From: Bernardetia sp. | Lineage (GTDB): Bacteria; Bacteroidota; Bacteroidia; Cytophagales; Bernardetiaceae | NCBI RefSeq assembly: GCF_020630935.1 | Contig: NZ_JAHDIG010000009.1 | Location: 1-64,000, forward strand | Length of the DNA: 64,000 nucleotides | Direction of reading: 5' to 3' | Shown: in pieces, positions 1 through 64,000 of the stretch | Layout of the letters: every line of letters starts with the position of its first letter | Numbering within the stretch: position 1 is the stretch's first letter | The notes under the pieces: model-generated | Databases searched by the model: none | What the model was told of the DNA's origin: nothing | Seen by the model: the letters and a program-made list of their open reading frames with translations, nothing else | Program-made: the position numbers and the translations under genes

Positions 1-19
1 CGCTCGCAACCTCAGAAGG

Positions 20-50
20 CTTGTCAGTTTGACAAGTCTTTTTTTATTTT
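20..50 (+). terminator. Rho-independent terminator of an upstream gene outside the window
   Basis: A perfect 7-bp stem (CTTGTCA, loop GTT, TGACAAG) is followed by a T-rich tract on the + strand. It overlaps the last codons and stop of the convergent transporter gene on the - strand, so the 3' end of that gene also encodes the hairpin. Confidence 0.7.
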
Positions 51-1472
51 TCTCCTTATTCGTTCCTCTCTTCTCGCCATTTGGAATCTTTTCTCAATAG
101 TTCTACGTGTTTTTTTCGGTATTTTTGATTGTTTTTCCTTTCTGTGAAAAAGTCTTGAATCTCTGCTCAAATCTGAATATGCTAAAAAGAATAATACTAA
201 CAGTAAGGCTAAAGGAATCAATATCAGATAAAAAGCAGTATAGTCGACAAAATAGTCATATGATTTGACAGAAAAAGATGTAAAAATCAATTTTGCAAGT
301 GTTGTTATACCCAATAAAAGCCCAATGACTAAAGGTTGTTGTCTTTCAGAAGCCTGTGTAATTACCACAGCATAAATAATTGGAAGAATTGGAGCTAAGC
401 AAAATGCAGTAGCTGCCAAAAGTAAAGAATACGGCGATATATTGTTTAATTCAGAAGCTGCAATAATAATAGTATCCTTAAAAATATCGCTATTCCATAG
501 AACAAGTAATATCACTCCCACAATACAGAACACAAAAATCATGAAGCGTCCTGCTCGTTGTAAAATTACTCCAATAAATAAACGACTTACTGCCATAACA
601 AAAAATATAACTGCCAATACGCCTAAATTATAAAACTGCTTGGTTCGCAAATCTATAAGTTTAACAGCAAAAATATTAGCCCACTCTTCAAAATGAACAT
701 AGATAATGGAAGCAATAAAAACACAAAAAATAGAAAGTATCAAAATAGAATTGACCAATAATCCATTTAAGGATTTGCTCGCATGTCGAAACTCATTTTT
801 CCAAGATTCAGGCTTGGTTCGCAATGGATAATGATAATGTAGAAACTGAAAACCTATAGAAATAATTAAAAAAGGTAACAATATCCAGTAGGCGTGTGTC
901 CAAGAAGAGTCAATATCTTGAATATAAGGCAAAAAAAGCCCATAACTAAGAGCGACTCCCAACAGATACATGCCTTCTAAGTGCATAATACGCCTTGCAT
1001 GTTGTCCTTTTTTTTCTGATTCTAAACTTATGAGCCAGTAGGCAGCCAGCCTTACAAGGGCAAAAGAACCTCCTGTAAGACAAAACAAAAATTCAGCTAA
1101 AGCAAAGTTATGACTCTGAAAAGAAACAGCTAATGAGCAAATTGCCATCAGAGAAAGACAAGCAACAATAATATTTCTAGCAGACCAACGAGGTACTATA
1201 ATCGCTCCTACTATGGTAAAAACAATATAACTTATATCACGAATATTCATCAGAATTGTAGTCTCACTACTACTTCTGTCGTACGAAAATACAGCTCCCA
1301 ACACGGCAAATGCAGCAGCATGATAAAGTATTCCATAGATAAGAAAAGCACTACCCAAAACTGCCGTAATTGGAAGCTCTGGACGTTTATAAACTCTCTT
1401 CAAGCCTTGTCCACTCTTCAAACTTGAGGAAGGCAAAGGGATATTAATTGAATTTTCTGTACTATTTTCCAA
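24..1472 (-). CDS. MFS-like multi-pass membrane transporter
   Basis: This 482-residue protein has about twelve hydrophobic segments between residues 36 and 432 and a very basic cytoplasmic tail (about 435-482, rich in K and R). Size and topology fit a major facilitator superfamily permease with two six-helix halves; a hydrophilic stretch around residues 218-235 would be the central loop. I see no motif that names the substrate. It stands alone on its strand, diverging from the tRNA-Ser region and converging on an off-window gene whose terminator overlaps its stop codon. The class is fairly secure; the substrate is unknown. Confidence 0.7.
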   Translation of the reverse strand: MENSTENSINIPLPSSSLKSGQGLKRVYKRPELPITAVLGSAFLIYGILYHAAAFAVLGAVFSYDRSSSETTILMNIRDISYIVFTIVGAIIVPRWSARNIIVACLSLMAICSLAVSFQSHNFALAEFLFCLTGGSFALVRLAAYWLISLESEKKGQHARRIMHLEGMYLLGVALSYGLFLPYIQDIDSSWTHAYWILLPFLIISIGFQFLHYHYPLRTKPESWKNEFRHASKSLNGLLVNSILILSIFCVFIASIIYVHFEEWANIFAVKLIDLRTKQFYNLGVLAVIFFVMAVSRLFIGVILQRAGRFMIFVFCIVGVILLVLWNSDIFKDTIIIAASELNNISPYSLLLAATAFCLAPILPIIYAVVITQASERQQPLVIGLLLGITTLAKLIFTSFSVKSYDYFVDYTAFYLILIPLALLLVLFFLAYSDLSRDSRLFHRKEKQSKIPKKTRRTIEKRFQMARREERIRRKIKKDLSN

Positions 1473-1772
1473 GTCTTTTATATAAGGTAAGGGATAACAA
1501 AATAGCTTTTAAAGTTATTTCCCACAAAATACATTATTTTGATAGATTCTCAAAGATAACTTTCTCATTGCTTTCTATGAAGAGAGTTTAAAGATAGAAA
1601 GGTGGTGATTTTCTTTGTCTTTTGAAATAAAAAATGCTTCTAACGGATATTATGAAAATAAGTTGAGGTAGATTAGCAAAAAAAATGAAATAAAATTTGC
1701 ATAGCGTCTTTTTTCTTGATTTATTTGTGAATTGATTAAAAATAGATAGTATTTTGATCGATTCAGACCTTT
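1473..1772. other. Divergent intergenic region before tRNA-Ser
   Basis: AT-rich non-coding DNA. The only signal seen is a possible promoter for the tRNA: TTTG at 1724-1727 and TATTTTG at 1750-1756, 22 bases apart, one base short of the Bacteroidota -7 consensus TAnnTTTG. Nothing else is recognised. Confidence 0.3.
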
Positions 1773-1860
1773 AGAGAGGTGTCCGAGTGGCTTAAGGAGC
1801 TCGCTTGGAAAGCGAGTATACCCCAAAAGGGTATCGGGGGTTCGAATCCCTTCCTCTCTG
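1773..1860 (+). tRNA. tRNA-Ser (anticodon GGA)
   Basis: A class II tRNA with a long variable arm. The acceptor stem AGAGAGG (1773-1779) pairs with CCTCTCT (1853-1859), followed by discriminator G1860, as expected for serine tRNAs. The anticodon stem CTCGC/GCGAG encloses the loop TTGGAAA, giving anticodon GGA, which reads UCC and UCU. The variable arm (TACCCC AAAA GGGTA) and the T arm GGGGGTTCGAATCCC are clear. The 3' CCA is not encoded and would be added after transcription. Confidence 0.97.
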
Positions 1861-2309
1861 CAAAGAGACTAAAATAATAAAAAATCAATCAATTAAACTT
1901 CTGTTCTTGTCTCTAAGAATGATATTTTATTGATTATCTCAAACTAAAATGTTACTTTTAGGTCGCAAATTGTATTATTAGACTAGCTTAGCATAAGTTT
2001 CTGATAAAGACTTTCTAGCCATTTGAGCAGTTTGTGTTAATTTTAAAATAATTTATTTCAGCAGAACTGAAAAGATTATTTTTTTTGATTGAAATTTTAT
2101 TACTTTGTCAAATCGTATTTCAAGATAATAAACTTGTTTTTAACTAATTGAATCAAAATTTTAAATAATTACCTGCTAAAAAACACAGTAATTACTTTCG
2201 TTTTGATTTGATGTTGTCAATTTTAATTTTACAACCTTAGCCCAAACTGCTAAACTATAATATCTTAAAATTATTAAGATTATTTACTCCGTAAATCACT
2301 CAGACTGAT
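1861..2309. promoter_or_regulatory. Leader region with possible exbB promoter
   Basis: About 450 bases without a gene. A promoter-like pair TTTG (2202-2205) and TAATTTTA (2224-2231), spaced by 18 bases, matches the Bacteroidota consensus TTTG / TAnnTTTG except at the last base and would leave a leader of about 70 nt before exbB. A short inverted repeat (TAATTAC at 2167-2173 and GTAATTA at 2188-2194) lies upstream of it. No other structure was recognised. Confidence 0.35.
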
Positions 2310-3155
2310 ATGAAAAAATTATTTTCTCTGCTTGCCCTAATTTGCTTCTTCGCTATTGGTACAGTACAAGCCCAACCCCTCACTCCTGAAGATTCAGTTG
2401 CAATGGCTGATTCTATTGCTGCTGCTGAAGAAGCTGCTGCACAACAACAAGCTGAAGAAGAAGCTGCTGCAAAAGCAAAAGCTGACGCAGAGGCTGCTGC
2501 TGTTCCAGTTGCCCAAGACCAAACTACTCACGAAGCTATCAAAGAAAAATTTATTGAAGGTGGATGGGACTTTATGTCATTAGTACTTATCTGTTTGATT
2601 ATCGGTCTTGCAGTAGCTATTGAGCGTATCATTGTACTTAACCTTGCTAGTACCAACAAAGACAAATTATTAGCGAAAGTAGAAGATGCTCTTCGTGAAG
2701 GTGGCGTAACTAGAGCACAAGAAGTTTGTGCTGCAACTCGTGGTCCGATTGCTGATATTTTTGCACAAGGCTTAATGAGTGCTAACCGTGGTATTGAAAT
2801 CGTAGAAAAAACAGTTATGTCTGCTGGTTCAGTAGAGATGTCTAAATTAGAAAAAGGACTTATTTGGATTTCACTTTTTATCGCTCTTGCTCCAATGCTT
2901 GGGTTTATGGGTACTGTAATCGGTATGATTGGTGCATTTGATGCTATCCAAGCAGCAGGTGATATTCAACCTTCACTCGTAGCAGGTGGTATTAAAGTAG
3001 CCCTTCTTACAACAGTAGGTGGTCTTATTGTGGCAGTAATCCTTCAAATTTTTTACAATTACTGTGTATCTAAGATAGACTCTATTGTTACAGATATGGA
3101 AGATGCTTCTATCTCTCTCATTGATTTGCTTATGAAACACGACCTTTCTAAGTAA
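2310..3155 (+). CDS. exbB: ExbB/TolQ/MotA-family proton channel protein
   Basis: A 281-residue inner-membrane protein of the MotA/TolQ/ExbB family, which uses the proton gradient to energise TonB-type outer-membrane transport together with ExbD. A signal peptide (cleavage likely VQA|Q at 21/22) is followed by an Ala/Glu/Gln-rich periplasmic stretch (25-68). Three transmembrane segments lie near 90-110, 183-208 and 225-250. The family core is clear: PMLGFMGTVIGMIGAFDAI at 195-213 and GGIKVALLTTVGGL at 226-239. The cleavable signal and acidic extension are common in Bacteroidota ExbB and absent from E. coli ExbB. It heads a group with a small membrane protein and two ExbD proteins, but a strong hairpin with a T tract follows it, so it may be made in excess of them. 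Confidence 0.9.
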   Translation: MKKLFSLLALICFFAIGTVQAQPLTPEDSVAMADSIAAAEEAAAQQQAEEEAAAKAKADAEAAAVPVAQDQTTHEAIKEKFIEGGWDFMSLVLICLIIGLAVAIERIIVLNLASTNKDKLLAKVEDALREGGVTRAQEVCAATRGPIADIFAQGLMSANRGIEIVEKTVMSAGSVEMSKLEKGLIWISLFIALAPMLGFMGTVIGMIGAFDAIQAAGDIQPSLVAGGIKVALLTTVGGLIVAVILQIFYNYCVSKIDSIVTDMEDASISLIDLLMKHDLSK

Positions 3156-3181
3156 TTAAAGACAAAAGTTGAAATAAAATC

Positions 3182-3230
3182 GGGTGTATTGTTACACCAC
3201 CAAGTAATGATACACCCATTTTATTTTTTT
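3182..3230 (+). terminator. Hairpin with T tract between exbB and the rest of its operon
   Basis: GGGTGTAT (3182-3189) pairs with ATACACCC (3210-3217), with a further small TGTTACA-type pairing possible inside, followed by a T-rich tract. It looks like an intrinsic terminator or attenuator that lets exbB be expressed above the downstream genes. Confidence 0.65.
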
Positions 3231-3294
3231 CAAACTTAGAAATCACTTTCATTATCATTTCAAATCAGAATACTCATCATTAGATAAAAGAATT

Positions 3295-3822
3295 ATGCAA
3301 AAATATCTTTCTTTAATAATCTATGGCATTGTTGTAATTTTATTTGTTGCTTTTGGCATATATGGATGCTCTGGCTATCCAGCACAAAAGAAAGCTGCAT
3401 TGAAGCAAGCCGTAGAAGAAAAAGGTTATACGGAGGTTACTCCTGAACTTATGGAAAAAGTAAAACTACCTACAAAGGTAGAAGACCAAATCACAGGTAA
3501 TGCTGTTGCAGATTGGTTTATCCCTCTATCTTATGTACTTGTGGGTTTTGCTATGATTTCAGCTATTGTTCTTCCTTTAATTTATGCCATTACTCAAGAC
3601 CCTAAATCACTTGTAAAGATTGCCGTTTCGTTAGTCGCTCTTGTGGTGGTCTTCTTTATCTGTTATGCTTTTGCAGAGGGTGAAGCTGTCAAAACACCAG
3701 ATGTTGAAATGTCAGCAGAAGGTTCAAAATATATTGGAGGCGTACTTATTATGACGTATGTTATGATTGCAGTAGCTTTTATTGGTGCTATCTTCGGAGA
3801 AGTAAGCCGTTCATTTAAATAA
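3295..3822 (+). CDS. Four-helix membrane protein of the ExbB/ExbD operon
   Basis: A 175-residue protein with hydrophobic segments near 5-25, 74-99, 106-126 and 146-168, and a hydrophilic Lys/Glu-rich loop between the first two. I do not recognise a named family, but an unnamed small membrane protein between exbB and two exbD genes is a recurring arrangement in Bacteroidota, which supports a role in the same energising complex (inference). The first segment ends in IYGC, but Y at the -2 position makes a lipoprotein site doubtful. The gene ends 13 bases before exbD, so the two are surely co-transcribed. Confidence 0.75.
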   Translation: MQKYLSLIIYGIVVILFVAFGIYGCSGYPAQKKAALKQAVEEKGYTEVTPELMEKVKLPTKVEDQITGNAVADWFIPLSYVLVGFAMISAIVLPLIYAITQDPKSLVKIAVSLVALVVVFFICYAFAEGEAVKTPDVEMSAEGSKYIGGVLIMTYVMIAVAFIGAIFGEVSRSFK

Positions 3823-3835
3823 GAAATTTTCAATT

Positions 3836-4417
3836 ATGGGAAAGAAAAAACGTGAAGACCCAGGGGTAAATGCCAGTTCGATGGCAGATATTGCCTTTCT
3901 ACTCCTTATCTTTTTCTTGGTAACCACACGTATTGCTTCAGAGAAAGGTATTTATAGAGATTTAGCTCCCAAACCAGAAGGAGAAGTTCCTCCAGTAGAA
4001 CTCAATAAGCGAAACGTTTATAAAGTTATTATCAACTCTAGTAACGAACTCTTAATTGAAGGAGACGAAGGAAGAATAGGTCAGATAAAAAAAGAAGTCA
4101 AAGCACACGTAAATAACTACGGTGCAGACCCAGAACTTTCTGTAAGTCCGAAAGATGCTATTATTTCTATCAAAACAGACAGAGGTACAGATTATACTAC
4201 CTATCTTGCTGTTTTAGATGAAATTTTACAAGCCTACAACGAACTTAGAGCAGAATATCTGACAAAACAACTGGGCGAGAAAATTACTGTGGAAGATTTC
4301 TTAGAAATCTCTAGGCAGGACACACAAGTAAACAAAGACCGTTACAAAATGGCGAAAGATAAATATCCTCTCAATGTTTCTGATGCAGAGCCAACAGGAA
4401 GTGGAGGAGCAAAGTAA
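3836..4417 (+). CDS. exbD: ExbD/TolR-family biopolymer transport protein (first copy)
   Basis: A 193-residue ExbD/TolR protein. A short basic N-terminus precedes a single transmembrane helix (about 15-32, ASSMADIAFLLLIFFLVTT) that carries the essential Asp of the family at residue 18; this Asp takes part in proton flow with ExbB. The periplasmic part (35-193) is larger than in E. coli ExbD (141 residues) and ends in a Gly/Ser tail. It follows the small membrane protein by 13 bases and precedes a second, different ExbD by about 60 bases. Confidence 0.9.
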   Translation: MGKKKREDPGVNASSMADIAFLLLIFFLVTTRIASEKGIYRDLAPKPEGEVPPVELNKRNVYKVIINSSNELLIEGDEGRIGQIKKEVKAHVNNYGADPELSVSPKDAIISIKTDRGTDYTTYLAVLDEILQAYNELRAEYLTKQLGEKITVEDFLEISRQDTQVNKDRYKMAKDKYPLNVSDAEPTGSGGAK

Positions 4418-4476
4418 TTTAGCCAATTAGTAACCAATGAATTATACAGAAACAACATTTCTAAACTAGAAATAGC

Positions 4477-4932
4477 ATGCCTTTTAAAAAGAAAGCCAAA
4501 GCGAATCCAGAAATACCTACTTCTGCTTTACCAGATATTATTTTTATGTTACTTTTCTTCTTTATGGTTTCTACTGTAATGAGAGAAAATACACTTAAAG
4601 TAAACGTACTTTTGCCACAAGCAAATCAAGTACAGAAAATGGAAAAAGCCAATTTGGTAGCCAATATTTATATCGGTAAGCCAAAAGAAGCAGACCAGTT
4701 TGGTACAGCACCTCGTATTCAAGTAAATGATGTATTCATCAACTTAGACCAAATTCAACAGTTTGCGATAGAAGCTATGGCAAATGTACCCGAAGTAGAT
4801 AAAAATCGTTTTCGTGTAGCTATAAAAGGAGATGTTGGTTTGGATATGGGTGTAGTTATAGATGTTCGTGAAGAACTTCGTGAAACAGAAGCTCTCAAAA
4901 TCTATTATGCAGCCTCTAAAGGAGAAGAATAA
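4477..4932 (+). CDS. exbD: ExbD/TolR-family biopolymer transport protein (second copy)
   Basis: A 151-residue ExbD. A Lys-rich N-terminus leads into one transmembrane helix (about 17-35, SALPDIIFMLLFFFMVSTV) with the conserved Asp at residue 20. The periplasmic domain is shorter than in the neighbouring copy and only distantly similar, so the two are likely to form a hetero-oligomer or serve different TonB proteins (inference). It is the last gene of the operon and is followed by a strong terminator. Confidence 0.9.
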   Translation: MPFKKKAKANPEIPTSALPDIIFMLLFFFMVSTVMRENTLKVNVLLPQANQVQKMEKANLVANIYIGKPKEADQFGTAPRIQVNDVFINLDQIQQFAIEAMANVPEVDKNRFRVAIKGDVGLDMGVVIDVREELRETEALKIYYAASKGEE

Positions 4933-4957
4933 TCTCAATACTAATATTATATCTATT

Positions 4958-4994
4958 AAAAGTCATTTTCAAAAATTGAAAATGACTTTTTTTA
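4958..4994 (+). terminator. Terminator of the exbB-exbD-exbD operon
   Basis: A 13-bp perfect stem, AAAAGTCATTTTC (4958-4970) and GAAAATGACTTTT (4978-4990), with a 7-nt loop and a run of T. Confidence 0.85.
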
Positions 4995-5036
4995 TTGTAT
5001 ATTTATTCAGAATAACCTCTTCTAAATTAACTATAC

Positions 5037-5474
5037 ATGGAAAAGACACTTCTTACAGACATACAAAATGAGTTGGGAGATACGTATGCTCAATACTATA
5101 AATTGGAGCAGTATCCTCATATTCTACTTCAAGAATGGAAAGGCTTCTGTATGCCAGACGAACTCAAAACTGGTCATCAAAAAGTAATAGACTTAGTAAC
5201 TAAACACAAATTTACTCACTTAATTTCTGTAATTGTAGATATAGAGGGGTCATTTGAGGAAACAAACGAGTGGTTTCTGACAGAATTTAATCCTAAAATG
5301 GTAGAACTGGGAATGAAATACGAAGCCATTATTCAAAGTGAAAATCTTTTTGCACAGCTTTCAGCAGAAGAATTAGTAGAAGACAGCACACTCAAAGAGA
5401 TTGGCTACCACATGCGTTTATTTGACTCTGTAGAAAAAGGATTAGAATGGTTTGAGGAAAGTAAAAAATCTTAA
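5037..5474 (+). CDS. Small STAS-like (SpoIIAA-like fold) protein, paralogue of the gene at 14.7 kb
   Basis: A 145-residue soluble protein with no signal peptide. Its pattern (W-x-G near residue 35, a helix, a central hydrophobic strand HLISVIVDIEG, then AQLSAEELVE and a final FDSVEKGLEWFEES) resembles the SpoIIAA-like/STAS-SEC14 family and is shared with the protein at 14657-15058 (AQLSIEQVME, FDNVEEAREWI). Such proteins can be switch partners of SpoIIE-type phosphatases; that role is inferred from the phosphatases elsewhere in the window. Its TAA stop overlaps the stop of the convergent priA through the palindrome TTAA (5471-5474). Confidence 0.6.
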   Translation: MEKTLLTDIQNELGDTYAQYYKLEQYPHILLQEWKGFCMPDELKTGHQKVIDLVTKHKFTHLISVIVDIEGSFEETNEWFLTEFNPKMVELGMKYEAIIQSENLFAQLSAEELVEDSTLKEIGYHMRLFDSVEKGLEWFEESKKS

Positions 5475-8017
5475 ACAAAATCCACATCAACAACAACCTG
5501 AACTTTTTTAAAAGACTTGTCCTTATAAAGTTCATCTATTTGAGACTGAATAAAATCCTTTGTTTTTCCTAAAGCAAACTGACTGCGTTCTAATTTTATC
5601 AAAATAGCCTGTTGAAACTTATTTCGGATACGCTCAATAATAGGAGCTTCGGGTCCCAATACACGCTGATTTCCAAGTTTAGATTGTAATTTTTTAGATA
5701 AAATAATGGCTGCTTTATAGGCTGTTTCTCGCTCTTCGTGTCTAACCATTAGTTTTATAAGTCTTGAAAATGGTGGATAGAGATACTGCTCTCTTTCTAC
5801 AATTTCTTGATTATAAAAAGTCTGATAATCGTGCAAGCCAATGATAGAAAACAAAGGATGTGAAGGAGAATATGTTTGAATGACTACTTTTCCCTCTCCA
5901 CTTCTTCGTCCTGCACGCCCACTTACCTGCATAATAAGCTGCATAAAACGCTCTGATGAACGGAAATCTGGAAAAAATAAAATTCTATCAGCATCAAAAA
6001 CACCTACTAGATTTACCTTTTCAAAATCTAGCCCTTTGGTTATCATTTGAGTTCCAACCAAAATATCTATATCGTGCTTTTCAAAGGCTTCAATAATTTT
6101 TTCATAGCCTGTACGTGTGCGAGTAGTATCTTTATCCATTCTTGCAACTCTACTTTCTGGGAGCATTACTTGTAAGTCTTCCTCTATTTTTTGTGTTCCG
6201 AAACCTTTTGGATATACTTTGGTAGAACCACAAGCAGAACAGTTTTGAGGAACTTGCGTAGAAAAACCACAATAATGACAACGCAACTCTTGCGCTCTTT
6301 GATGATACGTCAAGCTAACCGAACAGTTCTGACATTCTGGAATCCATTCACATTCCTCGCAACTCAAAAAGGGTGCATATCCACGACGATTTTGAAAAAG
6401 TAAAATCTGCTCTTGCTGTTCTAAAGCTGTTTTCATTTGCTCAAAAAGCTCTAGCGTAAATTGTTCTTTGAGTTCTTTTCGTTTTTTAGATTCCCTCAAA
6501 TCTACAAGTTGTATTTGTGGCAGAGTAGCCTCACCAAAACGCTGTAAGACTTCTACCAAACCGTATTGTTTTTGCCGAGCTAAATAATAACTTTCTACTG
6601 ATGGCGTAGCCGAACCCAAAACAACCTTTGACTGATGTTTGTGCGCCAAAACAAGTGCAGCATCACGAGCGTGATAACGTGGCGCAGGGTCGTATTGCTT
6701 ATACGAAGGGTCGTGTTCTTCATCAATAATAATCAAGCCTAGATGTTCGAAAGGCAAAAAAACTGACGAACGAACACCAATCACAAAATTTATATCGCCA
6801 TTCAAAACGCCTTTCCACACTTCTACACGCTCATTATCTGAAAAACGAGAATGATACACTCCCACAGCATTTCCAAAAATACGCTTCAAACGCACTACGA
6901 TTTGGCTTGTAAGAGCAATTTCTGGCAAAAGCATCAAAACTTGACTTCCACTTTGTAGAACTTGTTCTATCAGACTGACATACATTTCTGTTTTTCCACT
7001 TCCTGTAACGCCGTGCAGTAAAACAGTAGATTTATCTTGAAAATGCTCAAAAATTTGATGAACAGCTTTTTCTTGGGTAGAAGTTAAATTTATACTTGAA
7101 GTTTCCTGTATCCAATCTTCAAACTCAAAACGAGACAGTGTTTTTTCAAATTCTTCAAATATTCCGTTTCTAATTAAGGTTTTGAGCGAACTAGGAGACA
7201 AATTTTCTCCTAAAAGTTCTTTCTTCGAAATGCTTTTAGGATAATCTTGTATAGGATTTTTGGAGAGATAAGTCAGCAAAACTTCTTCCTGTTTTTTGCT
7301 TCGTGTTGTGTGAGTAAAGGCTTTAGCAATTCCTTCTTGTGAAGCATATTTTTTGGCAATTCGAATTTGTTTTTCTTTAAGTGGGCTATATTTTTCCTTT
7401 AGCTCTTCAAAAATAATAACAATTCGCTTTTGCGTGAGTTTTTTGATGATTTGATAAATATCTCTTAAATTCAGTTTTTCCCCAGCTTGTTCGTAAGTAA
7501 GAGAGCTTTCTAATTCTAATAAATTGATAAGGTTAATTTCATCGTCTGACAGATTATATTCCTTTCTTTTTTGCTCAATGTCTTCCTTACCGATTCCACT
7601 TTTCCATTCTGGATGGAGTTGCAACCTACTCGTACTACTCAATTTCAAACCAGAAGGCAAGGCTGCATTCATTACTTCCCCAACAGAACACATATAGTAT
7701 GATGCAATCCACTGCCAAAACCAAAGCTGAGTAGGCGTAACCACTGGATTTTCATCTAAGAGTTCCAAAATATATCTTGCCGAATAGCCTTTAGGTGCTT
7801 TATCTGTAACAGATTTCACTATCCCCGTCAGTACTCTTTTTTTTCCGAAAGGAACAACCACACGAACACCTGTTTGAACAAAATCATTGAGTTCAAAAGG
7901 AATACGATAGGTAAAAGTAGTTTTGAGAGGCACAGGAATAATTACTTCAGCAAAAAGTGTTGTTCTTTCAGCAGAAGAAATATTTTGAGCATCAGAAAAG
8001 GATTGAAAAAGTGACAA
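5471..8017 (-). CDS. priA: Primosomal replication restart helicase PriA
   Basis: An 848-residue superfamily 2 DNA helicase that reloads the replisome at stalled forks. The N-terminal DNA-binding domain (about 20-120) begins FAEVIIPVPLKTTFTYRIP. The helicase core has Walker A GVTGSGKT (336-343), DEEH (432-435) and GSATPS (468-473). Eight Cys (553, 556, 562, 565, 580, 583, 593, 596) form the two zinc sites typical of PriA between the helicase lobes. The start is unusual: an in-frame stop lies five codons upstream and there is no ATG before the conserved domain, so TTG at 8015-8017 is the likely start codon. It stands alone and converges on the STAS-like gene with a 4-bp overlap. Confidence 0.95.
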   Translation of the reverse strand: MSLFQSFSDAQNISSAERTTLFAEVIIPVPLKTTFTYRIPFELNDFVQTGVRVVVPFGKKRVLTGIVKSVTDKAPKGYSARYILELLDENPVVTPTQLWFWQWIASYYMCSVGEVMNAALPSGLKLSSTSRLQLHPEWKSGIGKEDIEQKRKEYNLSDDEINLINLLELESSLTYEQAGEKLNLRDIYQIIKKLTQKRIVIIFEELKEKYSPLKEKQIRIAKKYASQEGIAKAFTHTTRSKKQEEVLLTYLSKNPIQDYPKSISKKELLGENLSPSSLKTLIRNGIFEEFEKTLSRFEFEDWIQETSSINLTSTQEKAVHQIFEHFQDKSTVLLHGVTGSGKTEMYVSLIEQVLQSGSQVLMLLPEIALTSQIVVRLKRIFGNAVGVYHSRFSDNERVEVWKGVLNGDINFVIGVRSSVFLPFEHLGLIIIDEEHDPSYKQYDPAPRYHARDAALVLAHKHQSKVVLGSATPSVESYYLARQKQYGLVEVLQRFGEATLPQIQLVDLRESKKRKELKEQFTLELFEQMKTALEQQEQILLFQNRRGYAPFLSCEECEWIPECQNCSVSLTYHQRAQELRCHYCGFSTQVPQNCSACGSTKVYPKGFGTQKIEEDLQVMLPESRVARMDKDTTRTRTGYEKIIEAFEKHDIDILVGTQMITKGLDFEKVNLVGVFDADRILFFPDFRSSERFMQLIMQVSGRAGRRSGEGKVVIQTYSPSHPLFSIIGLHDYQTFYNQEIVEREQYLYPPFSRLIKLMVRHEERETAYKAAIILSKKLQSKLGNQRVLGPEAPIIERIRNKFQQAILIKLERSQFALGKTKDFIQSQIDELYKDKSFKKVQVVVDVDFV

Positions 8018-8210
8018 ATTGAAGTAAAATTATATAACAAAACTAGAATAAAAGAAGCAACTGATTGTAAAGCAATGACTAATTGTATCAACAATTATTA
8101 GAGCAGCATTTTATTACTATAAACATACAAAGTTCGTCATTTTTATCAAAAAATCTCTTCTTATAACGACATATTGCTAATATTTTTAGATTACAGCTCG
8201 CATGCTATTT

Positions 8211-8238
8211 TTTGTTTAACTGAGGTTGATTATATTTG
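8211..8238 (+). promoter_or_regulatory. Possible promoter of the small Cys-rich protein gene
   Basis: TATATTTG (8231-8238) matches the Bacteroidota -7 element TAnnTTTG exactly, and TTTG at 8211-8214 could be the -33 element, though the 16-base spacer is shorter than usual. It lies about 50 bases before the start codon at 8288. Confidence 0.4.
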
Positions 8239-8287
8239 CTTTATATAACAAACAAACTTAAACAAATTAGATTATTCCCTTTATTTT

Positions 8288-8590
8288 ATGAAAACATCCT
8301 CTTGCCCTATTTGTCAAAATGAAATATTTTATGACTCTAACTATCCTAACGAACTTTGTAAATCTTGTGTAGGACGTGCTACTGACGGACATGGACGTTA
8401 TGTAAAGTTTTATAATCGCAACTTGGCAAGTGGAATAATTGGTTTTTATGCAGATGCCGACGGTAAAGAAGAATATGAGCATACGACGTGTTATGTAAGT
8501 AAGCAAAAATGCGAAGCCAAAGAAGCTCGTTTTGGAGGTGTAGTTATAGAATTGATACCCTCAAAAGATGGAAATTCAGAAAAAAAATAA
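8288..8590 (+). CDS. Small Cys-rich (zinc-ribbon-like) protein of unknown function
   Basis: A 100-residue protein that I do not recognise. Residues 6-9 (CPIC) and 24-27 (CKSC) form two CxxC knuckles 14 residues apart, which fits a zinc ribbon. After it comes a globular part with VKFYNRNLASGIIGFYAD, and a second pair of Cys in TTCYVSKQKC. There is no signal peptide or membrane segment. The gene stands alone between priA (divergent) and the ECF sigma factor, and has its own promoter-like site and a terminator-like hairpin, which supports it being real. Its role is unknown. Confidence 0.65.
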   Translation: MKTSSCPICQNEIFYDSNYPNELCKSCVGRATDGHGRYVKFYNRNLASGIIGFYADADGKEEYEHTTCYVSKQKCEAKEARFGGVVIELIPSKDGNSEKK

Positions 8591-8653
8591 ACTTTTTTGA
8601 AACTTTTTTTCAGTATTTGTAACCTTTCAAATTAGATTACGTTAGTTCAAGCA

Positions 8654-8689
8654 GTAGAGAAAACATTTTTTATTCTTTCTCTACTTTTA
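8654..8689 (+). terminator. Likely terminator of the small Cys-rich protein gene
   Basis: GTAGAGAAA (8654-8662) pairs perfectly with TTTCTCTAC (8676-8684), followed by TTTTAT. The T tract is short. Confidence 0.45.
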
Positions 8690-8857
8690 TATGAGTTTAG
8701 CCTAACTACTAGACTTCATTTTTTAACCTTAATTTTTGTTTTCTACATAGTTCACTATTCAAAAATTCATTTTCCATACGAACAAAAAGTCAAATTAGAT
8801 AGATTGTTGATTTTTGTATGCTTCATATAAAGTTTACATATCTATAATCTCTCAAAA

Positions 8858-8888
8858 TTTGGATTTAACGCAAAAAATGCTATATTTA
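8858..8888 (+). promoter_or_regulatory. Possible distal promoter of the ECF sigma gene
   Basis: TTTG (8858-8861), 19 bases, then TATATTTA (8881-8888) matches the Bacteroidota promoter pattern except at the last base. It would give a leader of about 160 nt; a stronger site lies closer to the gene. Confidence 0.3.
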
Positions 8889-8971
8889 GTAGTATTTGAA
8901 ATATAAATTTTCAAAACAATTGTACAAACAACCTTTTGTTCAACTTTTTTAACTAAATAATTACACAGAAA

Positions 8972-9003
8972 TTTGGATACTTGTTTAATAAATAGTAGAT
9001 TTG
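8972..9003 (+). promoter_or_regulatory. Strong Bacteroidota-type promoter of the ECF sigma gene
   Basis: TTTG (8972-8975), exactly 20 bases, then TAGATTTG (8996-9003). Both elements match the consensus TTTG / TAnnTTTG with ideal spacing. The start codon at 9058 follows after a leader of about 45 nt. Confidence 0.65.
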
Positions 9004-9057
9004 TATTAAACAAACTCAGAAAAAACATTTTTCTACAAACCCAAAATTTTTTTAACT

Positions 9058-9570
9058 ATGACAGCCTTCGAATTTGGATTTGCACTACAAAAAATAGCGT
9101 ATTCTTTACGTCCTTTCGCATTAAAACTTACTAAAGATTCTGATGAAGCTAATGATTTGCTTCAAGAAACTATCCTTAAAGCTTTCTCTAATCGTGAGAA
9201 ATTTACAGAAGGAACAAATCTTAAAGCTTGGTTATATACAATTATGAAAAATACGTTTATTACGAACTATCAGCGTTTGGTGCGTCGTAATACGTTTATT
9301 GACACAACTGAAAACTTACACTTTTTAAATTCTCCAAATCATGTTGCAGCTAATGGAGCGTATGGAGACTTTATGATGCAAGATGTAGTTCGTGCGATTG
9401 AGAAATTGGATGATGCTTACAAAGTACCATTTATGATGCATTTTAGAGGTTTCAAATATTATGAAATTGCAGAGCGTTTGGAAATCCCTATTGGTACAGT
9501 AAAAAACCGTATTCATATTGCCCGTAAGGAATTGAAAGGAAATCTGAAAGTATATGCTTCTAAAAACTAA
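9058..9570 (+). CDS. ECF-type RNA polymerase sigma factor
   Basis: A 170-residue sigma-70 family protein of the extracytoplasmic-function type. Region 2 spans about 10-80 (DEANDLLQETILKAF and a following LKAWLYTIMKNTFI helix that binds core polymerase and the -10 element). Region 4 spans about 112-163, with the helix-turn-helix FKYYEIAERLEIPIGTVKNRI. There is no region 1 or 3. No anti-sigma factor gene is adjacent. The next gene, after a terminator, is a phytoene/squalene synthase; ECF sigma genes beside carotenoid genes are a known pattern in several bacterial groups, so a link to carotenoid control is possible but inferred. Confidence 0.9.
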   Translation: MTAFEFGFALQKIAYSLRPFALKLTKDSDEANDLLQETILKAFSNREKFTEGTNLKAWLYTIMKNTFITNYQRLVRRNTFIDTTENLHFLNSPNHVAANGAYGDFMMQDVVRAIEKLDDAYKVPFMMHFRGFKYYEIAERLEIPIGTVKNRIHIARKELKGNLKVYASKN

Positions 9571-9593
9571 TGATTTTTTATAAAGAAAATAAA

Positions 9594-9634
9594 AAAAACG
9601 TACACTTTTTTCAAACAAAAGTGTGCGTTTTTTT
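9594..9634 (+). terminator. Terminator after the ECF sigma gene
   Basis: ACGTACACTTTT (9598-9609) pairs with AAAAGTGTGCGT (9617-9628) with one G-T pair; a run of A before it and a run of T after it extend the stem and supply the T tract. Confidence 0.8.
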
Positions 9635-9697
9635 ATTTTGACAATATAATCAACAACTTCACTATTCCGTTTTATAAGAAAAATTGTAAAGCTACTA

Positions 9698-10594
9698 ATG
9701 AACACTATTACCACTTCACCATCAACAAAAAAAATAGAAACTGATACGATTTCAGATTCTATGGCACTTTACAATACAACGGCTTTGAAGTGTAGTAAAC
9801 TCATTACACAACATTACAGCACTTCTTTTACGCTAGGTATTCAAACCCTTCATAAAAAGTTACATTTTCCTATTTATGCCATTTATGGATATGTACGCTA
9901 TGCTGATGAAATTGTAGATACTTTTCACAACAATGACAAGGCAAATTTACTTGCTCGTTTTAGAGAAGATACATACAGAGCGATTGATGAAAAAATAAGC
10001 ACTAATCCTGTTATACATTCTTTTCAACTTGTGGTGGACAAATATTCTATCGAAACTGAGCTTATAGAAGCCTTTTTGGAAAGCATGAAAATGGATTTAG
10101 ACAAAAAAGAATACAATAGCCATAAATATAACGAGTATATTTATGGTTCGGCAGAAGTGGTAGGACTGATGTGCTTGAGAGTCTTTTGTGAGAATGATAG
10201 TGAGCTTTATGAAAGTTTGAAGGCTGGAGCAAGAAGTCTTGGTGCTGCTTTTCAAAAAGTCAATTTTTTAAGAGATATGAAAAGCGATTTTGATGAGCGT
10301 GGAAGAGTATATTTCCCAAATGTCAATTATTCTAAGTTTGATGCAAATGCAAAAATTCAAATAGAAAATGATATTCAGAAAGATTTTGATGCAGCTTATG
10401 AGGCTATATTGAGACTTCCTAAAACCTCAAGAATGGGAGTTTATTTGGCATACGTATATTATCTCAAACTCTTTAATAAAATAAAACAATCTTCAGCACA
10501 AACTATTCTTTCGAAGCGTGTTCGTGTGCCAGATAGTAGAAAAATGGTATTATTGCTCAAAAGTTATGTCAAACATCATTTAAATTATATTTAG
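9698..10594 (+). CDS. crtB: Phytoene/squalene synthase family protein
   Basis: A 298-residue trans-isoprenyl diphosphate synthase, most likely phytoene synthase, which condenses two geranylgeranyl diphosphates to start carotenoid synthesis. Both Asp-rich metal-binding motifs are present: YVRYADEIVDTF (about 68-79) and QKVNFLRDMKSDFDERGRVYFP (from about 187). The closely placed YSTSF near residue 40 is also typical. No desaturase (crtI) or cyclase gene is adjacent, so squalene synthase cannot be ruled out from context. A second in-frame ATG at 9761 (MALYNTTALK) fits the usual N-terminus of the family and may be the true start. Confidence 0.88.
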   Translation: MNTITTSPSTKKIETDTISDSMALYNTTALKCSKLITQHYSTSFTLGIQTLHKKLHFPIYAIYGYVRYADEIVDTFHNNDKANLLARFREDTYRAIDEKISTNPVIHSFQLVVDKYSIETELIEAFLESMKMDLDKKEYNSHKYNEYIYGSAEVVGLMCLRVFCENDSELYESLKAGARSLGAAFQKVNFLRDMKSDFDERGRVYFPNVNYSKFDANAKIQIENDIQKDFDAAYEAILRLPKTSRMGVYLAYVYYLKLFNKIKQSSAQTILSKRVRVPDSRKMVLLLKSYVKHHLNYI

Positions 10595-10604
10595 AATAAA
10601 AAAG

Positions 10605-10640
10605 CTCGTAGAAATAAGATTTTTCCACGAGTTTTTATTT
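10605..10640. terminator. Shared terminator between crtB and the SiaC-like gene
   Basis: CTCGT-a-GAAA pairs with TTTC-c-ACGAG, flanked by A and T runs, so it can work in both directions for these convergent genes. Confidence 0.65.
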
Positions 10641-10645
10641 TTGTA

Positions 10646-11044
10646 TTAGTAACTCATAATATTTAGTTTAAGATCACTCTCATCCATAAAATCTTCTCCC
10701 TCTATTCTCATATCATCGTGGTCTTCTTCAGGATAATACCAATTTACTGTAATTTTCTTTCCTTTCTTCTCATAGTCCTTTAAAAGCCTAAACAAATCAA
10801 GAATTGCTCTTGATGAGCTGGTATTAAAATATGATAATTTGCAATCTATAGTTACTTTTTCGTGTAGTTTAAAATATTCTTCAAACCATTTGTTTAGATT
10901 TTCATAAAACTCAAAAGCATCTTCTAAATATGACTCACCTTCTAAACGGCAGTACTCTTCATCTGCATTAAAGTTTACATAAGGAACAAAATGAGTTCCT
11001 TCTTTAGCTTGAACCACTAAATTTTTTCCATTTTCTAAAAACAT
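10646..11044 (-). CDS. SiaC-family regulatory phosphoprotein (DUF1987)
   Basis: A 132-residue soluble protein of the SiaC/DUF1987 family. Typical features are the N-terminal beta segment, the LEGESYLEDAFEFYENLNKWFEEYF stretch (split here at residues 34-58), and the motif YFNTSSSRAILDLF (72-85), whose Thr75 aligns with the Thr that SiaB phosphorylates in Pseudomonas SiaC. In that system unphosphorylated SiaC activates the diguanylate cyclase SiaD. No such cyclase is in this window, so the target here is unknown. It is the last gene of a STAS-like / PAS-SpoIIE / SiaB / SiaC run, 33 bases after the kinase gene. Confidence 0.85.
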   Translation of the reverse strand: MFLENGKNLVVQAKEGTHFVPYVNFNADEEYCRLEGESYLEDAFEFYENLNKWFEEYFKLHEKVTIDCKLSYFNTSSSRAILDLFRLLKDYEKKGKKITVNWYYPEEDHDDMRIEGEDFMDESDLKLNIMSY

Positions 11045-11077
11045 AGTTATATAATAGTTAATAATTTTTGATAAGAT

Positions 11078-11647
11078 TTATTTCTCAATAGTAGATGAAA
11101 TAATAAAAAATGAATTTATGTCATCTATTACTTTAGCTTGTACGTGCAAGGGATGCTCAGATTTTAGAGCTACCTGTATGAGTCCAATATTTCCTCCTAT
11201 GTGGTCAGTTTTTCGCTCTTGGCTTCTGACTTCTTTTTTTAATTCTCTAAGTTGTTCTGTACTTAGTGAGTTTATTTTTTCACACTTTATTATAATATCT
11301 TGGACTTTATCTGTTGGAACAAGATTTCCAGCACTCAGAATAATTTCATCACCTTCACTATGGATCACTACAGTTCCTACTCCATGGTTTTTTACACGGT
11401 CATTTTCTCCATATAGAATATTTTTCTCTTTTGAATCATCATAAAAAAAATTAGATTCAGCTGAGTAATAAGAAATATTTTGTGCTAACTCTATAAAAAT
11501 AGAAAATAATTTGGCACTCATACGTGGGTTATCTGCAAACCTACGACGTAGCTGTGAGCTAATATTTGCTAAAATTTCTCTATCAAAAGGTCCTTTGTAG
11601 TAAAGAACTGCACTCTGAGGGTTTAATATGTTATGGTAGTCGACCAT
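11078..11647 (-). CDS. SiaB-family protein kinase
   Basis: A 189-residue protein of the SiaB kinase family (GHKL-like fold), which phosphorylates SiaC-type partners. The N-box-like helix IFIELAQNISYYSAE (about 50-64) supplies the E and N that bind Mg-ATP, and a second glycine-rich segment GGNIGLIQVALK (about 151-162) closes the nucleotide site. It sits between the PAS/SpoIIE phosphatase gene (47 bases upstream) and the SiaC-like gene (33 bases downstream), so kinase, phosphatase and substrate are very probably co-transcribed, as in siaABC of Pseudomonas. Confidence 0.85.
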   Translation of the reverse strand: MVDYHNILNPQSAVLYYKGPFDREILANISSQLRRRFADNPRMSAKLFSIFIELAQNISYYSAESNFFYDDSKEKNILYGENDRVKNHGVGTVVIHSEGDEIILSAGNLVPTDKVQDIIIKCEKINSLSTEQLRELKKEVRSQERKTDHIGGNIGLIQVALKSEHPLHVQAKVIDDINSFFIISSTIEK

Positions 11648-11694
11648 AATGATTAGTTTTTTGAGATTAAAAAATAAGTTTTATTAGTAATAAT

Positions 11695-14499
11695 CTAAAC
11701 TCTAAAACCAATCAGTGTAATATCATCTCTTTGAGCTGTATCTTTCTGATGGTCTTCAAGTTGGGCTATAAATATTTTACCTTGTTCTTTCATGGATAAC
11801 TGTCCTACTTCTTGTATGAGTTCTCTAAACCTTTTTTTAGAAAAACTCTTTCGTTCCTCATTGGCTTGGTCTGCATAACCATCAGTAGCTAAATAAATGG
11901 CGTCCTTTGCCTCCAGTATAATACTTTCTTGTTCATACTTTCTATCATCTAGCCTTTTACTTCCCCCAATGGAACGACGATTGCCTCTAAGCTCTAAGAG
12001 TTCTTGTCCTCGGCAGAGATATAGATTTTGTTTTACTCCACCAAAAGTAAGTCTAGTAGTATTGTCAGTTGCTGGTTCTAATAAACAAAGTGATAAATCC
12101 ATTCCATCATTATTTGCCCCTTCTCTCTGATTGAGTTTTTGTACAACTCCCTTATGAAGTTCATTAAGGATGAGATTAGGTTGTATAATACCTCTTTGAT
12201 TTATAATTTCGTTCAATAAATTATTTGCCACCAAGCTCATAAATGCTCCTGGTACGCCATGTCCTGTGCAGTCAATTACACCAATAAGTATTTTATTTTC
12301 ATGACTAGAAAGCCAATAAGCATCTCCAGAAACAATATCTTTAGGCTTATATATTATAAAACTCTCAGACAACAAATTATCAAAACTACTTTGAGGTGGT
12401 AAAAACGCACTCTGAATAGTTTGAGCATACTGAATACTTTTTGTAGTTTGTTTGTTGGTTAGTTCTAGTTCTTCTTTTTGATTTGCCAATACTTCTTGTG
12501 TAGCATGTAACTCTTCCATGTTTTGCCTCAACTCTTCTTCTTGAGTTTGTAACTGCTCTACACTTTCCTTTAAAACATATTCCTGTTTTTTCATTTTTTC
12601 TAAAGCCTTTTTCAAAACAGCTTCATTTGCCTCTAGTTTTGATTTTTGCTTTTCTACCAAAATCTGTTTTTTTACCATTTCCTCTTGTGTAGCACTCAAC
12701 TCTTCCATGTTTTGCCTCAATTCTTCTTCTTGACTTTGTAGCTCTTCTACCGTGTCTTTGAGGTCTGATTCTTGAATTTTCATCTTACTCAATGCTTTTT
12801 TGAGGATAGCTTCACTAGAAAAGAGTTTCTTGTTTTGTTTTTCTACCAACTCTTGTTTCTCCAACATTTCCTCTTGTGTCATTTGCAGAATCTCCATATT
12901 TTGGCGTAATTCCATTTCAGAAAGTAGGAGTTTCTCATTTTGTTCTTGTATGAGTGCTTCTTTACTTTTTTGTTCTGTAATATCTTCATACATCCCTAAA
13001 ACACCAAATACTTTCCCTTTTTCATCTCTGAGAGGTATTTTATTTGTTCTAACCCATCTTTCTTTTCCATCTGCTGTAATTTGTGGTTCAACAATTCCTA
13101 GTTTAGGTTCGTTTTGTTCCATTATTTGCTTATCATCTTTACGATATAAGCCAGCATGCTTAGCCCATGGCATATCAAAATCACTTTTTCCTATAATTTC
13201 GTCAGCACAATCTTTTCCAGCCCCCTCTGCAAATAATTTATTACAACCTAAATAATTAAAATCTAAATCTTTCCAAAAAACAGCTTGAGGAATGTTGGCG
13301 ATGATAAGTTCAGATAGGTTTTTTTCTACAAATAATTCTTTTTGAAGTCTTCTGAGTTCTTGTTCCTCTTCTTTTCTTTTGGTAATATCTGCATGCGCCC
13401 CAGCCATACGCATAGGGTTTCCATCCTTATCTCTAAGTAAAGCTCCTCTAGTATGAATCCATTTTATACCTCCATCTTTGGTTTTCATTCTGAACTCTAT
13501 ATCATAGTCTTTTATTTTCCCTTCAAGAAACTGATTTAAGTTTTCTGATACTCTTTCTTTATCCTCTTCATATAGAAGTTCATTAAAGGTATCAAAAGAA
13601 TTGGCAAGCTCATCTTCTTTATACCCTAACATTTCTTTCCATCTTGGAGCAAAATAAATTGTATTGGTTAGAATTTGCCAATCCCAAATACCATCAGCAG
13701 TTCCCCGTACGGCTAAATGAAACTGTTCAGCTTGTTTTCGTAGTTTTTCTTGTACATTTTGAATTTCAAACTCTTTTTCTTTCTTATCTGTAATCAAATA
13801 TCGAATAGAGAGATAACTCATTACTTTGCCATTATTATCTAGCATTGGGTTAATGACCGTATCGACCCAATAATGAGAACCATCTTTGGCTTTATTTTTT
13901 ACATCTGCTCTCCACGTCTTGCCTCTTGAAATATCTTGCCACATCTGTTGCCAAAACTCCTTGGTATGATAACCCGAATTGACAATATTATGGTCTTTGC
14001 CTATAAGTTCTTCTTCACTATACTTTGAAACTTTACAAAACTCTTTATTTACTTTTGTAATTTTACCTTTTTTATCTGCAATAGAAATAATGGCACTTCT
14101 GTCTAGTGCTTCTGTGATAGCTTTTAATTGTTGATGATGATGTTGCTCTTCTGCATTACCACGCAAAATAACCTGTGTTAGCATTTTATCACCTATTTCT
14201 AGTTTTGATAAAAATACTTTTGTAGGAATAATCTTTTTGTTGCTTTCAAAATTCCAATCAAACTCTGTTTTACCTTCTTTACCACATGTTTCCAAATAAG
14301 AAAGTAGCTGCGTGTTTGTTTGAGAATGATTAGCAGAAAAGTTTGATAGCTTTTTGCCCAACAGTTGCTGTTCGTCATCTATCTTCAAGAGCTTTTGAGC
14401 AAGCGCATTACTAGAAATAATTTCTTCATTTTCAAGAAGTAGAATTGCATCTGGATAGTTTGAGTAAAAAGATGTATATAATTGTAAAGTGTTCCCCAT
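11695..14499 (-). CDS. Multi-PAS sensor with SpoIIE-type PP2C phosphatase domain (SiaA-like role)
   Basis: A 934-residue cytoplasmic protein without membrane segments. A PAS-like domain (about 5-110) is followed by three PAS/PAC domains (about 128-240, 255-378 and 392-512). A long coiled coil (512-685) contains a tandem repeat of exactly 63 residues, with ELRQNME at 530, 593 and 656. The phosphatase domain (about 688-934) keeps the metal-binding Asp residues: DCTGHGVPGAFMS (743-755), NDGMDLSL (797-804), ATDGYADQ (871-878) and RDDITLIG (924-931). It should dephosphorylate a switch protein when the PAS domains sense a signal. The following genes are a SiaB kinase and SiaC, which makes SiaC the likely substrate (inference). 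Confidence 0.92.
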   Translation of the reverse strand: MGNTLQLYTSFYSNYPDAILLLENEEIISSNALAQKLLKIDDEQQLLGKKLSNFSANHSQTNTQLLSYLETCGKEGKTEFDWNFESNKKIIPTKVFLSKLEIGDKMLTQVILRGNAEEQHHHQQLKAITEALDRSAIISIADKKGKITKVNKEFCKVSKYSEEELIGKDHNIVNSGYHTKEFWQQMWQDISRGKTWRADVKNKAKDGSHYWVDTVINPMLDNNGKVMSYLSIRYLITDKKEKEFEIQNVQEKLRKQAEQFHLAVRGTADGIWDWQILTNTIYFAPRWKEMLGYKEDELANSFDTFNELLYEEDKERVSENLNQFLEGKIKDYDIEFRMKTKDGGIKWIHTRGALLRDKDGNPMRMAGAHADITKRKEEEQELRRLQKELFVEKNLSELIIANIPQAVFWKDLDFNYLGCNKLFAEGAGKDCADEIIGKSDFDMPWAKHAGLYRKDDKQIMEQNEPKLGIVEPQITADGKERWVRTNKIPLRDEKGKVFGVLGMYEDITEQKSKEALIQEQNEKLLLSEMELRQNMEILQMTQEEMLEKQELVEKQNKKLFSSEAILKKALSKMKIQESDLKDTVEELQSQEEELRQNMEELSATQEEMVKKQILVEKQKSKLEANEAVLKKALEKMKKQEYVLKESVEQLQTQEEELRQNMEELHATQEVLANQKEELELTNKQTTKSIQYAQTIQSAFLPPQSSFDNLLSESFIIYKPKDIVSGDAYWLSSHENKILIGVIDCTGHGVPGAFMSLVANNLLNEIINQRGIIQPNLILNELHKGVVQKLNQREGANNDGMDLSLCLLEPATDNTTRLTFGGVKQNLYLCRGQELLELRGNRRSIGGSKRLDDRKYEQESIILEAKDAIYLATDGYADQANEERKSFSKKRFRELIQEVGQLSMKEQGKIFIAQLEDHQKDTAQRDDITLIGFRV
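12466..12912 (-). repeat. Coding tandem repeat, 189-bp period, in the coiled coil
   Basis: Residues 530-592 and 593-655 of the PAS/SpoIIE protein are two copies of a 63-residue unit, and a third partial copy starts at 656. 63 residues is nine heptads, so the repeat keeps the coiled-coil register. Confidence 0.85.
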
Positions 14500-14656
14500 T
14501 TTTAAATTCCTTTAAAACAACTAGATAGTGGTAAATCGTTTGTCAAATATTGTTTTGATTTTTTAATTAATTATAAAGCTAGAGTACTCAAGATTTTGCT
14601 TTTATTTTATAGCTCAACAATGGCAACATATCCAGCACTCTCCTAGAAAATATATT

Positions 14657-15058
14657 TTACATCATAATCCATTCTCTAGCCTCTTCTACATTATCAAAAT
14701 ATTGTGTTGTTATCTTTTGCCCTTCTTTTTCTTCCATCACTTGCTCTATGGAAAGCTGTGCCAAAAACTCGGAACTCATCACAACAGCTAACTTGTGAAA
14801 ACCAACTTCTATAGCAGGAACAAAAACATTAATATTCATCCACTCTTGTGTATCTGGATTTACCACAAAACCTAAATCTTTTACATTTCCTACTACTTTT
14901 TGTGTTTTCTGTTCTAGCATAAACTTTAGAAGTTCTAAATGCTCATTTCTATACTCTTCATCAGTCATATCAACAGTTGCTTTTAGCCAAGTCAGCTCTA
15001 GTAGTTTTTGGTCGTCAAAGGCATCTATTTGTAGAAAGTTACTGTTATATACTTGCAT
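14657..15058 (-). CDS. Small STAS-like (SpoIIAA-like fold) protein upstream of the phosphatase
   Basis: A 133-residue soluble protein. It resembles the 145-residue protein at 5037-5474 over its whole length: a W near residue 24, a middle block EWMNINVFVPAIEVGFHKLAVV, then FLAQLSIEQVMEE and the ending YFDNVEEAREWI. The pattern fits the SpoIIAA-like/STAS-SEC14 group. It is transcribed towards the PAS/SpoIIE phosphatase gene with a gap of 157 bases, so it may be the first gene of that operon and a second switch protein. The family call is from pattern only and needs a profile search. Confidence 0.6.
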   Translation of the reverse strand: MQVYNSNFLQIDAFDDQKLLELTWLKATVDMTDEEYRNEHLELLKFMLEQKTQKVVGNVKDLGFVVNPDTQEWMNINVFVPAIEVGFHKLAVVMSSEFLAQLSIEQVMEEKEGQKITTQYFDNVEEAREWIMM

Positions 15059-15275
15059 AAAAATATGATATATGTGTAATAAAAAAATTGTGGTTATAGA
15101 ATCATAGAGACTGACACTAAAGACCTATTATTTTGAGAAGTAGAAAAATTAATTACCGACTAAATATAAAAAAAATAATAAAGTTAAAAAAGCGATTTTC
15201 TATGATTTATAAGTAATAGCTGACTAAAATTTATTTTACCTAAAAAATCTATTTATGTAGCCTATAAAAAATGTA

Positions 15276-15322
15276 CAAATAAAAAGCACCAAGTATGACA
15301 AACAATATTAACTTGGTGCTTT
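15276..15322 (-). terminator. Terminator of the M28 peptidase gene
   Basis: AAAGCACCAAGT (15283-15294) pairs with ACTTGGTGCTTT (15311-15322), a 12-bp perfect stem. On the - strand it is followed by TTTTTATTTG. The 296-base gap on either side holds nothing else recognised. Confidence 0.85.
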
Positions 15323-15354
15323 GTACTTAAAAAAACTCTAATGACTTAATCCTG

Positions 15355-16932
15355 TTAATCATTCTTAATTCTCTCTTTTCTATTGACAAGCTCCCAAGCT
15401 GTGGCAAAAACTAATCTACTTATTGCTTCCATTTTTCCAAAATGAATTTTATCTACCTCGTCAGTGTGTTGGTGATAGTCTTCATGAACTCCATTAAAAT
15501 AAAAGATGACCGGAATGTCGTGTTTTGCAAAATTGTAATGGTCTGAACGATAATAAAAACGATTTGGGTCGTCTTTAGAATTGTAAGTATAATCTAACTT
15601 TACGTTTGGAGCATACATTTTAGCTGTTGCTTCACTAAGATTGTGTAATTCTGTTGAAAGCATTGTAGAACCAATAATATAAACATAATTTGGATTTCCT
15701 TCGTGAGCTTTATCCATTCTTCCAATCATATCAATATTGAGATTAGAGACTGTATTTTTGAGAGGGAAAACAGGGTTGTCAGAATAATAACTAGAGCCTA
15801 AAAGTCCTTTTTCCTCACCAGTAACGAGCATAAATAATATACTTCTGTGTGGTGCATTGCCCTCACTTTTTGCCTTAGCAAATGCCTCTGCAAGTTCTAA
15901 AATGGCTGTTGTTCCAGAGCCATCATCATCTGCTCCATTATGGATTTTTCCATCAATGATTCCGATATGGTCGTAGTGTGCTGTCAATACTATGAGTTCT
16001 TCTTTTTTGTCTGTTCCTTCTAAATATCCCAGTACATTTTCAGTTTCTACTTTTTCTATTTTAGTTTCAGAAAAAACATTAGCTTTGCCTTCCAAAATAT
16101 TTTTCTTTTTATTCCATTTCTTAAATACTTTATTCCATTTTTTGTCGGTATAGCCTAAAAGATTTGGAAGTTTGTCAGTAGTAGAAAGAGCCATCAAAAA
16201 ATCTGGAGTATCTTGCTTTTTTTCAGAAGGCAATTCCCATTTTGGATCTTTGAAGTAATGCCCATACATCTGGTCGAAGAGTGTATATTCTGACTTACCT
16301 GTTACGAAAATAACCCCCTTTGCTCCTTTTTCTTTAGCTAATTTGGCTTTAAATCTCATCTGTAAATAAATAGACTTTCTAGCTTCTTCGTCTGGAATAA
16401 GGCTTTCCTTGCCTTTTGGAATGCCTGTCATTACAACAGCAATTTTATTCTTTACATCAATATTTCGGTAGGATGAAAAACCATTTTCATTTTTATCTTC
16501 TAGTCCGTAACCAGCAAAGACAATATCATAATCTTCTTTATTTCTATCTTCTTTGAAAGAATTTACAACAATAATTTCATTTTTAGACAATTCAATTTTT
16601 CCTGTAAGTGTTTCTACTCTAAATTCAGTAAGACTCGTTTTGTTGATGATAAATTTCTGAAAATAAGAACCATTTACAGGAGCATCTAGCCCTAGTTTCT
16701 TGAAGTGATTAGCGATATATTCGGCTGCCATTTTTTGTCCTTTCTCTCCAGTTTCCCTTCCTTCGTATTCATCAGAAGCTAAAATGGAAAGATGTTTTTC
16801 CATATCCTTTTCATTGATATGTTGAACATATTTGAGCAAAAGGGAATCTTTTTGTTGTGCAAATACAGAGGAACAAAAAAGAAATAAAGACAAAACCAAA
16901 AGCGTGATTTTGTGTGTAGAAATTTTAAACAT
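15355..16932 (-). CDS. Secreted M28-family zinc aminopeptidase
   Basis: A 525-residue exported metallopeptidase. A signal peptide (about 1-25) is cleaved at FA|QQ. The M28 fold has the two-zinc ligands in order: H in TAHYDHIG, D in NGADDDGSG, the catalytic and binding E pair in TGEEKGLLGSS, D in NIDMIGRMD, and the last H in YHQHTDEVD. An insert between the N-terminal part and the zinc site (about 115-280, containing VFAGYGLEDK and AKGVIFVTG) fits a PA-like lid domain. It is probably periplasmic or secreted and cleaves N-terminal residues from peptides. It is monocistronic, with its own terminator. Confidence 0.9.
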   Translation of the reverse strand: MFKISTHKITLLVLSLFLFCSSVFAQQKDSLLLKYVQHINEKDMEKHLSILASDEYEGRETGEKGQKMAAEYIANHFKKLGLDAPVNGSYFQKFIINKTSLTEFRVETLTGKIELSKNEIIVVNSFKEDRNKEDYDIVFAGYGLEDKNENGFSSYRNIDVKNKIAVVMTGIPKGKESLIPDEEARKSIYLQMRFKAKLAKEKGAKGVIFVTGKSEYTLFDQMYGHYFKDPKWELPSEKKQDTPDFLMALSTTDKLPNLLGYTDKKWNKVFKKWNKKKNILEGKANVFSETKIEKVETENVLGYLEGTDKKEELIVLTAHYDHIGIIDGKIHNGADDDGSGTTAILELAEAFAKAKSEGNAPHRSILFMLVTGEEKGLLGSSYYSDNPVFPLKNTVSNLNIDMIGRMDKAHEGNPNYVYIIGSTMLSTELHNLSEATAKMYAPNVKLDYTYNSKDDPNRFYYRSDHYNFAKHDIPVIFYFNGVHEDYHQHTDEVDKIHFGKMEAISRLVFATAWELVNRKERIKND

Positions 16933-17285
16933 AATATGATAATTGAAAATTAATAATGAACAATGGATAATAAATTACTTTAAAGGTTATCACGGTTATT
17001 TACGTAGGTCAGACTTCCAGTCTGACGACAAAGACTAAAAAGACTTTATTTCAATCCAAAACCTATGTTTTGGATTTTACAGACCAGTCTGGAAGACTGG
17101 TGTACAAAATTTAACTGTGATAACATTTTTTAAATATGTAGGGCAATTTAAGTAATTATTACAAAATGAATTTTATATGATATAAGAACATGAGCTTACT
17201 TATCAAACCCTAAAAAAAACTATCTTTTTACAGAACTTACCCTTAATAATTATCAATTCTTAATTATTCCTTGTACATTTAATTT
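16933..17285. other. Divergent intergenic region with a palindromic element
   Basis: 353 bases without a gene between the M28 peptidase gene and a small membrane protein gene. It is mostly taken up by the inverted-repeat element at 16986-17124; no clear promoter was recognised in the remainder. Confidence 0.5.
16986..17124. repeat. 139-bp inverted-repeat element with three inner palindromes
   Basis: The ends GTTATCACGGTTA (16986-16998) and TAACTGTGATAAC (17112-17124) are inverted copies with one mismatch. Inside are GTCAGACT-TCC-AGTCTGAC (17008-17026), a 9-bp stem AATCCAAAA/TTTTGGATT (17053-17076) and ACCAGTCT-GGA-AGACTGGT (17083-17101). The first and third are similar in sequence. No clear target duplication was found. 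It looks like a MITE or REP-type element. Confidence 0.7.
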
Positions 17286-17750
17286 ATGCAACGCCTAATA
17301 GATTACTTAGTAGTTTTTGCCATGAGCATGTTCAAATTTATTTTTGGATGTGTGGGTGGTGCTGTGCGTGGTTTTTCGTACTTCGAAACAGTTTTGATTA
17401 CTGTTTTAGGAATGATGACTAGCGTAATTATCTTTACATTTTTTGGTATTTCGATACGAAATTGGTATTTCCGAAACTTTCGTAAGAAACGTAAAATATT
17501 TTCCAAGCGCAGCCGAAATATTGTAAAAATATGGCGAAAATATGGAATTGTGGGTGTAGCTTTCCTAACTCCTGTTATTTTTTCTCCCATTGTCGGAACA
17601 ATCATTGCCGTCTCGTTTGGAGAAGATAAAAAACGTATTTTTTTTCACATGCTTTGGAGTGCCACAATTTGGGCAATGATACTTTCTTATATCACTACCC
17701 AATTTGACGTTAATTCTGTAAATGAATTGAAAAATTATTTTTTTAATTGA
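17286..17750 (+). CDS. Small multi-pass membrane protein (DedA/small-multidrug-export-like)
   Basis: A 154-residue protein with three or four hydrophobic segments (about 5-25, 33-57, 88-112 and 117-137) and a highly basic loop (about 63-85, rich in Arg and Lys) that should face the cytoplasm. The segment YGIVGVAFLTPVIFSPIVGTI, split here around residues 88-108, has the proline/glycine pattern of re-entrant loops seen in DedA/VTT and small multidrug export families. I cannot assign it to either with confidence. It is the only gene of its transcript and converges on pncB. Confidence 0.6.
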   Translation: MQRLIDYLVVFAMSMFKFIFGCVGGAVRGFSYFETVLITVLGMMTSVIIFTFFGISIRNWYFRNFRKKRKIFSKRSRNIVKIWRKYGIVGVAFLTPVIFSPIVGTIIAVSFGEDKKRIFFHMLWSATIWAMILSYITTQFDVNSVNELKNYFFN

Positions 17751-17758
17751 TGGTTTAT

Positions 17759-17784
17759 TTGTTAAAGGCGAGCCTTTAACCTAT
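17759..17784. repeat. Short palindrome, copy 1 of a dispersed pair
   Basis: GTTAAAGGC-GA-GCCTTTAAC (17761-17780) followed by CTAT. A close variant lies between mreB and mreC at 46118-46144. It has no T tract, so it is not a typical terminator. Confidence 0.6.
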
Positions 17785-17802
17785 TTGTTCATTTTCAATT
17801 TT

Positions 17803-17915
17803 AGTGGTGTTACACAAAGTATGACGAGCATTTATATTTTGATATTGAATATGAATTATTGTTGGTGTCTCACTGATGACCAATATCCTCCATCATACTT
17901 TTTACAACACCACCT
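17803..17915. repeat. 113-bp inverted-repeat element flanked by direct repeats
   Basis: AGTGGTGTT..CAAAGTATGA (17803-17824) and its inverted, slightly diverged partner TCATACTTTTT..AACACCACC (17893-17914) bound the element. TCAATTTT occurs directly on the left (17795-17802) and on the right (17915-17922), as a target duplication would, although the AT-rich context makes chance more likely. It sits between two convergent genes. Confidence 0.5.
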
Positions 17916-17925
17916 CAATTTTTAA

Positions 17926-19407
17926 TTATTCATTGATTTCTCTTAGTTTCAAGATAAGGTCAGTTTTTAGGTTGTAAAGTCCTTTTTCTAGCCCAACAGG
18001 ATATGAATGTGGGTTGGTAAAACGTTTGATGCTTCGGTGAAGCGTAGCAAGTTCTTCTTGTACTTTTGTTCGGATAGTTGCAAGTTCTGGTTTTTTATAT
18101 ACACGTTTTCCTTTCACAAAAATAGGTTTCAAAAGGTCTTTGTAGTCTCCTTCTTGGCTAGACATTTTCTTACGGCGTGTCATGTCCATTGGGTCAACGA
18201 TAGTCCAATTTTCAGAAGTGGGTTTGTTTTCCTCATCATAAATAGCATCTCCAATACACTCTCCATCTGCATAAAAACGGCGTACTTGCTGTAACCCTGG
18301 TGTAGAAATTTTGATAGCTTGTTCGGATAATTTCACTTTGTAATCCCAAGCTGTATTTTCTTTATTTCTTAATGCAGAGAGTTTATAAACTCCCCCAAGT
18401 GCTGGTTGTTCGTAGGCAGTTACCATTTTCGTTCCTACTCCCCAAACATCAATCTTTGCATCTTGCTGTTTCAAACTATCAATGATATGCTCATCCAAAT
18501 CGTTACTTGCCACAATTGCTGTATCTTCAAAACCAGCAGCATCTAAAAGCTCTCTAGCTCTCGTACTCAAATAGGCAAGGTCGCCAGAATCTAGGCGTAT
18601 TCCAGCAAACTTATAACCCTTTTCTTTGAGTTTGTTTCCTACCTTGATAGCATTTTTTACTCCTTCAATGGTGTCATAGGTATCTACTAAAAACACACAA
18701 TTATTAGGCAAACCTTCAGCGTAGGTTTCAAAGGCTTCAATTTCAGATTCGAAAGACATCACCCAACTATGAGCATGTGTTCCTTTCACAGGAATACCAA
18801 AAAGTTTTCCAGCCAAAACATTGGAAGTGCCTACACAACCACCGATATAGGCAGCACGACTAGCAGCCAATCCTCCATCTATTCCTTGTGCTCTTCGAAG
18901 TCCAAACTCCAATACATCTTGTCCTTTTGCAGCCAAACAAATACGTGCAGACTTTGTAGCAATAAGCGTTTGGAAGTTTACCATATTGAGAAGCAAGGTT
19001 TCCAAAATTTGGCATTGGATGAGTGAGCCTTTGATACGAATGAGTGGTTCTTGTGGAAAAACAACTGAACCTTCTTCTACGGCATCTACATCACAAGTAA
19101 ATTCTAATTGTTGGAGATAGTCTAAAAATTTTGGGTCAAAAAGTGGCTCATCATCGTTTCCTTTGAGCGTAGAAAGATAGGCTACATCTTCGTCTGAAAT
19201 ATTGAAGTTTTCCAAAAAATCTATAACATAGCTCAATCCACATGCAACAGCAAAACCACCTTTGAAGGGATTGCGTCGGAAAAATAGATTAAAAACGGCT
19301 TCTCTGTCTGTCATTCCAGCTTTCCAATAGCCATGTGCCATTGTAAGTTGGTAGAGGTCGGTTAGTAAAGTAAGATTACTACTGTATAGGTTTCTAGTGA
19401 TTTTCAT
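17926..19407 (-). CDS. pncB: Nicotinate phosphoribosyltransferase
   Basis: A 493-residue enzyme that makes nicotinate mononucleotide from nicotinate and PRPP in NAD salvage. The N-terminus [18 protein letters not shown], the [12 protein letters not shown] segment and the C-terminal TIE-GV..KVG and [13 protein letters not shown] blocks are characteristic of the pncB family. The start is set at the ATG at 19405-19407 ([17 protein letters not shown]), the second in-frame ATG, because the family usually begins just before the LTDLYQLTM motif; the longer reading adds twelve hydrophobic residues. It has no operon partners; the next upstream gene is the DISM/SpoIIE receptor on the same strand. Confidence 0.93.
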
Positions 19408-19512
19408 AAAAGATAAATTGTAGTTGATTATAATGATATGCAATATAATAAAATTATCTTAGTGTACGAAAAACACTTAGCAAAGTTTCAGATTTATTTT
19501 TGTTAGCAAAAT

Positions 19513-21912
19513 CTACACTTGAAACCCTACCACAATCACATCATCAATTTGTTTGTTATTTCCTTTCCAGTCGTCAAACTCTTGTGCAAGGAGCTGTCTT
19601 TGCCTTACCATAGGTTCTTTATGAATATCTAAAAGCAGTTGCTTGAACCTTTTAGTCATAAACTTACGATTTTGCTTTCCTCCAAACTGGTCGACATACC
19701 CATCAGAAAAAATGTAGAAAGTAGTAGGTTCATCAAAATTTACTTGATGTGAAGTATAAGCATTCTCTGCTTTTGTTTGGAAGCCTCCAACAGAATGTTT
19801 GTCTCCTTTTATCTCAAAAATAGTTTCGTTTTGGATGTAAAGAAGTGGACGCTTTGCACCTGCAAAAGTAACGTGTTTTTGTTCTAAATCTATTACACAG
19901 ATGGAAATATCCATTCCGTCTTTATTCTCTGTGCTAGATTGGCGTAAAGCTCTACGAATTTGTCCGTGCAGACGGCTCAAAATAGAATCTGCCTTTGTTA
20001 TGCCTTGCAAATTAACAATCTGATTGAGATAAGAGTCACCCAAAATAGACATAAATGCCCCTGGAACACCGTGTCCAGTACAGTCGGCAGCAGCTACAAT
20101 AATTTGATTGTCTTTCTTAGCAAACCAATAAAAATCTCCAGAAACAATATCTCTAGGCTTGTAGAGAATGAAACAATTTGGAATATTCTTTTTAAAGGTT
20201 CTCAAATCTGGTAAAACAGCATCTTGAATACGTCTTGCATAATTTATACTAGAAGTGATGTCGTTGTTGCGCTTTTCCATCAAGCCTTTTTGCTCCATTA
20301 AGGAAGTATTTATGGCTTCTATCTCTTCTTTTTGTTGTTCTATTTCTACTGTTCTTTGCTTTACCTTTTTCTCTAAAAGTGTAGTTGTTTCTTTTTGTAG
20401 CTCTAAGTTTTCTGCGAGTGCATCTGACTTTTCTCTCTCTAGTCGATTGACTTGATAGCCAATTCCTAGCGCATAAAATACTAACTGAACCACTACTCCA
20501 GCTTGAAATAAATACGTAAATATATCAGATTCTACTTCTACACCATTCAAATAGAATAAATATGACATCGCATAAAAGAAACCTCCTATTAATAATCCAC
20601 TTGTAGCAATAAGGTAATAACGAGCTGCTAGATATCCTTTTCGAAGTGTCATTACCCCAATCATAAATGCAAGGATAATAGAAATTAAAGCAATAGAGAG
20701 AATAATGAGCAGTGAATATCCACCAATGTTTACTTTGTCATTCCAGTCGGGCGTAGAAGAGAGTAAGTTATTGGAAATATAGGCAATAACAGCAATAGCT
20801 AATACGTAATTGATACCATTGATAATCTTGTTCCATTTTGGCAATAACTCTTTTACATTTAAAAAACTCTTTAAAAACAACAGCCCTCCACCAATCATAA
20901 ATAAATGAGATATCACGATACAAGAACGTATAAGAAGGTGGGAAGTAGGGAATAGGAAATAAATATATCTGTAATAGTAAAAAACATTGAGTTGTATTCC
21001 TACAATCATCAAGACATAGTAGATATAGAGTTTGTCTCTAATAATAAAAAACAGAAGAAGATTATAGAACGCCATTACCCACAAAATCCCTTGAAAAATT
21101 CCTTGTGCATACGTAAACTCATCTGCTCCTTGTCTGACATTTGCAGCATCTTCTATAAAAGCATAAATAAATTTGGGATGGAAACGCTTTGCATTGGAGT
21201 GTATTCTAATATAAACAGTAACCTCTGATTCGGATGGCACATCAATATTAAAATAATTGCGCCATTGTTTTACAGGTTTATTTTCTGGGTCTACATCAGT
21301 TCCTGAACGTTCTATGCGAAAGGCTTCATCTTCTACTGGCTCATAAAAAATAATTTCTGACCACGTTTCAAACACAGAACCAACTTGCAAAGCTACATTT
21401 TCATCTCTTACTCCATTTCCCACCAGTTTTACACGTATCCAATAGTAAGCACCCACTTCCATATTGGCATAAGTAATATTATTTTTACTAAAAGTAATAT
21501 TCGGATTATTGATAATATCCTCAATCGTAGCAGTTCCATTTGTTGTATCTTTCCAAATACCTAAACTTTCCTTAATACGAGTTTGCCCTTTTTTGGGAAG
21601 CTCTAATGGCAAAATATACTTAAACTTTAGATTTTGTTTTTCTGAAAGAAAGTAGTTGAATTTTTTTGTGTTTTTTTCTTTATAAAACTGTATGAGAGAG
21701 TCTAAGATAGCTAGTTGCTGGGTAGAATCTGATGAAGATAGTTTTGCTATATGATTCAACTTTTCAAACTCCGTCTCTAGTTTTTGAGCAGAGAATGCAA
21801 GAGAACTATCCAAAAGAAAAATGGTAGTGTCTTGTTGTCCGTTTGCAGTATTAGCATAAAATACGACAAAGAGGTTAATTAAAAAGTAAAATATATAGCC
21901 TCTCGGCATCAT
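19513..21912 (-). CDS. 7TM-DISM receptor with SpoIIE-type PP2C phosphatase domain
   Basis: A 799-residue membrane receptor. A signal peptide is cleaved at ANG|QQ (25/26). The periplasmic part (about 90-250) contains a sensory DISMED2-like beta domain (YYWIRVKLVGNG, then VTVYIRIHSN). Seven transmembrane helices follow (about 268-485), the 7TM-DISM arrangement, then a coiled coil (488-550) and a SpoIIE phosphatase domain (about 552-799). Metal ligands are kept: DCTGHGVPGAFMS (610-622), KDGMDISICV, FSDGYVDQFG and DDVIVVGF. It should turn an outside signal into dephosphorylation of a switch protein. The substrate is not encoded next to it. Confidence 0.92.
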   Translation of the reverse strand: MMPRGYIFYFLINLFVVFYANTANGQQDTTIFLLDSSLAFSAQKLETEFEKLNHIAKLSSSDSTQQLAILDSLIQFYKEKNTKKFNYFLSEKQNLKFKYILPLELPKKGQTRIKESLGIWKDTTNGTATIEDIINNPNITFSKNNITYANMEVGAYYWIRVKLVGNGVRDENVALQVGSVFETWSEIIFYEPVEDEAFRIERSGTDVDPENKPVKQWRNYFNIDVPSESEVTVYIRIHSNAKRFHPKFIYAFIEDAANVRQGADEFTYAQGIFQGILWVMAFYNLLLFFIIRDKLYIYYVLMIVGIQLNVFYYYRYIYFLFPTSHLLIRSCIVISHLFMIGGGLLFLKSFLNVKELLPKWNKIINGINYVLAIAVIAYISNNLLSSTPDWNDKVNIGGYSLLIILSIALISIILAFMIGVMTLRKGYLAARYYLIATSGLLIGGFFYAMSYLFYLNGVEVESDIFTYLFQAGVVVQLVFYALGIGYQVNRLEREKSDALAENLELQKETTTLLEKKVKQRTVEIEQQKEEIEAINTSLMEQKGLMEKRNNDITSSINYARRIQDAVLPDLRTFKKNIPNCFILYKPRDIVSGDFYWFAKKDNQIIVAAADCTGHGVPGAFMSILGDSYLNQIVNLQGITKADSILSRLHGQIRRALRQSSTENKDGMDISICVIDLEQKHVTFAGAKRPLLYIQNETIFEIKGDKHSVGGFQTKAENAYTSHQVNFDEPTTFYIFSDGYVDQFGGKQNRKFMTKRFKQLLLDIHKEPMVRQRQLLAQEFDDWKGNNKQIDDVIVVGFQV

Positions 21913-22003
21913 TGTAAAGGGATTAAAAAGGTTAAGCAGAAATAAATCTATATCATCAACGTAATTTTATATTTGTCTTGTAAGAATTTCAATTATGTAT
22001 TTT

Positions 22004-23326
22004 TTATATTAAAATTCCTTTTTCAATTAATTTATCTAACATGCCCATAGAAATCAGTGTTCCAGCGATTTCTAACTTAGAATTAGGACTACAAAAAACT
22101 GCATCAGTCTCTGTTGAAATAGGGGAATATTTACCTACTACTAAGTTATTGTTATTATTGGTCTTGTCAAACAAATATAACTTTTTTGGCTCAAAAAAGT
22201 AAGTAATTATTTCGCAAAGTAGCTCAGAGGCAGGAAAAAAACGATGAGTGAACTTATCAAACAGAATATTCTTTGATTTGTCTTTCAGATTTTCAATGAG
22301 AGCAAATCTTTCCTCATTAAAGACATAACTCACGTTTTCCTTATTTGATAAAGACATTTTTCTATTGGTTTTGGAAATATCTTTTTGAATTTGTTTGAAA
22401 AATTTATTTACAAAAATCCATCCTTCCCACTCACCCATTAAAGAGGTATTTTTGCTATTTTTTATTACCTCACTTTCTAAAATAGCATATAGTTTTTGCA
22501 TAGTTTGAGCAGAATACTCCTCTTTTGAGACGTTATTTTTTTGAGTATAAATACTTGGAAGAAATTCAAATTTTCTCTTTATCGTCTTAATACCTTTTGC
22601 ATATATTCGGCTAGAAATAACAGGCACTATCGGCACGTCACAGAGATAAGACAAAAATGCTACACCTTGCCGAACCATTAAATCTTCACTCAAAAACTGA
22701 ATGTTTGCTAAATTTTTACTTTGTTTGTTAGAGTTATTTGAACTAATATTTCCATCTGGATAAACAATCAGAGACTTTCCTTCTTTCAACATCTTGATAG
22801 CTTGCCAAATACCTTTTTTCTCTTCTACATTGATAAGGTGCATTTTTGATGTTACAGAAGTTTTTTCTTGTTTTCCTATTTGGATACACAAATTTTTATG
22901 TGCTTCTGAAAATATATTTGCTTTTCTCTGATGAAGCGTTTCATTAAGCAAAAAACCAAATTCTAAATCGTTGTAGGTAAATAGGGTAGGAAGTAAAGAA
23001 TATGCACCTAAATGAAAACAACAAAATAAAAATGGTTTTCCGTTTCGTGTCTGTTCAAGAATGTTATCTTCATCAACTACTTCAAAATGGGGAGCAAAAA
23101 ATGTAGGATTTTGCTCCTCAATATCTAAGAGTTGGAGATTGTGAAGCAGCTTTTGAAAAATAGACTTGTGTTCAGTATATGGAATCTGAGGCATCAAACG
23201 AAACAAACTAGCAGAAGTAGTCGCAAATAAATAGCTATTTTTTCGAAAAAACTCATTTTCTTCTTCCTTATTGTTAAAGGAAAACGACTGTTTTAGTTGT
23301 TCTATTTTTTTAGCAACCTCTGACAT
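22004..23326 (-). CDS. Lipid-A-acyltransferase-like protein with an extra C-terminal domain
   Basis: A 440-residue protein without a signal peptide or obvious membrane anchor. The middle part (about 85-330) resembles the LpxL/LABLAT acyltransferase group: CFHLGAYSLLP (about 95-105) holds the catalytic His, although the Asp or Glu of the H-x4-D/E motif is replaced, and SLIVYPDGNIS (about 187-197) is the second conserved block. The last 110 residues (ERFALIENLKDKSK onwards) include FFPASELLCEIITYF, which could be a small winged-helix-like domain, and match nothing I know. Chemistry and substrate are uncertain. It stands alone between the receptor phosphatase and the GIN lipoprotein. Confidence 0.5.
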   Translation of the reverse strand: MSEVAKKIEQLKQSFSFNNKEEENEFFRKNSYLFATTSASLFRLMPQIPYTEHKSIFQKLLHNLQLLDIEEQNPTFFAPHFEVVDEDNILEQTRNGKPFLFCCFHLGAYSLLPTLFTYNDLEFGFLLNETLHQRKANIFSEAHKNLCIQIGKQEKTSVTSKMHLINVEEKKGIWQAIKMLKEGKSLIVYPDGNISSNNSNKQSKNLANIQFLSEDLMVRQGVAFLSYLCDVPIVPVISSRIYAKGIKTIKRKFEFLPSIYTQKNNVSKEEYSAQTMQKLYAILESEVIKNSKNTSLMGEWEGWIFVNKFFKQIQKDISKTNRKMSLSNKENVSYVFNEERFALIENLKDKSKNILFDKFTHRFFPASELLCEIITYFFEPKKLYLFDKTNNNNNLVVGKYSPISTETDAVFCSPNSKLEIAGTLISMGMLDKLIEKGILI

Positions 23327-23462
23327 ATATTGTAAAATTATGAAAATATATACTCCACTAAAAAAGCATAGCCTTTAGAATAAAAACCATGCTATCAAGA
23401 TACAAAATATTCTTTGATAAGAAAAAAACCTCACTACTAAATATTAGAATAATCCTAAAAAA

Positions 23463-24302
23463 TTACTCTACACGCTCAATTTTTCCAGAGCCCGAAACGT
23501 TTGATGTCATATTTCCATTTCCCTTTACATAGATAGTTCCACTTCCACTTAATTGAGCATTTATTTCTGCATCTGAGTTGGTAGAGGTTGCATTTGGGTC
23601 GTTGGCAGTTAGTTCAATATTTCCAGAGCCAATCAATTCGGCTGTACTTATCAAGACAGGTAAGTCAAAGGCTTTAATATTTCCAGAACCACTGACATTG
23701 AGCGTATTTTCTGTTGCTTCTCCCCTCAAAGTAATATTTCCAGAACCATCAAGTGCCGTATTTATAATAGTTGAGTTGTCAAACTCTAATTCTATGTTTC
23801 CAGAGCCTTTTAGAGTAACAAGACATCTTGTAGAAGCTATAATGGGAAAATTAGGAGTGGTAGAAATATTTCCAGAGCCTTCTAAAACTATTTCTATTTC
23901 AGACTTACGAACAGTATCTTGCAGAACAATGTCTCCAGAACCAGTCAAAACTATTTGAGAAAGTGCAGGCGTTCGAACAGTAATTACTACTTCTTCATTC
24001 GTATTATAACACTCGTCTGTATCGATGATAAGGCTTTGTCCAACAAGGTTGGTTTGTATAAGATTTATAATACTTTCTTGTGCAGAAACAGTAACCTCTT
24101 GTGTTGTGATACTAGCATCTTGAAAAAGATGAACCGTAAAACTTCCCTTAGATTCTATAGCTGAAAAGCCTGTGATATTTCTTTGTTCACTTATTACTTG
24201 CCCAGTTCCATCTTTACAAACTGTATCTACAATACTACATGAAGAAAGCGACAAAAACAGGAAGATGAAAGGCAGAAGATATATTTTAAATTGATGCTTC
24301 AT
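23463..24302 (-). CDS. GIN-domain (DUF2807) lipoprotein
   Basis: A 279-residue secreted lipoprotein. The signal peptide ends with lipobox LSSC (LFLSLSSCS), so it should be anchored in a membrane. The remainder is a DUF2807 beta-helix with the recurrent motif GSGNI / GSGKI (seven or more copies, e.g. LTGSGDIVLQD, LEGSGNIST, LKGSGNIELE, VSGSGNIKAF). Such head-GIN proteins are common in Bacteroidota and their function is unclear; a structural or adhesin role is likely. I start at the ATG at 24300-24302 (MKHQFKIYLL), because the 23-residue upstream extension would hide the signal peptide and lies on the repeat at 24330-24345. Confidence 0.85.
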   Translation of the reverse strand: MKHQFKIYLLPFIFLFLSLSSCSIVDTVCKDGTGQVISEQRNITGFSAIESKGSFTVHLFQDASITTQEVTVSAQESIINLIQTNLVGQSLIIDTDECYNTNEEVVITVRTPALSQIVLTGSGDIVLQDTVRKSEIEIVLEGSGNISTTPNFPIIASTRCLVTLKGSGNIELEFDNSTIINTALDGSGNITLRGEATENTLNVSGSGNIKAFDLPVLISTAELIGSGNIELTANDPNATSTNSDAEINAQLSGSGTIYVKGNGNMTSNVSGSGKIERVE

Positions 24303-24329
24303 TTTAATTTTGATAAGTATTTTGTTGTT

Positions 24330-24345
24330 GAACTTGTTTAAGAAT
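24330..24345. repeat. Solitary copy of an inverted-repeat end
   Basis: GAACTTGTTTAAGAAT here is identical, base for base, to the left end of the palindromic element at 29450-29620. No second end was found nearby. It looks like a relic or solitary end of the same element family. Confidence 0.6.
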
Positions 24346-24471
24346 AAAAAAAACTGTGTTATGTGTGCCACAGAACACGAATAATAGTTTTATTTTGTCT
24401 TTAAGACGTAAAATTATTTTATACACCCTAGTTCAATCCTTGTAATAACACTTTTTTATAATTTGTTAAGA

Positions 24472-24511
24472 TTGAAAAAACTCTCCCCAAAATAGTTTTT
24501 GAAGAGAGTTT
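24472..24511 (-). terminator. Terminator of the giant PKD protein gene
   Basis: AAACTCTC (24478-24485) pairs with GAGAGTTT (24504-24511). On the - strand it is followed by TTTTTT. Confidence 0.7.
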
Positions 24512-24536
24512 GATAATAGTAGAAGAACGAATTTAG

Positions 24537-27500
24537 TTATTGTAAAACGTGAATCCAACCTCTACAAGTATCTCCGTCTGGAGAAGTCAAGTAATAATAA
24601 TACATAGCAGGCTTTGCATCGCTTCCCCAATCGTTGTTGTAATCATCTGAAGTAAAGACTTCTTGTCCCCATCGATTATAAATTTGAAGTTTCCATCCTG
24701 CATTGGCTTTGTCCAAAACAAAAGTTTCATTAATACCGTCTCCGTTTGGCGTGATTACATTTGGAGGCAATACGTTATCAACTGTGATGGTAGCTGTCTG
24801 TTCTTCATCACAAATTCCATTAGAACCCTTTAATTTAATAGTATAAGTTCCTGCTTCTGTATAAGTATATTCTGTTGGATTGGTAACTCTAAGCGAATCG
24901 CCATTTCCTAAATCCCATACCCAATTTCCATCTCCTGTATTTTGGCTATTGAACAAGATAGTAGCTGGTGCGCCACATTCAGGCGAGTGTTGAATATCAA
25001 AATCAATCACTAATTTGTCTACTACTGTAACCGTAACGGTACTATCTGTGAAACATCCTCCATCAAGATTTGAAATTCTGACGTTGTAAATTGTCGTTTC
25101 TGTTGGTGAAGCTATCGGATTTCTAATAGTTGGGTCGCTTAATCCTGTTGTTGGTGTCCATTCAAAATTATCTCCACCCACTACATTTAATTCTGCACTT
25201 TGCCCTCTACAAATTGTCGGACTCTCTGGCATTCTTATCGTTGAAATAAAAATATTATTATCATCAATAATCGAATTAGCATCATTGCTTACTGAATCTT
25301 GACAAAGTGAATTTTCAACTCTAAGCGTGATTGTATAAACACCTTCGCTATCGTACTGAAATGAAGGTGGATTTTGTGCTGTTGAAGTTCTACCATCTCC
25401 AAAATCCCAAAAATAAGATGTTGCTCCTACTGTATTATTTGTAATCTCCACAATAGGTAGTTTATCACATCTATCTAAAATAGTAACATCAAAATCTGGC
25501 TTGAGTTCTGGCAATACAGTAATGGTTACTTCTTCTTCCTTCACACATCCGTTTTGTGTAGTAATACTGACAGTATAGGTGGTTGTTTCTGTAGGTGAAG
25601 CTATTGGATTTGAAATGGTAGGGTCGCTTAGTCCTTCTGCTGGAGACCAACTGAAAGCTACACCTTCTCTAGCTTCTAACTGAACAGATTGTCCCAAACA
25701 AATAGAGTTATCTGGCGACACAAAGAATGAATTAGTAAAGAAATCAAATTCTTTTGTAAGAGAATCAGAACAGCCTACATTTCCTAAAACTAACTTTATT
25801 CTATATGTTCCTGTAGAATCATAAAGCAAGTTAGTTGGATTTGGAGAGGTGGAAGTTTGTCCATTACCAAAATCCCAAAAATAGGATGTCGCTCCTACTG
25901 TATTATTGACAATGCTTACTGTCGGAAACTCCTCACAAATATTAGACTGTACAATGTCGAAGTCTGGAATAATTTCTTCTCCTACTGACACTGTAATTTG
26001 TCTTTCCTCCTCACAGCTATTTCTACCTACTACTTTTACAGTATAAGTTGTTGTTTCTGATGGTGAGGCGATAGGATTTCCAATAGTAGGGTCGCTGAGT
26101 CCTGTGGTTGGTGTCCACTCATAAGATGTTCCTCCCGTTACATTGAGCTGAACAGACTGTCCAAAACAGAGCGTTGTATCTCCACTAAATGTAAAAATAT
26201 CTGGATTGATAACTACCTCTTGGGTTACAGAATCTCTATCATCACAAATATCATTTATGGCTACCAATTTTATAGTATATGTTCCTGGTGCATAACTTTG
26301 TGGAGCTGGGTTAGTCTGTGTTGAAGTTTCACCATTTCCAAAATCCCAAAAATAAGATGTTCCATTTTCAGTTGTGTTGATAAAACTAATAATTGGATTG
26401 GCAGAACAAGGGTCTCCAACATTGAAGGTAAAACTTGGCAAGAGTTCTGGTAAAACAGTAACTGTTGTGGTAAGCTCTTCTCGGCAGCCTCCTGCATTTT
26501 GTGTAAGTAATGTATAAGTAGTTGTTTCTTCTGGCGTAGCTATCGGGTTCGGACTTCTTGGGTCGCTGAGTCCTGTGGTTGGCGACCAAAGATAATCTGT
26601 CCCTCCACTTGCTTGAAGTTGTGCAGATTGCCCTTTACATATCGTTGTACTTGGAGAAATTGCAAAGTCGGCAGGAGCAACTCTAATAGTAAGGAAAGCA
26701 CTATCTTCTTTTATACAAAGGAACGGATTTCTAGCAGTGAGCTTTACTCTGTAGGTTCCAGCTTCTGTAAATGTAAAAGTATCATCAGTTTGTGTTGAAG
26801 TTCCCAAACCTCCAAAATCCCACTCATAGGTAATACCTTCTACACTTTGATTTACAAAATTGACAGTAAGTGGAACACAACCACTAATGTCATCTGCTGT
26901 GGTAAAGGCTGCGTCCAACACGCCCAACTCTATCTTAAAAGCTGCATTGTTACAATTAGAAGAATTATTAGTATTGGAATATGCTCCTGCTGTAGTAAAA
27001 AAGCCACTTCCTGTACAAGCACATACAGCTTGGTAGATAGTTCCTGTTTTTTTGTCAAAACGACTTGTTCCTCCATCTACATGTTCTCTGATGTAGTTTG
27101 TTCCTCCAAAATAACTACCATACACCAAATCAGTAGCATCTTCGCTCAATATCATTGTATAGAAATCATTTCCTCCAGAATCAGTAATAGGTTGGATGGC
27201 ATTGGAAGTAATTGGAAGTCCTGTTACATTTATACCTGTGAGATAAGTAGATGGTCCTCCACCCGAATAAATATTTGAGCTTCCCCACCCAGCAAGGTAA
27301 ATATTTCCACAGTCGTTTATCATAAAAGCTGTTGGAGTAATATTTGGTTGAAAGCTACTTCCTCCAATGGTTGTTGCCATCAAGATATTATTCAGATTTG
27401 GAGAAATTTTACGTATAAACAATCCCCCTCTATTATTGAAATAAACTCCTTGCGTTACAGGCTGTGAACCTCTTGTTTGTCCGAATACAAAAACATTGTC

Positions 27501-29303
27501 ATCTAAATCTACATCTACATAGTAGGCTTGATCGAAGGCAGCCGTACCCAAGTAGCTTGCACCCTGCCACGCAAAGTTAGGTGCATAACGAACAATAAAT
27601 CCATCAATTTCTCCAGCATAACCCGATTGCATTGTTCCTCCATGAGTAATCAAATCACTACTTGTCGTTCCTCCCACTACATAAATATTTCCAGTAGAAG
27701 AAACTTGAATACCGAAGGCTGCATCTAAATTGTTACCTCCTACATACGTACTCCAAAGCAGTGAACCAAGATTTGAGTTCAACTTTGCCACTACTCCTTC
27801 TTGCCCTCCTTGAAAAGTAGTACGGTGTGCCGAAACCATTGGAAAATCGTTAGAGTTAGAAGTACTGGCAATATATATGTTGTCTCTACTGTCTAAAATA
27901 ACCTCGTTACGCACTTCATCTCCATAATTTTTTAAGAGTTGATTATCAACAGCTCCAGTTCCTCTTCCTATACGCACTGTATTAAGTCCATCGTTTCCAC
28001 TACCTCCAAGATAGGTTGCACCTGTTAAGGTACTTCCATTAGTTGTAAGCTTAGCAAGAAAAATATCAGAGCCATTCGGAAACTCATACGCTCCTAATAT
28101 ACTAACATTTGAACCTCCATTAAAAGAATTATCGTACGCATTAGGAGATATAGGAAAATTACTTGACCCTGTAATACCTAAAATTACAAGCTCGTTGGCA
28201 GAATTTACTATCATACTAGAAGGAACATCTGTTTGTCTTCCTCCTAAAAAAGTAGCATAAAAAAGTCCTGTACCTTGTGCATTAAACTTTAAAATAGAAA
28301 CATCTACCAACCCATTAAAATCTATATCAAACGCTCCTGCTGTAATAGGAAAACCTGCACCAAAAACAGTTCCTCCAGAGTATAGATTTCCAGCATCATC
28401 GTAAGTAGCTGTGTTGCCCCAGTTATCTGAATTAGCACCAGAAAAGGTAGAAAAAATAAGTACGGGGTCTATAATAAGTTCATAATTTTTATTGTAGCCT
28501 TTTGGAAATTCGAAGGTAACCTGTGGTACTTTTCCCTTTCCTTTCTTTTGTTTTAAGACAAATTTTGAAGGAACTTCCACTTTTTTTCCATCAATAATTT
28601 GATAACAATACGGAGCTTGCTCCATAATTTCATTGACAGAAGTTTTGATAATCAGACGACCGTTTTCTAAACTCACACTTTCTGCGTGTTTATAATTCAT
28701 TTTTATTTGAGAAGCATCAGCACTAGCAGCGACAATAAAATCGTATTTCAATTGCTCTTCTTGTAGGTATAGATGCAAATTTATATTTGGATATAATTCT
28801 TGATAGGTCAGTTCTGCATATCCGTTTGCATTACTTGCCCACTTATTAGGGTCGTTGTCTAAGAAGTAATTAAACTCTGTTTGGTGTTTTTGGGCAGGTA
28901 AAATAGTTGGAGAAAGATTAGCATTCTCAAACTCTACTTCAAACGAGTGTGCTTTTATTTTTCCTACGTGGTCTTTATGTTCGGTTTGGTGGTGTCCGTG
29001 TCCATGTTTCAATGCACTTTCATCATAAAATGAATACTGCAACGAGTTTTGGCGAATAAATAAAAACCCAGCTGGAATAGAAGCTCTATACTTTACTACC
29101 TTGTCCCACTGATTTTTATTTTCTATGAATGTAAGAGGAGTTTTTGCATTAGGTGGCTTTACAACCGACTGTTCATCGTGATTATGGGCTTGTAAAGAAG
29201 CCTGTTCAACAAGAGGAGTTGAGAAATTATCTTGCCCAAAAATCTTTTGAGAGGTCAGAAGCAGCAATACAGGCAAAATAAAGAGAAAAAGATTATTTTT
29301 CAT
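24537..29303 (-). CDS. Giant secreted PKD/beta-propeller protein with T9SS type B sorting domain
   Basis: A 1588-residue exported protein (start placed at the ATG at 29301-29303, MKNNLFLFILP, the second in-frame ATG). The signal peptide is cleaved at IFG|Q. The N-terminal part (to about residue 270) resembles the DUF7948 domain (FIENKNQWDKVVKYRASIP). A beta-propeller-like region with SBBP-type strands (about 290-790, TYLGGSGNDG..., SSTGNIYVVGG...) follows. Then alternate PKD domains (WDFGNG-x-STS-NP) and Ig-like blocks ending in SPTTGLSDP..NPIASPTETTTYTV, about five units. The last 75 residues are a CHU_C domain: NVITPNGDGINETF...LQIYNRWGQEVF...GWIHVLQ, the type B signal for T9SS export. It should be surface-exposed or secreted and may act in adhesion or gliding (inference). 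Confidence 0.93.
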   Translation of the reverse strand: MKNNLFLFILPVLLLLTSQKIFGQDNFSTPLVEQASLQAHNHDEQSVVKPPNAKTPLTFIENKNQWDKVVKYRASIPAGFLFIRQNSLQYSFYDESALKHGHGHHQTEHKDHVGKIKAHSFEVEFENANLSPTILPAQKHQTEFNYFLDNDPNKWASNANGYAELTYQELYPNINLHLYLQEEQLKYDFIVAASADASQIKMNYKHAESVSLENGRLIIKTSVNEIMEQAPYCYQIIDGKKVEVPSKFVLKQKKGKGKVPQVTFEFPKGYNKNYELIIDPVLIFSTFSGANSDNWGNTATYDDAGNLYSGGTVFGAGFPITAGAFDIDFNGLVDVSILKFNAQGTGLFYATFLGGRQTDVPSSMIVNSANELVILGITGSSNFPISPNAYDNSFNGGSNVSILGAYEFPNGSDIFLAKLTTNGSTLTGATYLGGSGNDGLNTVRIGRGTGAVDNQLLKNYGDEVRNEVILDSRDNIYIASTSNSNDFPMVSAHRTTFQGGQEGVVAKLNSNLGSLLWSTYVGGNNLDAAFGIQVSSTGNIYVVGGTTSSDLITHGGTMQSGYAGEIDGFIVRYAPNFAWQGASYLGTAAFDQAYYVDVDLDDNVFVFGQTRGSQPVTQGVYFNNRGGLFIRKISPNLNNILMATTIGGSSFQPNITPTAFMINDCGNIYLAGWGSSNIYSGGGPSTYLTGINVTGLPITSNAIQPITDSGGNDFYTMILSEDATDLVYGSYFGGTNYIREHVDGGTSRFDKKTGTIYQAVCACTGSGFFTTAGAYSNTNNSSNCNNAAFKIELGVLDAAFTTADDISGCVPLTVNFVNQSVEGITYEWDFGGLGTSTQTDDTFTFTEAGTYRVKLTARNPFLCIKEDSAFLTIRVAPADFAISPSTTICKGQSAQLQASGGTDYLWSPTTGLSDPRSPNPIATPEETTTYTLLTQNAGGCREELTTTVTVLPELLPSFTFNVGDPCSANPIISFINTTENGTSYFWDFGNGETSTQTNPAPQSYAPGTYTIKLVAINDICDDRDSVTQEVVINPDIFTFSGDTTLCFGQSVQLNVTGGTSYEWTPTTGLSDPTIGNPIASPSETTTYTVKVVGRNSCEEERQITVSVGEEIIPDFDIVQSNICEEFPTVSIVNNTVGATSYFWDFGNGQTSTSPNPTNLLYDSTGTYRIKLVLGNVGCSDSLTKEFDFFTNSFFVSPDNSICLGQSVQLEAREGVAFSWSPAEGLSDPTISNPIASPTETTTYTVSITTQNGCVKEEEVTITVLPELKPDFDVTILDRCDKLPIVEITNNTVGATSYFWDFGDGRTSTAQNPPSFQYDSEGVYTITLRVENSLCQDSVSNDANSIIDDNNIFISTIRMPESPTICRGQSAELNVVGGDNFEWTPTTGLSDPTIRNPIASPTETTIYNVRISNLDGGCFTDSTVTVTVVDKLVIDFDIQHSPECGAPATILFNSQNTGDGNWVWDLGNGDSLRVTNPTEYTYTEAGTYTIKLKGSNGICDEEQTATITVDNVLPPNVITPNGDGINETFVLDKANAGWKLQIYNRWGQEVFTSDDYNNDWGSDAKPAMYYYYLTSPDGDTCRGWIHVLQ
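24763..26905 (-). repeat. Coding repeats: alternating PKD and Ig-like units
   Basis: The C-terminal third of the giant protein is built of about five copies of a PKD domain followed by a block with the shared phrases PTTGLSDPTI and NPIASPTETT, each unit about 135 residues (about 400 bp). DNA of the units is similar but not identical. Confidence 0.8.
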
Positions 29304-29877
29304 TGGTTCAAAGTAATTGAAAGACTTTTTACTCAAAAGTCAAGTAAAAATACTATTTTTTATAAAAATTGTTAAATACCTTATTTTTCGTATATCATTT
29401 TAAAAAATAACCATTTAATCAATCTTTTGTAGTGAGTTATATTTTCATAGAACTTGTTTAAGAATGGTTTTCTAGCGCAAGATTCCATCTTGTGCTTACC
29501 GTTTCGTCAGCATATGCTGACAAAAAAGTGCGTCCAAGCAGAATGCTTGAACGAGAAATAATAAATAAAATTTACTCTACACTTCATTCAAGCTACTTTT
29601 TTCCATTCTTAAACAACTTCATACATAGAAGTCCAATAAAACATTACTTCTTATTAAAATAAATAAACTTCAATACACTTTCAAGCGAATCAAATTTTAT
29701 AAAATCTATAAAATGTAAAAGGACTAGATAGCAAATATAATCAATTTCTGTTATGGTTTCTACTCTCAAAATACGTAGAGAATGGTATAATTTTCTCAAA
29801 AATAGCTACCTTTAGTCTTTGTTTTTTCTTTGGATAAGTCAATCCTTATCTCTACCTAAATTCATTTAGAAACAACT
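29304..29877. other. Divergent intergenic region with a palindromic element
   Basis: 574 bases without a gene. It holds the inverted-repeat element at 29450-29620. I see no convincing promoter pair for the peptidase gene at 29878 and nothing else. Confidence 0.5.
29450..29620. repeat. 171-bp inverted-repeat element with three inner palindromes
   Basis: The ends GAACTTGTTTAAGAATGG (29450-29467) and CCATTCTTAAACAACTTC (29603-29620) are inverted copies with one mismatch in 18. Inside are CGCAAGAT-TCC-ATCTTGTG, the 16-bp perfect palindrome GTCAGCATATGCTGAC (29506-29521) and CAAGCA-GAA-TGCTTG. No open frame is inside. A solitary copy of one end occurs at 24330. Likely a non-autonomous mobile element. 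Confidence 0.7.
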
Positions 29878-30888
29878 ATGTCTCTTACTATTCATAAAAT
29901 CTTCCTTTTTTTCCTCATTATAGGTTTGGTATCTTGTAATAATACATCTACTACTGAAACTACTACCTCAACGGAAACAAATAAAGTACAAGATAAGCCT
30001 CTTCTTCCTACTCCTTCCTTTAATCAAGACTCAGCCTATCACTACATCGAAGAACAAGTCGCTTTTGGTGCACGTTACCCAAACAGTGAAGCACACCAAA
30101 AGACAGGAGATTATATTATCAATAAACTAAAGAGTTTTGACAAAATCAGTGTACAAGTTCAAAACTTTACAGCAGCTTCTTTTGATGGCAAAATGCTCTC
30201 TGGAAGAAATATTATTGCGTCTTTCAATCCAGAAATAAAAAGACGTGTTTTGTTGGCTGCTCACTGGGACACACGTCCGTTTGCAGACCAAGATGAAGAG
30301 CGCACAGATGAGCCTATTTTGGGAGCAAACGATGGAGGAAGTGGAACAGGCATTTTGTTAGAAATTGCTCGCACATTATCCGTTTCACAAGAACAACCAC
30401 AAGTAGGAATTGATATGATTTTCTTTGACTTGGAAGATTATGGAGATAATAATACTCCAAATTCATACTGTTTGGGTTCACAACATTGGGGGAAAAATAA
30501 GATGCCAGCCAACTATTCAGCTTACTACGGAATTTTGTTGGATATGGCAGGAGCAAAAAACGCTCAATTTGCTCAAGAAGGCTATTCTCTACAAACTGCA
30601 CCAGCTATTGTATCAAAGGTTTGGAAGATGGCTCACAAAATTGGACATGGTGCATATTTTCCATTTAAGGAAGCTCCAGCCATTACAGACGACCACGTTT
30701 ATGTAAACCAACTCACAAATATTCCAATGATTGACATTATCGAATATTCAACAGAAGGAAAAGGCTATTTTGGAAAATATTGGCATACACACGACGACAA
30801 TATGGATATTATTGGAAAAGAAACCCTAAAAGCTGTCGGACAAACAGTAACACACGTAATTTACAATGAAGAGTATCAAGGACAGTAG
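29878..30888 (+). CDS. Glutaminyl-cyclase-like M28 lipoprotein
   Basis: A 336-residue protein. The signal peptide ends at the lipobox LVSC (Cys20), so it is a membrane-anchored lipoprotein. It belongs to the M28 fold but looks like the single-zinc glutaminyl-peptide cyclotransferase branch: AAHWDTRPFA (127-136), GANDGGSG (Asp152), FFDLEDYGD (Glu186) and KYWHTHDDNMD (His305). In Bacteroidota such enzymes convert the N-terminal Gln that signal peptidase I exposes into pyroglutamate. Several signal peptides in this window leave N-terminal Gln, which fits. A plain aminopeptidase activity is the alternative. Confidence 0.82.
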   Translation: MSLTIHKIFLFFLIIGLVSCNNTSTTETTTSTETNKVQDKPLLPTPSFNQDSAYHYIEEQVAFGARYPNSEAHQKTGDYIINKLKSFDKISVQVQNFTAASFDGKMLSGRNIIASFNPEIKRRVLLAAHWDTRPFADQDEERTDEPILGANDGGSGTGILLEIARTLSVSQEQPQVGIDMIFFDLEDYGDNNTPNSYCLGSQHWGKNKMPANYSAYYGILLDMAGAKNAQFAQEGYSLQTAPAIVSKVWKMAHKIGHGAYFPFKEAPAITDDHVYVNQLTNIPMIDIIEYSTEGKGYFGKYWHTHDDNMDIIGKETLKAVGQTVTHVIYNEEYQGQ

Positions 30889-30939
30889 TTTCCTTTTTAG
30901 AATATAATCTTATGCAAAAAATACTGTCAGTCTCATATT

Positions 30940-31545
30940 CTATTGTACTCTAATTGTCTTCTTTTCATCACCAAAGTCATAGAAAACAAAGCTAGAGTAT
31001 TGTTGTATTTTAGATAATAGTTTTCCTACATTAGATTCTTTGTAGGGTGACCATTTTTCACCTATTACAACTTGATTTTCTATATTGGCAATAAAGTAAT
31101 AGTTTGTTCCATCAAGTCCCATAGTGGTTCTGTCAGTGTCTTTTGCTTCTTTTACTGCCTTAGTAATGCTACTAATGAGATAGTTCAGTGATGCTACATC
31201 GATGTTTTCTCCAGCTCTCTTTACTATGTCTGTTTTGCATGTTTTGGGGTTTAGATTATCAGCTATGCTTGTTTTGGTAATTCCATCTTTATCAATTTTT
31301 AGATAAAAATAATATTCAAATGATGGCATAACAAACAGTGCTACTTCATTATTGCTTGGTAAAGCTACGTTCATGCGATGAATTATTTTCCAAACGTATT
31401 TGCTTTTACAAACTGTTAGGCAAGCACTATCAGCAATAGCATCTTTATAGTCCTTGTAGGATACTTTCATCAATTCTTCATTATAAGATTCACTATGCTC
31501 TTCAACTCTTTTTTTGTAATACTCTCTATACTGTTCTAAATCCAT
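30940..31545 (-). CDS. Hypothetical cytoplasmic protein
   Basis: A 201-residue protein without signal peptide or membrane segments. I do not recognise it. The N-terminal 60 residues are helical and charged (MDLEQYREYYKKRVEEHSES), and the middle and end show alternating strands, including a phrase TMGLDGTNYYFIANI and GEKWSPYKESNVGKLLSKIQQY. This phrase pattern (LDG-x-x-Y-x-F ... WSP) also occurs in small Bacteroidota proteins of unknown role. It lies just upstream, on the same strand, of nothing obvious, and downstream of the cytochrome c gene by 51 bases, so they may be co-transcribed. Confidence 0.6.
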   Translation of the reverse strand: MDLEQYREYYKKRVEEHSESYNEELMKVSYKDYKDAIADSACLTVCKSKYVWKIIHRMNVALPSNNEVALFVMPSFEYYFYLKIDKDGITKTSIADNLNPKTCKTDIVKRAGENIDVASLNYLISSITKAVKEAKDTDRTTMGLDGTNYYFIANIENQVVIGEKWSPYKESNVGKLLSKIQQYSSFVFYDFGDEKKTIRVQ

Positions 31546-31596
31546 AATTTATAGTATTTTGATAAAGTTTAAATAATCACAGATAAATCGTACTGT

Positions 31597-32100
31597 TTAG
31601 TTCAATTCAACATACACCTTTTCCCCAGAGCGATACTTGATGTAAAATAAAATAGATTTAAGCTGTTCATCATCAAAAAAATCGTGATTAGGCATAAACT
31701 GTCCATATTCTTCATACATTTCTTGGGCATACTTATTTTTGTTGATGATTTGTTCTGGATATTTAATAAACTCTATCAGTTGCTCTTCACTCTCCCAACG
31801 CTCTGAAACTCCTGCAAGTGCAGAACCTACAACTTTTTTGTTCAGCGCATGACATTGAGCGCAGTTTCCTTCGAAGAGTTCTTTTCCGATTTTCACAATT
31901 TCTTCTTGTTGAATATTTAGAGAGTCAAATACTAATATTTCTCCATCTATTCCTGTTGGAACTGTACCACAATACCACCCTTTTACTTCTTCCTCTTTTT
32001 CAATCCACATTTTTTCATCAAAAAATATTTTACTCAAGGAAAGAATAATTATAGTTCCAATCGTAATAATAAAAATATAAAGACTTGTACTATTATTCAT
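31597..32100 (-). CDS. Membrane-anchored mono-heme cytochrome c
   Basis: A 167-residue protein with an N-terminal transmembrane anchor (about 5-25, LYIFIITIGTIIILSLSKIF) and a class I cytochrome c domain (about 65-167). The heme motif is CAQCH, in GKELFEGNCAQCHALNKKVVG. The distal Met ligand is the Met of GQFMPNHDFF, and the last helix is ILFYIKYRSG. It should carry electrons at the periplasmic face of the membrane. No oxidase or reductase gene is near. It diverges from murF-alr across a 184-base gap and is followed by a hypothetical gene. Confidence 0.88.
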   Translation of the reverse strand: MNNSTSLYIFIITIGTIIILSLSKIFFDEKMWIEKEEEVKGWYCGTVPTGIDGEILVFDSLNIQQEEIVKIGKELFEGNCAQCHALNKKVVGSALAGVSERWESEEQLIEFIKYPEQIINKNKYAQEMYEEYGQFMPNHDFFDDEQLKSILFYIKYRSGEKVYVELN

Positions 32101-32284
32101 TTTTTTGAAGTTTAAAAAGTCTATTAAAATAGAATTTATACAATTTACCTAATAATTTGCACAAAACTTTGCTTTCCTATCAATTCTTTATTCAGTAGAT
32201 ATTCAAATTTTCGTATCTTTTCCTTCCAAATCAAAACAGGTTGAAAATCGTCTGTACTATTCATTTTTAATTGTTCATTTTTCC

Positions 32285-34840
32285 ATGCCTAGTTCATCGC
32301 TCGTTACTCGTGTTGCCTACATTAGAGATTATTACAGAGAATTTCGTTACAAACAACTCCTCACGGATAGTCGTAAGCTCGGTATTGCTCACGATACAGT
32401 ATTTTTTGCCATCAAAGGAAAACGCCAAGACGGACATAGTTTTATCAAAAAACTCTATGACAAAGGTGTTCGCTATTTTGTAATTGAAGACGAAGAGGCA
32501 GCACTAAGAGGCTTCCAAAATGAAGAGGAAGCCAATGGAGCAAAATTTTTACTTGTAGATAGTAGTATTCGAACTTTACAAGCTCTAGCAGCTCACCATA
32601 GAAGCCAATTTAAACTTCCTGTTATCGGAATTACAGGTAGTAATGGAAAAACGATTATTAAAGAATGGCTCTCACAGCTTTTGGCAGATAGTTTTCAGAT
32701 TATCAAAAGTCCGAAGAGTTATAACTCTCAAATTGGTGTTCCACTTTCTGTATGGGAACTTTCGGAAGAACACACTCTTGCTATTTTTGAAGCTGGTATT
32801 TCGCAGCCCAACGAAATGGAGCATTTAGAAAAAATAATTCAACCCAACATCGGTATTTTTACAAATTTGGGTAGCGCACACGACGAAGGTTTTGAAAGTA
32901 GATTACAAAAAGCACAGGAAAAAGCCAAGCTCTTCGAAAACTGCAAGTTTTTGATATCAAGAGATATTTATTCTGCTGTCAATACGGCAATTTTAGATTT
33001 AAAGGAAAGAGAAGGCGACCCTCATTTTTTTGGTTGGACAACACAAGACGTAGCCATCTATCCTTCGGCTGTCGATATGCGCTATCTTGACCCTAATGTA
33101 GGAGGTGTAAATGTAGGACTGTATGACCCACATACCGACCAAAAACTCAATTTTTATCTTCCTTTTTCCAATCCTGCACACGTAGAAAACTGTCTGCACT
33201 GTATCGTAACGATGCTACTCTTTGAATATAAGGAAAAAGAAATACAGGAGCGAATCAATAAGCTCAAAGCCGTAGAAATGCGCCTTGAACTTAAACAAGG
33301 ACTTTTTAATTGTAGTCTTATAGATGATACATATAACAACGATTTTGCAGGACTAAATGTAGCCTTAGATTTTCTTTTACAGCAGAGCAACAAGCCTAAA
33401 AGAACAGTTATTTTGTCGGATATGCCAGAGGAAAACCAAGAAGGTTTGTATGAGAGAATATTTCAACTCTTTGCAAAAAAAGGAGTAGAAAGAGTGATTG
33501 CGATTGGAGAAAATATCAAAAAAATGGTTCTTCCAGATACAGAAATGCTCATTGATACAGAATTTTTTGCGACTACAGAAGATTTTTTGAGTGATTTTGC
33601 TGATGGAGATGTTCGTTTTGGAAATGAAGCTATTTTGATAAAAGGCGCAAGGCGTTTTGAATTTGAAAAAATTGTAGAAGCTCTAGAACTTAAAGTACAT
33701 GGAACAAAGCTAGAAATCAACCTTAATAATTTAGCACATAATTTAGATTATTTCCGTTCACTTATTTCTCCTAGAACAAGAGTTATGGCAATGGTAAAAG
33801 CATTTGGCTATGGAAGTGGAACAAATTTCGAAATTGCTCACCTTTTGCAATACCACAGAGTAGATTATTTAGCTGTGGCGTATGTAGATGAAGGTATTGC
33901 TCTTAGAAATGAAGGCATCCGAACGCCGATTATGGTAATGAATCCAGCCGTAGATAACTTTGAAAAAATGTTTGTGCATAATCTTGAACCTGAAATTTAT
34001 AGCGTCGAAACGCTAAAAAGATATGTAGAATATGCCAAACAGAAAACGTATGAACTCAACCTTGCCGATTTTGGAGCAGATGTAAAAGACGTGTTCAAAA
34101 TTCATTTGAAATTAGATACTGGAATGAATCGTTTGGGTTTTTCTACAAGTGACTTGCCTACCCTAATAAGTTTGGTAGAATCTGTAGGAGAATCTTTAGA
34201 AGTGGCGAGCGTCTTTACGCATCTTGCAGCAGCAGACGACGAAGCGATGGACGATTTTTCTCGCCAACAAATTCAAGAATTTGAAGAGTGGGCAGCCGAA
34301 CTAGAAAATCAGTTGGGGTATTCTTTCCTTCGCCACGCTGTCAATTCGGCTGGAATTATTCGTTTTAAAGAAGCTCATTTTGAGATGGTGCGATTAGGTT
34401 TGGGACTTTATGGCGTAGATGCTTCTAGTACTTCACAACATCATTTACTACCTATAAGTGCGCTGAAAGCTACTATTTCACAGATAAAGGAAATTAATCC
34501 AGAGGAAAGTGTGGGCTATTCAAGAAAGGGAAAAGTAGAGCGTCCTTCCAAAATTGCGACGATTGCCATTGGTTATGCTGATGGCTATGACAGGCGTTTT
34601 GGAAATGGTGTAGGGAAAGTTTACTTGCACGGCGAACTTGCCCCAACCATAGGAAATATTTGTATGGATATGTGTATGATTGATGTTACTGACATTGAAG
34701 ATGCAAAAGAAGGCGATGAAGTAATTATTTTTGGAGAATATCCTACCGTTTCTGACCTTGCTGAAACTATTGGCACAATTCCGTATGAGATTCTAACTAA
34801 TGTAAGTGAGCGTGTGAAGCGTATTTTTTATGCAGACTAG
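32285..34840 (+). CDS. murF-alr: Bifunctional MurF ligase / alanine racemase fusion
   Basis: An 851-residue fusion. Residues about 1-465 are a MurF-like ligase, which adds D-Ala-D-Ala to the UDP-MurNAc tripeptide: P-loop GITGSNGKT (115-123), SYNSQIGVPLSVWEL and DDTYNNDF. Residues about 478-851 are a PLP-dependent alanine racemase: Lys505 in VKAFGYGSGT binds PLP (the usual form is VKADAYGHG), and Tyr745 in VGYSRKGKV is the second catalytic base. The arrangement is common in Bacteroidota and couples synthesis of D-Ala to its use in cell wall precursor assembly. A five-copy CAGT heptad repeat follows the stop codon. Confidence 0.93.
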   Translation: MPSSSLVTRVAYIRDYYREFRYKQLLTDSRKLGIAHDTVFFAIKGKRQDGHSFIKKLYDKGVRYFVIEDEEAALRGFQNEEEANGAKFLLVDSSIRTLQALAAHHRSQFKLPVIGITGSNGKTIIKEWLSQLLADSFQIIKSPKSYNSQIGVPLSVWELSEEHTLAIFEAGISQPNEMEHLEKIIQPNIGIFTNLGSAHDEGFESRLQKAQEKAKLFENCKFLISRDIYSAVNTAILDLKEREGDPHFFGWTTQDVAIYPSAVDMRYLDPNVGGVNVGLYDPHTDQKLNFYLPFSNPAHVENCLHCIVTMLLFEYKEKEIQERINKLKAVEMRLELKQGLFNCSLIDDTYNNDFAGLNVALDFLLQQSNKPKRTVILSDMPEENQEGLYERIFQLFAKKGVERVIAIGENIKKMVLPDTEMLIDTEFFATTEDFLSDFADGDVRFGNEAILIKGARRFEFEKIVEALELKVHGTKLEINLNNLAHNLDYFRSLISPRTRVMAMVKAFGYGSGTNFEIAHLLQYHRVDYLAVAYVDEGIALRNEGIRTPIMVMNPAVDNFEKMFVHNLEPEIYSVETLKRYVEYAKQKTYELNLADFGADVKDVFKIHLKLDTGMNRLGFSTSDLPTLISLVESVGESLEVASVFTHLAAADDEAMDDFSRQQIQEFEEWAAELENQLGYSFLRHAVNSAGIIRFKEAHFEMVRLGLGLYGVDASSTSQHHLLPISALKATISQIKEINPEESVGYSRKGKVERPSKIATIAIGYADGYDRRFGNGVGKVYLHGELAPTIGNICMDMCMIDVTDIEDAKEGDEVIIFGEYPTVSDLAETIGTIPYEILTNVSERVKRIFYAD

Positions 34841-34844
34841 GAAT

Positions 34845-34876
34845 CAGTTAGCAGTAAACAGTTGCCAGTAATCAGT
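34845..34876. repeat. CAGT repeated every 7 bases
   Basis: CAGT starts at 34845, 34852, 34859, 34866 and 34873, an exact 7-base period with variable NNN between copies. It fills most of the gap between murF-alr and the next gene. Confidence 0.7.
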
Positions 34877-34887
34877 CAAATTCATAA

Positions 34888-35673
34888 ATGAAAAAATATG
34901 TATTTCTAGTGTTAGCCTCTCTACTTTTTAGTTGTAGTCAGTCTAATCACCAACTTAGCGAGAGAAAAGAAAAAGAAATTAATCCTTTGGATTATACTAA
35001 CCCTCAATTAGATTCTATCAATGATTATTTTAAGGATTCTATATTCAGTTTCTTTGACAAAAAAGAACCTCAAAAAGACACCACTCTACATTTCGGTTGG
35101 ACAACAGTAGATTTTTTCTCTAAAAAAGATAGATTTCCTTCTTTCTTTACCTTTTTTCATAGAGTGAACGGCTCTAAAGAACCGTATTTGTATATAGCTT
35201 GCAAAGTAAATCAAAAGTATGAGGTCGTAAACCAAGTCGATTATGATGAAATGATGTATGTTCAATCCATATATTTGGAGGATGTTAATTTTGATAGTAT
35301 AAATGACCTTGTTATAAAATCACATTATCATGCTTCAAGTAGGATTGTCTTTCGTTATGATTTGATTCTGACCTCTGATTTTCAAACTACTGCATACTTG
35401 CAAGGTACAGATTCCTTATACATCAATCCTAAGAAAAAAGAAATAATAACTTTTGGTGATGGAGGCGTTTTTGGTCCTCACGATAAAAACTTTTATAAGT
35501 GGCAAGATGATTCTCTTACTTTGGTGCGTTACTGGACTGCATCTACTGATATAATTGGTACTAGAACAACAGAAAAATTTGCTATCAAGAATGGAGAGCC
35601 TGTAAGAACAAGCTATGATACTATGCATGTTGAAGAATCTGATATGGATTCTATTTGGTATGCTATTGATTAA
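34888..35673 (+). CDS. Hypothetical lipoprotein with an FG-GAP-like segment
   Basis: A 261-residue lipoprotein, with signal peptide and lipobox LFSC (about 13-16). I do not recognise the family. The middle (VQSIYLEDVNFDSINDLVIKSHYH, split at residues 130-153) resembles one blade of an FG-GAP/VCBS repeat, with Asp and Asn residues placed as in a calcium-binding loop. The C-terminal part ends with DTMHVEESDMDSIWYAID. It is 47 bases after murF-alr and 9 bases before a Crp-like regulator, so the three could be one transcript. Confidence 0.65.
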   Translation: MKKYVFLVLASLLFSCSQSNHQLSERKEKEINPLDYTNPQLDSINDYFKDSIFSFFDKKEPQKDTTLHFGWTTVDFFSKKDRFPSFFTFFHRVNGSKEPYLYIACKVNQKYEVVNQVDYDEMMYVQSIYLEDVNFDSINDLVIKSHYHASSRIVFRYDLILTSDFQTTAYLQGTDSLYINPKKKEIITFGDGGVFGPHDKNFYKWQDDSLTLVRYWTASTDIIGTRTTEKFAIKNGEPVRTSYDTMHVEESDMDSIWYAID

Positions 35674-35682
35674 AAAATAAAA

Positions 35683-36264
35683 ATGAACTCCCACCAAAAC
35701 ATCCTAAAAAATATCAAACGCTATGTTGATTTGTCTTCTCAAGATGAAGAAGCATTTGTTAGCATCATTAAGCGAAGTAGAGTAAAGAAAAGACAGTTTA
35801 TAGTTCAGCCAAACTTTGTCTGCACACATCAAACCTATATTGAGAAGGGAACGTTTCGCTCCTACTTTCTGACTGACCAAGGCACAGAACACACACTACA
35901 ATTTGCTATCGAAGACTGGTTTATTAGTGATTTCACGAGTTATATTTATCAAAAACCAGCCTCTCTGTATGTTGAAGCCTTACAAGATTCTATCATTGAC
36001 CAAATAGAGTACAACGAGGTAGAAAATCTCTGCAATACGCACCCTGTTTTTGAAAAGTTTTTTAGAATTGTTGCACAAAAATCATTTGCCTTTGCACAAC
36101 AGCGAATTTTATCCAATTTAGGCAAAACGGCAGCCGAGCGTTATCGTGAATTTAATAAAATGTATCCTACGATTGTAGAACGAGTTCCACAATATGCACT
36201 AGCTTCGTATTTGGGAATGAGTGCAGAGTTTTTGAGCAAAATCAAAAAGGAAATGCAACCATAG
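35683..36264 (+). CDS. Crp/Fnr-family transcriptional regulator
   Basis: A 193-residue protein with the cyclic-nucleotide-binding beta-roll fold (about 20-120: YIEKGTFRSYFLTDQGTEHTLQFAIEDWFISDF) and a C-terminal helix-turn-helix (about 145-190: TAAERYREFNKMYP, then YALASYLGMSAEFLSKIKKE). The latter matches the short HTH of Bacteroidota Crp-like regulators. The Arg and Glu that contact cAMP in E. coli Crp are not evident, so it probably senses something else or is constitutive. It has no DNA-binding partner gene nearby, and is separated from the lipoprotein gene by only 9 bases. Confidence 0.85.
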   Translation: MNSHQNILKNIKRYVDLSSQDEEAFVSIIKRSRVKKRQFIVQPNFVCTHQTYIEKGTFRSYFLTDQGTEHTLQFAIEDWFISDFTSYIYQKPASLYVEALQDSIIDQIEYNEVENLCNTHPVFEKFFRIVAQKSFAFAQQRILSNLGKTAAERYREFNKMYPTIVERVPQYALASYLGMSAEFLSKIKKEMQP

Positions 36265-36297
36265 AGCAAAGATTTAGCTCTTATAAGATAGTATCAA

Positions 36298-36422
36298 TTA
36301 GAGTACTAGACATGTAATATTTTTTTGTTCTGTCGGACACCTCAAAGGTGTCAAGACAGTTAAATTTTATAATTGTCTGACACTTTCAAAGTGTCTTGAC
36401 AAACTCATGTCCAGTACTCTAA
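36298..36422. mobile_element. 125-bp MITE-like element, copy 1, with 7-bp target duplication
   Basis: The ends TTAGAGTACTAGACATG (36298-36314) and CATGTCCAGTACTCTAA (36406-36422) are inverted copies with one mismatch in 17. GTATCAA lies directly on both sides (36291-36297 and 36423-36429), as in a target duplication. Inside are two related hairpins built on GACACCTCAAAGGTGTC and GACACTTTCAAAGTGTC. The right flank overlaps the stop codon region of tamB. There is no open frame. It shares ends and length with the element at 44462. Confidence 0.8.
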
Positions 36423-36425
36423 GTA

Positions 36426-39400
36426 TCAATACTCCTCATCTTTGCTTTGAATCAAATTTAGTGATGTCGTTACTTTTTCTTCTTCTTCCTGTCTTTTCTC
36501 CTCTTCTTCCTGTCTTTTCTCCTCTTCTTCCTTCTTGCGTTTTTCTTCTTCTTTACGCTGTTTTTCTTGTTCTTTGATTTCTTGTTTGATGCGTTCGGCT
36601 TCTTTATCTTTTTTGAAAAGTTCACTAAACTCGTCATACTCTCTTACAAAAATAAGCGATGCACCTGTTTGGATAATTTGTCCATCAATCACACCAGCAT
36701 AGCTATTTTCTCTAAAAATCTGAACTTTATAGCGTCCGTCTTCTGTAATTAGATACGAAATAATAACATCGCCAGCAATGCTACTAAGTCCTTGCTGTTG
36801 TTGTTGCTTTGCTGCCTCTCCCTCCAAATCTACATTTGTTCCGACTTGGAAAGTAAGTCTATCATCCATAAAAGATTTTGAAAGATTGATGCCTAGTTGA
36901 GTTCTGCTCTGTGATTCGCCTGTCGAATAGTCTTCATACGAATTTAGGTCAAAAGACAAATCTACTCCAGAAAGATTTTTATCTGCTAGTTTGTTGAGCT
37001 GGTCGGTCAGAAGTCCACTTACTGTATTTCTTGCCGTAGCTTCAGCAAAACCCATTTCTCCTGTGGCTCTGTCTAGTGGATTTTCGGAAATAAAACCACC
37101 CAAAATAAGCAAGGCAAAAACTTGTTTGTTGAGTTCGGATTCTTGTTTGTTTAAGAGTTGTAGGCGAGTATTTATTGTTCCTCCCATTGCACCACGCTCT
37201 GCATCGGCAATATCAATATCAAAATCAATGGTTGGATTCATAATCTCACCATTCATATTCAAGACGACTTCAAAAGGTAATTTTTGTTTGTATTTATTGA
37301 GTTCAGATTCAGATGCTCCACCCATTTGATTTGCCATAAGCTCATACGAAGCAGCTTCCACAACATGAATCGCTGTAATATCAGCTCTCATGTCCATTAT
37401 GTCGCCATAAAATGTAATAGAACTTCCTTTTTGAATTTGAAAATCTTTTTTAGCAAAGTTGAAGAAATTGAGTTTATAGATTCCATTGGTAATTTCGTAA
37501 CGCCCTGTCAGAGACATTTCTCCACTAGGATTAAGGTTAAAATTAATATCTCCACCTCCACTCACTTCCAAACGGTTCGAAGGGTCAATTTCTACATTTA
37601 CTTTTGCCAATGGATTTATTTTGATAACAGCACGAATATCCATATCAGTTGCATACTGTGTGGTGTCGGTATCGTTTGGAGCAACAGAAACCAAAGAATC
37701 TCCATAAAAACTTCTATCGACAAACTCTACAATACCTTCCTTATCAATTGTAGCAACCTCACTCTCTGGCAGCAAATAAGTCAAATCTGTTCCCTCCAAA
37801 ACATTTACATTTGCTGTAACTGTCGGACTAGTAGCTGTTCCTGTTACATCTACATTGATTCCAGCTAAGGCTTTTCCAAAAAACATTTGGTCTTCTTTTG
37901 GGTCTTCCGATTTTTCACTATCGACAAATAAAAACTCCTTACTCTTTACATTCAATGCCAAATTAAAATCTGTCAGCGTAGGCATGTTTATTCTACCATT
38001 GATGAGTAAATTATTGTTTCGTTTATCCTGCAATTTGAAGTTATTGAAAGCCAGTCCTCTATTATCAAACTTTATGGTTTCATTTTCTAATTGAAGGTAC
38101 GTTCCAGAAGCCGTTAGGAAAAATGAAGCCTGATTGAAGTCTAAATTTCCTAAGATTTTTGGATTTTGAGTTGTTCCTTTCACAGTAAAATTCCCTGTAA
38201 TTGTTCCCTTTGTATCTTCAAGATTTCCCATAGTGAGATTTTCTAAAGAGGGCAGGTAAAGCCTCTGAATATCCAAGTTCATATTAAGTGCATCGCCTGC
38301 ATCTTCTCTAGCATTGTAATAGCCTGTAAGCTCAAAACGATTTTCTCCTGTTAGGTTTACATTTACATCATAACGGTCTTTTGCCGTGCTATTTTCTGCA
38401 TCAATTTTTAAATCTCCTAACTTGCTATTGAGCACTGTCAAATCTTCAATTTTCAAATCTGCCAAAAACTGCATTTCAGTTTGGAAATTTTGTAAATCTA
38501 CTTTTCCATTTAGCCTTCCTGCTGCGAGTTGTGTGGTATCATTGGGCGCAGCCATTTCTGTAATGGTAGAGAGTTCGAAATTGGTAAAGCGAGCTGCCAA
38601 ATTCTTATCATTATCCGTCGTTCTTGCACTTATAGTTTGGTTGTCGTGAGTAAGCATAAATTCTTTTATACTAAGGTTTACACTATCATCACTTGGTAAA
38701 ATAATTTGATTGCCTTTCCTTGCTGTCCAGTCTTCATAATTCAAAATCTGTGTTGGAGCAAGCGAAACAATAAATTTTGTTGTGTCTGGACGTTCTAATC
38801 GTGTTGCAATTCTAAATTGTTCCTTTCCTTCTGTATCTGTAAGTTTGATATTCAAATCCGCTTTATTATTGGCTGCTTGTCCAGAAATAAGAGGATGTTC
38901 AAACTGATACGTACCACTGACCACCTCTGCTACGCCAATTCTATAGTTTAAGGCTTCTTTATCCGAATCCACATTTATTTTTAAGGAGTCCAGTACAATT
39001 CCACCATAGACAATTTTTGGAAAATTACCATTGAGTTCGAATTTTTTAGTATCACTACGATATTTTCCATCTAAAGAAGCAGGTTCAAACTTAGTCAGAC
39101 TAGGTACTAAAGCTGTCAAGAGTTCTGACTTATGAATTTTTATATCAAAATCCATTTGTTGTGTTCCAATTTCTTTGTTGGGCTGAACGGGGTCAATTTC
39201 TATGTAGGTATTGACATGATTTTTGACGGTCGCCACAAATGTAGAAACATCTAAATTACCCTCAATATGAGCAGAAATAAGGTCGGATTGTAAGTTAATA
39301 TTCGTTTCTCCTTTCTGTGAAACCGAAACAAAAGCAGCTGTATCTATTCTAAAAGTTCTTTTTTTTGTGCCAATAATTACTCTTCGAAGATTTGCATTTC

Positions 39401-41990
39401 CTCTGACATTATCTAAACTCATTCCTGTAATATCAGCATCCAAGTTTAGACTAACTGTTAGAGGTTCTTCATAGAAATTTAAAGCCTGTAAATCTGCTTT
39501 TTTCAAGTCTAAATCGACAACAAACTTTGGCTTTAGTGTATCCCAAACTACATTTCCAACAAAATCGAAGGTTAGATTTTTGTCTTGCATATTGAGTTTG
39601 CCATTATAAGCCAAACCATCCACTTTGCCATCAATTTTTAGGTCTTTATAGACATAGTCTTGAAACTCAAACTTATTGACATTACCATCAATGGTGGCTT
39701 TCATAATTTCTGGCTCAAAACCACTACCATTCGCCGAAATTTTTAAATCTGCGATACCAAGTGTGGTGTCTTGCAAGATTGTTCCTAGCTGTGCATTTTC
39801 TACGGTTGCCGTAATATTATAACTTGGAATAGCATTTTCAGCTATCAGATTTTTTAACGTTCCTTCTGCACCTACATTTCCTAAAGTAGTCTTTAGCTTT
39901 GTATCAGTTTTGAAGTCGTTTAGATACCCTGTAAAGACGATATTTCCATCGATTTTTGGAGGTAACGTCAGATTTGAAGGTAAAAGCGTATCTGGAATCC
40001 AATTTTTGACATCATTCAAATACACCAAAAATTCCTTGGTAGAAATATTCAAATACATTTTTTCTGGGTCAGTCGGATTTTTGACTGTTCCACCCAAATT
40101 GATTTTTGTATTGTCCAGATTTGCCAAAAGTTCTACAAACATATCTTCCATAGAACCCTTCGCAGAGGCATTCATAGAAATACGTTGTGGAAAATTAAAA
40201 CCTGCTGGCAAAGTTCCACGAGGTACAAGTTTATTCAAATCTTGACGTGAAGAAGTCAGTTTGTTGATTTTTATATCAGCATAAATATTTTCTATTTCTG
40301 GAAGCCCTTTGATATTTCCATTGACTAAAAGATGTGTATTAATTAACCCTTTGATTTGAAAATCTTTGAGTGTAGCATTGTTGGCTTTTCCTGTTGCTTG
40401 TCCAGAAATTTTGATTTTTTCGGTGGTTTCTCTAGGTAAATTGACTTGCTTTGCCAAGTCTGGAACAAAATAAAATACATCGGCAAGAGCAATTTCTGTT
40501 CCGTCCAAATTGATTTCTAAGTCTGCATTTTGCCAGTCCTGAGCAAGGTTTTCAAGTGAGGCATCTAGTTTTACTTTTTGTCCTATTTTGCTTCGTGTAG
40601 TCTGAATTTTTAAGTCTGTAACCGAAATACCATTCGAATCTAAATGAATATTTCCATCAAAATCTTTGAGCGCAAACTGATTATCGTGGTCTGTAGCTTG
40701 GATAGTTTTTAAGTCTGCTGCAATATTGTCTGGATAAAATTTAAAGTTTTCTGCTTCTAGAGCAATATCTTTAAAATGAATGTGGTTGGCATCAAATCCG
40801 TAGTCTAGTTTTTCCGCATTCTCATTGGTAAAGATAATTTCATTATCTGCTAACACCACATTTTTCACTTCGATAACCCACGGTTTGCCTTCATCTTCCT
40901 TTGTTCCAGCTACCTCTTGTGCTTCTTTCGCTACATTTTCAGCAGATTTTTCGATAGCAGAATCTAGGGCGGTTGCTACAATGCCTTGTTTATAAGAAAG
41001 ATATGTTTTATTTAGTTCCACATCTTGAATAACTATTTTTTGTGTTCCCAAGTTAGTTTGTTTGGCTTTGATAAGAAGACTTCCCACCTTTCCATCTACT
41101 TGCTGTCCTGTTACATTACTCTGATAAAATGCTGTGATATTCTCCAAATTAATTTCATTCATATCAATCTGAAAACCAATTTCAGAACTTGTTGTGTCTG
41201 GTTTCTCTGGAGTAGGAGGAGGTAAATGGGTTTGGATGTAGCGCAAATCAGTGTCTTTTAGCAAAACATCTTTGACTGTGAAAGACAAATTATTCAAATC
41301 AAAATCATCTACATCTACTTTTATCTGTCCAATTTTTCCTACAATATCGTTTCCACTATAACGGTCATCAAACTTTGCATTAATATTTTTAAAATCTATT
41401 CCACCCAGTGAAATAATAAAACCTGCGCCAGAAGTAGTATCATTTGCTTCAAGCTGTGTAGTGGTTTGGTCTTCTGACATTTTTGCTGAGTCAGTAGGTG
41501 CAAAGGCTTTATCTAAAAAATCAATATTCGAAACGCTATCCTTATCTATCCAAATATTGGCATAAACATCTTCCAACTCTATTTCTGTAATCTGAACTGT
41601 TTTTTTGAGAAGAGCAAACGGATTGAGGTCAGCATTAAAATGTCCTGCATAAAGCAAAGTATCTTTTTGGAGGTCTTCAATATAAAGTCCATTGATAGTT
41701 ACACCAAGAGGAAGACTAAGACGGATTTTGTTTATTTCTACTTTTGTAGTGAGTTTTTTACTTAAAAAATCTTCTGCTTTGTTTGTTAGAAAATTTTGAA
41801 CTGGAGGCAAGAAAAGTAAGACAAAAATCAGCAGAACAAGTCCCAAAACAGAACCTACAATCCACATCAAAATCTTAGTTATCTTTTTAAAAACTCGTTT
41901 TGTTTTGGATTGAGGTTTTGAAGATTTATCTGACTGATTAGCAGTTTTTTTATTAGAAAATTTATTTTTTATGTTTTGAAGGAAATTCAT
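36426..41990 (-). CDS. tamB: TamB/DUF490 translocation and assembly module protein
   Basis: A 1854-residue AsmA/TamB superfamily protein. A single N-terminal transmembrane helix (about 36-62, ILMWIVGSVLGLVLLIFVLLFLPP, split) anchors it to the inner membrane. Residues 63 to about 1400 are a long series of beta strands, which in TamB forms a hydrophobic groove spanning the periplasm. The DUF490 (TamB C-terminal) domain lies at about 1400-1770, with GGDINFNLNPSG and NQMGGASESEL. The tail is a charged region of repeated KEEEKR/QEEEEKR units. TamB-like proteins help build the outer membrane or move lipids to it. It is flanked by the element at 36298, and its last codons form part of the target duplication. 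Confidence 0.9.
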   Translation of the reverse strand: MNFLQNIKNKFSNKKTANQSDKSSKPQSKTKRVFKKITKILMWIVGSVLGLVLLIFVLLFLPPVQNFLTNKAEDFLSKKLTTKVEINKIRLSLPLGVTINGLYIEDLQKDTLLYAGHFNADLNPFALLKKTVQITEIELEDVYANIWIDKDSVSNIDFLDKAFAPTDSAKMSEDQTTTQLEANDTTSGAGFIISLGGIDFKNINAKFDDRYSGNDIVGKIGQIKVDVDDFDLNNLSFTVKDVLLKDTDLRYIQTHLPPPTPEKPDTTSSEIGFQIDMNEINLENITAFYQSNVTGQQVDGKVGSLLIKAKQTNLGTQKIVIQDVELNKTYLSYKQGIVATALDSAIEKSAENVAKEAQEVAGTKEDEGKPWVIEVKNVVLADNEIIFTNENAEKLDYGFDANHIHFKDIALEAENFKFYPDNIAADLKTIQATDHDNQFALKDFDGNIHLDSNGISVTDLKIQTTRSKIGQKVKLDASLENLAQDWQNADLEINLDGTEIALADVFYFVPDLAKQVNLPRETTEKIKISGQATGKANNATLKDFQIKGLINTHLLVNGNIKGLPEIENIYADIKINKLTSSRQDLNKLVPRGTLPAGFNFPQRISMNASAKGSMEDMFVELLANLDNTKINLGGTVKNPTDPEKMYLNISTKEFLVYLNDVKNWIPDTLLPSNLTLPPKIDGNIVFTGYLNDFKTDTKLKTTLGNVGAEGTLKNLIAENAIPSYNITATVENAQLGTILQDTTLGIADLKISANGSGFEPEIMKATIDGNVNKFEFQDYVYKDLKIDGKVDGLAYNGKLNMQDKNLTFDFVGNVVWDTLKPKFVVDLDLKKADLQALNFYEEPLTVSLNLDADITGMSLDNVRGNANLRRVIIGTKKRTFRIDTAAFVSVSQKGETNINLQSDLISAHIEGNLDVSTFVATVKNHVNTYIEIDPVQPNKEIGTQQMDFDIKIHKSELLTALVPSLTKFEPASLDGKYRSDTKKFELNGNFPKIVYGGIVLDSLKINVDSDKEALNYRIGVAEVVSGTYQFEHPLISGQAANNKADLNIKLTDTEGKEQFRIATRLERPDTTKFIVSLAPTQILNYEDWTARKGNQIILPSDDSVNLSIKEFMLTHDNQTISARTTDNDKNLAARFTNFELSTITEMAAPNDTTQLAAGRLNGKVDLQNFQTEMQFLADLKIEDLTVLNSKLGDLKIDAENSTAKDRYDVNVNLTGENRFELTGYYNAREDAGDALNMNLDIQRLYLPSLENLTMGNLEDTKGTITGNFTVKGTTQNPKILGNLDFNQASFFLTASGTYLQLENETIKFDNRGLAFNNFKLQDKRNNNLLINGRINMPTLTDFNLALNVKSKEFLFVDSEKSEDPKEDQMFFGKALAGINVDVTGTATSPTVTANVNVLEGTDLTYLLPESEVATIDKEGIVEFVDRSFYGDSLVSVAPNDTDTTQYATDMDIRAVIKINPLAKVNVEIDPSNRLEVSGGGDINFNLNPSGEMSLTGRYEITNGIYKLNFFNFAKKDFQIQKGSSITFYGDIMDMRADITAIHVVEAASYELMANQMGGASESELNKYKQKLPFEVVLNMNGEIMNPTIDFDIDIADAERGAMGGTINTRLQLLNKQESELNKQVFALLILGGFISENPLDRATGEMGFAEATARNTVSGLLTDQLNKLADKNLSGVDLSFDLNSYEDYSTGESQSRTQLGINLSKSFMDDRLTFQVGTNVDLEGEAAKQQQQQGLSSIAGDVIISYLITEDGRYKVQIFRENSYAGVIDGQIIQTGASLIFVREYDEFSELFKKDKEAERIKQEIKEQEKQRKEEEKRKKEEEEKRQEEEEKRQEEEEKVTTSLNLIQSKDEEY

Positions 41991-42026
41991 ATAAATTGCA
42001 CTAGAAAAGTAAGCTAAAAAATGGAC

Positions 42027-42062
42027 GTAAAAAAATAGTATTTTACTCTATGTAAAAATACT
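42027..42062 (-). terminator. Terminator between the small membrane protein gene and tamB
   Basis: AGTATTTTAC (42037-42046) pairs with GTAAAAATACT (42052-42062). On the - strand it is followed by ATTTTTTTA. It separates two genes on the same strand. Confidence 0.6.
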
Positions 42063-42143
42063 TTGCGTCGTAATGTGCATAACTTAGAATTGAAGGGATT
42101 TGTTTTTATTTTAAGATTTAGAAATACTATCTATTTTCATTCA

Positions 42144-42533
42144 TTAAATAAATGCCCATTTAATAATGAGGTAAATCCCTATGCCTATAAATAAAACACC
42201 CCACAGAGTAGATAAATATCTCCATTTGCTATAATCGCTGAGAAATTTATCTTTTTTCTCGCTATAAACAACAAAATAAGTATATCCTTTCTTACCAAAA
42301 CCTCCATTCCAATCATACACTTTTCCTTTGTATTCAATTTGAGGGATAGATTTTCTATCATGTCTATATCCAAGCAGTACGACTTCTACTTCTATACCTT
42401 CCTCTCTTATTTCCTGTTGTTCTAAAAATTCTGTTGTTAAAAAATAAATTAAAAATACGCCTAATACACACATTATAGTTCCGATAGTGAATACAGTAAG
42501 ACTAAATTTCATAATGTCTAATCTCATCCTCAA
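42144..42533 (-). CDS. Small membrane protein (DUF3592-like)
   Basis: A 129-residue protein with two transmembrane segments (about 13-35 and 106-127) around a beta-rich loop. The loop has EGIEVEVVLLGY, IPQIEYKGKVYDW and GYTYFVVYSEK, which resembles the DUF3592 pattern of a membrane protein with a soluble strand-rich insert. The second ATG (codon 8, 42512) is an equally plausible start. It is followed by a terminator and then tamB. Function unknown. Confidence 0.55.
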   Translation of the reverse strand: MRMRLDIMKFSLTVFTIGTIMCVLGVFLIYFLTTEFLEQQEIREEGIEVEVVLLGYRHDRKSIPQIEYKGKVYDWNGGFGKKGYTYFVVYSEKKDKFLSDYSKWRYLSTLWGVLFIGIGIYLIIKWAFI

Positions 42534-42666
42534 TAAAATTCCTATTCAAAAATTTATTAAACGAGCAAAGTCTTATTTTTGATATAGATTGTAAAATGAT
42601 TAGAAGGAAAAAAACTCTTAACTTGCCTACTGGTTATATTATTTTCAAAAAACTAACCCAATACAT

Positions 42667-44457
42667 ATGTTATTTCAAAATACCAAAACTATTTTTTCAA
42701 TTCTGTTATTTTTGAGCATTTCGCTTTCTGGCTTTGCTCAAACAATACACTATAAAATTTCTTTTCCTGCGCCTCAAACCCACTACGCAAAAGTGGAAAT
42801 AGAAGTAAACGATATTCCAAAAGACAAGGAAAGCCTTGATTTTGTGATGCCAGTTTGGGCTCCAGGGTCGTACTTGATTCGTGAATTTGCTAAAGGTGTT
42901 GAGAGCGTAACTTCTGATGCTTCCATTACGAAAACTTCAAAAAACGTTTGGAGAGTAGAGACAAAAGGCAAGTCTAGTGTAAAGCTAATGTACGATGTAT
43001 ATGGTTTTGAACATTCTGTCCGAACCAGTTTTATCGATGCTTCACACGCTGCTCTTATTCCGACCAGTATTTTTATGTATGTAGATGGAATGAAAAATGA
43101 AACAGCCACTTTAGAAATTGAAAAACCAAGCTATTGGAAAACTATTTCTACTTCTTTAAAAAATAAAGATGGAAAAGAAAACACATTTGAAGTTCCAAAC
43201 TACGATATTTTGGCAGATTCGCCTATCGAAATTGGCAATCAAGAAATCTTGACCTTTGAAGCTGCTGGCGTAAAACATTCTGTTGTGATGTACGGACAGG
43301 GCAACTACAATAAAGGCCAAATCACAAAGGATATGGCAAAAGTTGTGGAGGCAGCGACAAAAGTTTGGGGAGAAAATCCAGCAGAAGACTACAAATTTAT
43401 TGTTCATAACTCCAAACATGGAGGAGGAGGATTGGAACACCTCAACTCTACAAGCTTGGTAGTTGATAGAATGTCGTATGGAACAGAGCGTGGTTATTTA
43501 GGATTCTTGGGTTTGGTAGCACACGAATATTTCCACCTTTGGAATGTGAAGCGTTTGCGTCCGTTTGCGCTTACAAATTATGATTATACGCAAGAACAAA
43601 ATACTAACCTACTTTGGATTTTTGAAGGTTTTACATCGTATTATGATGAACTTCTCTTGACAAGAGCAGGCTTTGTAAGTGAGGAAGGTTATCTCAAAAC
43701 ACTTTCTGGAAATATTTCAGCAACAGAGAATAAGAAAGGAAGACACGTACAACCTGTAACAGAAGCCAGTTTTGATGCGTGGATAAAAGCCTACCGTCCG
43801 AATGAAAACTCTGGGAACACTACGGTTTCTTACTACGGACAAGGGAGTGTGTATGCTGCTATGCTAGATTTGATGATTATTGAGGCAACAGATGCAGAGA
43901 AAAATCTTGACGATGTGATGCGTTATCTCTATAATGAATATTACAAAAAGCAAAAGCGTGGTTTTACAGATGCAGAGTTTCAAGCAGCTGTTGGAAAAAT
44001 TGCAGGAAAGCCATTTCCTTCATTTTTTGAAAATGTAGTCTATGGAACACAAATGCCCGATTATGCTACTTATTTAGGATATGCAGGTTTGAAACTAATG
44101 GTAGGAGAAAATAAATCTAAGGCAACTCTTGGCATCAGAACAATAGAAAGTGGTAACAATCTCATAGTAAGAAGTACAGAGCGAGATGGAGCAGCTTACA
44201 AGCAAGGGTTGAATGTAAACGATGAGGTTATTTCAGCAGATGGTTTTAGAGTAACCTCAAATGGCGAACTTTCAGAAATCTTACACTACAAAAATGTAGG
44301 TGATGAGGTAGAGCTTGTTATTGCTCGTGATGGACTTTTGCAAAACCTTACCATCAAATTAGAAGCTGATGATACAAGAGGATTTGAAATTCAAAAAATA
44401 GACAATCCTTCTAAAAAACAGCAGAAAGTATATAAAAAGTGGATGGAGAAGAAGTAA
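42667..44457 (+). CDS. Secreted M61-family aminopeptidase with PDZ domain
   Basis: A 596-residue exported zinc peptidase. The signal peptide is cleaved at GFA|Q (about residue 24). The N-terminal beta domain (about 30-200) is followed by the gluzincin core: HEYFHLWN (HExxH, about residues 285-289) with the third ligand Glu in WIFEGFTSYYDE some 30 residues later. The C-terminal PDZ domain (about 480-575) includes GLNVNDEVISADGFRV. M61 glycyl aminopeptidases remove N-terminal Gly and Ala. It is monocistronic; its stop codon lies inside the direct repeat of a mobile element. Confidence 0.92.
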   Translation: MLFQNTKTIFSILLFLSISLSGFAQTIHYKISFPAPQTHYAKVEIEVNDIPKDKESLDFVMPVWAPGSYLIREFAKGVESVTSDASITKTSKNVWRVETKGKSSVKLMYDVYGFEHSVRTSFIDASHAALIPTSIFMYVDGMKNETATLEIEKPSYWKTISTSLKNKDGKENTFEVPNYDILADSPIEIGNQEILTFEAAGVKHSVVMYGQGNYNKGQITKDMAKVVEAATKVWGENPAEDYKFIVHNSKHGGGGLEHLNSTSLVVDRMSYGTERGYLGFLGLVAHEYFHLWNVKRLRPFALTNYDYTQEQNTNLLWIFEGFTSYYDELLLTRAGFVSEEGYLKTLSGNISATENKKGRHVQPVTEASFDAWIKAYRPNENSGNTTVSYYGQGSVYAAMLDLMIIEATDAEKNLDDVMRYLYNEYYKKQKRGFTDAEFQAAVGKIAGKPFPSFFENVVYGTQMPDYATYLGYAGLKLMVGENKSKATLGIRTIESGNNLIVRSTERDGAAYKQGLNVNDEVISADGFRVTSNGELSEILHYKNVGDEVELVIARDGLLQNLTIKLEADDTRGFEIQKIDNPSKKQQKVYKKWMEKK

Positions 44458-44461
44458 TTAG

Positions 44462-44586
44462 TTAGAGTACTGGGCATCAATAGATGTTTACTGTTCTGTG
44501 AGTCACAGAACAGAGAAAAAGTGCCATTCGTTGGTGTTTTAGCGTAGCGAGACCAACAATTTTTTATCTCATGTCCATTACTCTAA
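44462..44586. mobile_element. 125-bp MITE-like element, copy 2
   Basis: The ends TTAGAGTACTGGGCAT (44462-44477) and CATGTCCATTACTCTAA (44570-44586) are imperfect inverted copies, and match those of the element at 36298. The length is the same, 125 bp. GTAATTA lies one base before the left end (44454-44460) and directly after the right end (44587-44593). The interior differs from copy 1: a perfect palindrome with 11-bp arms (CTGTTCTGTGA and TCACAGAACAG, 44491-44513) and a hairpin with GTTGGT/ACCAAC arms (44530-44556). The M61 stop codon is in the left repeat. Confidence 0.75.
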
Positions 44587-44596
44587 GTAATTATAT

Positions 44597-44639
44597 AAAA
44601 CAGAGATAGCTTATAATAAAAAGCATCTCTGTTTTTTTT
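44597..44639. terminator. Shared terminator of the M61 peptidase and mreD genes
   Basis: CAGAGAT-a-GCTT pairs with AAGCATCTCTG, followed by eight T on the + strand; on the - strand a TTTTATAT tract is present, so it may serve both convergent transcripts. Confidence 0.8.
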
Positions 44640-45147
44640 AACGGCTTCTATAAAATAGTAATTGTCCGATAATGAGTACAAACAAACTTAAAATAGTGCT
44701 TGCTATAATAGATAGAAAGTTGGAAAGCCATAAGGAAAAACTACTTCCTTGTATCAGAAATAAAATAGAATGATGAAGAAATAGCATAATACCTGCATAA
44801 GTAGCAAACCAGTTAAAACCCAGTTTTGAAAGAGTGGGAGTTTCTACATTGTCATATCCTCCACTTGGTCGTATAAACTGAATAATAGAAGGGCGAATAA
44901 AAGCAATGATTACTGTAGTGGCTGCGTGTACTCCAGCTGTGTCGTAAAAAACATCTACTGCTAGTCCCATTCCAAAACCCAAAACCAAAAGTGTAGTAAG
45001 ACTGGTTTCAAGAGGAAGTAAGAGCAAAAAACCGATATAGACAAAACAAAATGCTGTATCGAAGAGAGCTATATTTCTAAAAAATAAGACTTGAAGCAAC
45101 CAATAAATAAAAAAACTGATAGTATGAGTAATACTGCTTGGGTTCAT
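44638..45147 (-). CDS. mreD: Rod shape-determining protein MreD
   Basis: A 169-residue membrane protein with about five hydrophobic segments (about 9-25, 30-48, 52-75, 105-127, 138-160). MreD is poorly conserved in sequence, and the call rests on topology, size and position: it follows mreC by 5 bases in the order mreB-mreC-mreD. It works with MreB and MreC in the elongasome that guides peptidoglycan synthesis along the cell side wall. It ends the transcript; the usual next genes, PBP2 and RodA, are not here. Confidence 0.85.
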   Translation of the reverse strand: MNPSSITHTISFFIYWLLQVLFFRNIALFDTAFCFVYIGFLLLLPLETSLTTLLVLGFGMGLAVDVFYDTAGVHAATTVIIAFIRPSIIQFIRPSGGYDNVETPTLSKLGFNWFATYAGIMLFLHHSILFLIQGSSFSLWLSNFLSIIASTILSLFVLIIGQLLFYRSR

Positions 45148-45152
45148 TTGTT

Positions 45153-46073
45153 TTATTTTTCTAGCGTAACTTGTTCTAATGAATCAATTTCAGGCGTGTA
45201 CTGGTTTTCAATAACATATACATAAGAAAGCCGAGTAAAGTCAGTTGCCAAATCTATACGAACTTCATTGAAGTTTCCTTTTGCAGAGGTAAAATCAACC
45301 TTTTCTATATAACCTACTAAAAATTCTTTAGGATAAAAATTATTTGCTACACTCGTAACCACAGTATCGCCTACTTTAATATCTTTGGCAGAAGTATATA
45401 AAAGATTAGATTTTCTATAATCCTTTCCATCCCACTGTGTAGTTGCATTGATTCCATTGCGCTTTATCTGTGAAGCTACTTGATAATCTATGTGTAAAAT
45501 ACTCCTTACAGTGGCATAATTACTAGAAACAGCTTCTATTTTTCCTACAATTCCAGAATCTGTAATTACTCCCATTCCTTTCTCTATGCCCTGTTTGCTG
45601 CCTTTATTTATAGTCAGAAAGTTGCGTTCTAATAAGTAGGAATGCTTTATTACTTTTGCTGGAATGAGTTGATATTTAGAAACTGATAGAAGCTGAAGAG
45701 AATCCAAATTTGTAAACTTCTCTGAAAGTTTAGCCAACTGTAAACTATCCTGTTTCGCTTGAGATAGATTAGCATACGTCTCATCAAAGGCTACTGTATC
45801 GTCTATTTGATTTTTTCGTATTTGTGAAGCCAAAAGTGAATGTAGCTTTGCATTCTCTTCCAACAGTCTTTCATTCTCATCTTTCAGATTCCAACGAGTA
45901 GCCACCCAGTTTTGCATATCCAAACCTGTCCCAACTACTGAACTAGCAGAGGTAAGAACTACAATTCTCTGATAGGTATTATGATTGACTATAAGCCAAA
46001 AACAAATACCCTCCAACAGTAGAAATAGTAGGAAATTACGAAACCGATAAAGAAAATTAATTAATTCTTTCAA
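45153..46073 (-). CDS. mreC: Rod shape-determining protein MreC
   Basis: A 306-residue bitopic protein. One N-terminal transmembrane helix (about 14-32, FLLFLLLEGICFWLIVNH) is followed by a coiled coil (about 62-115, WNLKDENERLLEENAKLHSLL) and two beta-barrel subdomains (about 145-290, VIKHSYLLERNFLTINKGSKQGIEKGMGVI split there). This is the canonical MreC build, in which the periplasmic barrels bind PBP2. It lies between mreB and mreD. A gap of about 114 bases separates it from mreB and contains a palindrome. Confidence 0.92.
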   Translation of the reverse strand: MKELINFLYRFRNFLLFLLLEGICFWLIVNHNTYQRIVVLTSASSVVGTGLDMQNWVATRWNLKDENERLLEENAKLHSLLASQIRKNQIDDTVAFDETYANLSQAKQDSLQLAKLSEKFTNLDSLQLLSVSKYQLIPAKVIKHSYLLERNFLTINKGSKQGIEKGMGVITDSGIVGKIEAVSSNYATVRSILHIDYQVASQIKRNGINATTQWDGKDYRKSNLLYTSAKDIKVGDTVVTSVANNFYPKEFLVGYIEKVDFTSAKGNFNEVRIDLATDFTRLSYVYVIENQYTPEIDSLEQVTLEK

Positions 46074-46117
46074 TTTTGTTAATCACAAGAATTTAACTCA
46101 AAAACATCGAAACTGGA

Positions 46118-46144
46118 CTGTCAAAGGCAAGCCATTTGACCTAT
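46118..46144. repeat. Short palindrome between mreB and mreC, copy 2 of a dispersed pair
   Basis: GTCAAAGGCAAGCCATTTGAC (46120-46140) is split for reading as GTCAAA-GGC-A-AGCCA-TTTGAC, then CTAT. It is a close variant of the palindrome at 17761-17780, also followed by CTAT. In the mRNA it would make a small hairpin between mreB and mreC. Confidence 0.55.
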
Positions 46145-46187
46145 AAATTTATAATCTAAATAGATTTTTATTCTAAAATCAGCAAAA

Positions 46188-47207
46188 TTAGTCAAGCAAC
46201 ACAGGCTTAAATCTACTTACATCATTGAGCGCAATTCCTGTCCCACGCACTACGGCACGTAATGGGTCTTCTGCAATATGGATAGGAAGTTTTGTTTTAA
46301 GAGAAAGACGCTTATCCAAACCACGAAGCAATGCACCTCCACCTGTTAGGTAGATTCCATTTTCATAAATATCGGCAGCAAGCTCTGGAGGAGTAATTTC
46401 AAGAGCTTTCAAAACAGCTTCTTCAATTTTAGAAATAGATTTATCAAGAGCAAAAGCAATTTCGCTATATGATACTTTTACTACTTTTGGAATACCAGTC
46501 ATCAAATCTCGTCCACGTACTTCATAGTCGTCTGGAGCAGTTTCAAGTTCTGACATTGCTGCACCTACTTCAATCTTGATGCGTTCTGCCGAACGCTCAC
46601 CAATCAGAAGGTTGTGCTGACGACGCATATAATCCAAAATATCTTTGTTAAAAACATCTCCTGCTGTTCGGATAGACTGGTCGCAGACAATTCCTGAAAG
46701 GGCAATAACAGCAATTTCTGTTGTTCCTCCTCCTATATCTACAATCATAGAGCCGATAGGCTGCTCAATATCAATTCCGATACCAACGGCTGCTGCAATC
46801 GGTTCTTTTATCATATAGACCTGTTTTGCCCCTGCTTGTTCGGCAGATTCTTTTACAGCTCGTTTTTCTACTTCCGTAATGCCAGAAGGAATACAGATAA
46901 CAATTCGGTTGGAAAGGTTGAAACGTCCACGCTCTATCATCTTGATAAGTCCTTTTATCATTTGTTGAGCAGCGTCGAAGTCAGCAATTACACCATCACG
47001 AAGAGGACGAATAGTACGAATATCTTCGTGTGTTTTCTCGTGCATTTGTTGGGCTTTTCTTCCGATAGCCATTACTTTTCCAGAGCGTTTGTCAAGTGCG
47101 ATAATAGAAGGTTCATCTACAACGATTTTTCCTCTATGAATAATTAGTGTGTTGGCTGTGCCTAAGTCAATAGCGATGTCGCTAGTAAATATATCGAAGA
47201 AACCCAT
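46188..47207 (-). CDS. mreB: Rod shape-determining actin-like protein MreB
   Basis: A 339-residue actin homologue that forms membrane filaments and positions cell wall synthesis. The phosphate 1 motif IDLGTANT (about 12-19), the phosphate 2 motif IVDIGGGTTEIAVIALSG (about 157-174) and the adenosine motif GIYLTGGGALLRGLD (about 283-297) are all present. The N-terminal MGFFDIFTSDIAI start is typical. It leads the mreBCD operon; a good promoter lies about 250 bases upstream, giving a long leader. Confidence 0.97.
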   Translation of the reverse strand: MGFFDIFTSDIAIDLGTANTLIIHRGKIVVDEPSIIALDKRSGKVMAIGRKAQQMHEKTHEDIRTIRPLRDGVIADFDAAQQMIKGLIKMIERGRFNLSNRIVICIPSGITEVEKRAVKESAEQAGAKQVYMIKEPIAAAVGIGIDIEQPIGSMIVDIGGGTTEIAVIALSGIVCDQSIRTAGDVFNKDILDYMRRQHNLLIGERSAERIKIEVGAAMSELETAPDDYEVRGRDLMTGIPKVVKVSYSEIAFALDKSISKIEEAVLKALEITPPELAADIYENGIYLTGGGALLRGLDKRLSLKTKLPIHIAEDPLRAVVRGTGIALNDVSRFKPVLLD

Positions 47208-47549
47208 ATAAAAGAGTGAATAGCAGGATTGATTCTTTTATTTTATCTATTCAATTATTTTAGATAAAATAAAGGAAAATATTTTTAAAATTATCTCACA
47301 CTGAAAGTACAGATGAGATAAAGGGAAGTTGTAAAGTCAAAATTTTATTAGATAAATTGTATTTTCTATTGTATTGGTACTATGTTACAGTTGTGTAAAA
47401 GTAGTATAATAGTGTCAATAACGAGTTAATAGAGAACATTTTATCAATTCACTTGCAAAATTAGAGAATTTAGACGGAAATCAAATATATTTTGGATTTT
47501 TTTGAGGAAAATCTATTTCTTACTGAATCGCTTTTATAGAAAAAACATA
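47208..47549. other. Intergenic region before mreB
   Basis: 342 bases between the ABC exporter gene and mreB, both on the - strand. Apart from the promoter at 47456-47485 I see no structured element; the leader of mreB is AT-rich. Confidence 0.4.
47456..47485 (-). promoter_or_regulatory. Bacteroidota-type promoter of mreBCD
   Basis: On the - strand TTTG (47485-47482), 18 bases, then TAATTTTG (47463-47456): a full match to TTTG / TAnnTTTG. The start codon of mreB is about 240 nt downstream of the expected transcription start, so the leader is long. Confidence 0.55.
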
Positions 47550-49364
47550 TTATCCCTTTTCGGCTTGTAAAAACTGCATTTCGTAGAGTGTGTTGTAATA
47601 ACCACCTAGTTTTAGGAGTTCTTCGTGTGAGCCACTTTCTTTTATTTCTCCTTTATCCAAAACCATAATTTTGTCAGCTTTTTGAATAGTTGCTAATCGG
47701 TGTGCGATGACGATAGCTGTTCTGCCTTCCATCATTTTTTCAATGGCATTTTGAATAAGTTCCTCTGTTTCTGAATCTACAGAAGAAGTAGCTTCATCTA
47801 AAATCAATATTTGAGGGTTATAGACCATCGCACGAACAAAGGAAATCAGTTGTCGTTGTCCTACGGAAAGGGTTGCGCCTCGTTCTTGTACATTGTAGTA
47901 AAATCCGTTGGGCAATTTTTCGATAAATTCTTTTGCACCTACAAGCTGAGCAGCTTCTTTGACTTTTTCTAAAGAAATATCTGGATTACGCAGAGTAATA
48001 TTATCTATGATAGTTCCAGAGAATAGAAATACATCTTGCAAAACAACGCCAATATGTCCTCTTAAAGAGCTTAAGTCATAGTCTTCCAAATTTCTATCAT
48101 CTATGAAAATATCTCCTTTCTGAATTTCATAAAATTTATTTAAAAGATTGATAATAGACGATTTTCCTGCGCCTGTTGCTCCTACCATTGCCACCGTTTG
48201 CCCTTGTTTTACTTCAAATGAAATATCCTTCAAAACCCACTCTGGTTTTACTTTCTCCTCCACTTCTTTGTTTTTAGTGCTGTCCATATTGTAGGCAAAC
48301 CAAACTTCTTCAAAACGAATATTCCCTTTTAAATGCTTGGCAAAATAAGTTCCGTTGTGTTGGATAGTGCTATTATCATCTAAGAGTTTTAAAATTCTGT
48401 CTGAACTCACAATTCCTAATTGAAGCGTATTAAAACGGTCAGCAAGCTGTCTAACAGGACGGAAAAACATCGATAAAAACAGAATAAAAGCAATCAGTGT
48501 TCCTAACTCTATGCGCTCACCCAACACACTAGAAGCTCCGTACCAGACCACTAAACCTGTTCCTGCTGCTCCTACAATTTCAGCCAAAGGAAAATAAAGT
48601 GAATAATATAAAACTGTTTTTACATTGGCTTTTCGATGTTCTTTATTGATGGCTTCAAATTTTTTGTATTCTCTTTTTTCGCTATTAAAAATCTGAACAA
48701 TTGCCATTCCTGTAACGTGTTCTTGTACGAATGAATTGAGATTGGAAACGGCTGTACGAACATCGTTGAACGATTCTTTTACTTTTTCCTTAAAAATATA
48801 TGTTCCGATAAGCAGGAAAGGCAAAACTGAAAGTGTAACTAAAGTTAGTTTCCAGTCTAAATAGAGCATTGCTATCAAGATAAAAGTAAGTTGTAGAATA
48901 TCTCCTAAAATATTGGCAATGCCTTGTGTAAAAATATTAGAAAGTGTTTCTATATCTGAAATCGTACGTGTTACGAGCCTACCAATAGGTGTTTTGTCAT
49001 AAAATGAGAGTTTCATTTCCATCAAATGATTATAGACTTGCATACGAATATCACGCACTACATTTTGCCCTAACCACCCTGAAAGATAGCTATGAATAAA
49101 TTCCACACCTACTTGTAAAATAGCAGAAGCAATAAGCAGAATGAGCATAAGATTTAGCCCTTCCCAGTTGCTTTGAAGAATATAATCATCAACAGTAAGT
49201 TTGATAAGATAGGGACGAATAGGCGCAATTACGCCCAACAAAACAGTAAGAAAAATTATAAAATAAAAATAGCCTTGGTAGGGCTTTACAAAAACAAAAA
49301 TACGTTTGAGTATTTTCCAATCAAATATTTCTCCTTTGGGAGTAGATTTTTCTAAATTTGCCAT
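47550..49364 (-). CDS. MsbA-like ABC exporter (fused permease and ATPase)
   Basis: A 604-residue half-transporter that works as a dimer. Six transmembrane helices lie at about 30-330, including YQGYFYFIIFLTVLLGVI near the start. The ATPase (about 350-604) has Walker A GATGAGKSS, signature LSVGQRQLISF, Walker B ILILDEATSS and the H-loop IVIAHRLATI. It resembles MsbA and multidrug exporters, so lipid or drug export is likely but unproven. I use the ATG at 49362-49364 (MANLEKSTPKG), because the longer reading adds 26 residues of aromatic, non-conserved sequence. It follows the large kinase-phosphatase gene on the same strand with a 134-base gap. Confidence 0.92.
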   Translation of the reverse strand: MANLEKSTPKGEIFDWKILKRIFVFVKPYQGYFYFIIFLTVLLGVIAPIRPYLIKLTVDDYILQSNWEGLNLMLILLIASAILQVGVEFIHSYLSGWLGQNVVRDIRMQVYNHLMEMKLSFYDKTPIGRLVTRTISDIETLSNIFTQGIANILGDILQLTFILIAMLYLDWKLTLVTLSVLPFLLIGTYIFKEKVKESFNDVRTAVSNLNSFVQEHVTGMAIVQIFNSEKREYKKFEAINKEHRKANVKTVLYYSLYFPLAEIVGAAGTGLVVWYGASSVLGERIELGTLIAFILFLSMFFRPVRQLADRFNTLQLGIVSSDRILKLLDDNSTIQHNGTYFAKHLKGNIRFEEVWFAYNMDSTKNKEVEEKVKPEWVLKDISFEVKQGQTVAMVGATGAGKSSIINLLNKFYEIQKGDIFIDDRNLEDYDLSSLRGHIGVVLQDVFLFSGTIIDNITLRNPDISLEKVKEAAQLVGAKEFIEKLPNGFYYNVQERGATLSVGQRQLISFVRAMVYNPQILILDEATSSVDSETEELIQNAIEKMMEGRTAIVIAHRLATIQKADKIMVLDKGEIKESGSHEELLKLGGYYNTLYEMQFLQAEKG

Positions 49365-49498
49365 AAAAAAGTAGTGGAAATAGAGTACATTCTGCAAGTT
49401 ACATATCTCACTTGATTTTGCTACAACGAACTCGTATTGCAATAGGTTTTTTTAACAATTCATATCCCCTATTTCCAATGTAAAGTTAGGACAGAAAC

Positions 49499-52400
49499 TT
49501 ACAATTTGATACCGATAAGTGTAATATCATCTCTCTGTTCTGCACTTCCCATGTGATGATATAAACTATCTAGTATTATCTTTTTCTGTTGTTTCAGAGG
49601 TGTTATTTTTGAGATTGATTCTAATAGTTTGATTAGTTCTCTAGTTCCATACTTATTAAGTTTTTCATCAGATTGGTCTGGAAAGCCATCACTAAAAAGA
49701 TATAAACACTCTCCTTTATTGAGTTGTAATTTGTGGTGTGAAAATTTACGCTTGCTTTCTCTTTGTACTCCACCTACTGAGCGTCTGTCTCCTTTGATAA
49801 CTAAAAATTCCCCTTCTTGTGTGTACCACAACGAACGTTTGGCAGCAGCACTCTCAATATCTACTTTTCCATTCTCTAAATATTTTGCTTTGATAAGCAC
49901 CATATCCATACCATCTCTATTATTAGTAGTAGTTTGGCGTAAAGCCTTTCTAACTCCGATATGTAGAGCTTCAATGATTCGTGAGGGCTGGGTAATATTT
50001 TTTTGTAAAACCATCTCATTGAGTAGTGTATTTCCAATCATGGACATAAATGCACCTGGTACGCCATGTCCTGTACAATCTACCACAGCCACAAGAATTT
50101 CATCTTTTACTTTTGTTATCCAGTAAAAATCTCCACTTACAATATCTTTGGGTTGGAAAAGGACAAATGCATCAGTAAAGTGTGATTTTAGTTCTATTTT
50201 GGCTGGGAAAATAGCTTTTTGAATTGTTTCAGCATAACGAATACTTGATGTAATGCGCTCTTGTGAATGTTTGAGTTCAGTTGTTCGCTCATCTACAATA
50301 GTTTCAAGATTTTCATAAACTAAGGCATTATCAATCGAAACAGCAATTTGGGAAGAAAGTAGATTTAATAAGTTTAATCGCTCTTTGTTAAAAATAGTAT
50401 GAGAATGGTTGTTCTCCAAATACAATAATGCTAGAACTTCTCCTTGCTTCATGATAGGCATGCAAAGTAATGACCTTACTGTGTGTTCTTTTATGTAACT
50501 GTCTTGCTTAAAAGTAGCATTCTGATATGCGTTATCTAAAATAATAGCTTCTTTTGTGCGAATAACATAATTCAAAACTGTGGAAGCTAGCGTATTGCTA
50601 TCTTGAACAGGCTCAGATTGCATCACTTGAGTTATATTATCAGCAAGTGAGTAATAGGCATCAATTTGAAATCCTGTATCTTTTTTCAAAATGAGATAAC
50701 CCTTTTCTGCACCAGCATTTTCTACAATAATATGAATCATCTTAGAAAGCAGATTTTCTAGTTTTATTTCACTAGAAATGGCTTGACTAGCCTTTAAAAT
50801 AGTATTTATATCCAATGCCGTTCCGATAGATGTTCCCTTAGAACTAGATGTGCTATATGAAGAAATAACAGTAGCTCCAATAGTAGAATCACGTGAAAAG
50901 CCACTTGCTTTTCTTTGACCATCCAACAATAATCGATATTGTTTCTCTAGTAGAGAAACTTTCTTGTTAGCTCCCCACATCCTATATAAATAATCAGCTT
51001 TTTGAATATAGATTCTTGCAAAATCTTTCTTGTCCAAACTCAAATAAAATTTTCCTGCAAGCTCATTGACAAGTGCTTCGTCATGTACAAACTGATTTTG
51101 TTGAGCAGCAAGTATTGCCTTATCATAAAACTTCATTGCTGAAACAATATCTTGCTGTATTTGAGCTAATTGTGCTTCCACCATAAAATATAAATGAGTA
51201 AAATTTTCAGGACAGTTTTCCATCCAAATTTTCATTTGATTTTGGTTAGTTGCTATTATGTCTAAATACTCTTCCTTTTTTGGATGATTTGGTTCTTGAA
51301 TAATAAGACCACAAAGCGCAAGGCTATAATTATTGTTATGAAACCAGTTCCATTCAGAACCAAAGAGAGCTATCATGAGAGGAATGGCAGCTTGAGAGTG
51401 TGTCAGAGCCTTTTGATAGTCTTCTTGATAGAGGTACATTCTAGCTTTTAGTGGCTCATAAACTGCTGCTCCTATTGGAAGCTCTTTGTACCCCTCTAAA
51501 TAAGTTTTTTCATTAAATTCATCATTATCAAAACTATCAGAAGTTTTGCTTAATCCCATCAAGTTTTTGACATAGGCATTTACCACAACACCAAGCTGTG
51601 CTACCCCATGATTTTTTATACTATGCTGGATGGCTGTGTTTGTATCTATATCTAAGGCTATTTTTTCTAAATTAATACCTGATAATACTTGATGCCTTGC
51701 CAAAACACAATGTGCATAGCCTGCATAGCCATAGTTTCCTGCAGCAACACTTGCTTCAAATCCAGTTTTCAAATAGTGTAACCCTTCTCTTACAGGCTTT
51801 CTCCAATGATGAATAAATACTCCAATAAGGTGATTTATAGGTCCTTTCGTACGCAAATCCTCAAATTTGTCATTAAGTTTGAGAGATAGTTGCCCTAAAT
51901 CGTATCCTAGTTTATATTCTCCCATTCCAGAAGATACAAATGTGGCATACGCCGTATATGCCCACCCTGTTTCTGCTGTATTTCCATGTTGGATGGCTAA
52001 AGTAATCATTTTTGCAGATGTTAATAAAACGAGACTCATATCTCCAACCATATAACAGGAAGTCCAAGTTAGATAAAGAATCTTAACAGCTTCTTTTAGC
52101 TCTTTATTCTGCATAATAGGCAGAGTTTCTAAAAACCCTATTCCTCCATTTTTATCTAAAATTTCACTAATATATGCTGTTTCTTTTTGAAAAACCGCTG
52201 TTTTTTCATTTTCTTCTTGAGGGAGTTCAATATCTAAAATAGCAAGAGCTTTCCTAGCTAATTCGATGGCATCATTAAATTTAAAGGAGCTTTCTAAAAG
52301 TAAAATTTGAGTATTATAAATTCTTACTTTCTCTAGTTTAGATTCAGATTTTTCTAATAGTAGATTAAAAATTTTATCAGCTTCTTTTTTCTTTGCTTTT

Positions 52401-54799
52401 AAAAATAAGCAGTCAGCTAACAGACTATATATTTCAAAAGTTTGGTTTCGTTGATTTTTCCAAGCATTCTTATCCAACAATGAAATAGCTGTTTGCAGAT
52501 AAGCAATAGCAGGAAGATAAGCCAATGATTGTTTGGCTTTGCGTGCTGCCCTAAGATTTACACGAACAAGCTCTTTTATTTCTTTCTCTTCTTCTATTAA
52601 ATCTATTCCTTCGTTGTAGTAGTTAGCAACATCACAAATCCATTCATTGACATACTCTTCATCTCTTTGGTAATAGACAAAACGAGCAATTTTCAGACTT
52701 GCTTCTTTTTGCTCTTCTTCTTTCATAAGAGAATACGCTGCCTGCTGAACTCTATCGTGTAGAAAATAAAAAGCTATTTGAGCATTTTCTGTTGTTTCAT
52801 CAATTCCTTTGTAGCTATCATTTTCTGAATAAATCAAGCCTTCTTGAAGAGCAGGAGTAAGCCTATCTACCGTTTCTTTTAAAGAATATTCTGCAACACT
52901 AGCCACCATGTGAATATCAAACTTGCCTCCCACACAAGAAGCATATTTTAGTATCTCCTGTGTTTTTTTATCTAATTGCTTTATTTTTTGAGACATGAGT
53001 TCTACTACATTGTCTGTACTGTCTCTTTCTTTTATCTTATCAATATTCCATGTCCATTCTTTTTTCTTTTTATTGAACTCTATGAGGTGTTGGTCGTAGA
53101 GCATTTCCAAAAACTGGTTGGTAAAAAACGGATTTCCTTGCGTTTTTTGGTAAATTATCTTGGTTAGGTCATAACTACCTTCGCTTTGTTGATTGAGTGT
53201 TTCGTTTACAAGTGTAGCAATATTCTCAAAGCTGAGAGGTTGTAATATTATCTTTGTCATAGATACATTATCATTTTCTAGCTCTCCAACTTTTATAGAA
53301 AAGGGGTGTGAGGTATCTACTTCGTTGTCTCTATATGTTCCGATGAGCATTAAATGCGTATTATTAGTATCAGTCATGAGAAGTTCTAACAAACTCAAAC
53401 TTCCACTATCTGCCCACTGCCAATCGTCAATAAAAATAACTAATGGGTGTTCCTGTTTACTTATTGCCCTTACAAAGTTCTGAATTACTAAGTTAAAACG
53501 ATTCTGAGTTTCACTTGGTCCTAGCTTTGGTACTGGATTTTGTTTGCCTATAATAAGTTCTAAAGAAGGAATTACTTCTGTCAAAACACCTCCATTTATG
53601 CCTAATGCAATTTTTATTTTTTGTTCCCATCTCTTGATTCGTTCTTGCGATTCGGTCAAGATTTGCTGAATGAAACTTTTAAAACTCTCAATAATTGCAC
53701 TGTAAGGAGCATCTCGCTGAAATTGGTCAAATTTTCCTTTTACAAAATATCCTCTTTTTTGAGTGATAGATTTATAGAGTTCATTTACTATAGCCGTTTT
53801 TCCAATGCCTGAGTATCCTCCTAAAAGAACTAAATGACTTGCTCCATAGCTTACCTTATCAAATATTTTGCTTAGTTTTTCAATTTCTTTTTCTCTTCCA
53901 TAAAGTTTTTCTGGAATCTGAAAGTTGGTTGTAATATCGTTTGTCCCTAACTGAAAATCTATTTTTTCTTTACCTTCTTTAAGTGCCTTAGAAAGCCGTT
54001 CTAAATCTTTTTGTAACCCAAAAGCAGTTTGGTATCTTGCTTCTGCATTTTTACGTAATAGTTTTTCTAATATCTTGGAGAGAATAGGAGGAATATTCGT
54101 GTTTTTTGTATGAGCTAGAGCTGGAGTGAGTGCAATATGTGAGTGTACCAATTCCATTATATCTAACGATTCGAAAGGGAGTTTGCCAGTGAAAAGCTCA
54201 TAGAGTGTTATACCTAAAGAATACAAATCTGTACGAACATCTATCGAACGGTTTACTCTTCCTGTTTGCTCTGGAGAAATATACATAATTGTACCTTCCA
54301 TAGCATTGGTTACTTCAGCATTTTGCTTCTGTCTCTTAAACGTTGAAGCAATACCAAAGTCAATAATATAAACACACTTATCTTTTCCTATAATGATGTT
54401 TTTTGGATTTATATCTTTATGAATTACATTAGCCTGATGCACTTCTTGTAATGCCATCGTAGTATGTATAGCAATGCTCAAACTATCTTCTAATGAAAGT
54501 TTATTGGTTTGCTGATACTCTTTCAAAGACTGTCCATCTATATAATTTAATATTAAAATATGTCGGTCATCTATTCTAAGCTGCCTTATTGATTTACGTA
54601 TAGCATCTGATTTTATATTTTGAGTTAGGGCGTGTTCTTCTTTAAATTTAGCAATGTCTCTCAAAGACGGCATACTGTCTCTCAAAACTTTAATAGCTAC
54701 CTTCTTATTTAGTTCTTTGTGTATTCCTTCATAGACAATTGTCATCTGTCCGACATGTATTTCTCTGACATCAGTAGCAAAGGGGAAAATATTATTCAT
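49499..54799 (-). CDS. Trifunctional Ser/Thr kinase - AAA ATPase - GAF - SpoIIE phosphatase
   Basis: A 1766-residue signalling protein. Residues about 1-275 are a Ser/Thr kinase: Lys37 in AIKVL, HKDINPKN (127-134, the HRD-type loop with K in place of R), DFG (147-149), and APE-like SPEQ (175-178); the glycine-rich loop is degenerate. An AAA_16-type ATPase follows, with P-loop GGYSGIGKT (327-335) and a Walker B-like LVIFIDDWQWAD. A long helical TPR-like region (about 700-1290) then a GAF domain (about 1340-1500) and a coiled linker lead to a SpoIIE phosphatase domain (about 1530-1766) with DCTGHGVPGAFMS, RDGMDMVLI, FSDGFPDQSD and RDDITLIG. The architecture is the known kinase/ATPase/histidine kinase type with SpoIIE replacing the histidine kinase. 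Confidence 0.92.
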   Translation of the reverse strand: MNNIFPFATDVREIHVGQMTIVYEGIHKELNKKVAIKVLRDSMPSLRDIAKFKEEHALTQNIKSDAIRKSIRQLRIDDRHILILNYIDGQSLKEYQQTNKLSLEDSLSIAIHTTMALQEVHQANVIHKDINPKNIIIGKDKCVYIIDFGIASTFKRQKQNAEVTNAMEGTIMYISPEQTGRVNRSIDVRTDLYSLGITLYELFTGKLPFESLDIMELVHSHIALTPALAHTKNTNIPPILSKILEKLLRKNAEARYQTAFGLQKDLERLSKALKEGKEKIDFQLGTNDITTNFQIPEKLYGREKEIEKLSKIFDKVSYGASHLVLLGGYSGIGKTAIVNELYKSITQKRGYFVKGKFDQFQRDAPYSAIIESFKSFIQQILTESQERIKRWEQKIKIALGINGGVLTEVIPSLELIIGKQNPVPKLGPSETQNRFNLVIQNFVRAISKQEHPLVIFIDDWQWADSGSLSLLELLMTDTNNTHLMLIGTYRDNEVDTSHPFSIKVGELENDNVSMTKIILQPLSFENIATLVNETLNQQSEGSYDLTKIIYQKTQGNPFFTNQFLEMLYDQHLIEFNKKKKEWTWNIDKIKERDSTDNVVELMSQKIKQLDKKTQEILKYASCVGGKFDIHMVASVAEYSLKETVDRLTPALQEGLIYSENDSYKGIDETTENAQIAFYFLHDRVQQAAYSLMKEEEQKEASLKIARFVYYQRDEEYVNEWICDVANYYNEGIDLIEEEKEIKELVRVNLRAARKAKQSLAYLPAIAYLQTAISLLDKNAWKNQRNQTFEIYSLLADCLFLKAKKKEADKIFNLLLEKSESKLEKVRIYNTQILLLESSFKFNDAIELARKALAILDIELPQEENEKTAVFQKETAYISEILDKNGGIGFLETLPIMQNKELKEAVKILYLTWTSCYMVGDMSLVLLTSAKMITLAIQHGNTAETGWAYTAYATFVSSGMGEYKLGYDLGQLSLKLNDKFEDLRTKGPINHLIGVFIHHWRKPVREGLHYLKTGFEASVAAGNYGYAGYAHCVLARHQVLSGINLEKIALDIDTNTAIQHSIKNHGVAQLGVVVNAYVKNLMGLSKTSDSFDNDEFNEKTYLEGYKELPIGAAVYEPLKARMYLYQEDYQKALTHSQAAIPLMIALFGSEWNWFHNNNYSLALCGLIIQEPNHPKKEEYLDIIATNQNQMKIWMENCPENFTHLYFMVEAQLAQIQQDIVSAMKFYDKAILAAQQNQFVHDEALVNELAGKFYLSLDKKDFARIYIQKADYLYRMWGANKKVSLLEKQYRLLLDGQRKASGFSRDSTIGATVISSYSTSSSKGTSIGTALDINTILKASQAISSEIKLENLLSKMIHIIVENAGAEKGYLILKKDTGFQIDAYYSLADNITQVMQSEPVQDSNTLASTVLNYVIRTKEAIILDNAYQNATFKQDSYIKEHTVRSLLCMPIMKQGEVLALLYLENNHSHTIFNKERLNLLNLLSSQIAVSIDNALVYENLETIVDERTTELKHSQERITSSIRYAETIQKAIFPAKIELKSHFTDAFVLFQPKDIVSGDFYWITKVKDEILVAVVDCTGHGVPGAFMSMIGNTLLNEMVLQKNITQPSRIIEALHIGVRKALRQTTTNNRDGMDMVLIKAKYLENGKVDIESAAAKRSLWYTQEGEFLVIKGDRRSVGGVQRESKRKFSHHKLQLNKGECLYLFSDGFPDQSDEKLNKYGTRELIKLLESISKITPLKQQKKIILDSLYHHMGSAEQRDDITLIGIKL

Positions 54800-54993
54800 A
54801 AGTAGTAGTAAATATTATTTTGCATAAGTTGGGGAAGTCTGAATATACCATTTTTCCTGCATAAAAATATTCTTTATTTACGTTTTTTTCTATACAATTT
54901 ATCTATTTCGATTAAAAAGGCTAAAACATGTTATGAAACTTCGCTTTGAAGGAAAAAGCAGTGTAATAGAATAACTCTACTAAACAAACAAGG

Positions 54994-55016
54994 AAAAAAA
55001 TAGCTTTTTCAAGCTA
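54994..55016 (-). terminator. Orphan terminator-like hairpin
   Basis: On the - strand TAGCTT, loop GAAA, AAGCTA, then seven T. It lies in the gap between two - strand genes and 170 bases after the terminator of the upstream gene, so it has no obvious gene to end. Confidence 0.4.
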
Positions 55017-55179
55017 GATTACTCAAAAAATTATGCTGATATTGCTAAACTGAATTAGTCTGAACTTACTACCTTTCATGCTTGGTATATTGGTACTCAT
55101 TCAGATGGCTTTTATTCTAAAAAGTAAGTTTATTTTAAGAAAAATTGTAGTAATAATCCAGTCTCAATATATCATTCAA

Positions 55180-55218
55180 CACCAAAAAAGGCTATTACTT
55201 TTTGAGTAATAGCCTTTT
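55180..55218 (-). terminator. Terminator of the small acidic lipoprotein gene
   Basis: A 13-bp perfect stem, AAAAGGCTATTAC (55186-55198) and GTAATAGCCTTTT (55206-55218), loop of 7. On the - strand TTTTTTGG follows. Confidence 0.85.
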
Positions 55219-55258
55219 GTTTTTTAATAAAAAATAGACTTTCTATAAAAGTCAGTTC

Positions 55259-55525
55259 TTACATACCGTCGCCATCAGTTGCTTCTTCAACAGCAGCTTC
55301 TGTAGAATCTACAGTAGCCTCTACATCAGTAGCAATAGAATCAAGTGCTTCACCAGTAGCTTCCATCATGTTTTCAGAAGCATCTTCTGCATCTTGAAGT
55401 AAGTCTTCAGTAGAAACTGTATCAGCAGTAGCTTCACCACCTGCATTTGAGCCCCCACAAGAAGTAAATGCTAAAGTAGAAAATGCAACAAGAGAAGCAA
55501 ATGCAATAGTTTTAAGAGTTTTCAT
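55259..55525 (-). CDS. Small acidic lipoprotein
   Basis: An 88-residue lipoprotein. The signal peptide MKTLKTIAFASLVAFSTLA ends in the lipobox FTSC (about residue 22), followed by a Gly-rich linker and a strongly acidic, Ala/Thr/Glu-rich helix-like remainder (TEDLLQDAEDASENMMEATG). I start at the ATG at 55523-55525 because the signal peptide begins there; the longer reading adds an unlikely 33 residues. It has its own terminator. The family is not known; small acidic lipoproteins of this type are common in Bacteroidota. Confidence 0.7.
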   Translation of the reverse strand: MKTLKTIAFASLVAFSTLAFTSCGGSNAGGEATADTVSTEDLLQDAEDASENMMEATGEALDSIATDVEATVDSTEAAVEEATDGDGM

Positions 55526-55756
55526 GTTTTTTCTATTTAATAAGAGTCGTTCGTTTAGAGAACTTAAAAAAGTTAGTAAGTTTTGATTGTGCAGAAGTAT
55601 TGCACCTTGCATAACATTTGACAATCAAAGGCACAAAATAATACTTAAAAAATTAGAAAACCAAAGATTAATTAAAATTAATTTTGTTTTTTTGAAGCGT
55701 GAATAAATATGTATTCAATATTGTAAAAATTTTATCCGTAAAGTGATATAAAAAAT

Positions 55757-58129
55757 ATGAAAAGTATAAAAAATCAGCTTTTTAAACTCAAAAAATGCTT
55801 CATTTCCAATCAATCAACGTTTTTATTCACATTCTTTACGATTTACTCTATCTTTTTTTTATCCAGTTCTGTCATTGCACAAAATGAAGATAATATTGCT
55901 ATTGGAGAATGGCGTACTCATCTTACCTATTTTGATGCTCAAACAGTGGCTGCAAGCGAAAATAAAGTATATGTAGCCTCTCAAAATGGTCTCTTTTTCT
56001 ATGATAAAGAATTTCAAAGCCTAGAAGTAGTTTCAAGAATAGATGGTCTTTCAGACATCGGTATTTCAGCCTTAGAGTATCTACCTAACACAGACGAGAT
56101 TTTGGTAGCTTATCAGAATGGAAATATAGATTTTTTGTCTGATAACCAAATCAAGAATTTTCCTGTTTTTTTTGAAGATGCAGCCATTTTAGACAAAGAA
56201 ATTTATCATACTCACTATTTTCAGAATGTAGTTTGGATAAGCACAAATGCAGGTATTTTAGAAATAGATGTAGAAAACTCTGCCAACAAACGCATCAGAA
56301 ACTCCTATCAAAATTTAGGAGAAAATGGAGAACAAATTAAAGTTTTTGCGACAACTATTCAAGACAATACTATCTATGCAGCTACTGAAAAAGGTGTACG
56401 TTATATTTCTTTCAATAGCTCAAATAATCCAAATGACTTTAGGAACTGGCAAACACTACCATCCACACAAAACAAAATAGTAGAAGCGATTGCTTCAACA
56501 AACTCAACGGTATTTTTTTCTATTCAGAATGAAGGTGTTTTTAGTTATAATGGAACAAGCAACGCTTTAGGACAGATACCAACTACAAACGTGTATGATA
56601 TTAGTGAAGATAAAATAAATTTAACAAGTGTTTTTGTTTCATCAGAGGCAGGACTTTTCAGAGTAGAAGCGACATCTTCGTCATTTCAAGTAGAAAAAAT
56701 AGAAAATGAACTACTAAAAGCTCCTCGTCAAGCAATTTCTGAAAATGGTACACTTTGGGTAGCAGACAACCGAGCAGGATTAGTTACCAACACTACTGGT
56801 AATTTTGTTTCCTTATTTCCTTCTGGAACATACAATCAAAATGCTTGGGGTTTTGTTCAAGCACAAGGAAAAATTATTGCTTTTTCAGGAGGGTATGAGC
56901 GACCTTTTCGTCCTCTGAACCGAACCACAGGTTTTTATGTTTTTGAAAATGGAGAGTGGACAAACTACAACGCCGAAAATAAAGATATTACGAGCCAAAC
57001 CATTCCTAATGTGAGAGATTTAGTAGGTGCTACTTATTCAGAAATCGAAAACAGAGTGTATTTTGCTTCAATACAAGATGGAATTTTAGTTTGGGATTTA
57101 AGTGATGATAGTTTTTCAGTTTTGGATTCGTCTAATTCTCCCTTGCCTCATAACAGAGTCATTGATGTTGAAACAGATAATTTGGGTAACCTTTGGGTAG
57201 CTCTTTCTGCCAGTACTTTAAGAGAAGATGCTTATTTTAGAAAACAAGTTGGCAACGACGGACTAGCTGCTTGGAAAGGCTTTAGATTTAATCAAACCCG
57301 CACTACTTTTCCATTATCCATTGAAATTGATGAGAATAACAATGTTTGGGCAAGCCTTAGTCCTCTAGTGCAAGGTGGAATTTTGGTTTTTAATGAAAAT
57401 GAAGAGAATACCATTTTGATAGAATCTGTTAATGCTGGAAATTTAGCTTCTAATGATATAAGAGCCTTACAATCTGACCAAAACGGCGTGATGTGGATAG
57501 GAACTCCAGCCGAAGCAAATGCTAGTGTACGTACATTTTCTGATATTTTTGGAATTTTCCAAAGTCAAGATTTGAATGCTAGAGATGTATTTTTCGAATC
57601 CAGACAGCTTTTAAGAGACGAAACCATTACTACTATTGCCTTAGATGGTGGAAATAGAAAATGGTTTGGTACTACCAATGGAGTATGGCTTTTTTCAGAA
57701 GATGCTTCCAAGCAGTTTTTGCACTTTACAGCAGAAAACAGCCCACTTTTTAGCAATCAGATTTTAGACATTGTAGTGCAAGATGAAACAGGAGAAGTGT
57801 TTTTTGCTACGCCCAACGGAATTATTTCGTATCGTGGAACAGCCACAGCAGCAAAGACAGATTTTTCTAGTGTAAAAATATTTCCTAATCCTGTTCAGCC
57901 CAATTTCAATGGAGTAGTTGCCATAGAAGGACTTACTGGAGACGCCAATGTAAAAATTACAGATATTAGTGGCAGACTGGTATATGAAACCGACTCTTTT
58001 GGAGGTACAGCTACTTGGAATGGAACAGATTATAACAATGTAAGAGCTAAAAGTGGAGTGTATTTAGTATATGTGGCAAACAGAGATGGAAGTGAAGGTT
58101 TTGTTGGAAAAATTATTTTTATAGAATAA
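55757..58129 (+). CDS. porZ: PorZ-like T9SS component (beta-propeller with sorting domain)
   Basis: A 790-residue secreted protein. The signal peptide is cleaved at VIA|QNED (about residue 42). Its N-terminal part (about 45-340) matches the PorZ beta-propeller domain (GEWRTHLTYFDAQTVA, then VYVASQNGLFFYD). A second propeller (about 340-680, with repeated two-component-regulator-like blades: LWVADNRAGLV, VWASLSPLV, MWIGTPAEA, KWFGTTNGVW) follows. The last about 85 residues are a type A sorting domain (VKIFPNPVQPNFNG... SGVYLVYV). In Porphyromonas PorZ is part of the surface attachment complex of the T9SS and keeps its sorting domain. A two-component hybrid receptor domain is excluded, as there is no kinase. 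Confidence 0.82.
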   Translation: MKSIKNQLFKLKKCFISNQSTFLFTFFTIYSIFFLSSSVIAQNEDNIAIGEWRTHLTYFDAQTVAASENKVYVASQNGLFFYDKEFQSLEVVSRIDGLSDIGISALEYLPNTDEILVAYQNGNIDFLSDNQIKNFPVFFEDAAILDKEIYHTHYFQNVVWISTNAGILEIDVENSANKRIRNSYQNLGENGEQIKVFATTIQDNTIYAATEKGVRYISFNSSNNPNDFRNWQTLPSTQNKIVEAIASTNSTVFFSIQNEGVFSYNGTSNALGQIPTTNVYDISEDKINLTSVFVSSEAGLFRVEATSSSFQVEKIENELLKAPRQAISENGTLWVADNRAGLVTNTTGNFVSLFPSGTYNQNAWGFVQAQGKIIAFSGGYERPFRPLNRTTGFYVFENGEWTNYNAENKDITSQTIPNVRDLVGATYSEIENRVYFASIQDGILVWDLSDDSFSVLDSSNSPLPHNRVIDVETDNLGNLWVALSASTLREDAYFRKQVGNDGLAAWKGFRFNQTRTTFPLSIEIDENNNVWASLSPLVQGGILVFNENEENTILIESVNAGNLASNDIRALQSDQNGVMWIGTPAEANASVRTFSDIFGIFQSQDLNARDVFFESRQLLRDETITTIALDGGNRKWFGTTNGVWLFSEDASKQFLHFTAENSPLFSNQILDIVVQDETGEVFFATPNGIISYRGTATAAKTDFSSVKIFPNPVQPNFNGVVAIEGLTGDANVKITDISGRLVYETDSFGGTATWNGTDYNNVRAKSGVYLVYVANRDGSEGFVGKIIFIE

Positions 58130-58304
58130 GCAGCATTTTGTGAATATTAAGCGTATAGACCAATATAAATTATTGTATCTTTATATTCTTTTAAGAATTT
58201 TGATTTTAGATTGCTTAGATTTTTGTAAACGATACTCAATATTATCACAAACATTCATTATCTACACAACAATTCTATTCTCTTACTCACTTAATCAAAC
58301 TTTT

Positions 58305-58802
58305 ATGAAATTTAACTGGAAAAATACGACACTCTTATTAGTTCTTCTACTTTCTACATTTACACTTTGGTCTTGTAAAGGCGATGATGAAATAAACCCT
58401 GAAGCTGTAATTTCTGCTCTTATTGATGGGCAACCTTGGAATGCTTCTTCTCTATCTTCTGGCATCAAAACAGGAGACAACATCTCACTTACTGCAGCAA
58501 GCAGCAATGGTAGAACGTTTATCATTTCGTTTAAAGCAGAAGTAGGTACACAAGCTCTCAATGCTTCTGTGGATACAAGTGGAGTAAACCTTGTCCCTTC
58601 TGTTATTTATCGTACACTTCCTATTGGTGGCAGTACATTTGCCTCAAATATTTGTGCTTCTAACGATGGAGGTGAAATTGTTATTACAGCAATAGATGAA
58701 ACTAACAAAACGGTTACAGGAACATTCAAAACAAAAACTTGTTCTATCAATAGTTCAGTAGAAATTACAGAAGGCAAAATCAATGGAGCGAAATATAATT
58801 AA
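58305..58802 (+). CDS. Lipoprotein of the DUF6252 type
   Basis: A 165-residue lipoprotein. The signal peptide MKFNWKNTTLLLVLLLSTFTL is followed by the lipobox-like WSC, and then by a beta-rich domain: ALIDGQPWNASSLSSGIKTG, SLTAASSNGRTFIISFKAEVG and a final VTGTFKTKTCSIN ... ITEGKINGAKYN. This pattern (Dx-W, F-x-G-x-F) is the DUF6252 type found in Bacteroidota. The ATG at 58305 is chosen because the signal peptide starts there; the upstream in-frame GTG at 58140 adds 55 residues. It follows porZ in the same direction. Confidence 0.75.
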   Translation: MKFNWKNTTLLLVLLLSTFTLWSCKGDDEINPEAVISALIDGQPWNASSLSSGIKTGDNISLTAASSNGRTFIISFKAEVGTQALNASVDTSGVNLVPSVIYRTLPIGGSTFASNICASNDGGEIVITAIDETNKTVTGTFKTKTCSINSSVEITEGKINGAKYN

Positions 58803-58825
58803 TCCATTTTTTTCCTAATTAATAG

Positions 58826-58868
58826 AAAAGCCCTTTTTACAAAATATGTAGAAAGGGCTTTATTTTTT
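58826..58868 (+). terminator. Terminator after the DUF6252-type lipoprotein gene
   Basis: AAAGCCCTTT (58827-58836) pairs with AAAGGGCTTT (58852-58861), with a few more pairs inside, followed by ATTTTTT on the + strand. On the - strand the T tract is weaker, so its role for the convergent ATP-grasp gene is doubtful. Confidence 0.8.
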
Positions 58869-60057
58869 ACTTGATTTCAAATATCAATTTTTCTTTTACT
58901 TCCTCTAACAAAGATTTAATTTTTTGCTTGTCTTTTCCTTTTATCACAATGTGTCCTATACTTTGTCCTGTTCCTTCACGTTGTTTAATAGTTGAACCTT
59001 CTTTTACAGAAAGTGTAAATTCTTCTAGTTCTTCAATAGCTTTGACAAATTCTTTTCCTTTGATAGCTTTCAATATACCAGCCTTTGGATGGAAAAGACG
59101 TAAGCCACTATAAAAATGAGGCTCTATATTTTTCATATCCACCTTATTTCCTAAAAAAGTATCTAGCCAAATCTGCCAAAAATCTTTTTGGTAAGAGAGT
59201 TTTAAAAGGTTCATAATGTAGCCTCCTGGAGGACGGATTGCCATCTCTCCAAAAACTAAATTTATTTTGTCTGTGTTATTTTGCTCTAAATTCTGGATAA
59301 AAACTTCAGTATGTGTAATTCCATTTTTTGCGCCTAAGGCTTTGATTATTTTTTCATTGAATTCAAATATTTTTTCTTGAATTGCCTTTGAAAATGTAGT
59401 AGGAACAAGGTTGGCAAACTTTGGTTCGGTATATTCAGTAATGTTTTGAAACAATACTTTTCCATTTTGTATCACAGCCTCTACGCTACACTCTGTACCT
59501 TTCACAAAACTTTCTGCCATATATCCCTTTTTCAAAAAGGCTGGCACTTCGTTTTCTGATTTGACAATATAAGCTCCTCTACTTCCAGAGCCTGTACAGG
59601 TTTTGAAAGCCATCGGCAAACCAAGTTTTTCTATAAGTTCTTGTTTAGAGATTTTATTTTCTCCTGTTTCATTTTCCAAAAAATCAGCACAAGGAATATT
59701 AGCCTTCTTAGCTACTTTCTTCATTGTTGGCTTGTGTGTACAGTGAAGAGCTACCTTTTCAGAAGTATAGAAGTTAGGCACTATTTGTTCACTTATCCAA
59801 GCAGCAGGTAGCACAGACTTTTCAGTTGGTGCAAGAATTGCGATAGGTTTTGGCTCTTTTTTAAGTAAATCTTCAACAAAATGCATCCATTCTTGTTTAC
59901 TCCAAATAAAGGAGATTTGTTCTAACGTATCAGCTTTATGGTTTTTTAATTTTTTATTGTAGAGAAGAACCACACGCAAATTATTTTTTTTTGCAGTTTC
60001 AATGGCATCAGAACGATTCCCTATTATCCAAACCGTATGTAAACTATTTTTTTTCAA
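58867..60057 (-). CDS. ATP-grasp family carboxylate-amine ligase-like protein
   Basis: A 396-residue soluble enzyme. The N-terminal part (1-105) is a Rossmann-like pre-ATP-grasp domain (TVWIIGNRSDAIETAKKNNLRVVLLYN, split). The ATP-grasp core (about 110-310) has LPMAFKTCTGSGSRGAYIVKS (binding the nucleotide phosphates) and the metal site GITHTEVFIQN ... VFGEMAIRPPGGYIMN. The last 75 residues form a small lid (LRLFHPKAGILKAIKG...). ATP-grasp enzymes form amide or other carboxylate bonds; the substrate is not indicated. It has no biosynthetic neighbours and converges on the DUF6252-type lipoprotein gene. Confidence 0.85.
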   Translation of the reverse strand: MKKNSLHTVWIIGNRSDAIETAKKNNLRVVLLYNKKLKNHKADTLEQISFIWSKQEWMHFVEDLLKKEPKPIAILAPTEKSVLPAAWISEQIVPNFYTSEKVALHCTHKPTMKKVAKKANIPCADFLENETGENKISKQELIEKLGLPMAFKTCTGSGSRGAYIVKSENEVPAFLKKGYMAESFVKGTECSVEAVIQNGKVLFQNITEYTEPKFANLVPTTFSKAIQEKIFEFNEKIIKALGAKNGITHTEVFIQNLEQNNTDKINLVFGEMAIRPPGGYIMNLLKLSYQKDFWQIWLDTFLGNKVDMKNIEPHFYSGLRLFHPKAGILKAIKGKEFVKAIEELEEFTLSVKEGSTIKQREGTGQSIGHIVIKGKDKQKIKSLLEEVKEKLIFEIK

Positions 60058-60146
60058 AATACTAAAGCAGTTTTCGGTTATTTTTTAGATTTTTTATTGG
60101 GGACAAGATACAATAATCAAAAATTTCATCAAAAGTTAAATATAAA

Positions 60147-60181
60147 TTTGAGCTAATATACGATATACTGAACTATCTTTA
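60147..60181 (+). promoter_or_regulatory. Possible promoter of the large secreted protein gene
   Basis: TTTG (60147-60150), 23 bases, TATCTTTA (60174-60181). The -7 element has one mismatch and the spacing is wide. The leader would be about 65 nt. Confidence 0.3.
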
Positions 60182-60253
60182 TAAATTAGCTCTTAAATTA
60201 ATTAATACACTGATAATCAGATTATTGAATCTTTTTTTTATAGCATTAAAATT

Positions 60254-63200
60254 ATGAAACACTTTTTACTTTCTTTTCTATTTTTTGTTTGTGGTACGTT
60301 TGCTCTTGGTCAAACTCCTGTGTCGCTTCCTGCAACACCTCCTTATGTACAAGATTTTAATACAACTCCTGGAGCGAGCAATACATCTTATCCTACTGGT
60401 TGGACGAGTTATAACAAAGAAATTATTGATAATACAATGATTGTAGGAACAGCTTCTAGTACAACAGGAGCAAATTATAATTATGGCTCTCGTATTGGTT
60501 TGCTTGGTTCAGGCTCTAACTTTGACCCTAGTTCTATTGTTTTGGCAATAGACAATACTTCTGGGCTTTCTGGTCTTCAACTTTCTTATGATGTTATCAA
60601 GATAAGAGAGCAAGGCAGAGATTGTACTTTCAATTTAGAGTATAGTGTTACTTCCCCCACAAGTGGTTTTACAACTCTTTTTAGTGGTTTGTATAACTCT
60701 GGTACATTAGCAGAGGGAACAATAACTCCTTATTCAAATATTGATATTTCTGTACTAGATAATCAAGCAGGAACAGTATATCTTAGGTGGTCTTATACAA
60801 GTTCTGGAGGTGGAAGCAGAGATGGAATAGCTTTAGACAATGTTAGCATTTCTTGGAACACTACACCTGCTTCCATTGATTTACTATTTCAAGATGCTGG
60901 AGATCCAAATATAGCTAGGGGAAGTACAGAAAATCCTATTTTTTCTGCACGAGCAATTGTTACCGACGCAGTTGCAACACTCAACCAAGTAACGCTAAGA
61001 ACTAATGGAACATATACCAACACTGATATTGCAGCTAATGGTTTTAAATTATGGATTTCTACTGATGGCTTGTTTGGTGGCGACACACAACTCGGTACAG
61101 CAAGTTCTGTATCAGGAAATGGAGAAACTATTACCTTTTCTTCTTTATCACAAACAATTCCTATCAATAGCATTCGCTACTTCTTTATTACAGCAGACAT
61201 TACACCTTCTGCAACACTCAATAATACGGTAGGTATAGATAATACTACCACAGCAGATTTTGTTTTTGCTTCTCCTAATAGTAAAACAGGTACAGCAGCA
61301 TCTGGAAATTTGCATACCATTATTGGACTAAATACTGGAACAGTTGCAACTTCTATTTGCGTAACTTCCACAGAGGGCGAACCTATAACTGTTCCTTTCA
61401 CATATTTTCCTACGGCAACTTATACAGGGATATTTACAGCCGAACTTTCTGATGCAACAGGCAGCTTTGCCTTTCCGACTTCTATCGGTACAGTAGCTTC
61501 TGATAATAGTGGTTCTCAAAACATTTCAGCTACTATTCCAGCTAATACTGCACAAGGAGCAAATTATCGTATTCGTGTGGTTAGTTCTGTACCCAATGTA
61601 GAAGGAGCAGATAATGGTACAGATATTACGATTGACTTACTAAATGTCTCTATTTCTCCCACAGCAACTCAAAACTTGACTGAATTTCAGAATGGAGATA
61701 TTTTAACAGCTACTGAATCTCATTCTATTCAAACAAGAAGGTGGAAATATTCTACTATTTCTGGAGGACCTTATACCAACTTTTTGGGAGCAGACCCTAC
61801 CGAAAGACCTTATTTTGAAACAGCAGGAACATATTATATAGTTTGTGAAACAGAATTTGCTTGTGGCAAATCGTCTATTTCTAATGAAGTTCAGATAAAC
61901 GTTTCTAGCTTTGTGGGTACAAGACTTTTTCCAGGAGATGTAGTAATTGTGGGCTGGGATGTGAATACAAGCAGTGGAGATGATGAGTTTATACTGACTA
62001 ATCTAGTTACTCTAACACAAGGAACAACTTTTCAAGTAGTTAATGCTACGTATGAAAATGGTTCGGCTGCTGATACACGTGATAATTTGTGGCAAGACAC
62101 TAAGATAATGGAATTTACTTATAAATTAGCCACTCCTTTAGCTGCTGGTAGTACAATTAGTTTTGAGCTTCCTGCAAACATTTCTAATCCTGCAACTAAT
62201 ATTCGCATTAATAATGTGGCTGTACCTACTTCAACATTAGAAGGAGTAAGAATTACAGGTACAGAAACAGGAGGAGTAAATGTGAGTTCTACTAATCCAG
62301 ACCAAATATTTATTACGCAAGGTAGTTTTCAAGGAACAGACTTTGATGGCTATGTATTATTTGGAATGACACATCTTTCTGATTGGATTGATTTCTCGGC
62401 GTCTGTTTCTGCTGCTCGTACATCAAGAACACCTGCTAATATAAAATGCTTAAATACTGTACATACAACAGCAATAGGAGGTTCATATTATGATGTAAGT
62501 GCGTTGCGTAATGGTTCTCAAAGAGAAATTCTTTCTAATATTATCAATATGGCTAACTGGACAGATATACCTGCTTCTGCAACTGGACGTAATATACCAA
62601 CTATAATTTTTACTAGCACATTTACAGTTTCTCCAAATACCATTGCAGAAATAGAATGGATAGGAGGAAATTCTGGAACAAATGACGATAATTGGTTTAA
62701 TTGCCAAAATTGGGAAAATTTCTACGTTCCCAATAGAAGGCAAGATGTTATTATGACCACTACTGCTGCTGATGGAGCTAGAATAAATATAAATGCCTTC
62801 TTTTCAGATGAATATAATGATTTAGCCGAAGTCAAAAACATTATTTTAGAAGAACAAAGTCTAAGAATAAATGACTCTAGGCTTTCGAAGCTTGATATTT
62901 ATGAAAATCTCTTGATAAGAAATAATGGTTTTTTAGATATGCAAGATGCAATTGATTTTGTAGAAGATGGAACAATAAATATCAGAGGAGATTGGACAAA
63001 TGAAATAGGAACGGTAGCATTTCAAGAAGGACAATCATTAGTAGTTTTTGAAGGAGGACAAAACCAAATAGTAACGACAGCAGGAGGTGTAGAAGGTTTC
63101 TTTGATGTAAGAGTAAACACAGCAGGTGGGGTTACATTAAATAATGAAGCCATTATTACCACTTTCGTAGATGGAGCAAATATTAGAGGAGGACATTTAG

Positions 63201-64000
63201 AATTTATTTCAGGCAATATTTTCTCAAATAATTCTGCTTACAGTGTTACTTTTTCCGAAGAAGCTACCTATGAGGGCGCAAGCCAAATGAGACATATACG
63301 AGGAACAGCTCGTCGTGTCTCTGATAAAATAGAAGATTTTATATTTCCTATTGGTAAAAACGGAATATATCGTCCTGCCATTATTCACACACAAAGTGGA
63401 GGAAGTATTACAACATTTTTTGCAGAATATTTTGATACAGGATATGGCACATACAATCCTGTGATTTCTCCGTTGGTATTTGTAAGTCAGTTAGAATATT
63501 GGATGATTAACAGAGAATCAGGTACAGCCAATGCCGAATTGACACTTTCTTGGGGAGCAGAAAGTTTAGTTACTAACCCAGCTAGTCTTGTGGTAACACA
63601 TTGGACAGATGAAGTAGCTAATCCAGTTGGAGACGAATGGGTAAGCAGAGGACAAGGTTTTATTGGAAGTGGATTTCAGAGTAATGCAGTTAATACTCAT
63701 AACTCTATTACAGGAGGTACAGGACCTATCAATTCAGAGGGACGTATCCGTTCAGCGCAAACTATTACTGCCTTTAGTCCTTTTACACTTGGTTCTATTG
63801 ACTTTACAAATCTTCTGCCTGTTACGTGGCTTTCTTTTGATGCTAAATATGATAAAGAGCAAAAAAATGTACTCCTAGAATGGGCTACACTTTCAGAATC
63901 CCAAAATCAATCTTTTATGATAGAACGCTCTAACGATGGCATTGAGTTCACACAAATTGGCATGGAAGCGAGTAGTATTAACTCGTCTTCTGTAAAAAAA
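60254..64000 (+). CDS. Large T9SS cargo protein, truncated by the window end
   Basis: An open frame of 1249 codons without a stop that runs past the last base. The signal peptide (MKHFLLSFLFFVCGTFALG) is cleaved at ALG|Q. The first part (about 20-200) resembles a jelly-roll domain as in secreted Bacteroidota proteins (LPATPPYVQDFNTTPGASN, split; WTSYNKEII; GRDCTFNLEYSV). Ig-like and beta-rich stretches follow. At the end LPVTWLSFDAKYDKEQKNVL ... EWATLSESQNQSFMIERSNDG (split) is the fibronectin-like module that normally stands before the sorting domain in T9SS cargo, so about 100-200 residues, with the sorting domain, lie beyond the window. Confidence 0.85.
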   Translation, partial: MKHFLLSFLFFVCGTFALGQTPVSLPATPPYVQDFNTTPGASNTSYPTGWTSYNKEIIDNTMIVGTASSTTGANYNYGSRIGLLGSGSNFDPSSIVLAIDNTSGLSGLQLSYDVIKIREQGRDCTFNLEYSVTSPTSGFTTLFSGLYNSGTLAEGTITPYSNIDISVLDNQAGTVYLRWSYTSSGGGSRDGIALDNVSISWNTTPASIDLLFQDAGDPNIARGSTENPIFSARAIVTDAVATLNQVTLRTNGTYTNTDIAANGFKLWISTDGLFGGDTQLGTASSVSGNGETITFSSLSQTIPINSIRYFFITADITPSATLNNTVGIDNTTTADFVFASPNSKTGTAASGNLHTIIGLNTGTVATSICVTSTEGEPITVPFTYFPTATYTGIFTAELSDATGSFAFPTSIGTVASDNSGSQNISATIPANTAQGANYRIRVVSSVPNVEGADNGTDITIDLLNVSISPTATQNLTEFQNGDILTATESHSIQTRRWKYSTISGGPYTNFLGADPTERPYFETAGTYYIVCETEFACGKSSISNEVQINVSSFVGTRLFPGDVVIVGWDVNTSSGDDEFILTNLVTLTQGTTFQVVNATYENGSAADTRDNLWQDTKIMEFTYKLATPLAAGSTISFELPANISNPATNIRINNVAVPTSTLEGVRITGTETGGVNVSSTNPDQIFITQGSFQGTDFDGYVLFGMTHLSDWIDFSASVSAARTSRTPANIKCLNTVHTTAIGGSYYDVSALRNGSQREILSNIINMANWTDIPASATGRNIPTIIFTSTFTVSPNTIAEIEWIGGNSGTNDDNWFNCQNWENFYVPNRRQDVIMTTTAADGARININAFFSDEYNDLAEVKNIILEEQSLRINDSRLSKLDIYENLLIRNNGFLDMQDAIDFVEDGTINIRGDWTNEIGTVAFQEGQSLVVFEGGQNQIVTTAGGVEGFFDVRVNTAGGVTLNNEAIITTFVDGANIRGGHLEFISGNIFSNNSAYSVTFSEEATYEGASQMRHIRGTARRVSDKIEDFIFPIGKNGIYRPAIIHTQSGGSITTFFAEYFDTGYGTYNPVISPLVFVSQLEYWMINRESGTANAELTLSWGAESLVTNPASLVVTHWTDEVANPVGDEWVSRGQGFIGSGFQSNAVNTHNSITGGTGPINSEGRIRSAQTITAFSPFTLGSIDFTNLLPVTWLSFDAKYDKEQKNVLLEWATLSESQNQSFMIERSNDGIEFTQIGMEASSINSSSVKK

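Follow-up and report, generated by a model that had tools for sequence, protein, structure and literature searches.

A SiaABC-type partner switch in Bernardetia, probably with an output other than cyclic-di-GMP

Genes of the locus and their products

The window, i.e., the whole 64,000-nucleotide stretch of Bernardetia sp. DNA analysed, carries between positions 10646 and 15058 four open reading frames on the - strand. They lie in the order originally predicted from the sequence (STAS-like protein, phosphatase, kinase, phosphoprotein), and their Pfam identities agree with that prediction. The genes are closely spaced, with intergenic gaps, from the head gene to the SiaC gene, of 157, 47, and 33 bases. 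The features of the locus are as follows:

14657..15058, - strand: SpoIIAA-like (STAS-like) protein of 133 aa, the head gene of the cluster (PF11964, 4.2e-5)
11695..14499, - strand: multi-PAS SpoIIE (PP2C) phosphatase of 934 aa, soluble, SiaA-like in its C-terminal part
11698..12297, - strand: SpoIIE phosphatase domain, with GDAYW (from residue 725), DCTGHG (743), TDGYAD (872), and RDDITL (924)
11078..11647, - strand: SiaB-family Ser/Thr kinase (DUF6272) of 189 aa (PF19788, 4.4e-31; NF038262; PDB 6kko_A)
11477..11494, - strand: SiaB motif IELAQN, residues 52-57, aligned with IEMTQN of PDB 6kko_A
10646..11044, - strand: SiaC phosphoprotein of 132 aa (PF09345, 1.5e-37; PDB 6kko_C and 6k4f, 4e-11)
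10820..10822, - strand: codon of Thr75, the predicted phosphorylation site in YFNTSS (the Thr of NTSS, aligned with T68 of SiaC)

The set resembles the SiaABCD system of Pseudomonas aeruginosa in having a SiaB kinase, a SiaC protein with the Y-x-N-T-S site, and a SpoIIE/PP2C phosphatase. The window SiaB scores 126 bits with the NF038262 (SiaB_fam_kinase) model, whose cut-off is 85, and aligns with 6kko_A at 1e-11; its IELAQN motif is presumably the kinase N-box. SiaC scores 128.4 bits with PF09345 (cut-off 24.5), and the YFNTSS motif with Thr75 that had been read in it is confirmed, the residue aligned with Thr75 being Thr in 103 of the 105 aligned SiaC proteins and Ser in the other two. Of the SiaC residues contacting SiaD, the window copy retains Y31, Y65, N67, T68, and S69, with Asp in place of E110, but D79 is replaced by R, R103 by D, L107 by E, and I71 by S. 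The phosphatase matches the Pfam SpoIIE family (2.6e-20, 73.6 bits against a cut-off of 25), with several PAS matches besides. The NCBIfam equivalog cut-offs were missed for all three proteins: the SiaA model, aligned to residues 644-934 of the phosphatase, gave 215.6 bits of the 700 set, the SiaB model 65.2 of 225, and the SiaC model 76.6 of 150. The metal-site motifs of the phosphatase are present as strings; they were set by eye against the residues D457, D474, G477, D600, G601, and D653, which PMC7647112 names as the metal site of SiaA.

The locus differs from its Pseudomonas counterpart in the sensing part, since the window phosphatase is soluble and carries PAS domains, whereas SiaA is described, in the available text of PMC12834913, as a membrane protein. 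No hydrophobic segment was found in the 934-aa window phosphatase, and one, marginal, in its counterpart in the genus member G396. Another difference is the extra SpoIIAA-like gene of the window locus.

RsbU-RsbW-RsbV and SpoIIE-SpoIIAB-SpoIIAA are partner switches following the same logic, with a PP2C phosphatase, a GHKL-type kinase, and a small STAS-like phosphoprotein. In the window, however, the kinase is of the DUF6272/SiaB and not the HATPase_c_2 type, and the phosphoprotein is SiaC and not a STAS protein. A Pfam search found neither a HATPase_c_2 kinase nor a STAS antagonist among the four window proteins; the matches to these families in the genome (seven HATPase_c_2 and four STAS) lie on other contigs.

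The cluster with the SpoIIAA-like gene upstream is found in five of the seven genus genomes (G000, G396, G397, G399, and G400); in G395 and G398, whose SiaC loci were read in part, the search with the SpoIIAA-like protein gave no close orthologue of the head gene. The four window genes are under purifying selection, with dN/dS values against genus relatives of 0.07-0.23 where dS could be estimated; the values are approximate, as synonymous substitution is almost saturated (one SiaC pair was left out on this account). Elsewhere in the window there are two more SpoIIE phosphatase genes (19513-21912 and 49499-54799) and a second, distant SpoIIAA-like protein (5037-5474, + strand), and just past the window two further SpoIIE matches lie on the same contig.

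The head gene had been regarded as a sign of a second partner. A role as a second phospho-partner is not supported, the protein being STAS-like at most and lacking a conserved phospho-acceptor. It stands just under the cut-off of the SpoIIAA-like family PF11964 (24.7 bits against 25), which is matched at E<=0.01 by 11 of its 16 relatives in the alignment. The alignment of the 16 relatives contains no invariant Ser/Thr column, and on this ground the role of a classical STAS phospho-partner was rejected. The family is paralogous, with nine matches in the Bernardetia genome and 4-18 per genome in 11 genomes of the family; together with the missing Ser/Thr column, this makes the head gene unlike a typical phospho-accepting STAS partner. 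Its orthologue adjoins the phosphatase gene in G396, G397, and G400; in G399 it is a shorter frame on a small contig, where the match is split in two with a stop in one part, so the gene may be broken there.

Partner exchange according to phosphorylation is the way in which RsbV and RsbW act, and the SpoIIAA-like protein could itself be the output partner, exchanged by SiaC or SiaB depending on phosphorylation and carrying the signal onward. Its gene lies upstream of the phosphatase gene in all five genus copies of the locus seen, with 70-75% identity and dN/dS of 0.07-0.14 in the genus; a second or third SpoIIAA-like gene is present in G396 and G400, and contig C51 (L016) has two other such genes at a distance of about 5 kb from its SiaB-SiaC pair. 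Such a role is nevertheless unlikely in view of the absent Ser/Thr column, the numerous family matches per genome, and the possible break in G399. Moreover, five SpoIIAA-like loci elsewhere (L220-L224) have no SiaB, SiaC, or SpoIIE gene alongside, and of the six in the 20% of the genome that was read only the head gene of the cluster adjoins SpoIIE or SiaB.

SiaC, SiaB, and SpoIIE genes in the genome and the order

The single locus of the original prediction turned out to be part of a larger set. The Bernardetia genome contains seven SiaC and six SiaB genes amid 76 SpoIIE matches, two of which look like halves of one gene, so that about 75 are to be counted. Across 59 genomes of the order (Cytophagales) the number of SiaC copies ranges from 0 to 42 and follows that of SpoIIE, with a Spearman coefficient of 0.89, in which counts of 45 or more are first-look estimates and general expansion of signalling genes is left uncorrected. 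On 22 family means the coefficient is 0.91, whether or not genome size is removed. In the 16 genomes devoid of SiaC there are 0-4 SpoIIE matches each.

The surroundings of 92 SiaC genes were read, mostly the better-scoring of 237 matches in the 59 genomes, in 88 stretches around SiaC or SiaB (L162, L229, and L235, in which no SiaC gene was called, are left out of the SiaC tables). SiaB lies immediately upstream of 72 of the 92, and three more are SiaB-SiaC fusions; a SpoIIE gene is found within two genes upstream of 28. For 61, no known Sia gene lies downstream on the same strand, and neither of the two recurrent neighbours, a TerB-ABC transporter gene and a stalk gene, is present there.

Several variants of gene arrangement were seen. 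Natural SiaB-SiaC fusions occur in L136, L145, L249, L251, and L252 (L136 and L252 represent the same contig, as do L145 and L251) and, separately, in L163; the two lineages have different neighbours. An attempt to derive the SiaB-SiaC interface from the L252 fusion was abandoned, the prediction (pTM 0.51) leaving the two domains unplaceable. Three tandem SiaB genes precede one SiaC gene in L164 (G405), and three tandem SiaC genes are present in L161 (G440). L019 (8294-9058) codes for a divergent 254-aa protein with the SiaC domain in its C-terminal half, a very long branch, and Ala at the residue aligned with N67.

The SiaC tree was built from 133 rows with few alignment columns, exact duplicates and a 96-aa fragment in L176 being left out. 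The window SiaC falls in a clade of 13 rows (support 100/98) together with copies from families f67 and f74, the L163 fusion, and the first SiaC of loci ordered SpoIIE-SiaB-SiaC-SpoIIE-SiaC. No member of this clade has a stalk or an ABC gene as a neighbour, and because of this the neighbours name no target for the window SiaC. Another Bernardetia copy, on contig C49, nests among stalk-linked SiaC proteins without a stalk gene alongside. Sixteen of the 17 ABC-linked SiaC proteins form one clade (100/99). Three metagenome records labelled Bifidobacterium, Thalassovita, and Rickettsiales (L244, L254, and L269) carry SiaC proteins nesting among those of Bacteroidota and are probably mislabelled or mixed bins.

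A gene for a TerB-ABC-ABC2 protein follows SiaC in 16 of the 92 cases, frequently in the order CheR-CheB-GAF protein-SpoIIE-SiaB-SiaC-ABC. The Bernardetia genome itself has a TerB-ABC-linked SiaC on contig C2 (L018). This locus (2838-16588) comprises, in order, CheR, CheB, a GAF protein, a SpoIIE phosphatase with dCache, HAMP, GAF, and PAS domains, SiaB, SiaC, the TerB/ABC transporter, and two proteins with signal-like starts, as judged by eye; the names of its che and TerB parts were taken from the related locus L180. Comparable arrangements are found in nine families of the Cytophagales and suggest a methylation-tuned phosphatase signalling to a transporter.

A locus with no separate target could also be accounted for by SiaC serving as a phosphate hub at which SpoIIE sensors and SiaB kinases cross-talk, the output going through other SiaC paralogues, e.g., the one beside the TerB-ABC transporter. 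The numerical disproportion between SpoIIE and the few SiaC and SiaB genes of one genome agrees with it, and so do two loci of other composition, one on contig C16 where SpoIIE and SiaB are paired but SiaC is absent, and one on C46 where SiaC lacks a SiaB gene. The predominant pairing of SiaB with SiaC genes suggests private pairs instead, and the SiaC clades follow their neighbours; cross-talk of this kind is therefore rather improbable, slightly more so than an output through the SpoIIAA-like protein. The reading preferred here is that the window SiaC has a target of its own, encoded elsewhere in the genome.

Diguanylate cyclase genes and the stalk beside SiaC

The system of Pseudomonas includes the cyclase SiaD, whereas the Bernardetia genome has no GGDEF gene. 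The original prediction had noted this for the window and proposed a search of the whole genome, which proved empty: there are 0 GGDEF matches in the entire assembly, the model used having found matches in 8 of 14 control genomes. Of the 59 genomes examined in the order, 43 contain SiaC, and no GGDEF match occurs in any of these; the sole GGDEF match is a partial one, in a genome lacking SiaC. These results support the prediction of a SiaABC-type switch that senses through a soluble PAS protein and does not act through a diguanylate cyclase. Beyond the order, some genomes have both SiaC and GGDEF. In a sample of 395 genomes of the phylum, GGDEF was found in 203 and SiaC in 22, of which 16 have GGDEF and six lack it. 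In family f30 the SiaC-bearing members have 6-9 GGDEF genes, and a gene joining the stalk to GGDEF lies beside SiaC in four of the six loci read (L225, L226, L227, and L230, the last in two pieces), a stalk-histidine kinase taking this position in L228. Since these stalk-GGDEF genes were found, a SiaD-like gene would have been detected. In families f18, f24, f26, f34, and f36 there is mostly one weak GGDEF match per genome (about 1e-6 to 1e-15), which may represent one conserved non-cyclase gene.

That a cyclase is present but was missed, through a gap in the assembly (a draft of 153 contigs, 97.4% complete) or divergence too great for the GGDEF model, is highly improbable, as GGDEF is equally absent from six other genus members, one of them a single 4.9 Mb contig, and from every SiaC-bearing genome of the order, while the model recovers it in half of the phylum sample, including SiaD-like proteins beside SiaC.

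The lack of a GGDEF gene noted for the window thus extends to the genome, and relatives show variants of a stalk in the place of the cyclase. In 10 of the 92 cases SiaC is followed by a gene for a protein of about 170 aa without a Pfam match, which BLAST clustering groups with the f30 protein that resembles SiaD and carries GGDEF. The part common to the two is a helical stretch with LITKVSDRLQ, after which the stalk protein has a membrane hairpin where SiaD has GGDEF. The stalk of SiaD contacts SiaC through residues including V78, R80, I81, S82, D83, R84, and Q86, as listed in the accessible part of PMC8457831. PDB 7e6g has the repeats RIARISDGFQ and KVARISDRYQ, the latter at the position of these residues and comparable with the stalk motif. 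In a search with a profile of 39 stalks from non-GGDEF proteins, 7e6g was the best of 177,635 PDB sequences, with a weak E value of 0.043, closely followed by two DnaJ chains (0.05 and 0.076); in the alignment SDRLQ falls on SDRYQ with the SiaC-contact residues in register. When the query was residues 1-103 of a SiaD relative, 7e6g came second to another cyclase (E 0.44). AlphaFold2 predicts for the stalk protein of L237 two helices, 28-120 and 125-171 (pLDDT 84, pTM 0.43). A docking motif like that of SiaD, S/G-D-x-x-Q in a long predicted helix, is thus kept beside SiaC in relatives.

A pattern derived from the motif matches 17 of 1,713 proteins, 16 of which are stalk proteins beside SiaC, and misses those of L146 and L149; having been made from the stalk proteins themselves, it is not independent evidence. 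A scan of the collection with stalk proteins alone, SiaC not being used, yielded 40 loci, 36 of them with SiaC adjoining (the exceptions are L253, L258, L275, and L276). Seven of the 40 are the query's own loci (L237, L239, L251, L252, L262, L266, and L270), chosen for having SiaC, and the count beyond them is therefore 29 of 33. A hydrophobic segment is present in 38 of the 40 stalk proteins found by the scan. The stalk occurs fused to GGDEF (L225 and L227), to SpoIIE (L236), to a histidine kinase (L228, and also L275, which has no SiaC alongside), and alone (L232 and L233).

The search for a stalk protein in the 965 kb of the Bernardetia genome that was read (20%) gave none, the best chance match having an E value of 0.041. 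The coiled coil preceding the SpoIIE domain of the window phosphatase was considered as a docking stalk and rejected, as it was picked neither by the stalk profile (E<=10) nor by the motif.

Proposed working of the switch and its meaning

Judged from its sequence, the window locus probably encodes a SiaABC-type partner switch with an output other than cyclic-di-GMP. SiaB would phosphorylate SiaC at Thr75, and the soluble PAS-SpoIIE phosphatase would strip the phosphate upon a PAS signal, perhaps also upon a signal of the SpoIIAA-like protein. In Pseudomonas, unphosphorylated SiaC binds and activates, according to the available parts of two studies (PMC8457831 and PMC12834913). If the direction is the same in Bernardetia, unphosphorylated SiaC would grip a helical target and alter its assembly. 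In relatives the gripped element would be the stalk, as its motif and neighbourhood suggest, and the window SiaC would act by the same gripping on its target elsewhere in the genome. Many of the SpoIIE sensors would converge on the few SiaC proteins.

More generally, SiaC may plausibly be a clamp controlled by Thr phosphorylation and acting on a portable helical docking stalk carried by varied effectors (GGDEF, a histidine kinase, a SpoIIE phosphatase, or a membrane hairpin), and not a dedicated cyclase activator. In the Cytophagales this clamp may have become the basis of an extensive Ser/Thr network free of c-di-GMP, with the signals of dozens of SpoIIE sensor phosphatases entering a small number of SiaB-SiaC hubs. 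The authors of the SiaC structure suggest, in the accessible part of their paper and without giving a case, that the SiaC family modulates adjacent proteins (PMC8457831).

In the literature found, SiaC appears solely as the activator of one diguanylate cyclase. A search of open PMC papers gave no match for DUF6272 or the SiaC family, and none dealing with SpoIIE partner switching in Bacteroidetes or with SpoIIE in Cytophagales; a classification of PP2C phosphatases covers SpoIIE and Bacteroidota, with neither SiaA nor Cytophagales in the portion available (PMC12088040). In the order studied here, the switch is retained and present in many copies although no cyclase was detected. The genes neighbouring SiaC point to specific proteins as candidate outputs in place of the cyclase, and the short motif S-D-x-x-Q is a site at which they could be mutated. 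Such a network would offer a purpose for the large sets of SpoIIE phosphatases in the Cytophagales.
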